This document shows, piece by piece, positions 1 to 50,508 of a stretch of DNA of 50,508 nucleotides. A program made the translations under genes and the position numbers. How positions within the stretch are numbered: position 1 is the first letter of the stretch; every line of letters starts with the position of its first letter. The DNA lies in IMG/VR virus record IMGVR_UViG_3300035698_033129, positions 1-50,508 of that record; one strand, written 5' to 3'. The notes beneath the pieces were generated by a model. It saw only the letters and a program-made list of their open reading frames with translations. It was not told the DNA's origin and did not search any database. Origin of the DNA: a virus.

Positions 1-118
1 AATCGGCTGACACTACGGGGGGATTGCGGTTTTATCTCAAAACCGAGGCGCCGTAGTGCGCCCACAGATCGGAGTGGTTCTGTTTTAACTGGTGAAAATG
101 GTTCCATTTTAGACCGGT
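1..118. mobile_element. Probable IS21-like insertion sequence end with hairpin
   Basis: No gene is present. Bases 11-18 (CACTACGG) pair with 51-58 (CCGTAGTG), and inside that CGGTTTT (27-33) pairs with AAAACCG (39-45), giving a nested hairpin. The stretch at about 78-118, with the words GGTGAAAATGG and AGACCGGTGG, resembles the non-coding ends of IS21-family elements as I remember them. The downstream reading frame opens only at 113, directly after this block, so it looks like the border of an insertion or deletion. Family assignment is from memory and weak. Confidence 0.3.
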
Positions 119-1096
119 GGTTACAATTGTGATAACTGCATCCCAATCGACATTGAGGATCATCGAATCGATGGTACAAAACTATGGTCAATTGTCTGGA
201 CGAATGGAGCTGCTGGTTGGAAGTATTCATTTAAAAACAGTGAGGATGGTGATGATTTGGTAGCCGCTATCTTAAGTGAGCAAAATGATGGATATTACCC
301 AATTGACATAGAGCTGAACGATGAGGGATATGGAGTTCTATATACCACCGATGTCTTCCAACATACTGTCCATGTAAATATCAACTACGAAGTACTAGAA
401 GCAGATGTCCAGACTGCCAAAGCCAATTCCGTTATTCCATATGATTTTGAGATATATGAATCTAACGGAGTAAAATATTACGCCATGTTGGTTATCATCC
501 TTGCTAATCCTCCCTTTGGTGGCAAAGAGCGCAAGGAGATCCAGCAAAACTTCAATATCAAGACAGGGGAGACTGCCTTTCTCTTCCTTCAGCACTTTAT
601 CAAATATTTAAAAGCAGGTGGTAGAGGGGCTGTGGTTATTAAAAATACGTTCCTTTCTGATTCCAAAAATGCATCTAAGGCATTACGCCAGGAGTTGTTG
701 GAGGGCTGTAATTTACATACGGTGTTGGATTGTCCTGGTGGTACTTTCCTTGGGGCTGGTGTGAAGACCGTGGTTCTACACTTTGAAAAGGGAGCGCCTA
801 CCAGGAAAATTTGGTATTACCAGCTTGATCCTGGTAGAAACATGGGCAAGACCAATTCGCTCAATGATGATGACCTGAAGGAGTTTGTTGAACTGCAAGC
901 TACTTTTGCAGATAGTGATAAGTCTTGGACAGTGAATGCAGAAGAGATTGACAAGAGTAGTTTTGATATCTCAGTGAAGAATCCCAACAAGTTAGGGGAA
1001 GCACTATTACGAGATCCACAGAAGATCCTCAAAGAAATTGCAACATTGGATGCTGAGAGTGAAAAGGTACTGGAACGGATTAGGGGTATAATATGA
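113..1096 (+). pseudogene. hsdM: Chimeric, truncated type I methylase subunit (hsdM 3' part)
   Basis: From about base 487 to the stop the frame encodes the C-terminal half of a type I restriction-modification methylase. It starts at the N6-adenine catalytic motif NPPF (LANPPFGGKE) and continues through VVIKNTFLSD and the usual C-terminal tail. The N-terminal helical domain and the AdoMet-binding motif I are absent. The preceding roughly 125 codons (113-486) are unrelated: they carry a CxxC and two PIDIE-containing units, possibly a bacterial tandem-repeat domain. The fused frame has no convincing start; TTG at 257 is the first candidate. The 3' end overlaps hsdS by 4 bp, as in an intact operon. 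I infer a deletion or IS-linked fusion that removed methylase function; an assembly chimera is the alternative. Confidence 0.7.
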
Positions 1097-2355
1097 AAGA
1101 AGGTTGGCAGCAATTCAGCCTGGATGAGATTACGACGAAGATTGGTAGTGGAGCTACGCCCAAAGGGGGGAAGAAAGCCTATAAGTCAGAAGGAATATCA
1201 CTCTTCCGGAGTCTCAATGTCTATGATGGTGAGTTTAGAGAAAAAGGCCTAGCTTTTATTGATGAAGATCAGGCAGCTAAACTATCAAATGTCGTGGTGA
1301 AAGAAGGAGATGTCTTATTAAATATCACTGGAGCATCGATTGCAAGGTGTTGTGTTACACCAAAACACTACCTCCCTGCCAGAGTGAACCAACATGTATC
1401 CATCATTCGCCCAAGAACTGAGGTGATTGATTCAGGTTTCTTATCCCTCCTCCTTACTGCAAAGGAATACAAAGGCAGACTCCTTTACGAGGGGGAGAAG
1501 GCTGGAGCAACTCGACAGGCATTAACAAAGGCACAGCTTCAGAGTTTCAAGATTATCCTTCCATCCCTTCCAGAACAAAAACGTATTGTCACTTTCCTGG
1601 ATGAGGTGTTTGCGAGCATCGGCCAAACAGCTTCCAATGTCAAGAAGAACCTCGATAATGCCTGTGAGATGTTTGAAAGCTACCTTAATGGCATCTTCAC
1701 TCAGAAGGGCGAGAAGTGGGCTGAGAAAATTCTTGGAGATCTTACAGAGAAAATCACAAAAGGTTCTTCACCAAAGTGGCAAGGCATTAACTATGTTGAA
1801 AAGCCCGGCATACTTTTTATAACCAGTGAGAATGTTGGCACGAACTCAATGAATTACAAGAAAACCAAGTTTGTTGAAGAAGTGTTCAATGAGAAGGATA
1901 CCAAGTCGATACTCAAAAAAGGTGATGTTCTGACTAATATCGTAGGTGCATCAATTGGAAGAACTGCTGTTTTTGATCTTGATGATGTTGCAAACATAAA
2001 TCAAGCAGTCTGCTTGATACGCTGTGATAAGGATAAGCTCATAAATATATACCTTGCCTATCTCCTTAACTCTCCATTCTTTAAGCAAATACTACACGAT
2101 AATGAAATTGACAATGCTCGTGCGAATTTGAGTTTAGGTTTTTTTCGATCACTAAAAATACCTATTCCTAGCCTGACAGAGCAGAATAAACTTATCAGTA
2201 GTATAGAGGCTGTCTCATTTGAAACTCAACGCCTTGAATCCATCTACCAACAAAAACTCACAGCACTAACAGAACTCAAACAATCAATCCTCAAAAAAGC
2301 AGTCACTGGTGAACTCACAACCAAATCGAGCAAACTGCAAGTGGAAAACGCATGA
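1093..2355 (+). CDS. hsdS: Type I restriction-modification specificity subunit HsdS
   Basis: The 420-aa protein has the standard two-half layout. Each half has a target recognition domain followed by a conserved helical spacer. The first TRD covers about residues 5-150 (start WQQFSLDEITTKIGSG, then GDVLLNITGASI); the second covers about 210-350 (GDVLTNIVGASIGR). Spacers carry the PSLPEQKRIV and PSLTEQNKLI motifs. It would direct the methylase and restriction subunits to a bipartite DNA target. It overlaps hsdM and hsdR by ATGA-type 4-bp junctions, so the three are translationally coupled. The length is normal for the family and no frameshift is seen. With hsdM damaged, this subunit may have no working methylase partner unless one is encoded elsewhere. 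Confidence 0.9.
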   Translation: MKEGWQQFSLDEITTKIGSGATPKGGKKAYKSEGISLFRSLNVYDGEFREKGLAFIDEDQAAKLSNVVVKEGDVLLNITGASIARCCVTPKHYLPARVNQHVSIIRPRTEVIDSGFLSLLLTAKEYKGRLLYEGEKAGATRQALTKAQLQSFKIILPSLPEQKRIVTFLDEVFASIGQTASNVKKNLDNACEMFESYLNGIFTQKGEKWAEKILGDLTEKITKGSSPKWQGINYVEKPGILFITSENVGTNSMNYKKTKFVEEVFNEKDTKSILKKGDVLTNIVGASIGRTAVFDLDDVANINQAVCLIRCDKDKLINIYLAYLLNSPFFKQILHDNEIDNARANLSLGFFRSLKIPIPSLTEQNKLISSIEAVSFETQRLESIYQQKLTALTELKQSILKKAVTGELTTKSSKLQVENA

Positions 2356-4757
2356 CCTACGATCTCAATGAAGCCGAAACACGTGCCGAACTGATTGACC
2401 CTGCCCTTGCAGCAGCAGGATGGGGTAAAGTTGATGGCAGTCGGATTAGGCGTGAAGTAATAGCACACGGTAGACTCATAGGTGGTGGCAAGCGAAGCAA
2501 ACCAGATATTGCTGATTATGTATTAGTCTATCGTGGTCAGAAACTGGCCGTCCTTGAAGCTAAACGATTTAGTCTGCCTGACACTGAGGGAGTTGGACAA
2601 GCAAAACGTTATGCTACCAGACTCCAAACCCGATTTGCGTACTCAACCAATGGCAAAGGAATCTACCGTGTTGATATGGAGACAGGTGAAGAGGGCTATG
2701 TCAGTAACTATCCGACTCCTGATGAATTGTGGAATGAAACCTTTACTGAACCAAACAGATGGCGTGATCACTTCTCTGAAATTCCTTTTGAGGACAAGAG
2801 TGGAAGCTGGGAGGCGCGTTATTATCAACACAATGCAATTAATAAAGCTCTGGAAGCGATTGTTGAGGGTAAGGATCGAATTCTGCTGACATTGGCCACA
2901 GGTACAGGTAAGACCTTTATTGCCTTTCAGCTGACATGGAAGCTCTTTCACAGCCGCTGGAATTTGAAGGATTGGAGGAGTGGAACAGAACCAAGTCGAA
3001 GGCCTCGTATCCTTTTCCTAGCTGACCGGAACATCCTTGCTGATCAAGCCTACAATTCATTCTCTGCTTTCCCTGAGGATGCTCTAGTCAGGATTTCTCC
3101 TGATGCAATCCGTAAGAAAGGAATGGTTCCGAAAAACGGAAGTGTCTTCTTTACAATATTCCAAACCTTCATGTCAGGTAAAGATGAGGAAGGCAATCCA
3201 GCACCCAGTTTTGGTGACTATCCTCCAGACTTCTTTGACTTCATTGTAATTGATGAGTGCCATCGAGGCGGGGCCAATGACGAGAGCAACTGGCGGGGCA
3301 TTATGGAGCACTTCTCTCCAGCTGTTCAATTGGGACTGACAGCAACACCTAAGCGAGATAAGAACGTTGACACATACAACTACTTTGGAGAACCGGTCTT
3401 TATATATTCTCTAAAAGAAGGGATCAATGATGGATATTTAACCCCGTTTAAAGTTAGGCAGATTGCTACTACACTTGATGATTATGTCTATACCCCCGAT
3501 GACAAGCTGATTGAAGGAGAGGTGGAGGAAGGCAAGCGGTATGATGAAGATGATTTCAACCGCATTATTGAGATCCGCGAGCGTGAAGCGTATCGCGTTA
3601 AGCTGTTTATGGAAATGATCAGTCAGAAGCAAAAGACACTGGTATTCTGTGCAACACAGGCACACGCAGCCGCTGTGCGTGACCTAATCAATCAATACAA
3701 AACTAGTTCAGACACCAACTACTGTATCAGAGTGACAGCCAATGATGGAGCAGAGGGTGAACGCTGGCTACGTGTCTTTCAAGATAACGAGAAAACGATT
3801 CCTACAGTCCTCACAACCTCACAGAAGCTCTCAACAGGTGTAGATGCTCGTAATGTTCGCAACATCGTGTTGATGCGTCCTGTAAATACCATGATTGAAT
3901 TTAAGCAGATCGTTGGTCGAGGTACACGTCTGTTTGATGGTAAAGACTACTTCACGATCTATGACTTCGTTAAAGCCTATGAGCATTTCAATGATCCTGA
4001 GTGGGATGGTGAACCATTAGAACCGGAACCATGTAATCGGTGTGGTAATCAACCATGTACTTGTATAATTGAGCCACTAAAGGAGTGTTCAGTTTGTGGT
4101 AAACTCCCCTGTGAGTGTCCAAGTATCCCTAAACCTTGTCCTAAATGCGGATCAGATCCATGTGTTTGTAAGAAGCGGACCAAGGTAAAAATCAAGCTTG
4201 CTGATGGTAAAGAACGCGCCATTCAGTCTATGACAGCAACCACATTCTGGAGCCCTGATGGTAAGCCGATGTCAGCAACTGAATTCATTGAGCGCTTGTT
4301 TGGTGACCTTCCAGAGCTGTTTAAGGATGAGGATGAACTTCGTGCTCTATGGAGCAAGCCAGATACTCGAAAGAAACTAATTACTGGGCTGGAAGAGAAG
4401 GGGTATGGTATGGATCAGTTAACCGAGATTAGACAAATGATTGATGCTGTAAAGAGTGATCTCTTCGATGTGCTTGCCTATATAGCATTTGCACTACCGA
4501 CAATTACCAGAGAAGAACGCGTGAATAACAGCAAGGATCGCATCTTTGAAGACTATTCCAATAACAATCAGCAACAGTTTCTCTCCTTCGTTCTGGAACA
4601 CTATATTGCTCAGGGAGTTGGTGAATTGGATCAAGAGAAGCTACCTGACTTGCTGGAATTGAAATATCATTCCGTAGGGGATGCTGTAACGGAGTTGGGT
4701 GGTGTTGCCGAGATACGGGGATTGTTTGTTGGCTTCCAGGAGCACCTGTATTCATAG
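2352..4757 (+). CDS. hsdR: Type I restriction endonuclease subunit HsdR (EcoEI-like)
   Basis: The 801-aa motor and nuclease subunit cuts unmodified DNA after ATP-driven translocation. The N-terminal PD-(D/E)xK nuclease is visible as KPDIADYVL then LEAKRF (about residues 55-75). The SF2 helicase follows: Walker A ATGTGKT (about 183), DECH box (about 303), LTATP (about 328) and VGRGTRL (about 522). Residues about 560-607 hold three tandem Cys-rich units of the form CxxCGxxPCxC, a likely zinc-binding insert also known from EcoEI-type HsdR. It overlaps hsdS by 4 bp. The frame is intact. Because hsdM upstream is broken, an active HsdR would need a methylase supplied elsewhere; otherwise the whole system is probably inactive. 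Confidence 0.93.
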   Translation: MTYDLNEAETRAELIDPALAAAGWGKVDGSRIRREVIAHGRLIGGGKRSKPDIADYVLVYRGQKLAVLEAKRFSLPDTEGVGQAKRYATRLQTRFAYSTNGKGIYRVDMETGEEGYVSNYPTPDELWNETFTEPNRWRDHFSEIPFEDKSGSWEARYYQHNAINKALEAIVEGKDRILLTLATGTGKTFIAFQLTWKLFHSRWNLKDWRSGTEPSRRPRILFLADRNILADQAYNSFSAFPEDALVRISPDAIRKKGMVPKNGSVFFTIFQTFMSGKDEEGNPAPSFGDYPPDFFDFIVIDECHRGGANDESNWRGIMEHFSPAVQLGLTATPKRDKNVDTYNYFGEPVFIYSLKEGINDGYLTPFKVRQIATTLDDYVYTPDDKLIEGEVEEGKRYDEDDFNRIIEIREREAYRVKLFMEMISQKQKTLVFCATQAHAAAVRDLINQYKTSSDTNYCIRVTANDGAEGERWLRVFQDNEKTIPTVLTTSQKLSTGVDARNVRNIVLMRPVNTMIEFKQIVGRGTRLFDGKDYFTIYDFVKAYEHFNDPEWDGEPLEPEPCNRCGNQPCTCIIEPLKECSVCGKLPCECPSIPKPCPKCGSDPCVCKKRTKVKIKLADGKERAIQSMTATTFWSPDGKPMSATEFIERLFGDLPELFKDEDELRALWSKPDTRKKLITGLEEKGYGMDQLTEIRQMIDAVKSDLFDVLAYIAFALPTITREERVNNSKDRIFEDYSNNNQQQFLSFVLEHYIAQGVGELDQEKLPDLLELKYHSVGDAVTELGGVAEIRGLFVGFQEHLYS

Positions 4758-4876
4758 CAAGAAACTGACCGAATATCACTTATGGAGTAGAACAGCCTTG
4801 ATGATATTCTATTTGCCATTAGTCGAACTGAATCAACTATAAATTATTTCAACAAACGTAAACTTAAGGGATACAT

Positions 4877-5293
4877 ATGAAAACGTTAAAACAGAAATTA
4901 GCAGCCTGTATATACACACAGAGGGGAAATTGGAGAAATCAGGAGTACCTCTATAGTTCCAAAGGCGTTGTTGCTCTAAGAGGAAACGACGATTTTGACG
5001 AACTCGAAAATAAGCATCTATATGTTCTAGCTTGTTTGTCTGCTGAAGGGTTGTCTAAAACATCAACCATTTCAATTCGCACAGAATTAGAAGAAGCCAA
5101 AGTGCAAGGCTATCTGGATTTATTATGCGATTTAGATTATGCAGAAGCCAAAGGAGACGATTATCAAGCAACTGATGAAGGAGCAAGGCTTATGCATGAA
5201 ACAGGAATCCAAATGCTGGACGCTGTCCTTTTTGATGCAAAACGCGAAGTAAAAGAAGCCCAGGACCTTCGGGATAGTCTGGATGGCAGGTAA
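4877..5293 (+). CDS. Hypothetical protein downstream of hsdR
   Basis: The 138-aa protein is not recognised. It is soluble, with no signal peptide or membrane segment. Residues about 45-110 look helical and could form a winged helix (IRTELEEAKVQGYLDLLCDLDY), with an acidic, charged tail. It starts at ATG 4877 with AAGGGA upstream. It follows hsdR after 119 bp on the same strand, so it might be a late gene of the restriction operon or an island gene before the tRNA. No function is claimed. Confidence 0.6.
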   Translation: MKTLKQKLAACIYTQRGNWRNQEYLYSSKGVVALRGNDDFDELENKHLYVLACLSAEGLSKTSTISIRTELEEAKVQGYLDLLCDLDYAEAKGDDYQATDEGARLMHETGIQMLDAVLFDAKREVKEAQDLRDSLDGR

Positions 5294-5639
5294 TGAAGTC
5301 GTTGAGACAGATTTTGGCTTTGCGTTATAGGATCGGATACACATCATCGATTACATTGGGATGCTCTATTCGAGTTCTATATAGCCTAGATATCATTCCA
5401 GTGTCTCCAGTTCTGCACCAAACATAGAGTAGGCACTAACGAAGGATTGACAGAGAGAAATGGTAAAGGTAATCTACAAATTGTGCTACGAGAGATTCTC
5501 CTAGTACTGCTACGAGATCGTAGCAAAATGAAACTTGGGGAAACAAGAAAGATCAATAAAGACAGGTACTTCGGGAATTGACTACCCAACTCCGATTGTC
5601 GCCTCCAGTTCCCCCACGACTTCTCAGATAGACCATCCT
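5294..5639. other. Gene-free stretch upstream of tRNA-Leu with an inverted repeat
   Basis: I see no credible coding frame here. The clearest structure is TGCTACGA-GA-TCGTAGCA at 5508-5525, an 8-bp inverted repeat. Its left half plus GA (TGCTACGAGA) also occurs as a direct copy at 5484-5493. It may be an operator or a terminator without a T-run, downstream of the 4877 gene. I could not define the tRNA promoter. Confidence 0.4.
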
Positions 5640-5726
5640 GCCTGGATGGCGGAATTGGTAGACGCTCGAGACTTAAAATCTCGTGCCCGCAAGGGCGTGC
5701 CGGTTCGATTCCGGCTCCAGGTACCA
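5640..5726 (+). tRNA. tRNA-Leu (anticodon UAA), attachment site
   Basis: An 87-nt class II tRNA folds fully. The acceptor stem pairs GCCTGGA with TCCAGGT (first pair G-U). The anticodon stem is CGAGA/TCTCG around loop CTTAAAA, placing anticodon TAA at 5674-5676. The long variable arm has stem CCC/GGG, the T arm contains GGTTCGATTCC, and CCA is encoded at 5724-5726. It reads UUA leucine codons. The 3' 60 bp are repeated at 11698-11757, marking this as the integration target of the element that follows. The tRNA is intact, as expected when an element restores the 3' half. Confidence 0.96.
5667..5726 (+). repeat. Left attachment repeat (attL) of the 6-kb element
   Basis: This is the 3' 60 bp of tRNA-Leu, from the anticodon stem to CCA. 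It matches 11698-11757 at 56 of 60 positions, and the last 31 bp are identical. The right copy has no 5' tRNA half, the classic sign of integrase-mediated insertion into a tRNA 3' end. Confidence 0.9.
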
Positions 5727-5798
5727 CGCTCCAATAAAGGCTTACAGCCTGTTTTGGCCTCCTCGATATTTTCCAAATTCTCCGGATATTTTGCCACC

Positions 5799-5818
5799 GG
5801 GACACCTCTGGGACACCT
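5799..5818 (+). repeat. Putative integrase arm sites, left end
   Basis: Two direct copies of GGGACACCT lie at 5799-5807 and 5810-5818, 11 bp apart, 73 bp inside the left attachment repeat. Similar words occur near the right end of the same element (11523-11561). Helical phasing and presence at both ends fit arm-type binding sites of the P4-type integrase; this is inferred, not shown. Confidence 0.5.
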
Positions 5819-5892
5819 GAATCATTCCTTACCTGTATTTTTCAATCCAGATTTCTTTTACCGAAATCAATCGAAAATCAACAGGGGGAATA

Positions 5893-6039
5893 ATGCCAGA
5901 AAAAACCGATCAAGAAAGAATTGAAGTACCGGACATTGATGCGAATGAAACAGACCTGTCAATTGAAGCAGAAGTAAATAGGATCCTCGACTGGGATCTA
6001 CAGCTTGAAGGGGATCTTTTTAGAGATCCTATGGACTAA
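5893..6039 (+). CDS. Small acidic hypothetical protein, 48 aa
   Basis: A short frame starts at ATG 5893 behind a strong AGGGGG Shine-Dalgarno 5-10 bp upstream. The 48-aa product is acidic (about fourteen Asp/Glu) with no hydrophobic segment. It is the first gene inside the 6-kb element. No family is recognised; a small DNA-mimic or antirestriction-like role is conceivable from the charge alone, but nothing supports it directly. Confidence 0.5.
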   Translation: MPEKTDQERIEVPDIDANETDLSIEAEVNRILDWDLQLEGDLFRDPMD

Positions 6040-6206
6040 TAAACGATAGAATATTTGACTTTCAATTTATTGAGCACTATCCTTTCATTGACTTGATTTT
6101 ATCCGGAATTTCAATACTTAAAACGGGAATTCAGAGAGGAAAAATGTCGTCAGATAAATAAAGAAAAGACTAACTGGTCAGCCCCACACAAGAACAAGGA
6201 GGCTTT

Positions 6207-6524
6207 TTGAAAAAGATATTTACTTTGCTCATCATTTTTTTGTTCAGTGTTAATGTTTATGCGTTTTGGTCCAAAAAGAGAAAGACCGTTGAAATCGAAG
6301 GTGCGATCTTTTATACGGATAAAATTATCGGTGCACAGCTAAGCGAAAAATGTGATTCTGAGGCCTCAAAAAAAGGTATCGCCACTTTCAAACTTGATTT
6401 GGGGGTTGAGAAAACTTGCTATATCGTTGTTCATGTTACCGGCAGAAAGCCCATCGTAATTTATTACAAATCTGAATCGAAAAGAGCACAAGCATTTGAA
6501 ACGCTGAAAAACGCCCTGGATTAA
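6207..6524 (+). CDS. Small exported hypothetical protein
   Basis: The 105-aa frame uses TTG as start, chosen because AAGGAGG lies at 6196-6202 at good spacing. The N terminus MKKIFTLLIIFLFSVNVYA is a signal peptide with probable cleavage after YA, giving a mature protein of about 86 aa with two cysteines that could form one disulfide. It is probably periplasmic. It sits rightward among leftward element genes, as cargo genes often do. Function is unknown. Confidence 0.65.
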   Translation: MKKIFTLLIIFLFSVNVYAFWSKKRKTVEIEGAIFYTDKIIGAQLSEKCDSEASKKGIATFKLDLGVEKTCYIVVHVTGRKPIVIYYKSESKRAQAFETLKNALD

Positions 6525-6951
6525 CATGCTCTCACTTTCTGATTGAAGGAGAGGTTGGCGCTGGAAGTCCCTTGGGGCGTTTTATTCATCATATTATCGC
6601 TAAGATAATCCTTTTTCCCCATCCCAAGCCTACCAATATCTCTCCAATCCAATAGACCAAAATCCGACCAGGTAGTTTCTGCCAGCTTAGCCACACAAAA
6701 CAAAAACAAAAATTAATTCAAGGTCTTGTCACTAACTGAAGACCGTGTTACGGTTCAGACCGTTGATATTGAAAATAAACCGAATTTTGTCGAAGAGGAA
6801 TTTTTAATGCCGAATAAAGAGTTGATCAAAGTGACCGGAATTATCAAGGAGTTCTAAAAATGAAGAATGTGTTGATCAGTATAATACTGGTTATATTTGG
6901 ACTACAGACGTTAACCCACGCCTGCCCCTTGTATTCTTTCGTATACTCTCG
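6525..6951 (+). other. Non-coding or decayed stretch with two gene fragments
   Basis: No complete gene is seen. At 6726-6857 a frame of about 43 codons ends in TGIIKEF and has no ribosome site, so it looks like a 3' remnant. At 6860 a second frame begins with a convincing signal sequence (MKNVLISIILVIFGLQTL, then lipobox-like THAC). After about 30 codons it runs antisense into the 6952-7533 gene, suggesting a lipoprotein cut off by a rearrangement. Confidence 0.4.
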
Positions 6952-7533
6952 TTACTCTTTATCTATTGTGGGCCCCTGCCTTTGGATGAAATCATTCATA
7001 GCTATGTGGATAGCCTTTCTCTGTGACGTTCCAATGCTCTTACATAATTGGCTGAACTCTTCAATTGTTCTTTCCATCAGATTGAAGCTGACGGTCTTAA
7101 ATGGTTTTTCAAGTTTGATACCCGCAGACAAGGAACCGGCTTGTTGATATTCGTTCAAAATCCTCATTATCAAATCTTTCCTTTCAAACAGATCCCGGGT
7201 AAAAGATTCAATACTTTCATTCTTGCTTGTATCAATGCTCTCATTCTCTGACTGACGACTATCAGCTGATTCAATGGGTTTTTGTTCTGGTGTTTCAATT
7301 TCGTTTTGTTCCTTTTCCTGAATACTTGTATCAATGCTTTTTTTTTTGATTGTACTGTCCGGTTCCCTGATCGGCCATTTCCCTGATTTTACCGCTTTGG
7401 CATACTGTGACTTGATCGCCCTCAGTGTGTTGTCTTTCTTTTCTGGGAATGCCTTGGACAATTCCGCGTTTTTAAATCCAAGGTGTTCGTCCATCCAATG
7501 AAAGATTTCTCGTTTGTCGCTTTTGATTCTCAT
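6952..7533 (-). CDS. Putative RHH-type DNA-binding protein of the 6-kb element
   Basis: The 193-aa protein has three parts. An N-terminal helical region (1-60) is rich in Lys. A low-complexity middle (about 63-110) has ESIDTS-type repeats. A C-terminal segment (about 145-185: KTVSFNLMERTIEEF then SQRKAIHIAMNDFI) is patterned like a ribbon-helix-helix or plasmid-partition DNA-binding domain. It lies downstream of the Rep-like gene and the iteron region, where plasmid copy-control or partition genes often sit. Start ATG 7533 has AAGG upstream. The role is inferred from context. Confidence 0.6.
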   Translation of the reverse strand: MRIKSDKREIFHWMDEHLGFKNAELSKAFPEKKDNTLRAIKSQYAKAVKSGKWPIREPDSTIKKKSIDTSIQEKEQNEIETPEQKPIESADSRQSENESIDTSKNESIESFTRDLFERKDLIMRILNEYQQAGSLSAGIKLEKPFKTVSFNLMERTIEEFSQLCKSIGTSQRKAIHIAMNDFIQRQGPTIDKE

Positions 7534-7680
7534 GTTGTGCCTTGGTTATGGTTAGACTAATTTGAGGCCGAAATTTTTTCGACTGGTATTTTTAAGTGTT
7601 TTTTCTGCTTTTTAGTTATTCGGTTATGCTTGTTTGAATACTTATAAACTCTGTTATGGTTGGCTTACTATAGAACGCAT

Positions 7681-7860
7681 ACATAAACGGAGTCAGATTT
7701 TCAGTTCAAATATTTGACCGAATTTCCTTTAAACCAGCGTTATACCGTGGATAACTGAATATTACTTTTTGTTCTGCCTCCGTTTTTGTAAGACAGATTA
7801 ACTATGATCTGCCTCCATTTTTGTATGTAGTAAGGCCCTTTTCTGACTCCGTTTTTGCAT
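7681..7860. repeat. Iteron-like repeats, possible replication origin of the element
   Basis: Read on the minus strand, near-copies of ACAAAAACGGAGGCAGA occur at 7773-7791, 7808-7826 and 7842-7860, spaced 34-35 bp. A fourth, inverted copy (ACATAAACGGAGTCAGA on the plus strand) lies at 7681-7697. The flanking 7540-7740 stretch is AT-rich. The repeats overlap and follow the end of a Rep-like gene. Iterons beside a Rep gene plus an AT-rich tract is the layout of theta plasmid origins. Confidence 0.55.
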
Positions 7861-8314
7861 GCAAGATTCTATTTTTTCGTTCCTTCATTTTTGAATTGTT
7901 TGGGTCTGTAATTCCTCTAAGTCCAGGCTTCGATTTCATTCTGCTTTTTTCTTTGCTAATGAAGTCTGGCTTCCCATACCGTTTCCATCGTTCACTTAAA
8001 CCGTAAAGAGTGTAGTTGCCTTTCGACTGGCCCCCATAATGCTCGATATCGATAAAGCCGGACTTCATCAGCTCTTCAATTGCCCTATTAAATTTTGCAG
8101 CACTATATCCGTGGTCTTTTTGGGCGTTTGCATATGAGAAGACTAGCTCTTTGTTATTGGTGCAGATCCAATTCCCTGACTTTCTGGGAAGCTCGCTCAT
8201 TTTTCTTTTCATTAAGAACTGAAAAAAAATGTATTTAGCTGACCCTCCCAAGCGCTTAAAGGCTTCTGATCGCACAACTGAGCTTTCAATTGTTATTGTT
8301 TTCGGTATTGCCAT
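7802..8314 (-). CDS. Putative replication initiator-like winged-helix protein
   Basis: The 170-aa protein has a winged-helix look in residues 15-110: an initial AFKRLGGSAKYIFFQFLM helix, then a strand and helices ending in AAKFNRAIEELMKSGFIDIEHYG and a wing. That resembles the first domain of plasmid and satellite replication proteins or phage replisome organisers. A basic tail follows (KEKSRMKSKPG and on) that is itself encoded within the iteron repeats. It lies between alpA and the RHH-like gene, all leftward. Start ATG 8314 follows AAAGGCGA. A transcription factor of the same fold is the main alternative. Confidence 0.55.
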   Translation of the reverse strand: MAIPKTITIESSVVRSEAFKRLGGSAKYIFFQFLMKRKMSELPRKSGNWICTNNKELVFSYANAQKDHGYSAAKFNRAIEELMKSGFIDIEHYGGQSKGNYTLYGLSERWKRYGKPDFISKEKSRMKSKPGLRGITDPNNSKMKERKNRILHAKTESEKGLTTYKNGGRS

Positions 8315-8504
8315 AAAATCGCCTTTTGTTGCAGGGGAGCGCTCCTAGGCGAAAAAGGAGCACTTTTTTCACTGGTTGCCATCCAGCGCCCCCGCAGTTT
8401 ATGTCTATAATTCTGATAGCTAAGTATTCAATCCTTCTGTTTGGACCTCTCAGGCCCTTCAGAGGCCTCAAACCGCATCAGAAACAGCCGTTCTAACTTT
8501 GCTT

Positions 8505-8705
8505 TCAGTCCTTTTGACTTCTCGATCGGATCCACTCTTGAATCTCTGACAACTTCCAACCAACCGCACGAGGCCCGATCTTTACTCGTTTTGGGAATAA
8601 ACCTTCTTTCTCCAAGCGCCATAAAGATGAACGTGAGTAACCCCCTGTTAATGCCTGGACTGCTTCCATTCTGATGATTTTATCTTCGGTTGTTGTGGTT
8701 TCCAT
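8505..8705 (-). CDS. AlpA/Vis-family excisionase-regulator
   Basis: The 66-aa protein is an AlpA-family MerR-like DNA-binding protein: RMEAVQALTGGYSRSSLWRLEKEGLFPKR is the recognition helix region and WKLSEIQEWI the typical end. In P4-like satellites the family member Vis drives excision and represses a late promoter. Start ATG 8705 has AAGGA upstream. It lies between the integrase operon and the Rep-like gene, matching the int-alpA arrangement of P4-like elements. Length fits the family. Confidence 0.88.
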   Translation of the reverse strand: METTTTEDKIIRMEAVQALTGGYSRSSLWRLEKEGLFPKRVKIGPRAVGWKLSEIQEWIRSRSQKD

Positions 8706-8805
8706 TTCATTTTCCTTCTATTGGTTATGATTTATTCAGGCACCGTGTAAACACGTTTACCACCGCATAAACCATAGTCACACGAAAAAGAAAATAAATT
8801 ATTTG

Positions 8806-8827
8806 AGGTGCGGGATTTTCCGCACCT
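8806..8827 (-). terminator. Rho-independent terminator after the integrase operon
   Basis: AGGTGCGG (8806-8813) pairs perfectly with CCGCACCT (8820-8827) around loop GATTTT. Read leftward, the stem is followed by AAATAATTTATTTTC, a T-rich tail. It lies 67 bp past the end of the 8895-9953 gene. Confidence 0.7.
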
Positions 8828-8894
8828 TATGCCAGTGGGAAAAGATCAGAAAAAGTAAGTGGAATGAGGGGAGCTTTATATTTTGCGGGTTGGG

Positions 8895-9953
8895 CTACTT
8901 CTTTTCAAGTCTTATTTTTTTAGTCAAGCCACTTAATGAGATGCTTGGTTTTACAAAAGGAAATAGAATATTTTTTAGATATGTTGAATTATCGGGGTAT
9001 TTTTCTCCCAGCTCATTTAGAATAGCTTGGGATTCCTTTATACCAAGAGGCGTATTAAAACTCATCTCTCTTATTTTTGTCTTAATATACTCTTGAATTT
9101 CTTTTTCTTTCGAAGTTATGAATTGTGTATTAATAGTTTTTGGCAATTCATCGAACAGTAAAATATAGATTACTTCTATTTTAAAATCGAAAATAAACTC
9201 AGAAAATCCAATAACCTTGTTGGCTACTTCTATAACATCCTGAACCTTGTACACAATATTTATGATATGTTTTAGCCTGTTTTGAAAACTATTTAGTATG
9301 TTGAAGTCTTTTTTGTTAGTTAGTTTTTTCTGTTTATCTTTATCGCCTAAATTTAAATCAATAACTCTATTACGACCATCATCTGCAATACTGGCTAAAG
9401 TCCAATTTTTGCTCCTTTTCTCTGCCTTTTTTAGAAATTCAAGATGTTCTTCTGCCTGCTCAATAGACATACCAAGATTGTCTGCAACATCCCTGATATT
9501 CATTCTATACAGAATCTCATCCATCGAATTTTGATTGATTTCAATTATTTCATTTAGAAGTTTGTTCCGGCTTTCGTGCAACCAATTTAAAAAATCCTTT
9601 TTGACTTGATCGGTTTTCTCGATTATATATTTTTCCATTTCTTCAAGTTCTGAAACTTTGAGAAAATGGCCTTTGAAAAACAAATGAGTTAAATATGATG
9701 ATGGTTCGCTTCGCCAATACCGAAAGAATTCATAGGTCAATTTACGTTCCTCTTGGTGATCTTTATTTTTTTTAGCGGTAACAATATCCCCCCAGATTTC
9801 TGTCAGTGTTGAAAAACGCGTTCCCGGCATATCCTCCGAGTATTCTGGAACATCCTGATAAATTCCCTCTGTATTTAACTCATGCCTAAACCTTGCTTTT
9901 TCATCTTCCGGCAATTCAGAATATAGCTTTCTAATTTGGTCGATTGATTTCAT
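8895..9953 (-). CDS. Unknown 352-aa protein cotranscribed with the integrase
   Basis: This gene starts 3 bp after the integrase stop, with GGGAGG inside the integrase end as ribosome site, and is followed by a terminator, so the two form one operon. The protein is charged and mostly helical, AT-rich in codon use, with no signal peptide or clear membrane segment. Residues about 150-190 (NIRDVADNLGMSIEQAEEHLEFLKKAEKR) look like a helix-turn-helix-like pair. The C-terminal half has long amphipathic helices. I do not recognise the family. Its position between int and alpA, where P4-like satellites carry variable cargo such as defence genes, makes it a candidate accessory gene. Confidence 0.75.
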   Translation of the reverse strand: MKSIDQIRKLYSELPEDEKARFRHELNTEGIYQDVPEYSEDMPGTRFSTLTEIWGDIVTAKKNKDHQEERKLTYEFFRYWRSEPSSYLTHLFFKGHFLKVSELEEMEKYIIEKTDQVKKDFLNWLHESRNKLLNEIIEINQNSMDEILYRMNIRDVADNLGMSIEQAEEHLEFLKKAEKRSKNWTLASIADDGRNRVIDLNLGDKDKQKKLTNKKDFNILNSFQNRLKHIINIVYKVQDVIEVANKVIGFSEFIFDFKIEVIYILLFDELPKTINTQFITSKEKEIQEYIKTKIREMSFNTPLGIKESQAILNELGEKYPDNSTYLKNILFPFVKPSISLSGLTKKIRLEKK

Positions 9954-9956
9954 TTT

Positions 9957-11474
9957 TCACGCCTCCCTATTCCGAAGTTGAAGCACTTTTTCCCCGGCAA
10001 TGATCTGCTTTATTTTTTCTTGCCACCCATTGGACAAATCAAATAAATCTTTGAATTCGTCATTTTTCAGTTTTCCAATCGTCTTCACAATCAACTGCCA
10101 TTGTTTGGCGTTTGGATCAATGGCCTTAAGGAAATCAGCGCCGGTATGCAAAAACGCTTTGAATGATCTGGTCATGACGATTGAATTATCCTTGTCATCA
10201 AAAAATCTCAGCGTATCATCGTCTACGAGTTGGATTATCGTATTCATCTCCTGCCAAGTTCCAAGGGCCTCCGCTTTCTCTTCCATGTAATCGCTATCAT
10301 TATAAACCGCCATCATTCCGTGCATCTTGTGGTTCAGAATTTTTTCGCAGATATACGGTGGTATTCCAGCATTTCCTAAATGTGTTGATAGTGTTCGCCT
10401 AAAGTCGTGTACTGTGAATTTTTCGACTTCGCTTATCCAATTAATACGTCCTTCCTTATTCTCAAAAACTCGCCGCAATGATTTGTCGACAGTGGTGTAT
10501 AAAGTTGGCTTTTCCTTCGTTACAACTTGCAGCGACTGGCAGATATACCGGCTTTTACCTGACAGCATTTTTAGAATCTCAAAGCTGGTGGTTGTATCTT
10601 CATGCAGTGGTACCCGGTTCGATTCGTCATTTTTCGATAGTTCGATCGGAACCGTCCACGTTCTATTGGGTAAGTCCACATGACCCCTCTCTGCTTTTGC
10701 CAATTCGGAGACCCGCTGACCCGTCAAACAAAGAATTTTCAACATCTCCCTGACCTGAATACTAAATGGGGCTTCATCGATCAATAGCCAGAATTTCTTC
10801 AACTCCAATTTAGAGAGGTAGTGTTTTCTAGGCGTTTCCTTTCCTCCAACATGACGCTTTTTTATTCCCTCACTTGGATCGGTATCTATAATTTTTCTCC
10901 CAATGCACCAGCTTAAGAAAGATTTCATGGCACTTAAGGTGCGATTTGCCGAAACATTAGACCCACGTTTAACAATTTTATCAAGTATTGTTATCAGATG
11001 CCGTCCTTCGATCTCCCTTATTTTTAGGTCCCCAATTTCCCGCAGTATATCGCGGTCGAAGTATTCCGCTTGCTTGTATCCTGCTTTCAGAATTGGTTTT
11101 CCTTTGCCATCAACACCAAAAAGATACACCTGTTTATATTCATCGAACGCCTGTTGAACAGATAACTCTGTCTGCGCCTTAATTGCCTCGAACCGCTTCT
11201 CCAGGTTCAAATCAGCACCCTTTCGGATTTTTTGCCGCGCTTCATCGTATGCCTGTCTTGCATCCTTTAAAGAAATCTCCGGATATTTCCCAATAGTAAG
11301 CCGTTTAGCGTGACCACCTGGCGGTTTATATCGCAATATGAATGATTTTGTTCCATTGGGCCTGACTCGAACGTACAATCCTGGCTTATTGTTATCGGCT
11401 GCGTAATACTCTTTTGCGTCTGGTTTTAGGTTTTTAACACCGGGATCGTTTGAAAAACTTTTTGTCTCTGGCAT
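9957..11474 (-). CDS. int: P4-type tyrosine integrase
   Basis: The 505-aa site-specific recombinase integrates and excises the 6-kb element at tRNA-Leu. The N-terminal arm-binding DUF4102 domain is residues about 10-90 (GLYVRVRPNGTKSFILRY, IGKYPEISLKDAR). The catalytic domain has Arg in TGQRVSEL, the H-x-x-R box in VHDFRRTLSTH, His in LNHK and the tyrosine in MAVYNDSDY. The C terminus is about 90 residues longer than usual. The start lies 224 bp inside the right attachment repeat, the normal place for a P4-type integrase, and the gene reads away from it. Confidence 0.95.
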   Translation of the reverse strand: MPETKSFSNDPGVKNLKPDAKEYYAADNNKPGLYVRVRPNGTKSFILRYKPPGGHAKRLTIGKYPEISLKDARQAYDEARQKIRKGADLNLEKRFEAIKAQTELSVQQAFDEYKQVYLFGVDGKGKPILKAGYKQAEYFDRDILREIGDLKIREIEGRHLITILDKIVKRGSNVSANRTLSAMKSFLSWCIGRKIIDTDPSEGIKKRHVGGKETPRKHYLSKLELKKFWLLIDEAPFSIQVREMLKILCLTGQRVSELAKAERGHVDLPNRTWTVPIELSKNDESNRVPLHEDTTTSFEILKMLSGKSRYICQSLQVVTKEKPTLYTTVDKSLRRVFENKEGRINWISEVEKFTVHDFRRTLSTHLGNAGIPPYICEKILNHKMHGMMAVYNDSDYMEEKAEALGTWQEMNTIIQLVDDDTLRFFDDKDNSIVMTRSFKAFLHTGADFLKAIDPNAKQWQLIVKTIGKLKNDEFKDLFDLSNGWQEKIKQIIAGEKVLQLRNREA

Positions 11475-11522
11475 CTTCCGGCCTCTTGATTGTTTTTTCT
11501 ATGTCCTTTGACCACTTTTTTT

Positions 11523-11561
11523 GGTGTCCCAGGAATTTTCAGGGACACCTTCAGGACACCA
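11523..11561 (+). repeat. Putative integrase arm sites, right end
   Basis: An inverted GGTGTCCC (11523-11530), a direct GGGACACCT (11542-11550) and a near-direct AGGACACCA (11553-11561) lie just upstream of the P4-type integrase. They match the pair at 5799-5818 at the other end of the element. The last two are 11 bp apart, the same spacing as on the left. Confidence 0.5.
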
Positions 11562-11697
11562 AAATTCGTGGTTAGTCAAAAAACTTAATGGAACGTCTTG
11601 AACAATTGTTTCATATTTTATATAATAAATCAAACAGGTTAGGAATGTTATTTGAACTTTTTTGAGTGCTTAAAAAACGACATAAAACGAAGATATT

Positions 11698-11757
11698 CGA
11701 GGCTTAAAATCTCGTGTCCGTAAGGACGTGCCGGTTCGATTCCGGCTCCAGGTACCA
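11698..11757 (+). repeat. Right attachment repeat: 3' half of tRNA-Leu only
   Basis: This copy of the tRNA 3' half starts in the anticodon stem and ends at CCA. Against 5667-5726 it differs at four positions: A to G closing the anticodon stem (A-U becomes G-U), C to T and G to A that pair with each other in the variable arm, and one loop C to T. It ends the 6-kb element and is also the left boundary of the large prophage. Confidence 0.9.
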
Positions 11758-11847
11758 TGTTATTAGTAAAATTTCAGTAGGTTACAGTGGCAGTATACCT
11801 GAAAAAGATGGCCCGGAAGTGGCCCAGCGACTGTAAATCCGTTGAAA

Positions 11848-13080
11848 TCAAGACTTAGCAAACTCCCCCTTTAGATTCAGCACTTTACGTTCCTGTTTCT
11901 TCCTGTTCTTTTTACGTAATTCCAGCACTGCTTCTGTCACCATAATGGATTCTTGTTCGGAAGGAATCAGGTAACGGTCGAATGCTTTTGAGCGGTGACC
12001 GGTTCCACCTCGTTTAATTTGTTCTGGCGTTAATACCCGACTAAGAGCTGTCACGGTGGTGTGTTTGGTTCCAGGATACAAGGTGATACCATTGATCTCC
12101 AGTTCTTTACAGGCTTTCTTCCACCACCTGAGCAGAGTATCTCTCCCAAATGGACTCCCCAGTGTCGTTCCTCTTCTCGGTTTAATATTCCGAAAGAAAT
12201 ACAGAGAACCACCTACTGATGAGATCCAATGATCTCTGAGCAGATGGGAGTGCTCTGGAGCGATATGCACATACTTCGGCTCACCTTCTTTCGGATGGGG
12301 AAAGAATAGTACATTCTGATCCAACCATATATTATGCTCTTCCAGTTTCCTGAGCTCACCTGGTCGAATCTTGGGATAGAATGAAAGAAATAGTACTGCT
12401 ATCCAAATACGGGGATTGATATCGTAGAAAAGCTCTTTGATCTTATCAATGATCTTTTCCTGAACAGAAATATCAGTAATAGTTCGTAGTTTGGATTTAA
12501 AAGATATGGTTGGAAATTCCGGTAATTGTAATCCACTCCGTTTTTTCTCTCTGCGAACAACCCATTTCCAGAATCCCTGTAAATGACTTTTCCGTTCATT
12601 ACGGGTTTTGGCTCCGACCGTCTTTATTTCTTTTTTGAGAGACTGAGCATTGTTCAAGAAGTCTTCTATCTCTGGTTCAGCCAGATTTTTAATATTCCGG
12701 TCTCCCCATTCTTTTGCAGCGAGATCGAGAGTACGTTTGATATCTTTGTAGTGTTTGAAGCCGATTTCTTCCTCTTTCTTGACTTGGAGGTATGCGTCAG
12801 CCAAAGTTTTGAAACCAAGAGGATTAGTAGCTTCATAATCCCTTGGATCATACTCATTCTCACCGTATTTATACCGCAACATCGACAGAAATTGCTCTGC
12901 CTCTTTATAGCTCTGGAAACGTCTACGGGTTTTCTTTCCGAACTTGACACGTACCTTATTGACTGTCGATACCTTTTTGCATTCCAGGTTTTGGCAGATG
13001 AAGGCAGATAAATTTTTATCATGTTCCAGCTTACCCCTGCACAACGGACAGCTTTCCGATGTGTATATATTTCCCATCAT
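11848..13080 (-). CDS. int: Tyrosine integrase with N-terminal zinc ribbon (large prophage)
   Basis: I use ATG 13080 (MMGNIYTSESCPLC), preceded by AGGAGGAATCT, giving 410 aa. Residues 11-32 form a zinc ribbon (CPLC then CQNLEC). A SAM-like core-binding region follows at about 85-180 and a C-terminal catalytic domain after it. Visible catalytic positions are Arg in RPGELRKL, a Lys in the beta hairpin, His in TGHRSKAF and Tyr in FDRYL. The H-x-x-R box is degenerate (GTKHTT), with Lys where Arg is expected. It lies 91 bp from the tRNA-half repeat, so it probably used the same target. Two TGGCCC words 11 bp apart (about 11811-11827) in the gap could be arm sites. Confidence 0.88.
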   Translation of the reverse strand: MMGNIYTSESCPLCRGKLEHDKNLSAFICQNLECKKVSTVNKVRVKFGKKTRRRFQSYKEAEQFLSMLRYKYGENEYDPRDYEATNPLGFKTLADAYLQVKKEEEIGFKHYKDIKRTLDLAAKEWGDRNIKNLAEPEIEDFLNNAQSLKKEIKTVGAKTRNERKSHLQGFWKWVVRREKKRSGLQLPEFPTISFKSKLRTITDISVQEKIIDKIKELFYDINPRIWIAVLFLSFYPKIRPGELRKLEEHNIWLDQNVLFFPHPKEGEPKYVHIAPEHSHLLRDHWISSVGGSLYFFRNIKPRRGTTLGSPFGRDTLLRWWKKACKELEINGITLYPGTKHTTVTALSRVLTPEQIKRGGTGHRSKAFDRYLIPSEQESIMVTEAVLELRKKNRKKQERKVLNLKGEFAKS

Positions 13081-13239
13081 ACAGATTCCTCCTGAATATG
13101 ATGGCAGATTAATATGGTGGGGGTTAGCTGTCAAATTGTTCCTAGTTGGTTAAACTTTTTTCAACTCTAAAAATTTGATTTTTGGACAAAAAATCTCTAT
13201 TGTTATTTCCGACAATTAATTCAAACCTAAGGATAGAAA

Positions 13240-13659
13240 ATGGATAAAGAAGAAAGAGACCTTCAAATTTTGTTGTCTTTGCACCAGAATCTGCGTGCCA
13301 ATCAGGAGCTATATGTTAATCAAAAATGGAAAACGATGCACTTTGCTTTTTTGCTATATGCAGGGCTTTACTTCATCCAGGATGCTTGCTGCTCGCCAAC
13401 TGCCGAACCCTTTATAATCATACTTTTAGTTGTTGTGTTGATATCAAGTACCCTTCTTTTAATTCTTCATGACGGCTCATTGGCTACAGAGCGAGTAGCT
13501 GATTCAAGATTTCAAAAACACGAATTGATAAATAAGGCACATAAGCGCATGTACCGTGGCACATCTTCATGCAATAGATCTTGCCTGATACACTGGATAT
13601 TCCAGGCATTAAACATAATGGGATTTGTTTCTGTTCTGGTTTTGATATTGGCATATTAA
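13240..13659 (+). CDS. Small membrane protein, likely lysogeny cargo
   Basis: The 139-aa protein has about three hydrophobic segments: around 33-45, FIIILLVVVLISSTLLLIL at about 59-77, and the C-terminal IMGFVSVLVLILAY. A charged N terminus and a Cys-containing loop lie between them. It reads rightward against the leftward early operon and stands alone next to the integrase, the usual place for a lysogenically expressed moron such as a superinfection-exclusion protein. Start ATG 13240 has AAGGATAG upstream. The family is not recognised. Confidence 0.65.
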   Translation: MDKEERDLQILLSLHQNLRANQELYVNQKWKTMHFAFLLYAGLYFIQDACCSPTAEPFIIILLVVVLISSTLLLILHDGSLATERVADSRFQKHELINKAHKRMYRGTSSCNRSCLIHWIFQALNIMGFVSVLVLILAY

Positions 13660-13669
13660 GTATTCCCGA

Positions 13670-13894
13670 TCACTTAACAGTTTTCCCTTCGAGCAGCTGA
13701 ATACAGTTATCGATTTGTTCAATGTCCGTGTCTTCAATTTCGATTATTCCACCCCTAGACCCCTTGACGTCTTGCTTTAATCCTTCAAGGAAATTGAGTG
13801 CAGCCTGGGTTGGTGTTATTTTATTGCCATGCATAGCAGGATCTCCGGAGCTGTTTGTTTTTGATTCGTAGATTTTACGATAAACGTCTTGCAT
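13670..13894 (-). CDS. Hypothetical protein, end of early operon
   Basis: The 74-aa protein has AGGGGAA before ATG 13894. It is soluble and mixed charge, with an acidic stretch IIEIEDTDIEQIDN. It is the last gene of the leftward early operon, 13 bp after the ASCH gene. No family is recognised. Confidence 0.6.
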   Translation of the reverse strand: MQDVYRKIYESKTNSSGDPAMHGNKITPTQAALNFLEGLKQDVKGSRGGIIEIEDTDIEQIDNCIQLLEGKTVK

Positions 13895-13907
13895 GATTCC
13901 CCTATCC

Positions 13908-14276
13908 TCAATATCTAAAATTAGTCCAATGTATTATGGTTCCTTTGAAGCCACCTTTGAAGAACGTCACCATCTTGAGAATAGAAGAAAAACCATCATT
14001 TCTGGCCAACTTGATTGCTATCGCGGCATCTATAATACGTTGACCATCGATACACAGTTTGAATTCACCCTCAAACTCCGGACAGTAGAGTTCAAATGAT
14101 TGCGTGGACCGACATTTATCGGTCTTGAAACAATGGTAATTCTTAGTCCGGACTCCAGTGGCAAAATGGATGGTTCGACCTGCATGCCATCGCTTTCCTC
14201 TATCAACTCGGATCGTATGAATCTTTGCTCCTGAGAGGATTGGCCGAACAAATTGAGGTTTAAACCCTAGTATCAT
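13908..14276 (-). CDS. ASCH-domain (PUA-like) protein
   Basis: The 122-aa protein opens with LGFKPQFVRPILSGAKIHTIR and GRTIHFATG, the pattern of ASCH domains, a PUA-like RNA-binding fold common in phage early regions. Residues 1-60 hold the conserved Lys/Thr/Arg groove. Later residues (FCIDGQRI-like strand, IAIKLARNDGF) complete the barrel. It overlaps the preceding gene by 4 bp and has GGGGGAGGAACC upstream. A role in RNA or modified-nucleoside recognition is family-based; the actual substrate is unknown. Confidence 0.72.
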   Translation of the reverse strand: MILGFKPQFVRPILSGAKIHTIRVDRGKRWHAGRTIHFATGVRTKNYHCFKTDKCRSTQSFELYCPEFEGEFKLCIDGQRIIDAAIAIKLARNDGFSSILKMVTFFKGGFKGTIIHWTNFRY

Positions 14277-14551
14277 GGTTCCTCCCCCTTCTTACCTTTC
14301 TCCTCCAGATACTCCCTCATCACCTTTCCAACCAGCTGGGCCGGGTACACCCCCTGCCGGGTCGCTTCGATTTGGATATCCATTTTCAACTGATCATCCA
14401 GCAGATAATTGGCTTGTTTCTTCTGAGAGTCCTTCGATTTTACAGGGGTCTCCTTTTCAGTCCGTTTCGATTTGGGCACCGGATTCACTGGACTTGACTT
14501 GACAAACTGTTTCGCTTTTTCTCTTCGTTCTAGCTTTTTTCCGAGATCCAT
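14273..14551 (-). CDS. Putative partner of ParA (RHH/partition-like)
   Basis: The 92-aa protein has a basic, disordered N-terminal half (KSKRTEKETPVKSKDSQKK) and a C-terminal segment YLLDDQLKMDIQIEATRQ followed by AQLVGKVMREYLEEK, patterned like a ribbon-helix-helix DNA-binding fold. It follows parA after 9 bp. Small RHH proteins downstream of ParA usually act as the centromere-binding partner. I infer that role; direct homology was not checked. Confidence 0.6.
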   Translation of the reverse strand: MDLGKKLERREKAKQFVKSSPVNPVPKSKRTEKETPVKSKDSQKKQANYLLDDQLKMDIQIEATRQGVYPAQLVGKVMREYLEEKGKKGEEP

Positions 14552-14560
14552 GATCCTCCG

Positions 14561-15244
14561 TTATTTTAAGAATTGAACCATCTGGATTACGATCTCCAGG
14601 AGGTCATCAAGGGCTGCACCGGCCTGGATGCGATCATTCACAAATCGGGCGTTTTCCGAATATTCCTTCAACGTCTGACCGTTTTCAGAAAATTTTTCAT
14701 ATACTTTCCGGTACCTGAAAACAGCCTGCAAAGTGGTCTGCTGCAGGGGGTCGAATTTTGTGATGGTTTTCTCGACACTGGCATTGGGGTGAACAAAGGC
14801 CGGCAGCAGAACGATCTGCCCGCCTCTCTCATTAGCTTCGGCTGCATCTTCGAGCAAAGGAACCAGGTGATCCAGCAGTGAGTTCGCATCGAACTCGGAC
14901 TCCTTGACCGGAATGATCACCAGATCGGAGTAAACCAGAGCGGTTCTTGTTTTTCCGCCAGCCTCGCTTTCACCCGGGCAATCGATAAAGACGTTGGTAA
15001 ACCGGTTGACATAGTCCTCCAGGATATCAGGAGTCAATTCCTCATTGCCATAAAACTCGACTCTTGGATCATTGTTTTTTTGGTCATTAAATATCAACTT
15101 CCGTTCTATGTACCAATTCCAGATAGACCCCTGCGGATCCTGGTCAATAATACAACTGTTGTTGAAAAGAGAGCACAGACACAATGTCAATGTCGATTTG
15201 CCGATCCCTCCCTTTGGATTCACTATTGAAATTATCTTTCCCAT
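14561..15244 (-). CDS. parA: ParA/MinD-family partition ATPase
   Basis: The 227-aa P-loop ATPase has the deviant Walker A NPKGGIGKST (residues 9-18), switch I-like DQDPQGSIWNW, and Walker B VFIDCPGESEAG. These are the hallmarks of plasmid ParA partition ATPases. It sits in the leftward replication operon, 18 bp after the TOPRIM gene and upstream of a small basic RHH-like protein. Partition genes are typical of plasmid-prophages such as P1 and N15, but here the phage also has an integrase. It may stabilise an extrachromosomal stage or have been recruited for another role. Confidence 0.88.
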   Translation of the reverse strand: MGKIISIVNPKGGIGKSTLTLCLCSLFNNSCIIDQDPQGSIWNWYIERKLIFNDQKNNDPRVEFYGNEELTPDILEDYVNRFTNVFIDCPGESEAGGKTRTALVYSDLVIIPVKESEFDANSLLDHLVPLLEDAAEANERGGQIVLLPAFVHPNASVEKTITKFDPLQQTTLQAVFRYRKVYEKFSENGQTLKEYSENARFVNDRIQAGAALDDLLEIVIQMVQFLK

Positions 15245-15262
15245 CTCGTTCTCCTGTTGTTA

Positions 15263-16162
15263 TTAGATTCCATTGTCAAGAAACTCCATTACTTCATCCC
15301 AGCAGCTGCTGGTCTTCCGGAGAAGTCGGACATGCTCTTCTTGAAGTTTTTCCTGCTCTTTAAAAAGGTCTAGATCTCTATACCTATCGACATAATCCTG
15401 AATCAAGGACATGAGCACCTCCGGATCCAGCGCATCCAGTTCCCACGAGCTCCGGCCGAACCGTTTGATATAGCCTTTTGCTCTGGAGTCTTTGAGCTTG
15501 GTCGGGTTGGGAGGAGGATCGTACTCTTCAACCTGATCCATATTCAGCGCCACCCGCACCACCTCAACATCAGATTCGAAGATCTCCAGCCGATCCAGGT
15601 TATCCCGGGTCATGTCGATTCCGGATGGATCATGATCCCCCAGGTGAAGGACAATCACTTGATTGACATCATAGTTTTGGATCCGCATGGCAGCTCGCCA
15701 CATTTCCGACTGACTGACATACCCCTTACAGGCGAAAAAAGGCACATCCAGGCGATTGCAGATTTTTTCGACCACACCGACCAGCGCTTCTTTTTCAACC
15801 CAGACCTCCACCCGGTATTCCTGGTCTTCCCACTTATCAAGTGCATATCTATAAATATTACCTCTAATAATCTCAGCCGGGGCATCATAGTGATAAATGC
15901 TCATCAGATTCCGGGTCCGATCCACCATCTGATTCCAGTCCAGGCATCCAGCCAGCCTTGCATCGTTCAGGATACTGCCCAGCCGTTTATATGACTTTTC
16001 ATTATTGGGGATGATGTCCCGAGCGACAAACTGGTAGTACAGTTGTCGGAGGGTAAGGTCGAATCCCTTGTCCGCATACTCATCACATATCTGATCGGCA
16101 ATATCGATCAGTCGACGCGATGATGCACGAAACTTTCGCTCGACATAGCAGATCTTAGGCAT
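15263..16162 (-). CDS. Topo6A/Spo11-like TOPRIM protein
   Basis: I place the start at ATG 16162 (MPKICYVERKF), which overlaps the previous gene by 8 bp; product 299 aa. Residues about 35-65 (LTLRQLYYQFVARDIIPN) resemble the winged-helix start of topoisomerase VI A-like proteins, including a Tyr pair. The TOPRIM domain follows: Glu in VEKEALVG and DHDPSG as the Asp-x-Asp motif (LGDHDPSGIDM). It could nick, cleave or bind DNA during phage replication; related stand-alone phage proteins are mostly uncharacterised. It is cotranscribed with parA. Confidence 0.75.
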   Translation of the reverse strand: MPKICYVERKFRASSRRLIDIADQICDEYADKGFDLTLRQLYYQFVARDIIPNNEKSYKRLGSILNDARLAGCLDWNQMVDRTRNLMSIYHYDAPAEIIRGNIYRYALDKWEDQEYRVEVWVEKEALVGVVEKICNRLDVPFFACKGYVSQSEMWRAAMRIQNYDVNQVIVLHLGDHDPSGIDMTRDNLDRLEIFESDVEVVRVALNMDQVEEYDPPPNPTKLKDSRAKGYIKRFGRSSWELDALDPEVLMSLIQDYVDRYRDLDLFKEQEKLQEEHVRLLRKTSSCWDEVMEFLDNGI

Positions 16163-16355
16163 TGAACCCCCATGCGAAAGCTCCGGAACTGCTGGAATAA
16201 TAATTCTTGAATCCCTGTTCATTGACCGGATTAAAATCTGTCTTTTCCCCTTGCGATTCAAGCACTTCGATTTTCCCTCCCTTTTTTGAAAATTCTTCCA
16301 TCGCTGTTTGGATCTCCTTTCTGGAGATTCGAAACCGTTCTTTTTTTGCCATCAC
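16155..16355 (-). CDS. Small hypothetical protein
   Basis: The 66-aa basic protein (MMAKKERFRISRKEIQTAMEE) has a Gly-rich, Ser-rich C terminus. It overlaps both neighbours by a few bases (4 bp with the gene before, 8 bp with the TOPRIM gene), which supports real translation in the early operon. It may be a small nucleic-acid-binding protein; no family is recognised. Confidence 0.65.
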   Translation of the reverse strand: MMAKKERFRISRKEIQTAMEEFSKKGGKIEVLESQGEKTDFNPVNEQGFKNYYSSSSGAFAWGFNA

Positions 16356-16795
16356 CCCTCCAGTGAATTGTTATTAAAACGACCGTGTCCGTATTCTTTC
16401 TTCCTGGTTCGGTCAATATAGTTCAGGGATCCCGGCATTTCATGGTAAACCGGGAAGACATGAACGCTGTTTCCAAATAGCCAGGCATCAAAATGAAGAT
16501 CCATTCCTCTGCTTCGGATCTCATCCAATACCTGCTTCTGCAGAGCATTGGCCTCATCTGCTGAATTGCAGTTGTGGTGTTGGGAAATACCCTGCATAAC
16601 AAAATCGGTCAATTTGACATGGACATGCGAGGAAGAGGACCTGGCCAGCAGCTTCACGACCGCATATTCCTTGTGCTTTGCAACGAAATACTGCCGAGCT
16701 CTTTCCATGGCGGTTCCCAGGTCTGGCGCATTCAGTTTTATTTGTCTTCTTTTACTCACTGAAAGACATTGAATCAGGAATAAGCAATCTGCCAT
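16352..16795 (-). CDS. Hypothetical early phage protein
   Basis: A longer frame opens at 16864, but ATG 16795 has a near-perfect AGGAGGAAA directly upstream, so I use that; product 147 aa. It has no signal peptide. The N terminus MADCLFLIQCLSVSKRRQ is followed by an alternating helix-strand region containing an HVHVKL strand and a His-rich stretch (QGISQHHNC). Its leader overlaps the GTAAC repeat array. Function is unknown; early operon position suggests replication or host takeover. Confidence 0.65.
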   Translation of the reverse strand: MADCLFLIQCLSVSKRRQIKLNAPDLGTAMERARQYFVAKHKEYAVVKLLARSSSSHVHVKLTDFVMQGISQHHNCNSADEANALQKQVLDEIRSRGMDLHFDAWLFGNSVHVFPVYHEMPGSLNYIDRTRKKEYGHGRFNNNSLEG

Positions 16796-16838
16796 TTTCC
16801 TCCTCCAAATAAGTTGACCTTCATTTTTTTTGTAATCT

Positions 16839-17094
16839 TGTAACCTGGCCTGAAAACGATACATGCAAGCCTTTTTTTTCAGTAGCTTAGCAGGTTACAA
16901 AAAGTTGTAACTTTTCTACAAAAATTTGTAAACGTATTGAAATTATAAGCAAAAATAGACCTTGATTTTGTAACCTTTTTGTAACTTTTTTTGTAACCTG
17001 ATTACAGTTTGATTACAGAAAAGTTACAAACCAAAATATGACTTACTATTCTGATATTATATATTTAAAGGATATATATTCTTATAAGGTTACA
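16839..17094. repeat. GTAAC/GTTAC repeat array, candidate phage replication origin
   Basis: This AT-rich stretch between the primase-helicase gene and the next early gene carries at least eight copies of the core TGTAAC or its complement: 16839, 16892 (inverted), 16906, 16969, 16980, 16992, 17022 (inverted) and 17087 (inverted). Most extend to TTTTGTAACCT. The region has no gene. Iterated sites beside a replicative helicase suggest initiator binding or an early operator. Confidence 0.55.
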
Positions 17095-17147
17095 AAATTA
17101 CACGTTTTTAAAAAATAATCTAAATTTGAACATTCACTCCTTCCTCC

Positions 17148-19805
17148 CTATGGCCGTTGAAAAACCCAGCAGCGCTTCGATTTCTCTGAAGTTTTTGAAT
17201 TAACAACCTTATTCTCTTGAATGAACTTATATTTTTTACTATTCCGCAAATTACGTTTTAGACGCTTAATATCCCGGAAACTGTCTCCAATTGACCGTTT
17301 GCCGCAGATAGAAACAAAATCATTGATATTCACGGCAATAAACTCGTCCGGATTAGCTGAGTGATTTATGTTTCGATCGTCAATTTCCAAATCCAAAAAA
17401 GTATCGAAAAACTGTTGGACGACCCATGAGTCCTCCGAGGTATCTTCCTGCCTTTCGACAGCCTTATTTAGGATAAATATCTTGTATTGCTCCAGGAGCT
17501 TGTTATCGAAAGGCGGGAGCAGCTGCTTGAGAACACAGCCGGCTGCATACAGAAAAGAAAAATTCTCAACGATCCGGTGGTTATTGAGGGCTCCCTTTGG
17601 ATGATTCCGGGAGCGCTCCTTCATGAACTGGATTCCTTCCTGGTTATAGGCAACCAGATCCTTCAGGATCGAAACCCGGTTTGAAAGAACGTGGTGCCTG
17701 AATCCGCAGAGCTTATCAATCTCCCAGCTGCTGATCCGATCAGCGCTCTGCAGTCCGTCTTCGGTAAAGTGGTCCTTGGTAAACAAAAACTCACAGAACC
17801 GCTCTCGAATGGCCGTGGTTCCGTCAATTTTTTCGTTCTGGCCAATAATTATTGTGGACTTGAATTTTGGCTTTATATTATCGTTACCGGCTGTTTTCTT
17901 AGCCTTGGTCCGTAAAATGGCACCATCATCATAGAGTCCTTTAATGTTTTCAAAGTTGAATTTTGGGGTCATCCTCTTTTTGTCGTCCTCCTTTTCGGGT
18001 GTCTCAATGAGCACGGTGGGAATGTTGGAGCCTTGGGCCAGCTCAGCATATAAGCCGAGAAGTGTGCTCGCTTCGTTCAAGGGGACTCCTTCATGACGAT
18101 CCCTGCAGATCAGTTTCCAAAGAAACTTGAACATGGTTGATTTTCCGGTACCGGGAATGCCGACAGCAGCAAAAAATGGATGGTGACCGAATTTAGCGCG
18201 GAGCTGCTCGGCAAACAGACTACTCAGCCAGAAGGAAAGCGCCGCGATTCCGTTTAATCGAAAATATATAAAATAGTCCTTGAACCAATCGTGGTGGAAC
18301 TGCTCTGAAAAAGTCAGTTTTTCTGCATAGGACGTTTTAACCTTCAACTGACCCGGTAAGGTGAAATATTCATAATCGTTCGGCTTGTGGGGCGTGCCCT
18401 CTTTATCATATGCAACTTCCTTGAATACATAGGCCTTGGTCGCTGGATCATAACCACCCCAGGGCAGGAGTTTGACTGTGTCGATCTTCTGGCGGAAACC
18501 GTCCAGAAGAAACGTGTCCAGCCAGAAAGCGCTACCGCTGAAAAGAGCTCCTGAGTATTTGTTCAGCATGATTTTCTTGAAATGATCCCGGGAAGCCAGG
18601 CTGGCAGCATCAATGGAGAAATTGGAAGGGGTTTCATTCTCCTTATGTGATCGAAAAAAATAGGACCTGAGGTCTTCCAGATCATTTATTTCGCAGTACA
18701 GAAAGCTTAGGGAGAAATTGGACAAGGCCTTGATTTTAACATTTTGCAGAGTTGTATTTTTGGTCTCCTTTTCGCTGGGATCCTCTCCAAGCTCAGCTAG
18801 GTCGGCATAAAGCTTTTCACCCGGTTCCCACCCCCACATACCTTTATTAAAACTAAAGGCAAATATACTGGCTCGCCGCTTCTTTGATAGCTGGTACCCA
18901 TAATCCCGGACGGTTTTGGCTGTCAGCAGACGGCCTCGCCAGAAGAATAAGTCAAATGCCTCCTCGTCCAGTTTTCCGGCTTTCAATAGGTCGTTCCAGT
19001 CTCTGCCAATTGGCGGAAAAGCATACTCATGCTTCTCCCCGTTCTGGCCAAGAAATCCAGCCAGGCGAATAGCGGCATCCAGACCGGCATTTTTCCCAGT
19101 CCTGGGATTGATTGGGTCATTATCAAAAGCAATTACCCAGGTGATACCCTTCCCTTTATGCTGCTCTATGACTTTGCTGGGAAGGTTGTTGGTGGAGAGG
19201 GTTGCAATCGATACCAGTCCGCTCTGTATCAGAGACAGGGAGTTGAATATGCCTTCCGTGATCCAGATTCGTTTGACTTCGTCCCAGTTGACCATGGGAG
19301 GTTCCCAGCATAGCCCCTTGTATGAAACCGGTGCAAAATTCGCCTTATGCTTTTGAGAGCAATCGATGAAGCGTTCCCAGTATATCGATTTGTCTTCTGT
19401 CAAAAAAAACCGGGTTGTATAGTACCATTTGTTGTCGGTTTTAGATTTGGCAGACTCTTGGGAGAACAAGCCTTTTAAATCCTTGATCTCAAACCCTCGT
19501 CGTTGCAGATAATTTTTCGCTCTACCTAGGGGATCCTGCGGATCTGGCCCATGCTGATCACAGAGAGCCTGATATATCCCCGGATAATGGTCTTCAACTT
19601 TCACTGAGAATCCACAGGAGTTCGTGTGATTACACTGTATGGTCGATAAACCTGAGCCTACCCAGAGAGAATCTTTTCCGCATTTGGGATTAGGGCATTT
19701 TCCATACTGATATCCTCCACCCGGGCTTTTCTTAAATCCGATCGCATTGTCCCCTTCCAGCCATTTTCTCTTCTCCGCTTGCCAAACTTCCTTCGGAAAT
19801 TTCAT
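17148..19805 (-). CDS. Phage primase-helicase
   Basis: The 885-aa replication protein has three parts. A zinc-ribbon has Cys 37, 42, 58 and 64 (GKCPNPKCG, CNHTNSCGF). A TOPRIM-type primase region at about 185-290 has the motif Glu in ITEGIFNSLSL and DND in IAFDNDPINPRTG. A C-terminal helicase ATPase has Walker A GIPGTGKSTM at about 550 and a Walker B-like VLIETPEKED at about 612. This is the architecture of P4-alpha or gp4-like primase-helicases that start phage DNA synthesis. It is the largest early gene and lies next to the repeat array at 16839-17094. Start ATG 19805 follows the previous gene by 12 bp. Confidence 0.85.
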   Translation of the reverse strand: MKFPKEVWQAEKRKWLEGDNAIGFKKSPGGGYQYGKCPNPKCGKDSLWVGSGLSTIQCNHTNSCGFSVKVEDHYPGIYQALCDQHGPDPQDPLGRAKNYLQRRGFEIKDLKGLFSQESAKSKTDNKWYYTTRFFLTEDKSIYWERFIDCSQKHKANFAPVSYKGLCWEPPMVNWDEVKRIWITEGIFNSLSLIQSGLVSIATLSTNNLPSKVIEQHKGKGITWVIAFDNDPINPRTGKNAGLDAAIRLAGFLGQNGEKHEYAFPPIGRDWNDLLKAGKLDEEAFDLFFWRGRLLTAKTVRDYGYQLSKKRRASIFAFSFNKGMWGWEPGEKLYADLAELGEDPSEKETKNTTLQNVKIKALSNFSLSFLYCEINDLEDLRSYFFRSHKENETPSNFSIDAASLASRDHFKKIMLNKYSGALFSGSAFWLDTFLLDGFRQKIDTVKLLPWGGYDPATKAYVFKEVAYDKEGTPHKPNDYEYFTLPGQLKVKTSYAEKLTFSEQFHHDWFKDYFIYFRLNGIAALSFWLSSLFAEQLRAKFGHHPFFAAVGIPGTGKSTMFKFLWKLICRDRHEGVPLNEASTLLGLYAELAQGSNIPTVLIETPEKEDDKKRMTPKFNFENIKGLYDDGAILRTKAKKTAGNDNIKPKFKSTIIIGQNEKIDGTTAIRERFCEFLFTKDHFTEDGLQSADRISSWEIDKLCGFRHHVLSNRVSILKDLVAYNQEGIQFMKERSRNHPKGALNNHRIVENFSFLYAAGCVLKQLLPPFDNKLLEQYKIFILNKAVERQEDTSEDSWVVQQFFDTFLDLEIDDRNINHSANPDEFIAVNINDFVSICGKRSIGDSFRDIKRLKRNLRNSKKYKFIQENKVVNSKTSEKSKRCWVFQRP

Positions 19806-19817
19806 CGCGTCCTTTTA

Positions 19818-20192
19818 TTAGAATTCGCATTGATTGATAGATGTGGGGCCAGCTCCATCCGGCTTGTAAAAGCTGGGCTTGATCGGGCGAAAATAATGCT
19901 CGTGTTCGGGGGGCACGTAGATGAGTGCAAAACCCTCAAAAGCAGAAATTCCATGAACCCCCTTATATTCTTCTTCCAGTTCTTTAATTTCTTGCTTTGT
20001 TCGTTCGGCCTGCGGGGCATCTTCGACTACCACTCCAATCTCATAGAAGGTGACAAGATCGGTTAATCCAACTTCTAGCGGCCGGAAGCATGGGTCGACT
20101 TCAAGTTGCTTGTAAGCACCAAGCAGGGTATACACTAACACCGGCTCCACTGGGGCAAGTACGCAGTGCTTCAAGTAAAGAACAATTTTCAT
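19818..20192 (-). CDS. Hypothetical early protein
   Basis: The 124-aa protein has a hydrophobic start (MKIVLYLKHCVLAPVEPVLVYTLL) that is not a clear signal peptide and a charged helix at about 62-80 (ERTKQEIKELEEEY). The C terminus is rich in Pro, His and Phe. It overlaps the CII-like gene by 4 bp and precedes the primase-helicase by 12 bp, so it is part of the replication operon. No family is recognised. Confidence 0.65.
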   Translation of the reverse strand: MKIVLYLKHCVLAPVEPVLVYTLLGAYKQLEVDPCFRPLEVGLTDLVTFYEIGVVVEDAPQAERTKQEIKELEEEYKGVHGISAFEGFALIYVPPEHEHYFRPIKPSFYKPDGAGPTSINQCEF

Positions 20193-20695
20193 AAAACTCC
20201 TGTCATTTTTTGTTCTGCAGTTTGCTTAATTGCCAGGTTTAAGACCTGTGTAATTCTCATCAGATCATCGATCTCTTTTTGGAGGCCGATAAACTCATTG
20301 AAATCAATCACGCCGTCCTGAGTTGCCTCCAAGAGTGCAGCTGACAGTTCCCCCATCTCTTTTGCGACTTTTGCCATCAACTCGAAAAGGGATTCCTTTG
20401 TTAACTCCGCCCGTGGCCGTTTCACGCAAAGGTACCCATACCGATCATTCAGCCAATCAAGAAACGGCTCCGGATTTCCTGATTCGTCCATTATCCGGAT
20501 CACGAGCTCCAGCTTCCTGGGGGAGCGTTCCTGGTTGTCATTAACCCGGTTCATCATGTCCTGGTAATCAGTTCCCATGGTTATCGCGATGGCGGGAGCA
20601 CCTTCTTTCTTCATCACCAGGTGCATGACTTCGGTGATTTTTCGGTAATCCTTGTTCGATAAGTACTTAAATAACTTGGGTTTTAAAGGTTTCAT
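20189..20695 (-). CDS. Phage regulatory CII-like (CP76 family) protein
   Basis: The 168-aa protein resembles the CII/CP76 family of P2/186-like phages. These DNA-binding regulators favour lysogeny or control the early promoter. Signs are a basic N-terminal helix pair, a central region with WLNDRYGYLCV, and the C-terminal helix LQKEIDDLMRITQVLN. It sits first among the large early genes, where 186 and HP1 carry cII. A role as replication accessory protein is the alternative. Confidence 0.6.
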   Translation of the reverse strand: MKPLKPKLFKYLSNKDYRKITEVMHLVMKKEGAPAIAITMGTDYQDMMNRVNDNQERSPRKLELVIRIMDESGNPEPFLDWLNDRYGYLCVKRPRAELTKESLFELMAKVAKEMGELSAALLEATQDGVIDFNEFIGLQKEIDDLMRITQVLNLAIKQTAEQKMTGVL

Positions 20696-20785
20696 AACGT
20701 GATTTCCCTCCCTGTTTAAATGGTTTAAAAAAATGCTGAAAAAACAGCAAAATTCTGCTAAACGTAGAAATATCTGGACCCCTGT

Positions 20786-21001
20786 CTACATGTGAAAATC
20801 AGCTTGATTAACTGCTGCAGGCGTCAGCTTTACCCTTGCTCCTTGACAAAGGGTGCCGGTCTTTGTGGCTTCCCAACGGTTGGTCATCGGGATCGCTTCT
20901 CTGATTTTGGCTTCGCAGCACAAGCACTCATAATGGCTGGTGGACATTCGAATCATGGAATGTCCGTTGCTGATCGCTTCTTTAAGCAGTCTTGTTTTCA
21001 T
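20786..21001 (-). CDS. Small zinc-finger-like protein
   Basis: The 71-aa protein has AAGGAG ahead of ATG 21001. It carries CLCC (residues 27-30) and one more Cys near 52, suggesting a small metal-binding fold. It heads the leftward early operon. No function is recognised. Confidence 0.6.
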   Translation of the reverse strand: MKTRLLKEAISNGHSMIRMSTSHYECLCCEAKIREAIPMTNRWEATKTGTLCQGARVKLTPAAVNQADFHM

Positions 21002-21117
21002 AAGTGATCTCCTTATTTTGATTGAGATTTAAAATCTGGTTGTGTATCGTTTGAAAAATCCTAATTCAATCCAATCATTGAAAAAATCTAATCAACTACT
21101 GAAAAAAGGAAATCGTT

Positions 21118-21408
21118 ATGATGATCTATGATTCCCCGGATGAAAAAGACCACACATGTCACATGTGCGGGAAAAATAAAGCAAACGCCTTTTGGAATGG
21201 CGAACAGCAGTTTTTTGTTTGTCGAAATTGTGCCGTTGAAAAACTCCCGGAGCTGATAGCCGATGCGGTTGTCGATGGAATCAACGAGCATTCCGTTACA
21301 CGGCCAACTAATCGAGTGACTCGAATCGAAACCATTGAAGCAAATTTTCATTCAGCTTTCTCTTCCGCGCTGGTTCGAAAGTATTTGCCTAGTAAAGAGG
21401 AATCTTGA
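21118..21408 (+). CDS. Small zinc-ribbon protein
   Basis: The 96-aa protein has CHMCGKNKANAF and CRNCAVEK, a four-Cys CxxC-x(n)-CxxC ribbon like that of small phage transcription or ClpX-type zinc domains. Its last 61 bp overlap convergently with the gene on the other strand (21348-21545), which also encodes a zinc ribbon. Start ATG 21118 follows AAAAGGAAA. It may regulate early transcription. Confidence 0.6.
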   Translation: MMIYDSPDEKDHTCHMCGKNKANAFWNGEQQFFVCRNCAVEKLPELIADAVVDGINEHSVTRPTNRVTRIETIEANFHSAFSSALVRKYLPSKEES

Positions 21409-21545
21409 ATCACTTCCTCATAAGCACAGCTTTTCAGCTTTACACACTTTACTTTGCCGGACTCCGGCAGATACATTAAACTATTCTCGCCGCACCTTGG
21501 GCAGGTTCCGTTGATAAGCTTCTTTTGAACCGATCTTTCGCTCAT
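21348..21545 (-). CDS. Small zinc-ribbon protein downstream of Rha
   Basis: The 65-aa protein has NGTCPRCGENSL and VKCVKLKSC, a zinc ribbon. It overlaps the rha-like gene by 4 bp (ATGA) with GGAATCCC before it, so the two are translationally coupled. Many phages carry such ribbons between regulatory and replication genes; the function is unknown. Confidence 0.6.
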   Translation of the reverse strand: MSERSVQKKLINGTCPRCGENSLMYLPESGKVKCVKLKSCAYEEVIQDSSLLGKYFRTSAEEKAE

Positions 21546-22120
21546 AGGGATTCCTTCGTTTCACTTGAATTGGGAGGTTCAGGCAAAGGAGAGGTGGAAA
21601 GGTCGATGATGTGTTCGCCACACCGTTTTCTGAATCGGCGAAGTTTGCGCATGTACGTCTGCCCGGCCGATATTTTCTTTTCAGCCAGTGCGTACATTTC
21701 GCACGTTGCACGCAGATCGTTGGGCAGCTTGCCCTTGGCGTCGAAGTCGCGCAGAAAGCCCTGAACCTGCAGCTGCTCATCCATTTCATTGAACTTATGG
21801 ATATAGGCTTCTTTTAACCGAGCTGCTTGTTTGCCGGTGAATCCCATCATCACAAAGACAAAACCGTCCTTGGTGATGTGGAACATTGGCTGATTCTTGT
21901 TTTGTTTATTTCGATATGAGGACAGCTCAAAATTAAGCCGTCTAAAATCAGCAGAGCAATCTGCATTACGAACAGATTTCAAAACGTTTCTGTGCTGTTT
22001 GCCAAAGTATTCAGCAACATCGCACGACGTTGTCATCGGAATTCCGTTGATAACGGATACTTGAGGTACAATGAGCCCGGCACCATTTTGTGCCCTGCTC
22101 TCAGTTGCTGTGTTTTTCAT
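21542..22120 (-). CDS. Rha-family phage regulatory protein
   Basis: I choose ATG 22120, with GGAG six bases upstream, over the longer frame to 22162; product 192 aa. Residues about 20-115 match the Rha fold: VINGIPMTTSCDVAEYFGKQH then HRNVLKSVRN and the end FVFVMMGFTGKQAARLKEAY. Rha proteins are phage regulators that can block lytic growth in hosts lacking IHF. It lies between the repressor-side regulators and the early operon. Confidence 0.85.
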   Translation of the reverse strand: MKNTATESRAQNGAGLIVPQVSVINGIPMTTSCDVAEYFGKQHRNVLKSVRNADCSADFRRLNFELSSYRNKQNKNQPMFHITKDGFVFVMMGFTGKQAARLKEAYIHKFNEMDEQLQVQGFLRDFDAKGKLPNDLRATCEMYALAEKKISAGQTYMRKLRRFRKRCGEHIIDLSTSPLPEPPNSSETKESL

Positions 22121-22249
22121 ACTTTTCTCCATTTGGTTTGTTTGAGTTCCTGAATAGTTCAAAACCTCTTCTTAGACGATTAGAAATGCTGATTGTTCTA
22201 AACGATTTGCAAGGCTGAATTTTAAGCCCTGCTCTTATCAGCGAAGAGG

Positions 22250-22429
22250 CTAGGTTTGAGCATCAAGCTCTTCAGCATTTTTTTCTGCTTTGATACCAAG
22301 CTCGATGTAATGCCGGACAGCTTCAGCGTGGCTGGTGTCCACTTGACGTCGCGTGTTCTCTAAAACTTTGAAAACTTCAGCCGAAACCATGGTCTGAACA
22401 CGATGGGGAAACGGTTGCTTTTTCTTCAT
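22250..22429 (-). CDS. Small RHH-like regulator, 59 aa
   Basis: A short frame on the minus strand starts at ATG 22429 with GGAGGTTCA upstream. The product begins MKKKQPFPHRVQTMVSAEVF and has a helix-turn-helix pair (RRQVDTSHAEAVRHYIELGI) of ribbon-helix-helix type. It is transcribed divergently from the XRE repressor, with 86 bp between start codons, so it is a good Cro/Cox-like candidate for the lytic side of the switch. Confidence 0.7.
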   Translation of the reverse strand: MKKKQPFPHRVQTMVSAEVFKVLENTRRQVDTSHAEAVRHYIELGIKAEKNAEELDAQT

Positions 22430-22487
22430 TGAACCTCCATAATTCGGATTTGAGTAATTGAGCAGATAAGTACTGACTTAACACTAC

Positions 22488-22505
22488 GCCTAATATTTAA
22501 TAGGC
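22488..22505. promoter_or_regulatory. Operator-promoter region of the lysogeny switch
   Basis: GCCTA at 22488-22492 is mirrored by TAGGC at 22501-22505 around an AT centre that contains a perfect -10 word, TAATAT (22491-22496), 20 bp before the repressor start. A dyad overlapping the -10 box suggests autorepression. No Shine-Dalgarno precedes the repressor start at 22516, so its transcript may have a short or absent leader. Confidence 0.45.
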
Positions 22506-22515
22506 AACCTAACTA

Positions 22516-23067
22516 ATGTCAAGTAAAAAAGAGACTATAAAAACACCTTTTAATGAAAGGTTTTCGCAACTCGCTGATATATTAAAAAGAAAATACTTCA
22601 TTACACAAAATGCGCTTGCTAAAAAAATCGGAATATCTGGGGCAGCGCTAAGTGACCTGATAAGTGGAAAAAGCAAGTCAGCCGCTAACACTACTCTAAA
22701 AGCTCTCGAAATAGAATATGGAGTTAGTTCAGAATGGCTAACAGAGGGGATAGGTAACCCATTTCGCTATGAAGATGGAGATTTAATCACTAATCCATTT
22801 AAACCAGATGAAATACAGGTTGTTAGTCACCTAAAAGAAGTGATATTGGAAAAAGACAAAAAAATCGGAATTCTGAAGGACCAGGTCGCCGAATTGAAGG
22901 CTGATAAAGAGGAGTTGAAGGCTGATAAGGTCCAGCTCATGGAAAGAATAGCGGGGCTTGAGGCGGACAAAGAGGAGTTGAAAACTGATAAAGAGGCGAT
23001 ACTGGCAGAGTTTTCAGAACTGAAAAAAGAGATGGTTGGCCTGGAAAAAAGACAGACCGGGGCTTAG
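22516..23067 (+). CDS. XRE-family phage repressor with coiled-coil tail
   Basis: The 183-aa protein has an N-terminal helix-turn-helix of Cro/CI type at about 17-70 (QNALAKKIGISGAALSDLISGKS), a short linker, and a long C-terminal coiled coil (about 105-178) with repeats of the ELKADKEELKADK type. It lacks the LexA-like peptidase of lambda CI. The coiled coil should set oligomer state, and induction must work differently from RecA-driven cleavage. It faces the RHH-like gene across a shared operator region, so it is the likely lysogeny repressor. Confidence 0.82.
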   Translation: MSSKKETIKTPFNERFSQLADILKRKYFITQNALAKKIGISGAALSDLISGKSKSAANTTLKALEIEYGVSSEWLTEGIGNPFRYEDGDLITNPFKPDEIQVVSHLKEVILEKDKKIGILKDQVAELKADKEELKADKVQLMERIAGLEADKEELKTDKEAILAEFSELKKEMVGLEKRQTGA

Positions 23068-23130
23068 GTGCACTCATTATGCAAACCTTCCCCCAAAGAA
23101 GAAACCGGAAAAACCCAAATATTCCAATCC

Positions 23131-23164
23131 TGTCGCGAATGTTTTCGTCCTTTGTCGCGAATGT
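23131..23164 (+). repeat. Paired TGTCGCGAATGT repeats
   Basis: Two exact 12-bp copies lie at 23131-23142 and 23153-23164, 22 bp apart (two helical turns), with a degenerate third copy at 23253-23264. Two more exact copies occur near the right end of the window (50253 and 50331). The 297 bp between the repressor and the GIY-YIG-like gene hold no convincing gene. They could be operator or partition sites, or remnants of IS ends. Confidence 0.5.
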
Positions 23165-23364
23165 GTAAGCAAAACAATCAAATCCCCTATCAATACAACC
23201 CCTTAAAAAATCACTTCACCGGTGCAGTATTAGCCCGAAAAACTTACCCCCCTGTCGCCAATATGAGTAAATATTTTTTTATTTGAATACGTTAAGGTTT
23301 TGCTGTAATCATTAACAAGCCTTTTTACCGTCACGATTAATCAAGAAAAATTCAAGGAGTAACT

Positions 23365-23709
23365 ATGGCAAGTTTAAACATGAGTGGTCCATTTGAATTG
23401 GATGACGAAACAATTGACAAGCAGGTTACAAAAACATCAGCAGGAAACTATGCGCTAGGATATATGGACAAAGAGGGTAAATTTAGGATTTGTTACGTTG
23501 GACGTTCTGATTCTGATGTTAAGGATCGATTGAAATACTGGATAAAAAAATCAAACCGAACACACTTCAAATACTCTTATGCCACTTCACCAAAGGCTGC
23601 ATATGATAAGGAATGCCAGAATTATCATGATTTTGATCCCCCTGATAATGATATTCATCCAGGTAAGCCGGATGACAGCAACTGGAAGTGTCCAGTTTGC
23701 AAAGAATAA
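23365..23709 (+). CDS. GIY-YIG-like small nuclease family protein
   Basis: The 114-aa protein has NYALGYMDKEGKF then CYVGRSDSDVKDRLKYW (residues about 29-58), the GIY and YIG elements with the conserved Arg, and a possible catalytic Glu in YDKECQNYHD (about 81-90). The C terminus has CPVC, half of a zinc site. Stand-alone GIY-YIG proteins can be nicking or homing enzymes. It starts at ATG 23365 behind AAGGAG. It lies between the repressor and the cargo membrane gene, outside the late operon, so it is probably expressed in the lysogen. Confidence 0.6.
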   Translation: MASLNMSGPFELDDETIDKQVTKTSAGNYALGYMDKEGKFRICYVGRSDSDVKDRLKYWIKKSNRTHFKYSYATSPKAAYDKECQNYHDFDPPDNDIHPGKPDDSNWKCPVCKE

Positions 23710-24109
23710 CCCCTAAAGATGGGAAGTTATGGATTCGAACTAGAAATAGATTTTCACCTGCACCACCAAACAGTGGCGCAGGTATCGAGAACTATAAACG
23801 CGATATCTCAAAGCATTACAGAGATATTAGCCAGAAAAACGTTCTTATAAACGGCCAAAAAACGGCCAAAAACGGCCGGGGTGGCCATTTTGTTCAAGTG
23901 GAATTTCTGGCGTTATCCCTTTTTAATAAGCAATCCACACAGATTTAAGGGCAGCAAAAAACGGCCGCTTTTCAGGTTTTTATACAAAAATAGTGCAGGC
24001 GGGGTAGTGCTCTGGATTTTGTTTTGACCCTTTCGGGGGATTTGATTCCCTATCTCAAAGGGGGGCAAGGTCAAGACGTATAGACTTAAAGACGTATAGT
24101 AAAAAGGGC
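23710..24109. other. Gene-free stretch with phased repeats and hairpins
   Basis: I see no convincing gene between 23710 and 24255. A hairpin pairs ACCTGC/CCAC (23756-23766) with GTGG/GCAGGT (23773-23783). ACGGCC occurs at 23851, 23862 and 23872, with TGGCC at 23882, phased at 10-11 bp. TTGACC (24024-24029) pairs with GGTCAA (24069-24074) around inner CCTTT and AAAGG. GACGTATAG is repeated at 24075 and 24091. It could hold a small structured RNA or protein-binding array. Confidence 0.45.
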
Positions 24110-24138
24110 TAGACTGCTCTTTATATAATCAATATAAT
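24110..24138 (+). promoter_or_regulatory. Candidate sigma-70 promoter for the membrane protein gene
   Basis: TAGACT (24110-24115) and TATAAT (24133-24138) are separated by 17 bp, a good vegetative promoter about 118 bp before the 24256 gene. The GACGTATAG pair just upstream may be an activator or repressor site. Confidence 0.45.
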
Positions 24139-24255
24139 CTATTTCATTCAGCGGGGCGGAGAGTGCCGACCAGCCGCAACGGAGCAATGGTGTAGGGGAG
24201 ATCGTTATCATGTAAGGCATGAAGAGATTGCAAAGCACAGTCAAACAGGAAAAAC

Positions 24256-24996
24256 ATGGAGAAGCGCGATACGAAATCTTTCTCGAAAATAAATTGGCTG
24301 CTAATCGCAGTGGTAGGCTTGGTGGAATTTATCATCTTGGATAAGATGTACAGCCTCGGGGGTAACAGTGACCTTGTGCAGCATATATCGTTTGCTGGCA
24401 CTATTGTTTCGATTATATTAGCCGTTCTCGCAATAATTTACACATATTATCAAAATTTTGCACAAACCAGAGATAGCGACAACATCTCCACACAAATTGA
24501 GCTACTGAAGAATGTTGTAAATGATGTAAAACTTAGCAAAGAAGACTTCCGTGAAGAGTTTTCCAAGATCAATAGTATTGATGGAATCAAAGATAAAATT
24601 GATGCCTTTCCCAACATCTTGGAGGAGTTGGTATCTGTAGTATATGCGGACACAACAAACCGAACATCCAAGACATCTGATGCTAATGACTCAATAATGA
24701 CGGATCAAGGGGAGATTGAGTTCTATAAATATCTCAAAAGAAACAACTTGGAGTCAGGTTTTATATTATTCCTCAACAAAAGCGAATCTGTTAAAATCGG
24801 CTTTAAAGAATATATAGAAGACTTCAACAAAGAGCATTACCCTGAAGAGAATTTTATAAAGAGTAGGGCTTTTATGGATTTGGGAAAGCTTACTGAGCTA
24901 ATTATCATACTCAAAGCAATGGGATTAGCACATATCGAGGAAAACGAAAAAATAGAATTCAATTCGAAGTTAATCGACTTTTTAAAGGCTCCATGA
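24256..24996 (+). CDS. Two-helix membrane protein with cytoplasmic domain, cargo
   Basis: The 246-aa protein has two N-terminal membrane helices (INWLLIAVVGLVEFIILDKM at about 12-31 and FAGTIVSIILAVLAIIYTYY at about 47-66), a coiled-coil linker at about 70-125, and a soluble C-terminal domain of about 120 residues that is probably cytoplasmic. A membrane anchor plus coiled coil plus globular domain is common in phage exclusion and membrane-sensing defence proteins, but no family is recognised. It has its own promoter and reads against the neighbouring late genes, as a lysogeny cargo gene would. Confidence 0.7.
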   Translation: MEKRDTKSFSKINWLLIAVVGLVEFIILDKMYSLGGNSDLVQHISFAGTIVSIILAVLAIIYTYYQNFAQTRDSDNISTQIELLKNVVNDVKLSKEDFREEFSKINSIDGIKDKIDAFPNILEELVSVVYADTTNRTSKTSDANDSIMTDQGEIEFYKYLKRNNLESGFILFLNKSESVKIGFKEYIEDFNKEHYPEENFIKSRAFMDLGKLTELIIILKAMGLAHIEENEKIEFNSKLIDFLKAP

Positions 24997-25013
24997 ACTT
25001 ATGTGATTTTTGA

Positions 25014-25033
25014 AGCGGGACCGGAGTCCCGCT
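25014..25033. terminator. Hairpin between convergent genes
   Basis: AGCGGGAC (25014-25021) pairs with GTCCCGCT (25026-25033) around CGGA. It sits between the ends of the converging cargo gene and the methylase gene. There is no strong T-run on either side, so termination is likely but not certain. Confidence 0.5.
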
Positions 25034-25040
25034 GAGTTGA

Positions 25041-25844
25041 TTAGGAGGCTTCGGGGAGGATCTGGTTGAGGTCCCGGGAGCTGATGATCAGTTCGGGGAA
25101 CTTCTTTCTTTTCAGCTTGGGGGAGTTGACACTGTAACGAACTTCAGTCTCCTCGAGATAAAATCCTTTGAAGATCTTACGGACCTCCGGACGATCGTTG
25201 AGGCTGAGAATGAAGTCGCCCTGAAGGGCGTCGAGGATCCCCGCCATCTTCTGGAAGTCGGTGGGATCAAAGATGTTTTTGCCGTAGTCCTCTTCACAGT
25301 TGAAATAGGGCGGGTCGATATAGAAAAGGGTGTGCGGCCGGTCGTACTTTTTGAAGATCTTGGCCCAGGGTAGATTTTCGATATTTACCCGGGACAACCT
25401 GAGATGAACCATAGAGAGTTCCTCCTCGATCCGAAGGAGATTCAGCCTGGGTGGAGACGTTGTGGCGGTTCCAAATGTCCGGCCGATCGCTTTGCCGCCG
25501 AAACTGAGTTTCTGCAGGTAGTAAAACCGGCAGGCTCTCTGGATATCGGTCAATGATTCAGCGTTCTGTTTATTGAGCCGGTCGAACTCGTCGCGGCTGA
25601 CCAGCGTCCATTTGAAATAGCGCATGAACTCTTCAAGATGGTTCTGCAGGACACGAAACAGCGTCGAGAGATCCTGGTTGATATCGTTGAGCACTTCAAC
25701 CTTGACCGGATCCTTGCGAAAGAAAACGTGTGCTGCCCCCATAAAGGGTTCGACATAGCAGGCGTGATCGGTTTGATTAATGTAGGTTGACAACTTTTTG
25801 GCTAATTGGCTTTTGCCGCCTAGCCAGGGTAGGAAACCTTTCAT
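25041..25844 (-). CDS. dam: DNA adenine methylase (Dam/D12 class)
   Basis: I choose ATG 25844 (MKGFLPWLGGKS), with GGAG upstream, rather than the frame start at 25868; 267 aa. Motif I PWLGGKSQL and VEPFMGAAHVFF, a DINQDL motif and the catalytic DPPY (IDPPYFNCEEDYG) mark an N6-adenine methyltransferase of the D12 class. It would modify phage DNA against host restriction or affect replication timing. It is the last leftward gene after the tail cluster. The target sequence cannot be read from the protein. Confidence 0.93.
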   Translation of the reverse strand: MKGFLPWLGGKSQLAKKLSTYINQTDHACYVEPFMGAAHVFFRKDPVKVEVLNDINQDLSTLFRVLQNHLEEFMRYFKWTLVSRDEFDRLNKQNAESLTDIQRACRFYYLQKLSFGGKAIGRTFGTATTSPPRLNLLRIEEELSMVHLRLSRVNIENLPWAKIFKKYDRPHTLFYIDPPYFNCEEDYGKNIFDPTDFQKMAGILDALQGDFILSLNDRPEVRKIFKGFYLEETEVRYSVNSPKLKRKKFPELIISSRDLNQILPEAS

Positions 25845-26017
25845 AACTATCTCCATATTATTTAACAATTAGGTTAAGGAATTGGAGGGTGTGGGGTGCT
25901 TCGAGCCTTTAATTTTGCGATTGGAGGGCCTTGAAAATCTTCACACCTTTTCCACATCAAACGGCCAGGTTCATTGATAGGCATGTTCACCATTTTACGA
26001 CCACCAGGTAGGAAACG

Positions 26018-26173
26018 ATGATAAGACTAATCAGATTGATCGCAACAATCCCCTCACTGTTAATTATTGCGATGATCTATATTGTTGCGGTTTATTTTGT
26101 GCCGGACCTGCCAGGTGCTCCCGAAATCAAAAGCTTTGTTGGTGAACATCTGGATTTGGACATACCTGATTAA
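26018..26173 (+). CDS. 51-aa single-helix membrane protein
   Basis: A short rightward frame starts at ATG 26018 behind AGGTAGGAAACG. The product begins MIRLIRLIATIPSLLIIAMI, one membrane helix spanning about residues 4-28, then a short acidic tail (EIKSFVGEHLDLDIPD). It lies on the opposite strand to its late-gene neighbours, like a moron or toxin-sized peptide. The ribosome site and hydrophobic pattern support it; nothing else does. Confidence 0.5.
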   Translation: MIRLIRLIATIPSLLIIAMIYIVAVYFVPDLPGAPEIKSFVGEHLDLDIPD

Positions 26174-26178
26174 GAAGG

Positions 26179-26397
26179 CTAAATGACCCCACCGGCGTTT
26201 GGAGCGGATCCGCTCACCGGGTAGGGGCCTGCAGCTAGCCCTGCCGGAGTTGAGATATTCAAGTCTCCGGATTTGATCAGTTTAATGATCGCCTTGGCCT
26301 GCAGCTCCGAAACGGCGTATTTATCCCCTCCGGATCCTGCTTCCATAGCTGCGACCCATTCAGTAACAAAGGTCTGTTCTCCATCGGTGAGGCTCAT
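26179..26397 (-). CDS. Small hypothetical tail-cluster protein
   Basis: The 72-aa protein is the end of the leftward tail operon, 10 bp after the spike gene. The N-terminal half is helical (LTDGEQTFVTEWVAAMEAG), and the tail is rich in Gly, Pro and Ala. Gene spacing supports it; function is unknown. Confidence 0.55.
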   Translation of the reverse strand: MSLTDGEQTFVTEWVAAMEAGSGGDKYAVSELQAKAIIKLIKSGDLNISTPAGLAAGPYPVSGSAPNAGGVI

Positions 26398-26407
26398 TGC
26401 TCCCTCC

Positions 26408-27376
26408 TTATTTCAGTAAAAATCCCAGCTCTGTTTTAAGCTGTACCAGCATGGCTACGTTGGGACCGGTACCCATGGTGACGATGATCTTCTCAATTAC
26501 ACCGATCAGCGCCTCCAACCAGGCTTTCAAACTGGTGATGCTATTCTCGCAGACAATCAGGCCGGTGATATCGACGCCAATCTCCCCGATCTGGTTGCCG
26601 GCAATGAATTCGCCCGCCAGCAGATCAACCAGGTAATTACCCAGAATCACCTTGATATCAGCACCGGTACCAATGATCTGTGCGAGCTCTTTACCAATGG
26701 TTTGCGCATGATTGGCAAGGGAGGTCTGGCTGCTGTCCCCGATCGATGTCAGCTGCAGGTTAGTTGCCGCCTGCAGGATCAGTGCGCCCAAGGCTTCGAG
26801 TGTTTTGGTGCCGCCGATCTCCTCGGTGTCGTCGCCGTCGACCGTTTTATGGCTTTGTCCGTACTCCTCCAGATTGTCATCGGCTGAGATCTCGCGGTCC
26901 ATGGAGTCGTCGGTAATCTTACCACTGGTCGTACGGTCCCAATTGCCATCCCTATCAGCTCGTTGATGAATCCCTTTTGAATGCTGCCAGAGCTGTTCGC
27001 CTGGTTCCAGATTCGGCAGGGACAACCCCAGGGGCAGGATGGATTGGATATAAGGATGCCCGGGGGAACCGTACCTGAAACAGATCACCACTCTCGTCCC
27101 TACTTTCGGAAAACCAAACTGGCCCGATTCATCACCCGCCATCATCGCAGGCAATGTTAAAGCCTCCATGACCGGATGATCGGTATCGTCGCTGCCATCC
27201 TCTTTTAAGAGCTGGATATCCACCGCAAAGTAGGGGCGAAATTCATCGGTGGCGGTGCCCTCGGATTCTTCAGGCGGATCCGATATCGACACAATTCGTC
27301 CGTCCCAGGGCAGGTGATAATTGCCGCGAAACTCCGGAAAAATCCGGTAAAATATTTTTTTCAGTTCTTTAACCAT
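26408..27376 (-). CDS. Baseplate spike protein (gpV / Mu gp45-like)
   Basis: The 322-aa protein has an N-terminal OB-fold-like domain (about 20-125: GRIVSISDPPEES, FGFPKVGTRVVICFRYG, HPYIQSIL), as in the membrane-piercing spikes of contractile tails. A repetitive middle follows with Asp- and Gly-rich beta-helix character (about 140-290). The last part is helical. The FGFPKVGTRV motif is typical of gpV/VgrG-type OB domains. It overlaps the hub gene by 16 bp. Confidence 0.72.
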   Translation of the reverse strand: MVKELKKIFYRIFPEFRGNYHLPWDGRIVSISDPPEESEGTATDEFRPYFAVDIQLLKEDGSDDTDHPVMEALTLPAMMAGDESGQFGFPKVGTRVVICFRYGSPGHPYIQSILPLGLSLPNLEPGEQLWQHSKGIHQRADRDGNWDRTTSGKITDDSMDREISADDNLEEYGQSHKTVDGDDTEEIGGTKTLEALGALILQAATNLQLTSIGDSSQTSLANHAQTIGKELAQIIGTGADIKVILGNYLVDLLAGEFIAGNQIGEIGVDITGLIVCENSITSLKAWLEALIGVIEKIIVTMGTGPNVAMLVQLKTELGFLLK

Positions 27377-28065
27377 CGCAGCCTCATGTTGTTGCCCATA
27401 ATCTCCAGCTGCTCGACGATCAAACTGTCCTGAATCAGGGTACCAGGTTGCAGGGCTGGAATCACCGGAATTACAAAAGAGCGATCATCCGGCCTTTGGT
27501 CGGTGATAATCCTGGGATCGATATCAACCGGATCCCGATCGGCAAAAGGACTGTCGTCCCAACTCCCCCAGAATATGGTGCCGTCGGGCAGCTGGGTCCA
27601 GATCCCCCGGGTCACACCCCAGATCTCAAACCGCTCGATCGCTCCCCGGGCAGTATCCATGTTGTAGAAATTGGGGATCCGGCTGTTCATGTAGGCAGCA
27701 TTTTGGGGATAGACAAACTTCAGACCGGTGAGGTCTGCGATCTGTTTAAGCAGATCCTTGGCTGTCAGATGGCGAAGCGAAAACAGGGCAGGCGTGTCCA
27801 GCACACTCGAAAGCGACCGACAGATGATCTGCATCTGTCCGGATCCGGACGCCTGGCCCAGATAAACCTTACCCAAAAACCTTGGATAAAGCTGGTCGGT
27901 AGCGTAGCCCTGCCGGTATTCAACCAGCCCGGACAGATCCGGGACCTGGTCCCCGATCCGGATCAGATAACTGGCCCGACCAAATCCTTTAAGCTCCAGG
28001 GTGGTGGTGCCCGAAATGATTGGAAAGGGCGTTGCGCCGATAAGCAGTTGGGTTTCGAGTTTCAT
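27361..28065 (-). CDS. Baseplate hub protein (gpD-like, short)
   Basis: The 234-aa protein carries a beta-rich start and the segment RHLTAKDLLKQIADLTGLKF, a motif found in contractile-tail hub proteins (P2 gpD, Mu gpP, T4 gp27). It is shorter than gpD and lies between the 188-aa gene and the spike, the usual hub position. It is probably the hub on which the spike sits. Function is inferred from this motif and position. Confidence 0.6.
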   Translation of the reverse strand: MKLETQLLIGATPFPIISGTTTLELKGFGRASYLIRIGDQVPDLSGLVEYRQGYATDQLYPRFLGKVYLGQASGSGQMQIICRSLSSVLDTPALFSLRHLTAKDLLKQIADLTGLKFVYPQNAAYMNSRIPNFYNMDTARGAIERFEIWGVTRGIWTQLPDGTIFWGSWDDSPFADRDPVDIDPRIITDQRPDDRSFVIPVIPALQPGTLIQDSLIVEQLEIMGNNMRLRWLKN

Positions 28066-28628
28066 TTGAAAAACATATCCTTGCTGACATCGTTAAGCTT
28101 TGAGAGGATCTCTTCAAACATGCCTGCCTGGCCGGTGGTTGAACTCAGGTCAACCAGGTCATCAGATTCAGAAGTGACAGATCCGGTGCCCGCAAGTTGA
28201 CTTGTAGCGGCTGTTGAAAGCGTTTTTCTCTCCTCGACAATCTCCGGATCCGAGCGTTCCTGCTTCATGGTCAACGTGATATTGTAAACCTTTTGCTGAC
28301 CGTCCGGGGCGCTCCTGATATCATCGATAAATTTAACCTGGTTCACACCGAATGTGTTCAGCTCCGGGTGAATGATATCGTACACCACAGGAGAGCTGTC
28401 CTTTGTCGCATGGAAAATCTCGGTCAGGGCCTTGAACGCGTCGATATCTCCAAATCTGATGAGCAGGGTGATGGTGATCAACACGGCTTTAAAACCGTCA
28501 AAGGATTCGGCGGTACTGTTGGAATCGCCGCTCTGATCCTCGGACTTGATACCGCCAGTCCAGGTCAGTTTGTGATTGAAACCCGGTAGCAGCTTGCTCT
28601 CAGATGTGTTGTTCAGCAAAATTTTCAT
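28062..28628 (-). CDS. Tail/baseplate protein, unknown family
   Basis: The 188-aa protein is beta-strand rich in residues 10-150 (FDGFKAVLITITLLIRF, QQKVYNITLTMKQERSD) with a Ser/Thr-rich helical tail. It overlaps both neighbours by 4 bp between the 315-aa protein and the hub. The fold pattern resembles small baseplate or tail-terminator proteins. No family is recognised. Confidence 0.65.
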   Translation of the reverse strand: MKILLNNTSESKLLPGFNHKLTWTGGIKSEDQSGDSNSTAESFDGFKAVLITITLLIRFGDIDAFKALTEIFHATKDSSPVVYDIIHPELNTFGVNQVKFIDDIRSAPDGQQKVYNITLTMKQERSDPEIVEERKTLSTAATSQLAGTGSVTSESDDLVDLSSTTGQAGMFEEILSKLNDVSKDMFFK

Positions 28629-29572
28629 AACTGCAGAATCTCCTTCAGCGACGACAACCCGGGATAAGGTGCGACGATGGACAACCCGGCTGAAAATGAG
28701 AGCTCGTGTCCGGCCCCGCCAGTGGCAGATTTCAATTCGGACTTCACCCCTTGACTGCCCAGGGACTTTGCGTACATGGAGTAAACCCCGGCATTTTCCA
28801 GCCCACCGGCAAACATGGCAGCTGAATCATCGAGATTACTCCGGAGGCTGGAAGTCTGGCTTTTTTTCTTGGCAATCAGGCCTGCAACATCATCGAAAAT
28901 ATTCTCGGCTCCTTTGGAATACCCCTCGATCATTCCCAGACCGGAGAGTAAAGATTGTTCCAACTGAGCCGCCTGCCTAAAATCCCTGATGCTCCATGAG
29001 CTCCAATCCGGTAATCGCGATCCCTGCTTGCGAACAAACCGGACCTGCTCCAACTCCATGGCCTGGTTGATTCGCCGCAGGACAAACCGGAACTCCTTCA
29101 GTGAAAAAAGAGCGTTTAAAGATGAAAGGGTCGACGCAAAAATTGAAGGCGACGGGGCCCCAACCAAAACCGAGATGATCTCGACCTCGGTGGCACTGCT
29201 GAAAACCGGTCGCTGCTTGTCTCCCATGTCGTCAAACTCCCGGCAAATCACGTCGATACAATTGGGAAAAGAGAGACTACGAAACACGCCTGTACCCTGA
29301 CCGACTCCCGGGATAAATGGATGGGCAATGATCTTGTAACCGCCGGCCGAAAAGACATCGTTGATCAGATCCTTGACTTGAGAAACCAACAGCTGTGAAG
29401 CCGCGGCAGCTGGATCCACATTCTGGCTATAAAACGTCCCTGCCAAAGATGCCGCCGTCTCCGCCAATCCCAAAACAGTATCGGCGGTCCCTGCCAGGTT
29501 ACCCAAACCGGAAACAGCCGACCCCAATTGCGCCGGCGGAACAAGCCCAAATCGTTTCTGCCAGATTGTCAT
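28625..29572 (-). CDS. Unknown tail/baseplate protein, 315 aa
   Basis: Residues 15-70 are Ala/Gly-rich and helical (LGLAETAASLAGTF), followed by a compact domain with AHPFIPGVGQGTGVF and FPNCIDVICREFDD, then helices with Gln- and Arg-rich faces. It takes the position held by the DNA-circulation/N-type protein in Mu-like phages, upstream of hub and spike, but I see no convincing motif. It overlaps its neighbours by 1-4 bp, so it belongs to the tail operon. Confidence 0.65.
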   Translation of the reverse strand: MTIWQKRFGLVPPAQLGSAVSGLGNLAGTADTVLGLAETAASLAGTFYSQNVDPAAAASQLLVSQVKDLINDVFSAGGYKIIAHPFIPGVGQGTGVFRSLSFPNCIDVICREFDDMGDKQRPVFSSATEVEIISVLVGAPSPSIFASTLSSLNALFSLKEFRFVLRRINQAMELEQVRFVRKQGSRLPDWSSWSIRDFRQAAQLEQSLLSGLGMIEGYSKGAENIFDDVAGLIAKKKSQTSSLRSNLDDSAAMFAGGLENAGVYSMYAKSLGSQGVKSELKSATGGAGHELSFSAGLSIVAPYPGLSSLKEILQL

Positions 29573-30030
29573 TATTCTTCAACGTATTTCGGGTATTTTG
29601 CTTTCACCGCCAGGCAGTCGACATAATACTGCTGCTCCTGGGCCAGACCTTCGGCCTGCATGTCGGGATCCTCGGAATGTTGTTTCGCCCGGGCATCATT
29701 AAGTATCATCGGATCCGGATATTCCATCTGCCTGAACCAGGCATAATTCGGGCTGGGTGTTGTCTGGGCAGCTAGTTTTTCATTTTCTGCTGTAACTTCC
29801 GCTTCGATCCTGGCCTCTTCGGCTGCTTCCTGCTGTTCTTCTTGTTGGGTTTTATCAACGAATTCCCATTCTTCACTGGTCTTTGCCAATTCCAAGGCCC
29901 AGGATTGAGCCTCAAATGGGAAGTTTTCGCCATCGCAGTGACGTTGCCATTGGTCTGCAGCTTTTTGGATCTCGGCTTCGATTGCGGCTTGGCTGTCAAA
30001 GTCTGGATATGTGTCTTTGTATATTTTCAT
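29572..30030 (-). CDS. Tail fibre assembly-like protein
   Basis: The 152-aa protein follows the tail fibre gene with a 4-bp overlap, the place of Tfa chaperones. It is helical and acidic with a coiled coil (about 62-90: QQEEQQEAAEEARIEAEVTAENE). The sequence is not clearly of the Tfa family, so the call rests on position and size. Confidence 0.5.
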   Translation of the reverse strand: MKIYKDTYPDFDSQAAIEAEIQKAADQWQRHCDGENFPFEAQSWALELAKTSEEWEFVDKTQQEEQQEAAEEARIEAEVTAENEKLAAQTTPSPNYAWFRQMEYPDPMILNDARAKQHSEDPDMQAEGLAQEQQYYVDCLAVKAKYPKYVEE

Positions 30031-32672
30031 GGTAGTGTATAGATAAAGCTTTGAATTGATTTTGCGCGGGTTTCCTTTGCCACCCTTGGGGCTCCATAGG
30101 GTGCTTCTGAAACTCTCGCAAAAGAGTCTGTTCTGAGATAATACCCCCCTGGCGAAGCTTCTCTAAAATTATTGCTACCTCCGCCAAACGTATGGGTTCC
30201 ATCGGACGTAAGACTTGTATCCCCGGCGAGTGCATTTGCTGAAAATCTTAGGGCATAAGGCTGAAAGGCATCCTCTTGTAAACTAATTCCCGAATTACCC
30301 CCCATATCAACAGTCAAATCTCCGACTGCATTGACATTGACAGCCAGACCGGTTTCTGAATCAAACAGAAAGATACTGCCGGCACTGATAGCACCGACAA
30401 TCGTTGTTTTCTTGGTTCCACTGCCTGGCCCAGGGATTCCAAGTCCGGCATCATAGACACGAGCTCCGAATCTGAACTTTTTCCGGTCAGCTGCAGAGAG
30501 CCCGGAGATCTCGTTGGTACCAGCCGATGCATAGTTGCCATTTGTGACAGTTTCAGATCCGGACGGGCTGGTTCTGTCATGCATATTAGGATCATTGTCT
30601 GCTGTAGCTCCGGGACCTTTTGCAATTCGGGTAAACCTTCCAGCAGGATCATCCAGATAGACTTTTTCATACAGTGCCCCAAAAGGGTTATGTATCGGTG
30701 AAATCTCCAGCAATTCATTCCCTTTATAAAACCGCCAAAGATCAAGAAATCGGCACATATCCTCATTGACACCGACTCTCTCAATCGCTTCATAACTGTA
30801 CCCGTTATTCAACAGAAAATAGGGATTCTTAAGAAGCGTTGGAGATTCGTATGTCTGAGGAATACCACCCCTGAATATCTGCAGCCCGTTGACCCAGACC
30901 CGGTTTCCATACCCCTGGTTTTTGACAAACCGTTGATCCTCTTCATCTACCAAAGATGAGAGTTCATCAAAGGTTTTATCCACCCAGAAATCACAGAGGC
31001 AATCGTTACCGGTCATAAAAATCGGAAATGGAACACCGCCGCCCTGGTCACCCAGGGGAATAGTCGCTTCGGTTTTCCTGGAGACGGTTATCTTCAAGCG
31101 GTCTTTATCAAACAAGATCTTGTCGGTTGGACTGTCCATGCCCACAATCAGGATATCATCTCCATCGTTGACAGGGACTACAGCACTGGATTTTGATTTC
31201 AGATTCTGTGCAGCATGATCCCACCGGGCTGTGGCTCCTCCAACCCTGGTCTGGGAAAGCGAACCCAGGGCATGATCGTATTTCGGTGTCAGGACTTCAA
31301 TTTTACCCTGAGTACCAAGATCGGTATCCAGGTTATTGATCTGCCGGAAATCGGCCAACATTGAGACAATAATCTGCTCGCTGATGGTGCGCTCGATTTC
31401 GCCGATCTTTTCAACGTAGTGTTGTTTTCCGTTGTCGTCGACGTTGTCGGCCAGGACCTGGTCGGTGACATGGATTTCAATATAAGGGGCGATGGTGTTG
31501 AAATCGCCCTGGACGTGGACATCGATGTAAACATTGTCGGTTCTGGTGTCTGCCCCGGGAGGAGCGATCGCATCCACGGCAGTGCCGATGTTGTTATAAT
31601 CAGCCAAGTGCCCCTGGTAAGTTGAAACCAATTCTTCCAGGCGGATCCCCTCCTGGAAGGCTTCGCCTGCTTCGATTTGGAAATCGTTAAACCTGCAGGT
31701 CTTGATGGCGTCAATGTTATAGATGACTCCGTTGTCCAGTCCCTCCAGGCCGAACTTGCAGACATCGGAATAATCACAGCCGCCAACAACGTCCGGAGCA
31801 TCCAGTTTCAGTTCAAACTTGGTCCACTCCACCTGATTGACCAGGTTCCATTGATCACGGTTCGCCAGACTGTCTTCAATGTAGAAAACCACATTTGTGG
31901 CCGAATCACCGATCAGATCGATGATCAATCCGTTTTTTCCGCTCCAGTCCCTCGGAGCCGTTGAGACATCTTTTGTCAGGACCGCATCTTCAATTTGTCC
32001 GGAGATTTTCAGGGAGTTGGCTCCTTCAGTTTTAACCGCAGCATCGAGTTCCACTAGGCCGCTGCCACCCGAAAGTGTCCAGCCTGCTACTGACTCACAA
32101 TCGTCTTCAACATGGGGGGGGATAGCCGTGACCTTGAAGGCATCGTTCAAAAAAGCTGCTCTGCCGTACAACGCTCGGTTGGTTTTTTTTTGCTCGGTTT
32201 CACCGGTTTCAAATCGCTCGGTGAAATCCAGCTGCCAGGTTTCCGCCGGCACTACGATTCCGGTCAGTGCCTGGGCTCCTGAATATGGAAATATCAGGTT
32301 GCGAGTAAAGTTGTTCCCGGTCTGTTCGCCCGTGGTCTGTTTTTTATATTGTGGCGTGGTGTGGGTGATCGCAAACAGGACACCCTCTGCCGTATACCAG
32401 CCGATCCAGGTGAAGGTGAAATCTCCCACGCTGGAGTCCAGCAGGGTGGAGTAGACCACCGAATTGGGATTGATGAAACCGGCTGCGGTTAAAGCTGCCG
32501 TATGCACCAGGTACTGGGCATCGGGTTCGACGTCGGCCTGATCGGGTGTGGTCGGATTCTCTCCGCCCACATCGATGTTGAAAAACTTCAGAGTTGCGAT
32601 AACCAGATTCTCTTCTGCAGCCTGTTTCTGGGCAATGGCGGTTTCGCCTGCTGATGTGATGATTGATGGCAT
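30027..32672 (-). CDS. Tail fibre protein (gpH-like N terminus, CBM-like insert)
   Basis: The 881-aa receptor-binding fibre has three regions. Residues 1-165 match the phage tail-collar/gpH N-terminal domain (SAGETAIAQKQAAEENL, FNIDVGGENPTTPDQ, FTWIGWYTAEG) that attaches to the baseplate. Residues about 192-335 look like a beta-jelly-roll carbohydrate-binding module (GWTLSGGSG, LKISGQIEDAV, WTKFELKLDAPD). The C-terminal 500 residues are beta-rich, with Gly-rich turns near the end. A host-surface glycan receptor is plausible. It starts 1 bp after the tail protein I stop. Confidence 0.85.
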   Translation of the reverse strand: MPSIITSAGETAIAQKQAAEENLVIATLKFFNIDVGGENPTTPDQADVEPDAQYLVHTAALTAAGFINPNSVVYSTLLDSSVGDFTFTWIGWYTAEGVLFAITHTTPQYKKQTTGEQTGNNFTRNLIFPYSGAQALTGIVVPAETWQLDFTERFETGETEQKKTNRALYGRAAFLNDAFKVTAIPPHVEDDCESVAGWTLSGGSGLVELDAAVKTEGANSLKISGQIEDAVLTKDVSTAPRDWSGKNGLIIDLIGDSATNVVFYIEDSLANRDQWNLVNQVEWTKFELKLDAPDVVGGCDYSDVCKFGLEGLDNGVIYNIDAIKTCRFNDFQIEAGEAFQEGIRLEELVSTYQGHLADYNNIGTAVDAIAPPGADTRTDNVYIDVHVQGDFNTIAPYIEIHVTDQVLADNVDDNGKQHYVEKIGEIERTISEQIIVSMLADFRQINNLDTDLGTQGKIEVLTPKYDHALGSLSQTRVGGATARWDHAAQNLKSKSSAVVPVNDGDDILIVGMDSPTDKILFDKDRLKITVSRKTEATIPLGDQGGGVPFPIFMTGNDCLCDFWVDKTFDELSSLVDEEDQRFVKNQGYGNRVWVNGLQIFRGGIPQTYESPTLLKNPYFLLNNGYSYEAIERVGVNEDMCRFLDLWRFYKGNELLEISPIHNPFGALYEKVYLDDPAGRFTRIAKGPGATADNDPNMHDRTSPSGSETVTNGNYASAGTNEISGLSAADRKKFRFGARVYDAGLGIPGPGSGTKKTTIVGAISAGSIFLFDSETGLAVNVNAVGDLTVDMGGNSGISLQEDAFQPYALRFSANALAGDTSLTSDGTHTFGGGSNNFREASPGGYYLRTDSFARVSEAPYGAPRVAKETRAKSIQSFIYTLP

Positions 32673-32673
32673 T

Positions 32674-33294
32674 TTAGACGCTCGCTATTTCGGTTTGTTG
32701 GTCATGCGCGATCAGTCCGATCGGCAGGTTCAGATTCACTGTCTCTTCAGCTGAAAAGATCTGGTTCGGTATGGCACTTTCGGTCTCCTGATTGTGGTCC
32801 ACCGGAGCTGTGGGCAGAATGATCCAAGCGGATTCATTGACTGTCTGGGAATAACGCCTGCAGGTCATCCCGTATTCCTGAAAGATCTTCAACAGCAGAT
32901 CCTGGTCCTCGGTGATTCCCCCCTGGGGCAATTCGATCGTGACCACATCCGGATCCACTTGGGGGAGTCTTTCCAGGATCAGAAACTCAGGCACCCCAAA
33001 GCGGTTCAGTATGTCCTCCAACCCGTTGATCAAGCCCGCACTCTGCAGGTTCTCAATGGCGTTTTTAACCCGGCTGCGGTACAGGTCGATATCTTCGCTG
33101 GGAAATCTTCCAACCCTTCTGCCCCATCCATGAACCGTCAAAGCCAGGGGATGACAGTTTTCAATATCCCGCTGTTTGAGGGGCAGCTGCAGCCAGGTCT
33201 CAACCTTGGACCAGAAAGCCAGACAGGCCTTCGCCAGCTTGACGATCTCCAGCCCGTTGAGCCAGGTTTTCAGTTCGGACGTTATATCGATCAT
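32674..33294 (-). CDS. Tail protein I (gpI-like)
   Basis: The 206-aa protein has the gpI pattern: VETWLQLPLKQRDIENCHPLALTV-type start, GRFPSEDIDLYRSRVKNAI, and LINGLEDILNRFGV at about 90-105, characteristic of phage tail protein I of the HP1/P2 baseplate wedge. It overlaps baseplate J by 4 bp and precedes the fibre gene, the order J-I-H known from P2. It helps attach fibres to the wedge. Confidence 0.82.
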   Translation of the reverse strand: MIDITSELKTWLNGLEIVKLAKACLAFWSKVETWLQLPLKQRDIENCHPLALTVHGWGRRVGRFPSEDIDLYRSRVKNAIENLQSAGLINGLEDILNRFGVPEFLILERLPQVDPDVVTIELPQGGITEDQDLLLKIFQEYGMTCRRYSQTVNESAWIILPTAPVDHNQETESAIPNQIFSAEETVNLNLPIGLIAHDQQTEIASV

Positions 33295-34481
33295 AAGACA
33301 GTCACCACAGGATCCCCGTTAATCCGGGCGATATTCATATCCATGACAATATCTGCGGTCGGGGAGTTCCACTTCAGGGAATAAGCGTGTCCCACCTCCC
33401 GGTGAATATCCCGTCCGAGATTGGAGATGGAAAACACCGAAAAGGGCTTTGTCCGGGTGACATCCGGATAAGCAGCGCTGCCCCTGAAAGCTGCCAGGAT
33501 CACGTTTTTGACATCGGTTTCAAGTTGGGTCTTCTCTTCTGCGGTCAGGTTGGCCACTGGTGTCACCTCGACGTCAACGGACTTGTTCAGCCCGGGCATG
33601 GCAAAACAGAGCAGGTCGTCATTGTGGCCATGGTTGCCATCATCATTAATATGAGTGTTGATGCCGTCGATAAACACCTGGGCGGGCTCTCCCACATCCA
33701 ACAGAATATAGGCGTTCGCAGTATAAGGACCCCTGGGGGCTGTGTGATCGAAATAGATGTCGTCCGGATCCACACCGCTGAATTTTGAGATAATTGACCT
33801 GTAAGCGGCATCTGTATGCATGGATGATTGCTCTAATATGACATTGCGGGTGCGGTCTCTGAGACTATCATCACTTTCAATATCCGCCCCGGGCTGGGTG
33901 AGCCAATCGGATTCATTTTGCACCTGGGTGATGCCTGGGACCGCTGACGATAAAACCGCATAATACCCCGCCTGCAGGTTGTAAGCTTCGCCAACGGCCG
34001 CAGCAATCACCGGAACCCTGACCGAGAGCTCCCCATCCAGGATTGTGCCCTCAGCGGTTGTGCTGACCTGGTAGACAACCCCGTCGATCTCAACCGACGA
34101 GACAACGGTTCCGACGGCAACAGGCAGATCCCCGACCGACTGCTCCCGGGTAAATGTGATCAATCCCTCTGCCTCCGATGCCGGTTTGCGGGTCAGGCCC
34201 CTGGACCAGGCAATGATCTCCAGCAGCGTGCCTGTGGCCCATTTCAAAAAGAGATTGGGCATCACCGAATTGATCATAAAGATGATCAGCCACAAGGCGG
34301 GTTTGGTGACAATCGCCGCCAGCAATATGAAAAAAGGGGAATATTCAGACGTATTGGCGATGCTGGAGCCCTGGGCCTTCAACTCGTCATGAAAATGCTG
34401 GGTCAACGCCTCTGCGGTGGTGGGAACCCCTTCATCGGCGACAATCTGATCGATGATCTCTTTGGCTTCTTGGTTGCTCAT
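33291..34481 (-). CDS. Baseplate assembly protein J (gpJ-like)
   Basis: The 396-aa protein has the baseplate J signature: an N-terminal helical region, a beta domain at about 100-190 (GLITFTREQSVGDLPVAVGTVV), GAYNLQAG-like spacing, and the conserved ESDDSLRDRTRN. The FNAY/TANAYILLDV region follows. J forms the wedge ring of contractile tails together with W and I. Neighbours W and I lie either side, as in P2 and HP1. Confidence 0.9.
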   Translation of the reverse strand: MSNQEAKEIIDQIVADEGVPTTAEALTQHFHDELKAQGSSIANTSEYSPFFILLAAIVTKPALWLIIFMINSVMPNLFLKWATGTLLEIIAWSRGLTRKPASEAEGLITFTREQSVGDLPVAVGTVVSSVEIDGVVYQVSTTAEGTILDGELSVRVPVIAAAVGEAYNLQAGYYAVLSSAVPGITQVQNESDWLTQPGADIESDDSLRDRTRNVILEQSSMHTDAAYRSIISKFSGVDPDDIYFDHTAPRGPYTANAYILLDVGEPAQVFIDGINTHINDDGNHGHNDDLLCFAMPGLNKSVDVEVTPVANLTAEEKTQLETDVKNVILAAFRGSAAYPDVTRTKPFSVFSISNLGRDIHREVGHAYSLKWNSPTADIVMDMNIARINGDPVVTVL

Positions 34482-34482
34482 A

Positions 34483-34797
34483 TCACATATTTACGGCTAT
34501 AAATTCATCGTCGTTGGTTATGGCTGTAATCTGGGAATTGCCTTCTCCCAGGTCCAAAATATTGACACTGTCCGGGCGGATCCGCTCTTCGTGCTTGGCT
34601 ACTATTTTAATCTGCTGCAGGGTGGTTTGATTTTCCTGGCCCCTCGCTGCGACCAGTTTCGGAACCAGTCCGGATTCTTTGATCCGGTGTTTCAGATCCT
34701 GGGCAATGGCTGCTTGATTGGAGATAGTCAGCGGTTCACCGTCACTACCAAAGACCAGATCCCCGTCTTCAATTAAAAGGTCGAGTACTTCATCCAT
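34483..34797 (-). CDS. DUF2590 / baseplate W-like protein
   Basis: The 104-aa protein has the pattern DLLIEDGDLVFGSDGEPLTISNQ, then AIAQDLKHRIKESG, resembling HP1-type DUF2590 and gpW/gp25-like wedge proteins. It lies between the tape measure and baseplate J with tight spacing, where W is expected. Confidence 0.75.
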   Translation of the reverse strand: MDEVLDLLIEDGDLVFGSDGEPLTISNQAAIAQDLKHRIKESGLVPKLVAARGQENQTTLQQIKIVAKHEERIRPDSVNILDLGEGNSQITAITNDDEFIAVNM

Positions 34798-36977
34798 TAG
34801 CCGATCCCCTGCATGAAGAACAATGATCGCAACGTCGAGGGACTTTTGATCTCTTTTTCAGTATGAATATGCACATCGCGCATATTTTTGCTGTTATCGG
34901 TGGACGTCGACTGGTTGAACTTTTTAATCATGGATGATGCGCCGGCGACCACCGCCCCTTTGGATTTTTCCTGATGCGCGTTGGCCAGGCTTGGCCTTTG
35001 CTCACGTTCATCTTCCGGTAGTGGTTGGATAGTGCTTTGTACTTTTTGCGGTACCCCCGCTATGCCCAGAGTCGTAAATCGTTTGAACCATGACGGCTGA
35101 TCCATAACCACTTCCGGCACCGGCAGTTTTGCAGTCGCTGCAGCTTTTGTGATGTTCTGATCAGGCAGGACCGTCTGCGGCTGGTTTTGGACCTCGGTGG
35201 TTTTACCCAGATTGATATCCAGTCCGATGGCTGCACCAATTTTGTTAAAGAATCCCAAAACCGGCTGAAACTGCTTTAAGATACTGTCAATGGCAGAGCT
35301 GAAACCGGTGCTCAGCCATTCCCAAAAATCCGAGAACCAGGTCTTGATAGATTCCCAATTACTGATAATCAAAAGCGGGATGGCGATAAACGGCATAAAT
35401 ACCGCGGCCAGAATTTTGAACCAACCAGGCATCTGGTTGAACCAGTCGGCCACCCCGATGATGGCATCTCGAAGCTGCCGCCAGTAAACCACCGCCAGAA
35501 CGACAACGGCGACCAGGGCCACAATGGCAATGACAATCCAGGTGATAGGATTTGCCCAGATCGCAGCATTGACCATCCAGATAACACCTTGCCAGGCCAG
35601 CATGGCCAGTTTGATCGCAATGATAACAGTACCCATCAGCAGCAGGGAAGCGACAAAAGCGAGTACCCCGCCGACCTTCAGCATAAACAGGGCGATTCTC
35701 AAGCCAATGATCGTGATCCGCCAGAGAATCATAATCCCCCTGACGCCTGCGATCGCAAAATGGGCAATGCCTAAAATCAGGGAAAAAGATGAAACCGCCA
35801 GAATCAGACCGAATACACCCAGCACCGTGATGCCGATTGTCTTGGTCAGGTAGGGGAATTTATCCGCCCAACCCTGAACCTGTTCGGTGCCGTTGGAAAT
35901 CATATCGGTCAGAGGATTCAGAACCGGCAGCACCTGGCTCATGATCACATAGGACATGTTTTCTAAACCGGTTTTGACTTTGTTGAGCATGCCCAAAAAT
36001 CCCTTGTTGACCCCCTTTTTCAGTTCGTCCATCGTTCCACCAAAAGCAGCAGGCCCGTTCATGCCCTTCATGATATCCAGCATTCCCGAAAGACCGACGT
36101 CTTCTGACGGAGTTCCGAAGATATTTTTAAAGAGGTTGAATTTCTTGGTATCGTTTTCAATCCCTGCTATCGCCGGACCTATTTTTGACAAAGCCTGAAC
36201 CGTGGTGATCTGACCCATCTGCAACTGGTCGCCGATATGTCCCAGCCCCAGATCCCCCAGGGCACCTTTGGAGTCTTTGTCCAGTTCCCTGAGTTTCAGT
36301 CCAGCTTCCTTGATCGCATCGAGTCCCTTATCAACCGACCATCCCCCTGCAAGTGCCGCTTTGGTGGTGGCGGTCATCTGCTGGATGTTAAAGCCCAGGG
36401 CTTTCATTTGGGGGGAGTATTCATGGATAGTATCTAAGAGTTCCGATTTCAGATCGCCGCCCTGGGAAGCCAGGTATCCGACCATATCCCCTGCAGCTGA
36501 TGCCGAGACTTTAAAGTCCCGCATGACCTGGACCTGGGCTCTCAGGAGATCCTGATGATCCATATCGCTGAAGCGTTTGTTCAACACCAGGGTGTTACCG
36601 GCCATCAACTCCAGCTCTTTGCCTGCCAGACCTGACATGCGCCTGGTCTGGGAGAGTAGATCCAGGCTTTCGTTGAGCCCTCCGGCAAAATTCTTGTTCA
36701 TGCGCAGGGCGGACTGCTCCATCTGTTCTACAACCCGGATATTTTCCTGGCCCCCGGTTTTCATCATATTGAGCCGATCCTGAAACTGTGCTGCCGGCAG
36801 AACGGTTTTCATGAACCCCATAACAGCAGCCGCACCACCTATAAAGGCGTCCCGCATCCGATCAACCCCTGCAGTGGTATGATGGGTAAACCGGTTCACA
36901 TAGGCCTGCACTTTCTTGATAGGTCGCGTAAACTTATCGATCAGTTTCAGTGTAAATGATAGCTGTTTTCCGGCCAT
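34797..36977 (-). CDS. Tail tape measure protein
   Basis: The 726-aa protein has the tape measure layout: an N-terminal helical domain (LKLIDKFTRPIKKVQAY) with coiled coil, a long middle (250-370), four or more hydrophobic stretches at about 380-520 (for example ITVLGVFGLILAVSSFSLIL), and a soluble C terminus. The length sets tail length in contractile phages. It follows the tail chaperone genes and precedes W and J, as in P2-type phages. The start overlaps nothing upstream; it begins 43 bp after the end of the chaperone extension. Confidence 0.9.
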   Translation of the reverse strand: MAGKQLSFTLKLIDKFTRPIKKVQAYVNRFTHHTTAGVDRMRDAFIGGAAAVMGFMKTVLPAAQFQDRLNMMKTGGQENIRVVEQMEQSALRMNKNFAGGLNESLDLLSQTRRMSGLAGKELELMAGNTLVLNKRFSDMDHQDLLRAQVQVMRDFKVSASAAGDMVGYLASQGGDLKSELLDTIHEYSPQMKALGFNIQQMTATTKAALAGGWSVDKGLDAIKEAGLKLRELDKDSKGALGDLGLGHIGDQLQMGQITTVQALSKIGPAIAGIENDTKKFNLFKNIFGTPSEDVGLSGMLDIMKGMNGPAAFGGTMDELKKGVNKGFLGMLNKVKTGLENMSYVIMSQVLPVLNPLTDMISNGTEQVQGWADKFPYLTKTIGITVLGVFGLILAVSSFSLILGIAHFAIAGVRGIMILWRITIIGLRIALFMLKVGGVLAFVASLLLMGTVIIAIKLAMLAWQGVIWMVNAAIWANPITWIVIAIVALVAVVVLAVVYWRQLRDAIIGVADWFNQMPGWFKILAAVFMPFIAIPLLIISNWESIKTWFSDFWEWLSTGFSSAIDSILKQFQPVLGFFNKIGAAIGLDINLGKTTEVQNQPQTVLPDQNITKAAATAKLPVPEVVMDQPSWFKRFTTLGIAGVPQKVQSTIQPLPEDEREQRPSLANAHQEKSKGAVVAGASSMIKKFNQSTSTDNSKNMRDVHIHTEKEIKSPSTLRSLFFMQGIG

Positions 36978-37019
36978 GATGAATTAATTTCAATATGATT
37001 CTAATTAAACGATTAGTGA

Positions 37020-37501
37020 TTAACCCTCGCCGAAGGCTTTGGCCACTCCGTTTTGGACAGCTGTAGACATCCGTTTCCAGCGCTGTTCTTCTCTGAAGAA
37101 CGCCCTGCCCAAAATTTGAGGTGTCGGCTCTCTGCCCGGGAAGAACTCATCCGCCAGATCCAATAAATACAACAGGTCCGATCCTTCGATCTGTGCCGCA
37201 ACCTCTAACGCTTTTTTACGGTCACCTCCAGATCAGGAGCGACATTATCGGCCAGTACGCCTGCGATCTGCAACGCAACCCCGGGGTTTTTCTTCTTCAA
37301 TTCCCGAAACGCCACCAGGTCATCATTATGAATAGCGGAAACACAGTAGTTATTACCCGCCTTAGTCAACTTTCCGCTGCCCATCGTATTGATGAACGTG
37401 TCGTATCCCCGAAAGGCTGCATCTGGATCAAACCTGAATTCCTGATCATTCAGTTCGATGGTGATAAAGTCCGCCGGTTTTGCAATGTCGTCTTTTGGCA
37501 T
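37020..37501 (-). CDS. Tail assembly chaperone fusion E-E' (made by -1 frameshift)
   Basis: Slipping back one base at AAAAAAG (37211-37217) near the end of E moves the ribosome into a second frame. That frame reads ALEVAAQIEGSDLLYLLDLA and runs to TAA at 37020-37022. The fusion is about 160 residues. In P2, E and the E+E' fusion are made in a fixed ratio by such a slip and act with the tape measure in tail assembly. Here the zero-frame codons are GTA AAA AAG, and the E stop follows two codons later. Confidence 0.8.
37205..37501 (-). CDS. Tail assembly chaperone E
   Basis: The 98-aa protein (start KPADFITIELNDQEFRFDPD) resembles the phage tail assembly chaperone family next to the tape measure in HP1/P2-like phages. 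It stops at TAG (37205-37207), just past the A-rich slippery site, so it is the zero-frame product of the frameshifting gene. It precedes the tape measure, the usual arrangement. Confidence 0.85.
   Translation of the reverse strand: MPKDDIAKPADFITIELNDQEFRFDPDAAFRGYDTFINTMGSGKLTKAGNNYCVSAIHNDDLVAFRELKKKNPGVALQIAGVLADNVAPDLEVTVKKR
37211..37217 (-). promoter_or_regulatory. Programmed -1 frameshift slippery site
   Basis: The heptamer A AAA AAG on the coding strand fits X XXY YYZ with zero-frame codons AAA and AAG. It lies 4 bases before the E stop codon. The -1 frame stays open for about 64 codons afterwards, encoding the E' extension. Confidence 0.8.
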
Positions 37502-37564
37502 GATTGTCCTCTGGTTCTGTTTAATGTTGAAAAAGTAAAATCAGTTGATAAAAGAATCGGCAGA

Positions 37565-37903
37565 TCAGGAGTCTTCTATAGCCTTGAACAGCTTCGCAAC
37601 CTTCTTGTCCCCGGTTCTTTTGGCGTGTATCAACAACTGCCTGTTATCGACATAGGGATTGGAATCCAGCGATTTGAGCACATCCTTGACTCCCTTGCGC
37701 GCAATCCGGATCAGAACCAAAGCCAGGCCACCACCGCTGATTCCGGTGAATATCAAGATCTGCTCCAGCAGGGTGAAGCCCGCATCGGCCACCACGCTAT
37801 AATCAACCGTGCCTTCCGCTGCCGACAGCCTGCCAGCTAAAAAGATAAAAAGGGCAAACACGGTGAAAAACATCAATTTAATAAAGAGATTCAACATTTT
37901 CAT
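37565..37903 (-). CDS. Exported membrane protein of the lysis block (holin-like)
   Basis: The 112-aa protein has a signal-like helix (LFIKLMFFTVFALFIFLAG, about 5-23), a cleavage-like AAEG, a second membrane helix (QILIFTGISGGGLALVLIRIA at about 48-68), and a basic C terminus. Size, helices and position beside the endolysin suggest a holin or a spanin-like partner. Confidence 0.55.
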   Translation of the reverse strand: MKMLNLFIKLMFFTVFALFIFLAGRLSAAEGTVDYSVVADAGFTLLEQILIFTGISGGGLALVLIRIARKGVKDVLKSLDSNPYVDNRQLLIHAKRTGDKKVAKLFKAIEDS

Positions 37904-37913
37904 GGCTAACTCC

Positions 37914-38171
37914 CTAGGGAATAAATTTACTTAAGAAACCAAAAACGCCTCCCAGGATAGAGGCGAAGCCGAGTGTTTTGAGTTTGAACTTCGTCACATC
38001 CTTTTCCAAATCCCGGTGGTTATCCTGCTGCTCTTTGTCTTTGGTTGAAATATCCTTGCGCAGATCGGTGATCTCAGTACGCATGACACCCTGCTCGGTT
38101 TTGATCTCCTGGACCGTCCCTTTGATCTCCCCGATCAATAAAAGCAGTTGTCCGTCGCACTTGTCGCACAT
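37914..38171 (-). CDS. Coiled-coil, C-terminally anchored protein (lysis-linked)
   Basis: The 85-aa protein opens with MCDKCDGQLLLLIGEIKG, has a coiled coil at about 22-62 and one C-terminal membrane helix (LGFASILGGVFGFLSKF). It starts 2 bp before the end of the endolysin gene. XhlA-like lysis proteins have this plan. The CxxC near the start is unusual. Confidence 0.6.
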   Translation of the reverse strand: MCDKCDGQLLLLIGEIKGTVQEIKTEQGVMRTEITDLRKDISTKDKEQQDNHRDLEKDVTKFKLKTLGFASILGGVFGFLSKFIP

Positions 38172-38173
38172 GT

Positions 38174-38572
38174 TCAGTCCTCGACCAGTTCGAAATGAAT
38201 CAGGTCGTTAAAGGTTTGATCGTTCAGATCGTTGTCACCATCCCAGTCACCGCCCCAACGGATCTTAATCTCTAAGCATTTGGCAATGCCTTTGACGACA
38301 CCCCCGAAAAAATAAAAGAATTTCCGATCCTCCCAATCCGGGATAGGCCAAGGTGCCACATCGATACCTTCAGAGGGCTTTTTGTTGTGCCTGCCCTTTG
38401 GGTACTTCACCTTGGATTTGCCCAGGGCGAACAGTTTGTTCTGCCGGGTTTTACCCCGGTATCCATCCAGAATAGTGCAATCGTATATCGGGACCACTGC
38501 CCTGAATAGCCGCTGCAGGTCCGGATGACAGGTTGCAAGCCGCCGCCGTGACCTTTTCCCGAATGATGCCAT
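38174..38572 (-). CDS. Endolysin, M15-family peptidase
   Basis: A longer frame to 38803 exists, but ATG 38572 (MASFGKRSRRRLATCHPDL) directly follows the tube stop and gives the usual family length, 132 aa. Zinc-ligand motifs of M15C L-Ala-D-Glu peptidases are visible: His and Asp in RHNKKPSEGIDVAP (about 61-74) and the final His in LIHFEL (about 126). RWGGDWDGD is the usual substrate loop. It cleaves peptidoglycan cross-peptides at lysis. There is no signal peptide, so release depends on the holin-like neighbours. Confidence 0.85.
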   Translation of the reverse strand: MASFGKRSRRRLATCHPDLQRLFRAVVPIYDCTILDGYRGKTRQNKLFALGKSKVKYPKGRHNKKPSEGIDVAPWPIPDWEDRKFFYFFGGVVKGIAKCLEIKIRWGGDWDGDNDLNDQTFNDLIHFELVED

Positions 38573-38573
38573 C

Positions 38574-39020
38574 TTAGGCCCCTTCAACAGGTAGATAAGG
38601 CACACCGTTGATTTTGACAAAATCCTTGCCGGTGACTTTGTAAGGGATCTTGCGCAAGAGTTTCTCGCTGCCGGCCGGTTTGTGGTTAACCACGTCCGCC
38701 AGATACAACTTACAGCCGAAGGCTTCCACCTTCTCTTCGAAACCTTCCACATCGGCAAACCACAAAAAGTCCTGTAAAGGCATCTGGCTGAACGAGCCTG
38801 CATTTTTGGCTGCGGTATTGATCAGATCAAAGTTCTCCAAGTCCACGCTGATATCCCCACTGGCTTTGACATCTCCATCGAGATATCCATTAGGCCTGCC
38901 GGCGTCCATCGCTTCACTGCCGCCGTCCTCAATCGACAGGGAGACCTCTTCCGCTTCAACTTCGATGCCGGAGGGCTCCATGGTGAAGCTCATATTTTTT
39001 CCGGATATTCTTTTTCCCAT
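38574..39020 (-). CDS. Tail tube protein (HP1 type, DUF2597)
   Basis: The 148-aa protein matches the HP1-like tail tube family (MGKRISGKNMSFTMEPSGIEV, then a beta-rich body and WFADVEGFEEKVEAFGCKL). It forms the inner tube of the contractile tail. It follows the sheath after 83 bp, the order FI-FII of P2-type phages. The gap contains a bacterial-type palindrome at 39068-39095. Confidence 0.85.
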   Translation of the reverse strand: MGKRISGKNMSFTMEPSGIEVEAEEVSLSIEDGGSEAMDAGRPNGYLDGDVKASGDISVDLENFDLINTAAKNAGSFSQMPLQDFLWFADVEGFEEKVEAFGCKLYLADVVNHKPAGSEKLLRKIPYKVTGKDFVKINGVPYLPVEGA

Positions 39021-39067
39021 GTTGCTCCTTCAAATTGTGGCAGCTTTACTGCCTTTAAATATCAAAC

Positions 39068-39095
39068 GGGATCCCGGACCTGAGTCCGGAATGAC
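39068..39095. repeat. REP-like palindrome between sheath and tube
   Basis: The unit GGGATCCCGGACCTGAGTCC and its continuation GGAATGAC contains TCCGGAC and GTCCGGA-type arms. It closely resembles a dispersed palindrome seen widely in bacterial genomes (the TCATTCCGGAC... type). It is unusual inside a phage late operon and may be a mobile or host-derived repeat, or an mRNA-stabilising hairpin. Confidence 0.5.
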
Positions 39096-39103
39096 ATTAA
39101 CGA

Positions 39104-40160
39104 TTATTCAGATGACAGATCCAGCACGATCCCTACCGAGATCTCCTTGGGGCAGTTGTAAGGCTTGACCTTCATGCCGATAGTGACCTCGGTTTTGCTG
39201 GTCCAGGTGATATCGATCGCATTATCCCCAGGCTCCATAATTTCGGCTGGAAACTCGACACCGCCAATCTTGCCGCTCTTGGCCATGGCCCGCAGAGGTC
39301 CGGCAAAATAGGATTTGTGGCTGGCGATGGATTTCTTGGTGCTGTTCAGTTTGCGATCGGCGATACGATTAATCGCTTTGATCCGCACCTGACGTGCCGC
39401 TTTGTCCACTACACGCAGATACTCAATCACTGAATAATCACCTCCGGCTGCCGACAGGGTGTTGCCGTCTGTGAAGTAATAGCCGTCAAAATCCTCATAC
39501 CACTGGACACAGGTAAAGCGTTGACTTTCCAGGGCGGTCACCTGGGTCATGTCGTAAGCCACGCCCGCTGAATCCACCGGTTTGGCATCAAGTCCCTGTA
39601 CCGGTCCGGTGATCACGCGCATGGGAGTATCGGCGATACTGGCCTTGATGGTGGCCAGTCTTCCAGCCAGTGCTCCAAGGTCCGTTCCAAAGACATTGGA
39701 CACCACCATCACCCTTTCAGCTGCAACCGTATCGGTAATAGCTGCCATGGCTGCCTGATATTGCGCCCAGGTTTGGGTGGCCGGATCGATCCCGGCTGCA
39801 CAACCGATGATAAAAACCCGCCGGGCCAGGCATCACCGGATCCGTGATCACAATATACTCCACATTCTTGGTGGCCATGGCCAGGTCGATGGCTGCTGCA
39901 AAATTAACCTTGTCATCGATGCCGACGGCATAGGCCTGCCAATCACCGCCCCCATTGAGCTGGGCGGCTTCCAGTTGTTTGACCAGGGTGCCCGATGCTT
40001 TCGCTCCCAGTAGATTGACCAGATCCGTCTTGGGACCAATGGCGTTGACAGCATTTCGGCCTGTGGCTGAAACACCGACATACAGTGCAGTTCTTTCAAT
40101 TTCTGCAGTTGGCCCCTGGGCCAGGTTTTCATTTGTGACATTCACTTTTCCGATCGTCAT
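39104..40160 (-). CDS. Tail sheath protein, frameshifted
   Basis: Two overlapping frames together encode one sheath protein of about 351 aa (HP1-type, DUF2586-like). The first (from 40160) reads correctly to VITDPVMPGPA and then diverges. The second frame, open from before 39830, continues as VFIIGCAAGIDPATQTW and on to the stop. Joining requires removing one base in the GGG of GCGGGTTTTTA (plus strand CCC at 39817-39819), i.e. a +1 shift. A sequencing error in a short homopolymer run, a true disabling mutation, or +1 recoding are all possible. Confidence 0.8.
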
Positions 40161-40173
40161 GACTTCTCCTTTG

Positions 40174-40920
40174 TTAACGTTTGCTTAAATAGTGCTGCAG
40201 CCGTTCTTCTGCATATTTCATAAGTACGGGCAGATCCTGGCTTGTCACTCCCAACAAATGTCGACTGGGCAGGTAATAATACGGATTCTTGTTGCCGCCA
40301 ACCCGGGTGATTTGCATGTCCCATTTAGCGATTGTCCGGCCTGCCTCTGCAGCAGTGTATGCTTCTTGAAACAATTTCATCACAGCTCTGCGCTGATTTC
40401 GGCCACTCTTCTCGTTTTCCTGAGCAGCACTAACCTGTTTCATAGAAACTTTTGGTTCCGGATCTATACCTTCGTTGTCCGCCTGCAGCACAAAACTAAA
40501 AAGAATTCCGGCCTGCTCATAGGTGCAGGGATCATCGCCCTTGACCCGTTTCTGCCTGCCTCTACCGATACTGGAGCTGCGGGCGACGAATGACTTTTTC
40601 ATCTTCACACCGTGATGGTGCTCATAGGCCATTCTCCCTCTAAACCCCTTATAACCGATAACTGCTTCATCGCCCTGAATTTTGATAAACATGTTCTTGC
40701 GCTGTTTCAGTTTCAGGAACATCTTCTTTTTTGCTTCACGCTTGCGACCTACATATTTTTTCCCGGCGAGGTCGACTTGTTTAGTGACTCTTTTGCGATT
40801 TAAGGAGTCCGCTTTTCTGCCGATGGCTGTCATCAGCCAGCGTTGCTTTTTTGGATCCAGGTTGATGAAATCTTCCAGAAAGGAGTTCAGCTCATTTAAG
40901 ACCAGCTTGTCTTCAATCAC
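40174..40920 (-). CDS. Tail completion / virion morphogenesis protein (gpS-like)
   Basis: The 248-aa protein begins with a helical region (LEDFINLDPKKQRWLMTAIGRKADSL), then a basic segment (VGRKREAKKKMFLKLKQRK) and RGRMAYEHHHGVKMKKSF, the core pattern of phage virion morphogenesis/gpS proteins. It is longer than P2 gpS because of an extended basic C terminus. It lies between gpR and the sheath as in P2. Confidence 0.75.
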   Translation of the reverse strand: MIEDKLVLNELNSFLEDFINLDPKKQRWLMTAIGRKADSLNRKRVTKQVDLAGKKYVGRKREAKKKMFLKLKQRKNMFIKIQGDEAVIGYKGFRGRMAYEHHHGVKMKKSFVARSSSIGRGRQKRVKGDDPCTYEQAGILFSFVLQADNEGIDPEPKVSMKQVSAAQENEKSGRNQRRAVMKLFQEAYTAAEAGRTIAKWDMQITRVGGNKNPYYYLPSRHLLGVTSQDLPVLMKYAEERLQHYLSKR

Positions 40921-40923
40921 GGC

Positions 40924-41415
40924 TTAACTCACATCTATTGGTGGCAGAGTCTCATCATTGTCAGCTGTACTGACTTCTTCGTCTCCAAGCTCGTATTCCA
41001 GCCCCTTGTATCCAATCCTCGAAGCCTTGCTCCCTTCAGGAGACAATGACAAATGAACCTTTTCGTAAAACCAAAGATCGATGAACATATTGCTGGTGTC
41101 GTCGTCATAGGGAATCCCATTCCAACTGATCTTCGAATTTTCCAGCTCGTCCCGGTCCGGATCGTTCTCCTGAAGCCAGGTGATAATAAGACCGATCAGC
41201 AACCGGATATCGCCGGCGCACTCCTCGAAAACAAAATTGGCATTATAAGTATTCTCGTACAGATAGAGGCCATCATCCGCACTAGTGTCGCCCAGATACT
41301 CCGGAGTCCCGCTTTCGGCCCATGAGTCGATGTTTTCCGGGTTGCATTTTATACCGGCCTTTTTCAGAACTGCCGGATCCTTTAAATAGTCAGTCAGGGC
41401 TATGAGTTTTTCCAT
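40924..41415 (-). CDS. Tail completion protein R (gpR-like)
   Basis: The 163-aa protein carries LIALTDYLKDP at the start and LLIGLIITWLQENDPDRDEL in the middle, the gpR pattern of P2-type tail completion proteins. The C terminus is acidic. It shares one base with the L gene and precedes S by 3 bp. Confidence 0.8.
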   Translation of the reverse strand: MEKLIALTDYLKDPAVLKKAGIKCNPENIDSWAESGTPEYLGDTSADDGLYLYENTYNANFVFEECAGDIRLLIGLIITWLQENDPDRDELENSKISWNGIPYDDDTSNMFIDLWFYEKVHLSLSPEGSKASRIGYKGLEYELGDEEVSTADNDETLPPIDVS

Positions 41416-41906
41416 TAGACCACCGAGCTGAAGATTCCAGAATTAGATCGGGTCTTGTTTGTGCCCAGGATCCGCAGAACACTCTCCCGGGATTCGTTGT
41501 AATATTCCTGTCGATTCTTATCAATGGACTCCATGAAATCGGTAGCTTCCTTACGTTTGAAAAGAGAGACCAGCTCCGGATGAAGTTCCCCCATCGCAAA
41601 ATTGAAGATTGCGCCCTTGTAGTAAAACAGGAGCTCTTTTTCCTCTTCGTCCGTGCCCTCATCAATGATGGCCTGGGTGACAGCATCCAGGGTGGCATTG
41701 CCCGCTTCAACCTGTTCGGTTTTGAAAGCCGCCAGGGACCCGTTGACACGGAAAATAGCACTGACCAGCTTTCGTTTGACCAACTCCGGAGCCAGATCGG
41801 CTTTCACCCTTTTGAGCTCCTGGAAGTCGCTGATCAGAATATCCGGAAAGAATCCATCATTTTTGATGGTGTACTCTACCGGATTTGAGTGCGTGCCTCC
41901 TAACAT
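41415..41906 (-). CDS. Head completion protein (gpL-like)
   Basis: The 163-aa protein is close in length to P2 gpL (about 169 aa) and contains GFFPDILISDFQELKRVKADL and FNFAMGELHPELVS-type motifs of head completion proteins. It stabilises packaged DNA before the tail joins. It lies between terminase small subunit and gpR, as in P2. Confidence 0.78.
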   Translation of the reverse strand: MLGGTHSNPVEYTIKNDGFFPDILISDFQELKRVKADLAPELVKRKLVSAIFRVNGSLAAFKTEQVEAGNATLDAVTQAIIDEGTDEEEKELLFYYKGAIFNFAMGELHPELVSLFKRKEATDFMESIDKNRQEYYNESRESVLRILGTNKTRSNSGIFSSVV

Positions 41907-42012
41907 GGAAAACCTTTATTCAGATCCAAGCCAGCGGGCGGGCGGTTTACGAGTTTGCAAGGCGATGAATCGCCGACAAGCTCGAAAGCGCCGCGCCTGG
42001 CTGGCCGGGGAG

Positions 42013-42759
42013 TCATGCATTGATAAATTTTCTTTGTGATGAATCCCACGTCTTCTTGTACTTGCCGGCCAGGATGTTCTGCAGGATGGTGAAGTTCCCC
42101 TTGATCTCCGCTCCGTGCCCGAGGGCATCCCGCCCGATTTTCGCTGCTTCCTTGAGCTTCCCCTGGTCGATCAGGCTGTAAAACATGAAATACCAGTACC
42201 CTTCCCGGATCTTCTTGGGCAGCTTCCAGTCCTTGACCGATTTGAAAACCCGGCTAAAATAGGGCTCATATGAAAGACCCTGGTCCCGTTGTACAGCAGC
42301 CCAATCCATAATCCAGTAAAGTTTGAGGATTTGATAATCCTTTTTGGAAATGATTTTCTGCTTTTGAGCGATGTCGATCGCTCTGTCGACGATGTCCAGA
42401 AAGCCCTCGATATCACCGGTATCAAAAAGCCAGATCGCGTATCCATTGACGGCTAGGCTGTAATCTGTACAGGCAGCAGAAAGCACCCAATCGACATGCT
42501 CTTTGTACTTTTTGATCAGTGCCGCCTTGATCGGCAGCTTGTCCTCAATGGCCAGCCCCTTATAGGTGGCCATGTCCGCCTTGACCATTTCATTATAGGC
42601 TTTGATGTCCTTGGCCGAAGCAATTACTCCCTTGCTCGGTTGTTTCTTCGGTGCGGATTTCTTTTCTTTTTTTGGTGTCGTTTTCTTGGCTCCGCCACCT
42701 TGTTCCTGCTGCTCATAAAACTTTTTCTGCAGCTTTTTCTGATCGCTCAAAAGTCCCAT
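42013..42759 (-). CDS. Terminase small (endonuclease) subunit (gpM-like)
   Basis: The 248-aa protein is the same length as P2 gpM (about 247). It has a basic, low-complexity N terminus (KKTTPKKEKKSAPKKQPS) and helical repeats with CTDYSLAVNGYAIWLFDTGD, which match the P2 terminase endonuclease family. It cuts cos ends together with the large subunit. The start follows GGGGAGAAT. Confidence 0.8.
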   Translation of the reverse strand: MGLLSDQKKLQKKFYEQQEQGGGAKKTTPKKEKKSAPKKQPSKGVIASAKDIKAYNEMVKADMATYKGLAIEDKLPIKAALIKKYKEHVDWVLSAACTDYSLAVNGYAIWLFDTGDIEGFLDIVDRAIDIAQKQKIISKKDYQILKLYWIMDWAAVQRDQGLSYEPYFSRVFKSVKDWKLPKKIREGYWYFMFYSLIDQGKLKEAAKIGRDALGHGAEIKGNFTILQNILAGKYKKTWDSSQRKFINA

Positions 42760-42793
42760 ATTCTCCCCTGGGTTATTCGTTAATTTGATTGAG

Positions 42794-42818
42794 AGGGGTG
42801 AAAAAAATCATCACCCCT
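42794..42818 (-). terminator. Hairpin between capsid and terminase small subunit genes
   Basis: AGGGGTGA (42794-42801) pairs with TCACCCCT (42811-42818). Read leftward there is no strong T-run after the stem, but the loop is T-rich. It may act as an attenuator that lowers transcription past the abundant capsid gene. Confidence 0.5.
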
Positions 42819-42845
42819 TCAAGCCTTTAACCTTCAGTCTTCAGC

Positions 42846-44111
42846 CTAAGCAGACTGAGTCCGATGCTTGCGCAGGAACTTGATGTTGTTAAAAACCATC
42901 ATTTTTTCGATATCCTCAACCACATTGGTGGCTTCGCAGTAGTTCCAGTCGACGTAGCCAACGAGCTCTTCTTTCTGCTCGGACTTTTTCCGGCGGGAGC
43001 CTTCCAATTCGTAATAGGAAAGGTTATCGAAAGAGGTCACCCAGAGACTGCTGGGATTCATACCGAGAATCCGGTACCCGGGCAGACCGCCATAGGTTTT
43101 CAAAGTCGACAGAATAAACTTCTGCTCAGACGGTGTGGCCGGATCCTGGGAGGCAAACAGCTTCTGCTCTTCAGCCGCCATCACATCCCGCGCCATCATC
43201 GTGGCCAGCCCTTTGATCTTGAGCTCGGGAATGCTCTCCACCCCAACTGATGCCAGGTGGTCCAGGTTGGCGAAATCGGAATACTGGGTAATGGCCGAGT
43301 CGGCATCGAACGTTTCCTCCGTATATGCCGAGGTGATCCATACTTCGTGCGCTGTTGAATCGGCCAGCAGGGTATGTTCCCCGTTATAGTTCGTGGTGCC
43401 GGCGATGACGATCTTGGCCCCGATAGCAAAGCCGTGATTGGCCAGGGGGATGCTCACTTTTCCGCCGCCTTCATCTGCAGCATCAATTCCATTAATCGGA
43501 ACCACCCGCGAATCATCACCGATAATGATACAACCGGATCCGGGAATCCATTCGTCAAAAACGTTGTCCGGATTTCCGCCATTTTCCGCGGTCTGGGCCA
43601 TGATTGCCGCAAAACCCAGGTCTACATTAACCAGCTTCAGCTCTTCGGTGGCCTGCGCTCCAGGATCAGCATCACGGGCAACACCTCGCAACGCAATTGC
43701 CGCATTTTCATCAGCCATCTGCTGCAGGTAATACCCGCGGTAGAACTTCAACAGGTCTTTTTTGTGATGCCACTGATCGATTCGGGCATAGGATATGATC
43801 GTATCGAACATCCGGATGGCAGTTTGATAGGAGGTTGCCCGGTTGGATGCCAGGTCTTTGGGTGCCCGGGTGCCTCGGTAGGTTCCGGTTTTGTCGCTTC
43901 CCAAAAAGACCTTCTGGCCCGCATTGGCCTTAACAGTGACATGATTGATCCGCTGCAGGAAGTTATTGAACTCCTGGAGTTCCTTGACAATTTTCTGCTG
44001 CTTTTCCGGAGTGATGGAAAAAGAGGCTCTGGGATCTAAAAATCCGTTGGATATGGCCATGGCCTTCATCTCTTTCTCAAAGGCGACCTGGGCTTTTCTT
44101 GACAGTTGCAT
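42846..44111 (-). CDS. Major capsid protein (gpN-like) with extra beta domain
   Basis: The 421-aa P2-type HK97-fold capsid protein has RIDQWHHKKDLLKFYRGYYL, then ELKLVNVDLGF, typical of gpN. It is about 60 residues longer than gpN. The extra part is at about 190-276: INGIDAADEGGGKVSIPL, IAGTTNYNGEH and VWITSAYTEETF have the beta-sandwich pattern of domains used in tail fibres and capsid decorations. It starts at ATG 44111 after GGAGTACAAT. It is the main head protein, processed by the neighbouring protease. Confidence 0.88.
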   Translation of the reverse strand: MQLSRKAQVAFEKEMKAMAISNGFLDPRASFSITPEKQQKIVKELQEFNNFLQRINHVTVKANAGQKVFLGSDKTGTYRGTRAPKDLASNRATSYQTAIRMFDTIISYARIDQWHHKKDLLKFYRGYYLQQMADENAAIALRGVARDADPGAQATEELKLVNVDLGFAAIMAQTAENGGNPDNVFDEWIPGSGCIIIGDDSRVVPINGIDAADEGGGKVSIPLANHGFAIGAKIVIAGTTNYNGEHTLLADSTAHEVWITSAYTEETFDADSAITQYSDFANLDHLASVGVESIPELKIKGLATMMARDVMAAEEQKLFASQDPATPSEQKFILSTLKTYGGLPGYRILGMNPSSLWVTSFDNLSYYELEGSRRKKSEQKEELVGYVDWNYCEATNVVEDIEKMMVFNNIKFLRKHRTQSA

Positions 44112-44160
44112 ATTGTACTCCGCTTGTGAGTTTGTTTAGTGGTGAAAAACAGATGGCTCC

Positions 44161-44502
44161 CTACCAGCCCCGCTCGACTCCATCAGAGAAGCCGTTGGCC
44201 TTGGGCGTGTCCTCTTCGTCCGGCTGCTCTCCCAGCTCCTCGTTCTCAGCCTCCAGGGTTTCGTTCTTCTCCTTCAGCTCCTTGTTTTCGGCTTCGAGGG
44301 TCTCGTTCTTCTCCAGGACCTTGCCCATCATGCCGATCATTTTTTCGTTCTGGACTTTGATGCCGGAGATCTCTTCTGCGATCTTTCCGCCATCGGCCTT
44401 TGGATCAACGTTCGTTTGAGTTTCTGAGGTTTCTTCATTTCCTGTGCTCGCAGCGGGTTCTGTTTTTTTGCCTGCAGCTGCCTGGTCCGTTTCTTTCGTC
44501 AT
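44161..44502 (-). CDS. Internal scaffold protein (in-frame start within protease gene)
   Basis: Inside the protease gene, ATG 44502 has AAGGTGA six bases upstream and encodes MTKETDQAAAGKK followed by acidic coiled coil to the shared stop; 113 aa. Lambda makes its scaffold Nu3 in the same nested way from gene C. The coiled coil (NETLEAENKELKEKNETLEA) fits a scaffold. Confidence 0.5.
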   Translation of the reverse strand: MTKETDQAAAGKKTEPAASTGNEETSETQTNVDPKADGGKIAEEISGIKVQNEKMIGMMGKVLEKNETLEAENKELKEKNETLEAENEELGEQPDEEDTPKANGFSDGVERGW

Positions 44503-45324
44503 GGCTTCACCTTTTAAAGTATTAATGAATAGTGTTCCTTCCAACAATTCGGCCATGGTCCCGGTATCGTCCACCATGTCCGCTTTCACAGCCTTCTCCC
44601 CTGTCATGATAAATCCCTGCCCGAAATCGCTCTCAACGGCCGCGGCGGTGACGTTTCGGTATAGCGCCACGCTGTCAATGAACTCGGCTGCAAGTTCATC
44701 GGCCAGTCCCTGGTAGGCTTTTTCCCCTTTAGGATCGGCCGGGCTGATATTCTTCAGCGGGGACTGCTTGGATGTAATCACGTACTGTTTGTATCCCCTG
44801 TTCTCCATGGCCTCGGAGTTGTCCTCGAACCGGAAAACCACACCGATCGAGCCCAAAAGTGCAGTTGGATCGGCGACGCAGATCCCGCAGGCCGCAAAGA
44901 TCCAAAACCCGGCACTGGCACACATCCCCTGGGCGTAACCGATGATCTTCTTTTTCGACCTGGCTTCATAAACCATCCGCGCAAACTCAGCAATTCCTGT
45001 GATGACTCCACCCGGGGTGTTGAAATGCAGAATGATCTGCTTGCATGTTTTATCAGCCAGGGCTTCCTGGAAATCGCAAGTCAGGATCTTGAGGTTGGTG
45101 CCGAAGTACAGGAGGTTATAAAAGATGGGACCGTTGACGTGGATAATGGTTGTGCTGCCGATCTTCTGAGCATAACTGTGCCATTCGCGATCGGTATCTG
45201 CCACCAGGGCCTTGGGTTCGACATCCCCTCCCTTACTGGCCACCACTTTGGCAATGGAATCCAGGGCAGCGGGATAGATTGCCCATGTCTGCGGGTCGAC
45301 TGTTTTAACCAGGTTCTCTTGCAT
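44161..45324 (-). CDS. Prohead protease (S49) fused to scaffold
   Basis: The 387-aa protein has an N-terminal S49/SppA-like Ser-Lys protease (about 60-270): HFNTPGGVITG, catalytic Ser in GMCASAGFW, SIGVVFR, and a Lys in VITSKQSPLKN. A C-terminal acidic coiled-coil scaffold follows (about 290-387). P2 itself uses a different GpO protease; the S49-plus-scaffold plan is that of lambda gene C. It processes and removes the scaffold during head assembly. It starts after GAGGAGCC and faces the terminase gene across a palindrome. Confidence 0.88.
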   Translation of the reverse strand: MQENLVKTVDPQTWAIYPAALDSIAKVVASKGGDVEPKALVADTDREWHSYAQKIGSTTIIHVNGPIFYNLLYFGTNLKILTCDFQEALADKTCKQIILHFNTPGGVITGIAEFARMVYEARSKKKIIGYAQGMCASAGFWIFAACGICVADPTALLGSIGVVFRFEDNSEAMENRGYKQYVITSKQSPLKNISPADPKGEKAYQGLADELAAEFIDSVALYRNVTAAAVESDFGQGFIMTGEKAVKADMVDDTGTMAELLEGTLFINTLKGEAMTKETDQAAAGKKTEPAASTGNEETSETQTNVDPKADGGKIAEEISGIKVQNEKMIGMMGKVLEKNETLEAENKELKEKNETLEAENEELGEQPDEEDTPKANGFSDGVERGW

Positions 45325-45383
45325 GGCTCCTCTTGTTGAAAATTTAACTCCATTTTACCGAGCAAAAAGAGGGCTGCAAGTTT

Positions 45384-45417
45384 TTTAGGTGTGGAATAAA
45401 GCTATTCCACACCTAAA
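45384..45417. promoter_or_regulatory. 15-bp perfect palindrome between divergent late operons
   Basis: TTTAGGTGTGGAATA (45384-45398) is mirrored exactly by TATTCCACACCTAAA (45403-45417) around AAGC. It lies between the start of the protease gene (leftward) and the terminase gene (rightward), where P2 has two divergent Ogr-controlled late promoters. It contains TGT and ACA half sites like P2 Ogr sites but with 16 instead of 12 bases between them. A binding site for the Ogr-like activator of this phage is likely; a hairpin in RNA is the alternative. Confidence 0.6.
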
Positions 45418-45476
45418 GTTTTTCAAGTTTGTTCGGGATTGAATTATGATGAGCACAAACATTGGAAAGGAGAGCT

Positions 45477-47276
45477 GTGGCCCATACAAAAGAGCAAATC
45501 AAACAGGTTGGAGAGCTGACCAAGAAAGGGCTTACTTCGGCGGCCATTGAACGGCAGACAGGCGTGGCCCCCAAAACCCAGCGCACCTGGCGCAGGAAAT
45601 ATGGCTGGGTGGCTGATTCTGATATCGTTAAGCAGCTGGAGTACCGGATCCAGGAACTCACGTTTTTGGAGAAACCCTCTAAAGAGCAGGTCAATCTTCT
45701 CGGCACTCTCATTGACAAGCTGGGAAACCTGAATGCCCAAAAAGAGAGAGCCGAGGAAAGGCTGGTCAAGCCCAAAGCTGAAGGCGGAGCGTTACGGAAG
45801 AAGAAAAACAACTTCTATGGAATTGATCTCGAGCAGGTTGGGCTGCCTCCCTTTTTCGAATACCAACAGGAGTTTCTCGACGATCTGGCCCGGGATCGTT
45901 TTTACCTGAAAAGTCGGCAGATCGGATTCTCCTGGGTGGTGGCCTGGGAAGCCCTGGTTGATGCCATGAAGTCCGGGAAGAACAAGATCTTTATCTCGGC
46001 ATCCAAGAACCAGGTGGGGCAGATCCGGACCTACGTTAAAGAGTTCTCGATCAAGTACTTCAAGGTCCAGCTCACCGGTACCGACAAAATCACCATCATT
46101 AATCCCGAAGGGGACCTGGTCGAGTTTCATTTCCTGTCGACCAACAGCACCACCACCCAATCCTATCACGGCGACTTATATATTGATGAGTTCTGCTGGA
46201 TTCCAAACCTGCGGGATCTGCTCGATACCGCCCTGGCCCAGGCAAGTCACAAGCACTACCGGATCACCTATTTCTCAACACCGTCGGTTAAGTCTCATTA
46301 CTCCTATAATATCTGGGAGGGGTTGAACGAGTACGGGAAAAAGATGGATGATGAGATCTCCCGCAAGGTCATCACCATTTACGACGCGGAGAGAATGGGC
46401 TGCAACCTGTTTGATATGGACCGGCTTAAAAAGCGGTTTACACCTCGTCAGTTTGCCTTCCTGTTTCTGTGTGAATGGATCGACGATGAGGGCTCGATTT
46501 TCAAGATGGCCGATCTGGAGGCGTGCTACTACCAGACAAAAGTCCTCAACGAAGAGGGAAAGAAAGTTCTGGAGGATGCTCAGCTGCCAGGTTATCGAAA
46601 AGCAGACGGCAACCCTGTCTATATCGGGTACGATCCCAACGGTGGAGGAAAGAACGGCGACTCGGCCTCGATAGCTGCAGGCGAACACCGACCGGAGAAA
46701 CTCAGGATCGTGGGCAGTCATACCTTTAACAATAAGTCCATCAACTGGCAGGCCGCCACCATTAAAAAATGGGTCAAGCGATACAAGGCCGGATTCCTGG
46801 GGATTGATGTCACCGGGATTGGGGAGGCCGTCTACAACCTGATCAAGGATCTGCCCCGGGAGGTGGATTGGCCGTTGACCATCAAGCGGTTCACTTACGA
46901 TCGCGAAAACAAGATCAACCTGATCCTGCACATGGAACGGATCGTGGCCGGCAAAAAACTGGAGTTTGACTCGACCGAAAAGATGATCCTGCAGTCGTTT
47001 CTGGCGATTAAAGCCACAACGACCGGAGCCGGCAGATCAACCATCATAGCGGACCGCAAGAAGGGGATCGGGCATGCGGACCTTTTCTTTGCGATCGCTC
47101 ACCTGTCATACAACTTTCCCATCGAAAACTCGCAGTTAAGATCTGCGGTTCCGGTGGGGGTCTCCAGCGGATCCCCGTCCGGACGTCGAACGTCAAAACT
47201 TAATTCTTCAGGAATGAAGAAAACCCCAACATCAACAACTATAGGAGTCTCCCGTGGCAGCAAAAAAGCATCGTGA
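45477..47276 (+). CDS. Terminase large (ATPase) subunit, gpP-like
   Basis: I use GTG 45477 (VAHTKEQIKQ), 4 bp after AAAGGAG, rather than the upstream TTG. The 599-aa protein has an N-terminal helix-turn-helix (about 5-45), a Walker A-like SRQIGFS (about 140-150), Walker B in YHGDLYIDEFCWI, and the nuclease-type VYIGYDPNGGGKNGDSAS with acidic residues. It drives DNA packaging with the small subunit at 42013. It reads opposite to the head operon, as in P2, and overlaps the portal gene by 23 bp. Confidence 0.92.
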   Translation: MAHTKEQIKQVGELTKKGLTSAAIERQTGVAPKTQRTWRRKYGWVADSDIVKQLEYRIQELTFLEKPSKEQVNLLGTLIDKLGNLNAQKERAEERLVKPKAEGGALRKKKNNFYGIDLEQVGLPPFFEYQQEFLDDLARDRFYLKSRQIGFSWVVAWEALVDAMKSGKNKIFISASKNQVGQIRTYVKEFSIKYFKVQLTGTDKITIINPEGDLVEFHFLSTNSTTTQSYHGDLYIDEFCWIPNLRDLLDTALAQASHKHYRITYFSTPSVKSHYSYNIWEGLNEYGKKMDDEISRKVITIYDAERMGCNLFDMDRLKKRFTPRQFAFLFLCEWIDDEGSIFKMADLEACYYQTKVLNEEGKKVLEDAQLPGYRKADGNPVYIGYDPNGGGKNGDSASIAAGEHRPEKLRIVGSHTFNNKSINWQAATIKKWVKRYKAGFLGIDVTGIGEAVYNLIKDLPREVDWPLTIKRFTYDRENKINLILHMERIVAGKKLEFDSTEKMILQSFLAIKATTTGAGRSTIIADRKKGIGHADLFFAIAHLSYNFPIENSQLRSAVPVGVSSGSPSGRRTSKLNSSGMKKTPTSTTIGVSRGSKKAS

Positions 47277-48390
47277 AGCAACCCCCATCGGCATGGTCAG
47301 CAAGTACCTGGACACCAAAGAACCCTGGATCGAAGTCCAACAGGGAAACCTGGACAATAATGAGTGGCATAACCCACCGGTGGATCCTGATTTTTTGGCG
47401 AAGCTGCTGCGGATGTCTGCCCTGCATGAATCGGCCATCGATTTCAAAGCCCGCCTGGTGACCATGGGGTATTATCCCCACATCACAAACAAGCTCTATG
47501 TTGAACCATTGAAAGAGGGAGCAACCAAAGCCACTGTCCGCAAATACTACGAGACCCTGTATGAGTTTTACAAATTCTTTCCACTGAATGATTTCTATGC
47601 CTATCTGCACGATTCGTTCACTTTTGGAAACGCTTATCTGGAGAAGATCCAGAATAAACGAAAAACCAAAGTGGCTGGGCTCAGAAGAAGAAACGCACGT
47701 TTGATGAGGATCCTGACCAAGGATAAGGGGTTTGCTATTGTGATCGATGAGAATATCGCAAAAAAATACACCCTGGAGCAGATCATTCACAAGATCATGC
47801 CCTGCTCAGAATCCGATTATTACGGCCTGCCCAAGTACACCGGAGCGATCAACGACATCATTCTGGGCGATGCGGCCAGAACGCAGCGGATTCAATTTTA
47901 TGATAACAACGGTTATATGGGGGGATTACTGGTTTCCAACCTGAAGGTGGATGATGTGGATGAGGACGGAGCCTCCAAGACCGAGGATAAGATTGTGGAC
48001 GATATCAACACGGCCCAGACCCCCGGTAAGGGGCGGACGGTGCTGCTAAACCTGAGAGGGGATACTGATATTGATGATGTTGCCAAGGTGATGCAGTACA
48101 TCGACACCACCGTCCAGTTGGCCAAGGATGATTTCAAGGTGACCACCGATACGGCCACCCGCTCACTTTACGAAGCACACCAGACCCCGGCAGAGTTGCT
48201 CGGAACCGTTTTGGAGAAGAAAGCCAGCCCGGACCTGAACAAGCTGCTGGCCAACTATTACAAGGTGGTGATCAAGCCGATCGCGGACCTGGTGATTCAG
48301 GAAATCAACTCGGAAATTTCTCCGGAGAACTGGATCGATTTAAGACCGGATTTTCTGGAAAATGTTGAAAATAAGGAGGATTCCGCTTGA
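47254..48390 (+). CDS. Portal protein (PBSX/gpQ family)
   Basis: The 378-aa protein shows the PBSX/P2-type portal pattern: KYLDTKEPWIEVQQGN, FHDSFTFGNAYLEKIQNK-like core, YGLPKYTGAINDIILGDAAR and ATRSLYEAHQTPAELLG near the end. GTG 47254 is used with TAGGAGTCTCCC upstream. It forms the dodecameric portal of the head. It overlaps the terminase gene by 23 bp and is followed by ogr. Confidence 0.9.
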   Translation: MAAKKHREATPIGMVSKYLDTKEPWIEVQQGNLDNNEWHNPPVDPDFLAKLLRMSALHESAIDFKARLVTMGYYPHITNKLYVEPLKEGATKATVRKYYETLYEFYKFFPLNDFYAYLHDSFTFGNAYLEKIQNKRKTKVAGLRRRNARLMRILTKDKGFAIVIDENIAKKYTLEQIIHKIMPCSESDYYGLPKYTGAINDIILGDAARTQRIQFYDNNGYMGGLLVSNLKVDDVDEDGASKTEDKIVDDINTAQTPGKGRTVLLNLRGDTDIDDVAKVMQYIDTTVQLAKDDFKVTTDTATRSLYEAHQTPAELLGTVLEKKASPDLNKLLANYYKVVIKPIADLVIQEINSEISPENWIDLRPDFLENVENKEDSA

Positions 48391-48400
48391 TAGCATGATT

Positions 48401-48424
48401 TTTCCCCGATAATATAAGGGGAAA
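48401..48424 (+). terminator. Hairpin between portal and ogr
   Basis: TTTCCCC (48401-48407) pairs with GGGGAAA (48418-48424) around an AT-rich 10-base loop. No T-run follows, so it may be a partial terminator or a cleavage site separating portal and ogr messages. Confidence 0.4.
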
Positions 48425-48437
48425 TCACGGAGGATTA

Positions 48438-48662
48438 ATGAACATCATTAAAGCCCGATGCCCCTGCGGCAGCAGGGCATCAATCATCCGCACCAGTCTC
48501 ATTGACTCCAAAACAACGATCCTGACAGCGCGCTGTGACGATGAAAAGTGCCAGTGCGTCTTTCAGATCTCCCAAGCCTTCCATCAAGTAATCATCCCCC
48601 CAGTCCCCCAAAGCCCGAATCCCGCAGAACAGCAACTGACGATATTCGAGAGTTTTAGATAA
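48438..48662 (+). CDS. ogr: Ogr/Delta-family late transcription activator
   Basis: The 74-aa protein is an Ogr-type zinc activator. Cys 8 and 10 (CPCG), Cys 33, 38 and 40 (TARCDDEKCQC), and the conserved IIRTSLIDSKTTIL segment match P2 Ogr/P4 Delta, which turns on late operons. The CxC at the first site, where P2 has CxxC, is a variation. It begins 48 bp after the portal gene behind GGAGG, so it is part of the terminase-portal operon. A damaged second copy lies at 49596. Confidence 0.88.
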   Translation: MNIIKARCPCGSRASIIRTSLIDSKTTILTARCDDEKCQCVFQISQAFHQVIIPPVPQSPNPAEQQLTIFESFR

Positions 48663-48707
48663 ACCGGATAAGCGTTTGTTAACGTTCTGATTAAAAATTT
48701 GAATAAA

Positions 48708-48959
48708 ATGAATCATGCAGCCTATTTTCAGGATCCCAAAAATATCGAGAAAATTATTATGCAAGAGAATAATTCTGGTGTACCAGACTCTGAACAGACC
48801 ACAAGAAATATCGCAAGGATAATCTTTTGGATTTGTATAACTGGAGTTGTCATGTTCGTTGCCGGTCTTGGTATTTTGTTTTGTTTGAAAATAATAGGTG
48901 ATCAACAGTGGTTTTCTGCAGTTATTGAAGCTCACTTTGTGGCGACTGTTAGGCTATAA
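48708..48959 (+). CDS. Small single-helix membrane protein
   Basis: I choose ATG 48708 over TTG 48699; product 83 aa. The N-terminal half is polar, and one membrane helix spans about residues 40-64 (IFWICITGVVMFVAGLGILFCL). There is no clear ribosome site. It follows ogr outside the late structural genes and may be lysogeny cargo; no family is recognised. Confidence 0.5.
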   Translation: MNHAAYFQDPKNIEKIIMQENNSGVPDSEQTTRNIARIIFWICITGVVMFVAGLGILFCLKIIGDQQWFSAVIEAHFVATVRL

Positions 48960-49090
48960 ATTTCTTGTTTGTTATCGGAGATCCCGATGCACTCCCGGAT
49001 AAGGCTTTGTGTATCTTTGTCCTCCACAAGCAGATTTTTCTCAATTTGGCGTTTCTTCAGTTTTTCTTTTAGTTCCTTGTTATAAGTCAT
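48932..49090 (-). CDS. Possible 52-aa basic protein
   Basis: A short leftward frame starts at ATG 49090 (MTYNKELKEKLKKRQIEKNL) and is basic and helical. It overlaps the 48708 gene by 28 bp at its 3' end and has no ribosome site. It may be spurious. Confidence 0.25.
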   Translation of the reverse strand: MTYNKELKEKLKKRQIEKNLLVEDKDTQSLIRECIGISDNKQEIYSLTVATK

Positions 49091-49163
49091 TTTTCACAAC
49101 ACACTGTAATGAATTAAAAAAACGAGTTTTGAGAAAGAACACATTTGTGTGTATCCATCATAT

Positions 49164-49544
49164 TTAATCTAATTTATTAAGAGTTACAATCCATTCAACA
49201 GTACTTAATACTCGAACTCTAATGTAATATTCTCCGTCATCTATATCTTTTGACCTACTGTTTACTTCACCTGATTCTAACTCAGTTTTTCCAACAACAG
49301 TACTTTTATTATCTTCAGAATTTGTTAAACGAACAAGTAAGTATTTATCTTCAGGAACTGAATTTCTGTTTGTTGCGACTACGTTGCTTTCAAACCTAAA
49401 TTGTGCTGTATTTAATTTGAATGTTTCGGAATCCTTAGTACCTTTACCTTTGAACATATAATAAGACATGCCGTCAGGATTTGATTCTTTACAGCCAGAG
49501 AAAGAACAAATAACAAAAATCAATATTAAAATCAGATATTTCAA
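49164..49544 (-). CDS. Putative lipoprotein
   Basis: The 126-aa protein has a signal peptide with lipobox (MKYLILILIFVICSFSGC, acylated Cys at 18) and a beta-rich mature part (FESNVVATNRNSV, YYIRVRVLSTVEW). It would sit in the envelope facing the periplasm or surface. It lies between the good ogr and its decayed copy, read leftward, consistent with late-acquired cargo. No family is recognised; surface exclusion is one possible role. Confidence 0.62.
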   Translation of the reverse strand: MKYLILILIFVICSFSGCKESNPDGMSYYMFKGKGTKDSETFKLNTAQFRFESNVVATNRNSVPEDKYLLVRLTNSEDNKSTVVGKTELESGEVNSRSKDIDDGEYYIRVRVLSTVEWIVTLNKLD

Positions 49545-49595
49545 TTGTTGATTTCTCCAATTTTTTTTGAGTCCGATATTACTTCCCTGTGCTAG

Positions 49596-49778
49596 AGTCC
49601 CTTCGGCAGCAGGGCATCAATCATCCGCACCAGTCTCATTGACTCCAAAACCACAATCCTGACCGCGTGCTGTGATAACGAAAATTGCCAGTGCGTCTTT
49701 CAGATCTCCCATGACTTCCACCATGTAATCATCCGCCCAGTCCCCGAATCCCGCAGAACAGCAGCTGACTATCTTTGA
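49596..49778 (+). pseudogene. Decayed duplicate of ogr
   Basis: Bases from about 49602 to 49810 closely match 48470-48680, the 3' part of ogr and its downstream sequence. The frame keeps RTSLIDSKTTILTA but the first zinc pair is lost (CPCG is replaced by SPFG), an in-frame stop TAG lies just upstream, and no start is present. The C-terminal codons diverge and stop at 49776-49778. It is a dead copy. Confidence 0.8.
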
Positions 49779-49871
49779 GAATTGTAGACAAACTGGATAA
49801 GCGTTTGTTATTGCACCGATTGAAATCATTATATGGAAAATTTCAACTTCAAAAACTTTCCGAGGCCGATC

Positions 49872-50051
49872 ATGAAAATAAAAAACTCGATAAGGTGTCT
49901 CCTGTTTTCTTCAATTCTCATGCTTGCACTATCAGGTTGCAAGGAATTGGGATTAGAATCAGATGATGACGAGGCAACCGGAAGTGAAACTACCACTACA
50001 ACAGATGAAGGTGATACCACCACACCAATAGCTGAAAGCAATCTGGATTGA
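49872..50051 (+). CDS. Small lipoprotein with Thr-rich tail
   Basis: I use ATG 49872 (MKIKNSIRCLLFSSILMLAL), not the longer frame from 49833, because the signal peptide then has normal length. A lipobox LSGC follows; the mature part is about 36 residues, acidic then Thr/Asp-rich and probably disordered. There is no obvious ribosome site. Its small size and position beside another lipoprotein suggest phage cargo on the envelope. Confidence 0.5.
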   Translation: MKIKNSIRCLLFSSILMLALSGCKELGLESDDDEATGSETTTTTDEGDTTTPIAESNLD

Positions 50052-50402
50052 AATGATCCGGTGCAAGCTACTTCAAGAGATATCGGGACACCTTGCGTAT
50101 TCAAGAAGCCGCTTTTCCATCCATACCTTTTTTATAAATCATCAACGAAATTTTCCATTTCCGAAAAAAAGTATAACGGATCAACCATAGTGAATCCCAT
50201 ATATAAAATCAAACATTATTTCAATCTATTGTTTAATGACTTGCTGATATTTTGTCGCGAATGTAGCAACTCGAAACGAACAAACATCCTATTTATAAGA
50301 ACCTAGCTGTGTTTATTACACATCCGTAATTGTCGCGAATGTGTAATAATAATAAAAACTTTAAAAAATCTCTTGATTTAAGTAACTACTCAGGAGTGCG
50401 TC
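50052..50402. other. Gene-free stretch with TGTCGCGAATGT motifs and a palindrome
   Basis: No gene is seen. Exact TGTCGCGAATGT copies lie at 50253-50264 and 50331-50342. TTATTACACAT (50313-50323) is mirrored by ATGTGTAATAA (50339-50349), so the second motif lies partly within this inverted repeat. The same 12-mer is paired at 23131 and 23153. It may be a protein-binding site or a relic of an IS end next to the transposase fragment. Confidence 0.45.
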
Positions 50403-50507
50403 TTAGGAGGTGATTTTTTCGAGCGTGGCGTGACCCTTCAGTGCGTTGGTAATTGACGGCAGAATATCACGTCGGTTTTTTCGGCAGGTGGAAAGATAAC
50501 TACGAAT
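50403..50507 (-). mobile_element. 3' end of a probable IS66-like transposase (partial)
   Basis: On the minus strand a frame enters the window at its right edge and ends at TAA (50403-50405). It reads IRSYLSTCRKNRRDILPSIT and on to LEKITS. The pattern S-x-x-x-TCRKNxRDILxxIxxAL resembles the C terminus of IS66-type transposases. Only 34 codons are present, so the family is tentative. It limits the prophage on the right or marks an insertion into it. Confidence 0.4.
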
Positions 50508-50508
50508 A

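Follow-up and report, generated by a model that had tools for sequence, protein, structure and literature searches.

A tRNA-Leu(UAA) element of int-X-alpA-rep type, with a layout like that of PICMIs and PICIs, next to a P2-type prophage for which the same tRNA is a plausible site

The locus described here lies in a viral record of IMG/VR (IMGVR_UViG_3300035698_033129), analysed over its positions 1 to 50,508 (50,508 nucleotides, hereafter the window). A single tRNA was called in it by ARAGORN, an intact tRNA-Leu(UAA) gene (anticodon TAA) on the plus strand at 5640-5726. Part of this gene, 61 nt long, is repeated on the same strand at 11697-11757. The copy is identical to the gene at 57 of its 61 positions, the last 31 nt being the same in both, and the 30-nt 3′ end of the tRNA had 0 chance matches in 100 shuffles. 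An earlier sequence-only reading had proposed that tRNA-Leu repeats flank an element of about 6 kb at this place, which these data bear out; the start that it gave, 5667, falls inside the tRNA, and the element rather runs from 5727 to 11757 (6.03 kb). It is bounded by the tRNA gene, its left attachment site, and by the partial copy, its right attachment site, which is probably also the near attachment core of the prophage that follows, and the same doubled arm motif stands at both of its ends.

The four substitutions of the partial copy lie at 11702, 11717, 11721 and 11726. As read from the sequence, two of them compensate each other within the variable arm (5686 C to T together with 5695 G to A in the numbering of the gene). 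Such a pair suggests less a decayed copy than a tRNA fragment picked up by the element from a different, functional tRNA-Leu, that of another host. As to the present host, the comparison of the tRNA reached 86% in Desulfobacterota, and the flank left of the tRNA, a type I restriction-modification locus on the plus strand at 257-4757 with the 3′ part of HsdM, HsdS and HsdR (Pfam N6_Mtase, Methylase_S, ResIII and EcoEI_R_C), was uninformative in this regard, the search for relatives with HsdR pointing to a mobile restriction gene.

The doubled motif GGGACACCTnnnGGACACC, with a spacing of 11 bp, marks the two ends of the element; with up to 2 mismatches allowed, these are its sole two matches in the window (0.02 expected). 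Its left version, GGGACACCTCTGGGACACC, occupies 5799-5817 on the plus strand, 73 bp from the end of the tRNA; the right one, GGGACACCTTCAGGACACC, is found at 11542-11560, also on the plus strand and 137 bp from the core, and GGACACC is present once more near it, as an inverted single copy at 11523. These motifs are like the arm sites that an integrase would bind, and a similar doubled arm motif has been described in helper-embedded PICIs (PMC10111431). Since matched arms on either side of a tRNA core are what is expected of the attP of an integrase, both ends would belong to one unit.

Inside these limits the minus strand carries, in this order, int505, orf352, AlpA, rep170 and a gene of 193 aa, a layout that can be written as int-X-alpA-rep. 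The first (9957-11474) is a P4-class tyrosine integrase, with an arm domain (PF13356, 4.5e-20) and matches to PF00589 (3.3e-21) and phrog_1 (3.4e-59). It is followed, after a gap of 3 nt, by the contiguous orf352 (8895-9953), which has no family match and whose position equals that of iolg/icg in the PICMIs (PMC10803314); no relatives of it were found in 218 genomes nor in plasmids, and it is unrelated to the int-alpA genes at nine other loci. The AlpA regulator or excisionase (8505-8705) matches PF05930 (4.1e-19) and phrog_2790 (3.5e-15), and rep170 (7802-8314) is a probable replication initiator, assigned by remote similarity to the DnaD-like helicase loader family (phrog_186, 1.4e-6). The P4-type integrase, AlpA and Rep-like genes noticed in the sequence-only reading are found again by family matches. 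The C-terminus of the product of the 193-aa gene (orf193, 6952-7533) shows weak similarity to a family of phage transcription regulators (phrog_3887, E=0.0018), and an ORF of 105 aa on the plus strand (6207-6524), without family match, would encode an exported protein, judging by its signal-like N-terminus. Fold predictions were too poor for use, with a pLDDT of 52 for rep170 and of 44 for orf352.

Four iteron-like repeats TCTGNCTCCRTTTWTGYA, against 0.07 expected, run into the 3′ end of rep170 (7680-7697 on the minus strand; 7773-7790, 7808-7825 and 7842-7859 on the plus strand) and constitute a candidate replication origin. Iterons together with a Rep make a plasmid-like replicon, and the scans with family profiles and PHROGs disclosed no primase, packaging or capsid gene among the ORFs of the element, so that it could be an integrative element foreign to phages. 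We consider it possible, if on balance doubtful, that it is such a plasmid-like element or a decaying island, made of an integrase, AlpA, Rep and iterons only. Its scant cargo and the want of a packaging gene agree with this; nevertheless, rep170, orf352 and orf193 have no relatives among 72,556 plasmids, AlpA is typical of satellites and prophages, and the matched arms at both ends speak against decay. No relatives of int505, rep170 or the prophage integrase were found in viral contigs either.

The element is directly followed by a P2-type prophage, as the sequence-only reading had it, which extends from 11848 to 48662. Its tyrosine integrase, int428 (minus strand, 11848-13134; phrog_1, 5.7e-16), matched none of 50,697 phage records and turns its 3′ end towards the tRNA core. 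An early region (13240-24996) comprises ParA, a topoisomerase-like gene, a Toprim primase, CII (CP76), Rha and a repressor of Cro/CI type; then come, on the minus strand (25041-45324), a D12 methyltransferase and a P2-type late operon with tail, lysis, small terminase, capsid and protease genes and, on the plus strand (45462-48390), the gpP-like large terminase subunit and the gpQ-like portal. A zinc-finger late activator of Ogr/Delta type closes the prophage (plus strand, 48438-48662; phrog_603, 8e-8; PF04606, 1.7e-4, a value below the curated cut-off). The divergence of Q-P from O-N-M, the P2-type tail genes, Ogr and the integrase place it among the Peduoviridae, i.e., the P2-like phages, and the closest phage record to its terminase shows about 33% identity.

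Some further features of the prophage deserve mention on their own. A ParA-type partition ATPase and the topoisomerase-like gene (phrog_6247, 7.7e-108) stand beside the integrase at 14561-16261, and a partition ATPase is also found in phi3. A perfect palindrome, GGTGTGGAATAAAGCTATTCCACACC, lies in single copy at 45388-45413, where the late genes O and P diverge, and is a candidate late-gene operator or terminator. At the other end, a 220-bp stretch of the Ogr-type gene (48462-48681) is duplicated with 86% identity at 49599-49810, as a truncated copy 1.1 kb to the right.

Elements of a comparable build exist in Desulfobacterota, where relatives of rep170, with identities of up to 44%, were found in 8 of 218 genomes. 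One locus presents a tRNA-Met, int, another gene, alpA and rep in this order, a second one a tRNA-Ala, int, alpA and rep, and the element of a third (L164) stands beside restriction-like genes. The most instructive is L166 (genome G221, 7604-16183), an element of about 8.5 kb in a tRNA-Leu(UAA) with an exact 69-nt repeat 8.5 kb away, whose integrase sits at the distal end and faces the partial tRNA copy exactly as int505 does in the window. It has doubled arms as well: two copies of TGTAAGCA with a spacing of 11 bp, at 60 and 113 bp from its cores, which is comparable to the distances in the window. Its rep is 31% identical to rep170 (1.6e-16), and it encodes both a small (phrog_83, 7e-22) and a large terminase subunit (phrog_9, 2.9e-153), which makes it a candidate for a terminase-bearing satellite in its own right. 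The ORFs beyond it do not resemble a prophage, and no P2-like terminase was found in the genome that holds it. Given that its integrase is only 22% identical to int505 and that no AlpA gene was recognised in it, elements of this type are distant relatives by layout and rep rather than close copies.

These relatives lend some weight to the view of the element as a satellite like PICMIs and PICIs that depends on a different phage and is lodged next to this prophage by coincidence at a favoured tRNA. The TerS and TerL of L166, the size and gene order shared with PICMI115 and an arm motif like that of helper-embedded PICIs (PMC10111431) argue for it, whereas the missing primase, a site other than fis and the chance that similar elements are non-phage islands, as the one beside restriction-like genes may be, argue the other way; we regard it as a serious possibility that falls short of an even chance.

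Whether the prophage uses the same tRNA is a separate matter. The distance of 91 bp from the second repeat, which the sequence-only reading had assigned to the start of the prophage integrase, is in fact that to its 3′ end (stop codon), the gene being on the minus strand. Among 345 Desulfobacterota genomes, 14 have a relative of int428; in 8 of them the 3′ end of int faces the 3′ end of a tRNA or tmRNA at about 15-100 bp; in the phage Smp131, attP lies about 100 bp downstream of int (PMC3931495). The habit of the int428 family of facing tRNA/tmRNA 3′ ends makes it plausible that the tRNA-Leu site is shared, and the prophage probably used the same core, earlier or later than the element. TGGCCC, present twice 11 bp apart on the plus strand at 11809-11825, is a possible arm site of this integrase.

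Stacking of two elements would require the core in triplicate, and two copies were found. An overlapping IMG/VR contig (L083), 100% identical to 37801-50508 over 12,708 bases, runs 4.2 kb further, as far as the equivalent of position 54,734; a Wzz-like gene starts near its far end. A third tRNA-Leu copy is absent from the window and from this contig up to 54,734, that is, within 6 kb past the last recognisable gene of the prophage; the paired int428 arm motif does not recur at the far end over the same range, and no convincing direct repeat links that end with the int428 side. Searches for contigs overlapping beyond L083, or for others with the 5′ part of the tRNA, the core or the int428 arm, returned none. 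The window stops inside an IS66-type insertion of 2492 bp (transposase, 2.2e-86), whose left end is at 50382-50508 and whose right end lies in L083 (12582-15073). Since its inverted ends and the 8-bp duplication TGATTTAA match across the join, the latter looks sound and the insertion did not delete the end of the prophage, and a repeat of this kind explains why the assembly breaks at the end of the window.

The stacking at one tRNA site proposed in the sequence-only reading stands in part: two different elements do abut at the tRNA-Leu(UAA) core, but only two copies exist up to 54,734. A prophage integrated elsewhere, which merely adjoins the element, would account for the missing third copy in spite of a clean IS66 duplication with no deletion, and the Wzz-like gene at the far end indeed looks chromosomal. 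Against this, the geometry of the window is the one seen in those 8 of 14 int428 relatives, and the attP of Smp131 is placed likewise; we judge such a prophage rather unlikely. The far attachment site may have been lost, may lie farther out, or may belong to another site of integration.

The element had also been called P4-like. P4-like satellites are defined by seven key components (PMC8628076), among which only int and alpA are present here. A direct search for psu (PF07455) gave 0 matches in the window, Ogr_Delta matched in the prophage only and thus provided no delta for the element, no PHROG corresponding to sid was found among its ORFs of at least 60 aa, no primase family that could stand for the alpha primase-helicase was seen in its ORFs, and epsilon was absent by the same PHROG scan only. 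Membership of the P4 group is thus ruled out by the missing psu, sid, delta and primase.

A further step of the sequence-only reading, a satellite and its helper stacked in one site, gained no positive evidence. If the element were packaged by the adjoining prophage, as P4 is by P2, their adjacency at the tRNA core, the AlpA-type regulation, the Ogr-type activator of the prophage and the terminase genes of the related L166 would all make sense. However, besides the absence of psu and of any match to the P4 sid, delta and alpha families, the element and the prophage have no DNA in common beyond chance, and no P2-type cos, the kind of shared site that had been put forward as a check, stood out above chance (packaging of headful/pac type would leave no such trace). 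No TGT-N12-ACA site, the putative late operator, and no copy of the O/P palindrome occur in the element. Moreover, the search for a P2-like terminase gave nothing in six genomes with rep relatives, although its query did recover two other prophages of Desulfobacterota. Adjacency alone is unsurprising, since tandem elements at one site are already known, as reported for PICIs (PMC10111431). A true pair is accordingly very improbable in our estimation, and a helper-satellite bond between the two is unproven.

The reading that we prefer, and hold with fair though far from full confidence, is that of a compact, self-integrating, tRNA-targeting int-X-alpA-rep element, of a type that also exists in Desulfobacterota, which came to stand in tandem with the prophage by ordinary stacking. 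Int505 would join an attP, in which doubled arms flank the tRNA-Leu core, to the 3′ end of tRNA-Leu(UAA), and the tRNA would thereby be restored. Excision would be set off by AlpA, perhaps helped by orf352, and the freed circle would replicate from the iterons at the 3′ end of the rep170 gene, with rep170 as the initiator. As there are no packaging or capsid genes, a phage or some other carrier would be needed for its spread, and the element may possibly work like a minimal satellite. The P2-type prophage would have joined the same core earlier or later, at a favoured site. Against this reading stand the lack of any primase or packaging gene among the matches of the element, the absence of a third tRNA copy at the far end of the prophage up to 54,734, the low identity between int505 and the L166 integrase (22%), the AlpA that is not recognised in L166 and the remote similarity by which rep was assigned.

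Satellites are known mainly from Enterobacterales, Vibrionaceae and Gram-positive hosts. Minimal satellites would be extended to a little-studied phylum by an int-X-alpA-rep family that targets tRNAs in Desulfobacterota and has at least one form with a terminase; such a family would also be a testable case of the minimum needs of the smallest phage-dependent element. More boldly, and improbably as things stand, one might conceive a minimal satellite family at the tRNA genes of Desulfobacterota, in which a DnaD-like Rep and iterons replace the primase and which ranges from forms with a terminase of their own (L166) to wholly helper-dependent ones, here relying on the stacked P2-type prophage. 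A pair of P4/P2 type would matter more if true; the evidence does not carry it.

Among known systems, the prophage is alike to Smp131 and phi3, both Peduoviridae, in its P2-type late genes and Toprim primase. Its gene order, read from the minus strand, is collinear with that of Smp131, and its int 3′ end lies 91 bp from the core, against about 100 bp in that phage; it differs from both in its divergent terminase, in the position of ogr next to Q and in an integrase foreign to the phage records. P4 has in common with the element the class of its integrase, AlpA and a tRNA-Leu target; in turn, the element, at 6 kb against about 10, has no match to psu, sid, delta, epsilon or alpha, and its integrase is on the other side of the core.

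Gram-negative PICIs, helper-embedded ones included, show the same order of int, alpA and replication genes as the element (int505, AlpA, and rep170 with its iterons) and doubled arms flanking the core; they commonly target tRNAs, and tandems have been reported (PMC10111431). Unlike helper-embedded PICIs, the element is not inserted in a late gene and comes with no terminase, primase or helper that could be found; terS or other packaging-redirecting genes, absent from it, are present in L166. The closest parallel in size is PICMI115, a phage-inducible chromosomal minimalist island of Vibrio chagasii (PMC10803314), with 6,110 bp and the order int-iolg-alpA-prim-up. PICMIs have a primase, a fis site, hosts in the Vibrionaceae and a virulent helper phage, in which they are packaged as concatemers, whereas the element has int and alpA without a DUF3987/DUF5906 primase, a DnaD-like Rep with iterons instead, and a tRNA-Leu as its site. 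Both measure about 6 kb and combine int, a gene contiguous or overlapping with it, alpA and a replication gene, free of capsid-remodelling and packaging genes. The label that fits best is that of a tRNA-Leu(UAA) int-X-alpA-rep element of PICMI/PICI-like layout, beside a P2-type prophage that may well use the same tRNA.
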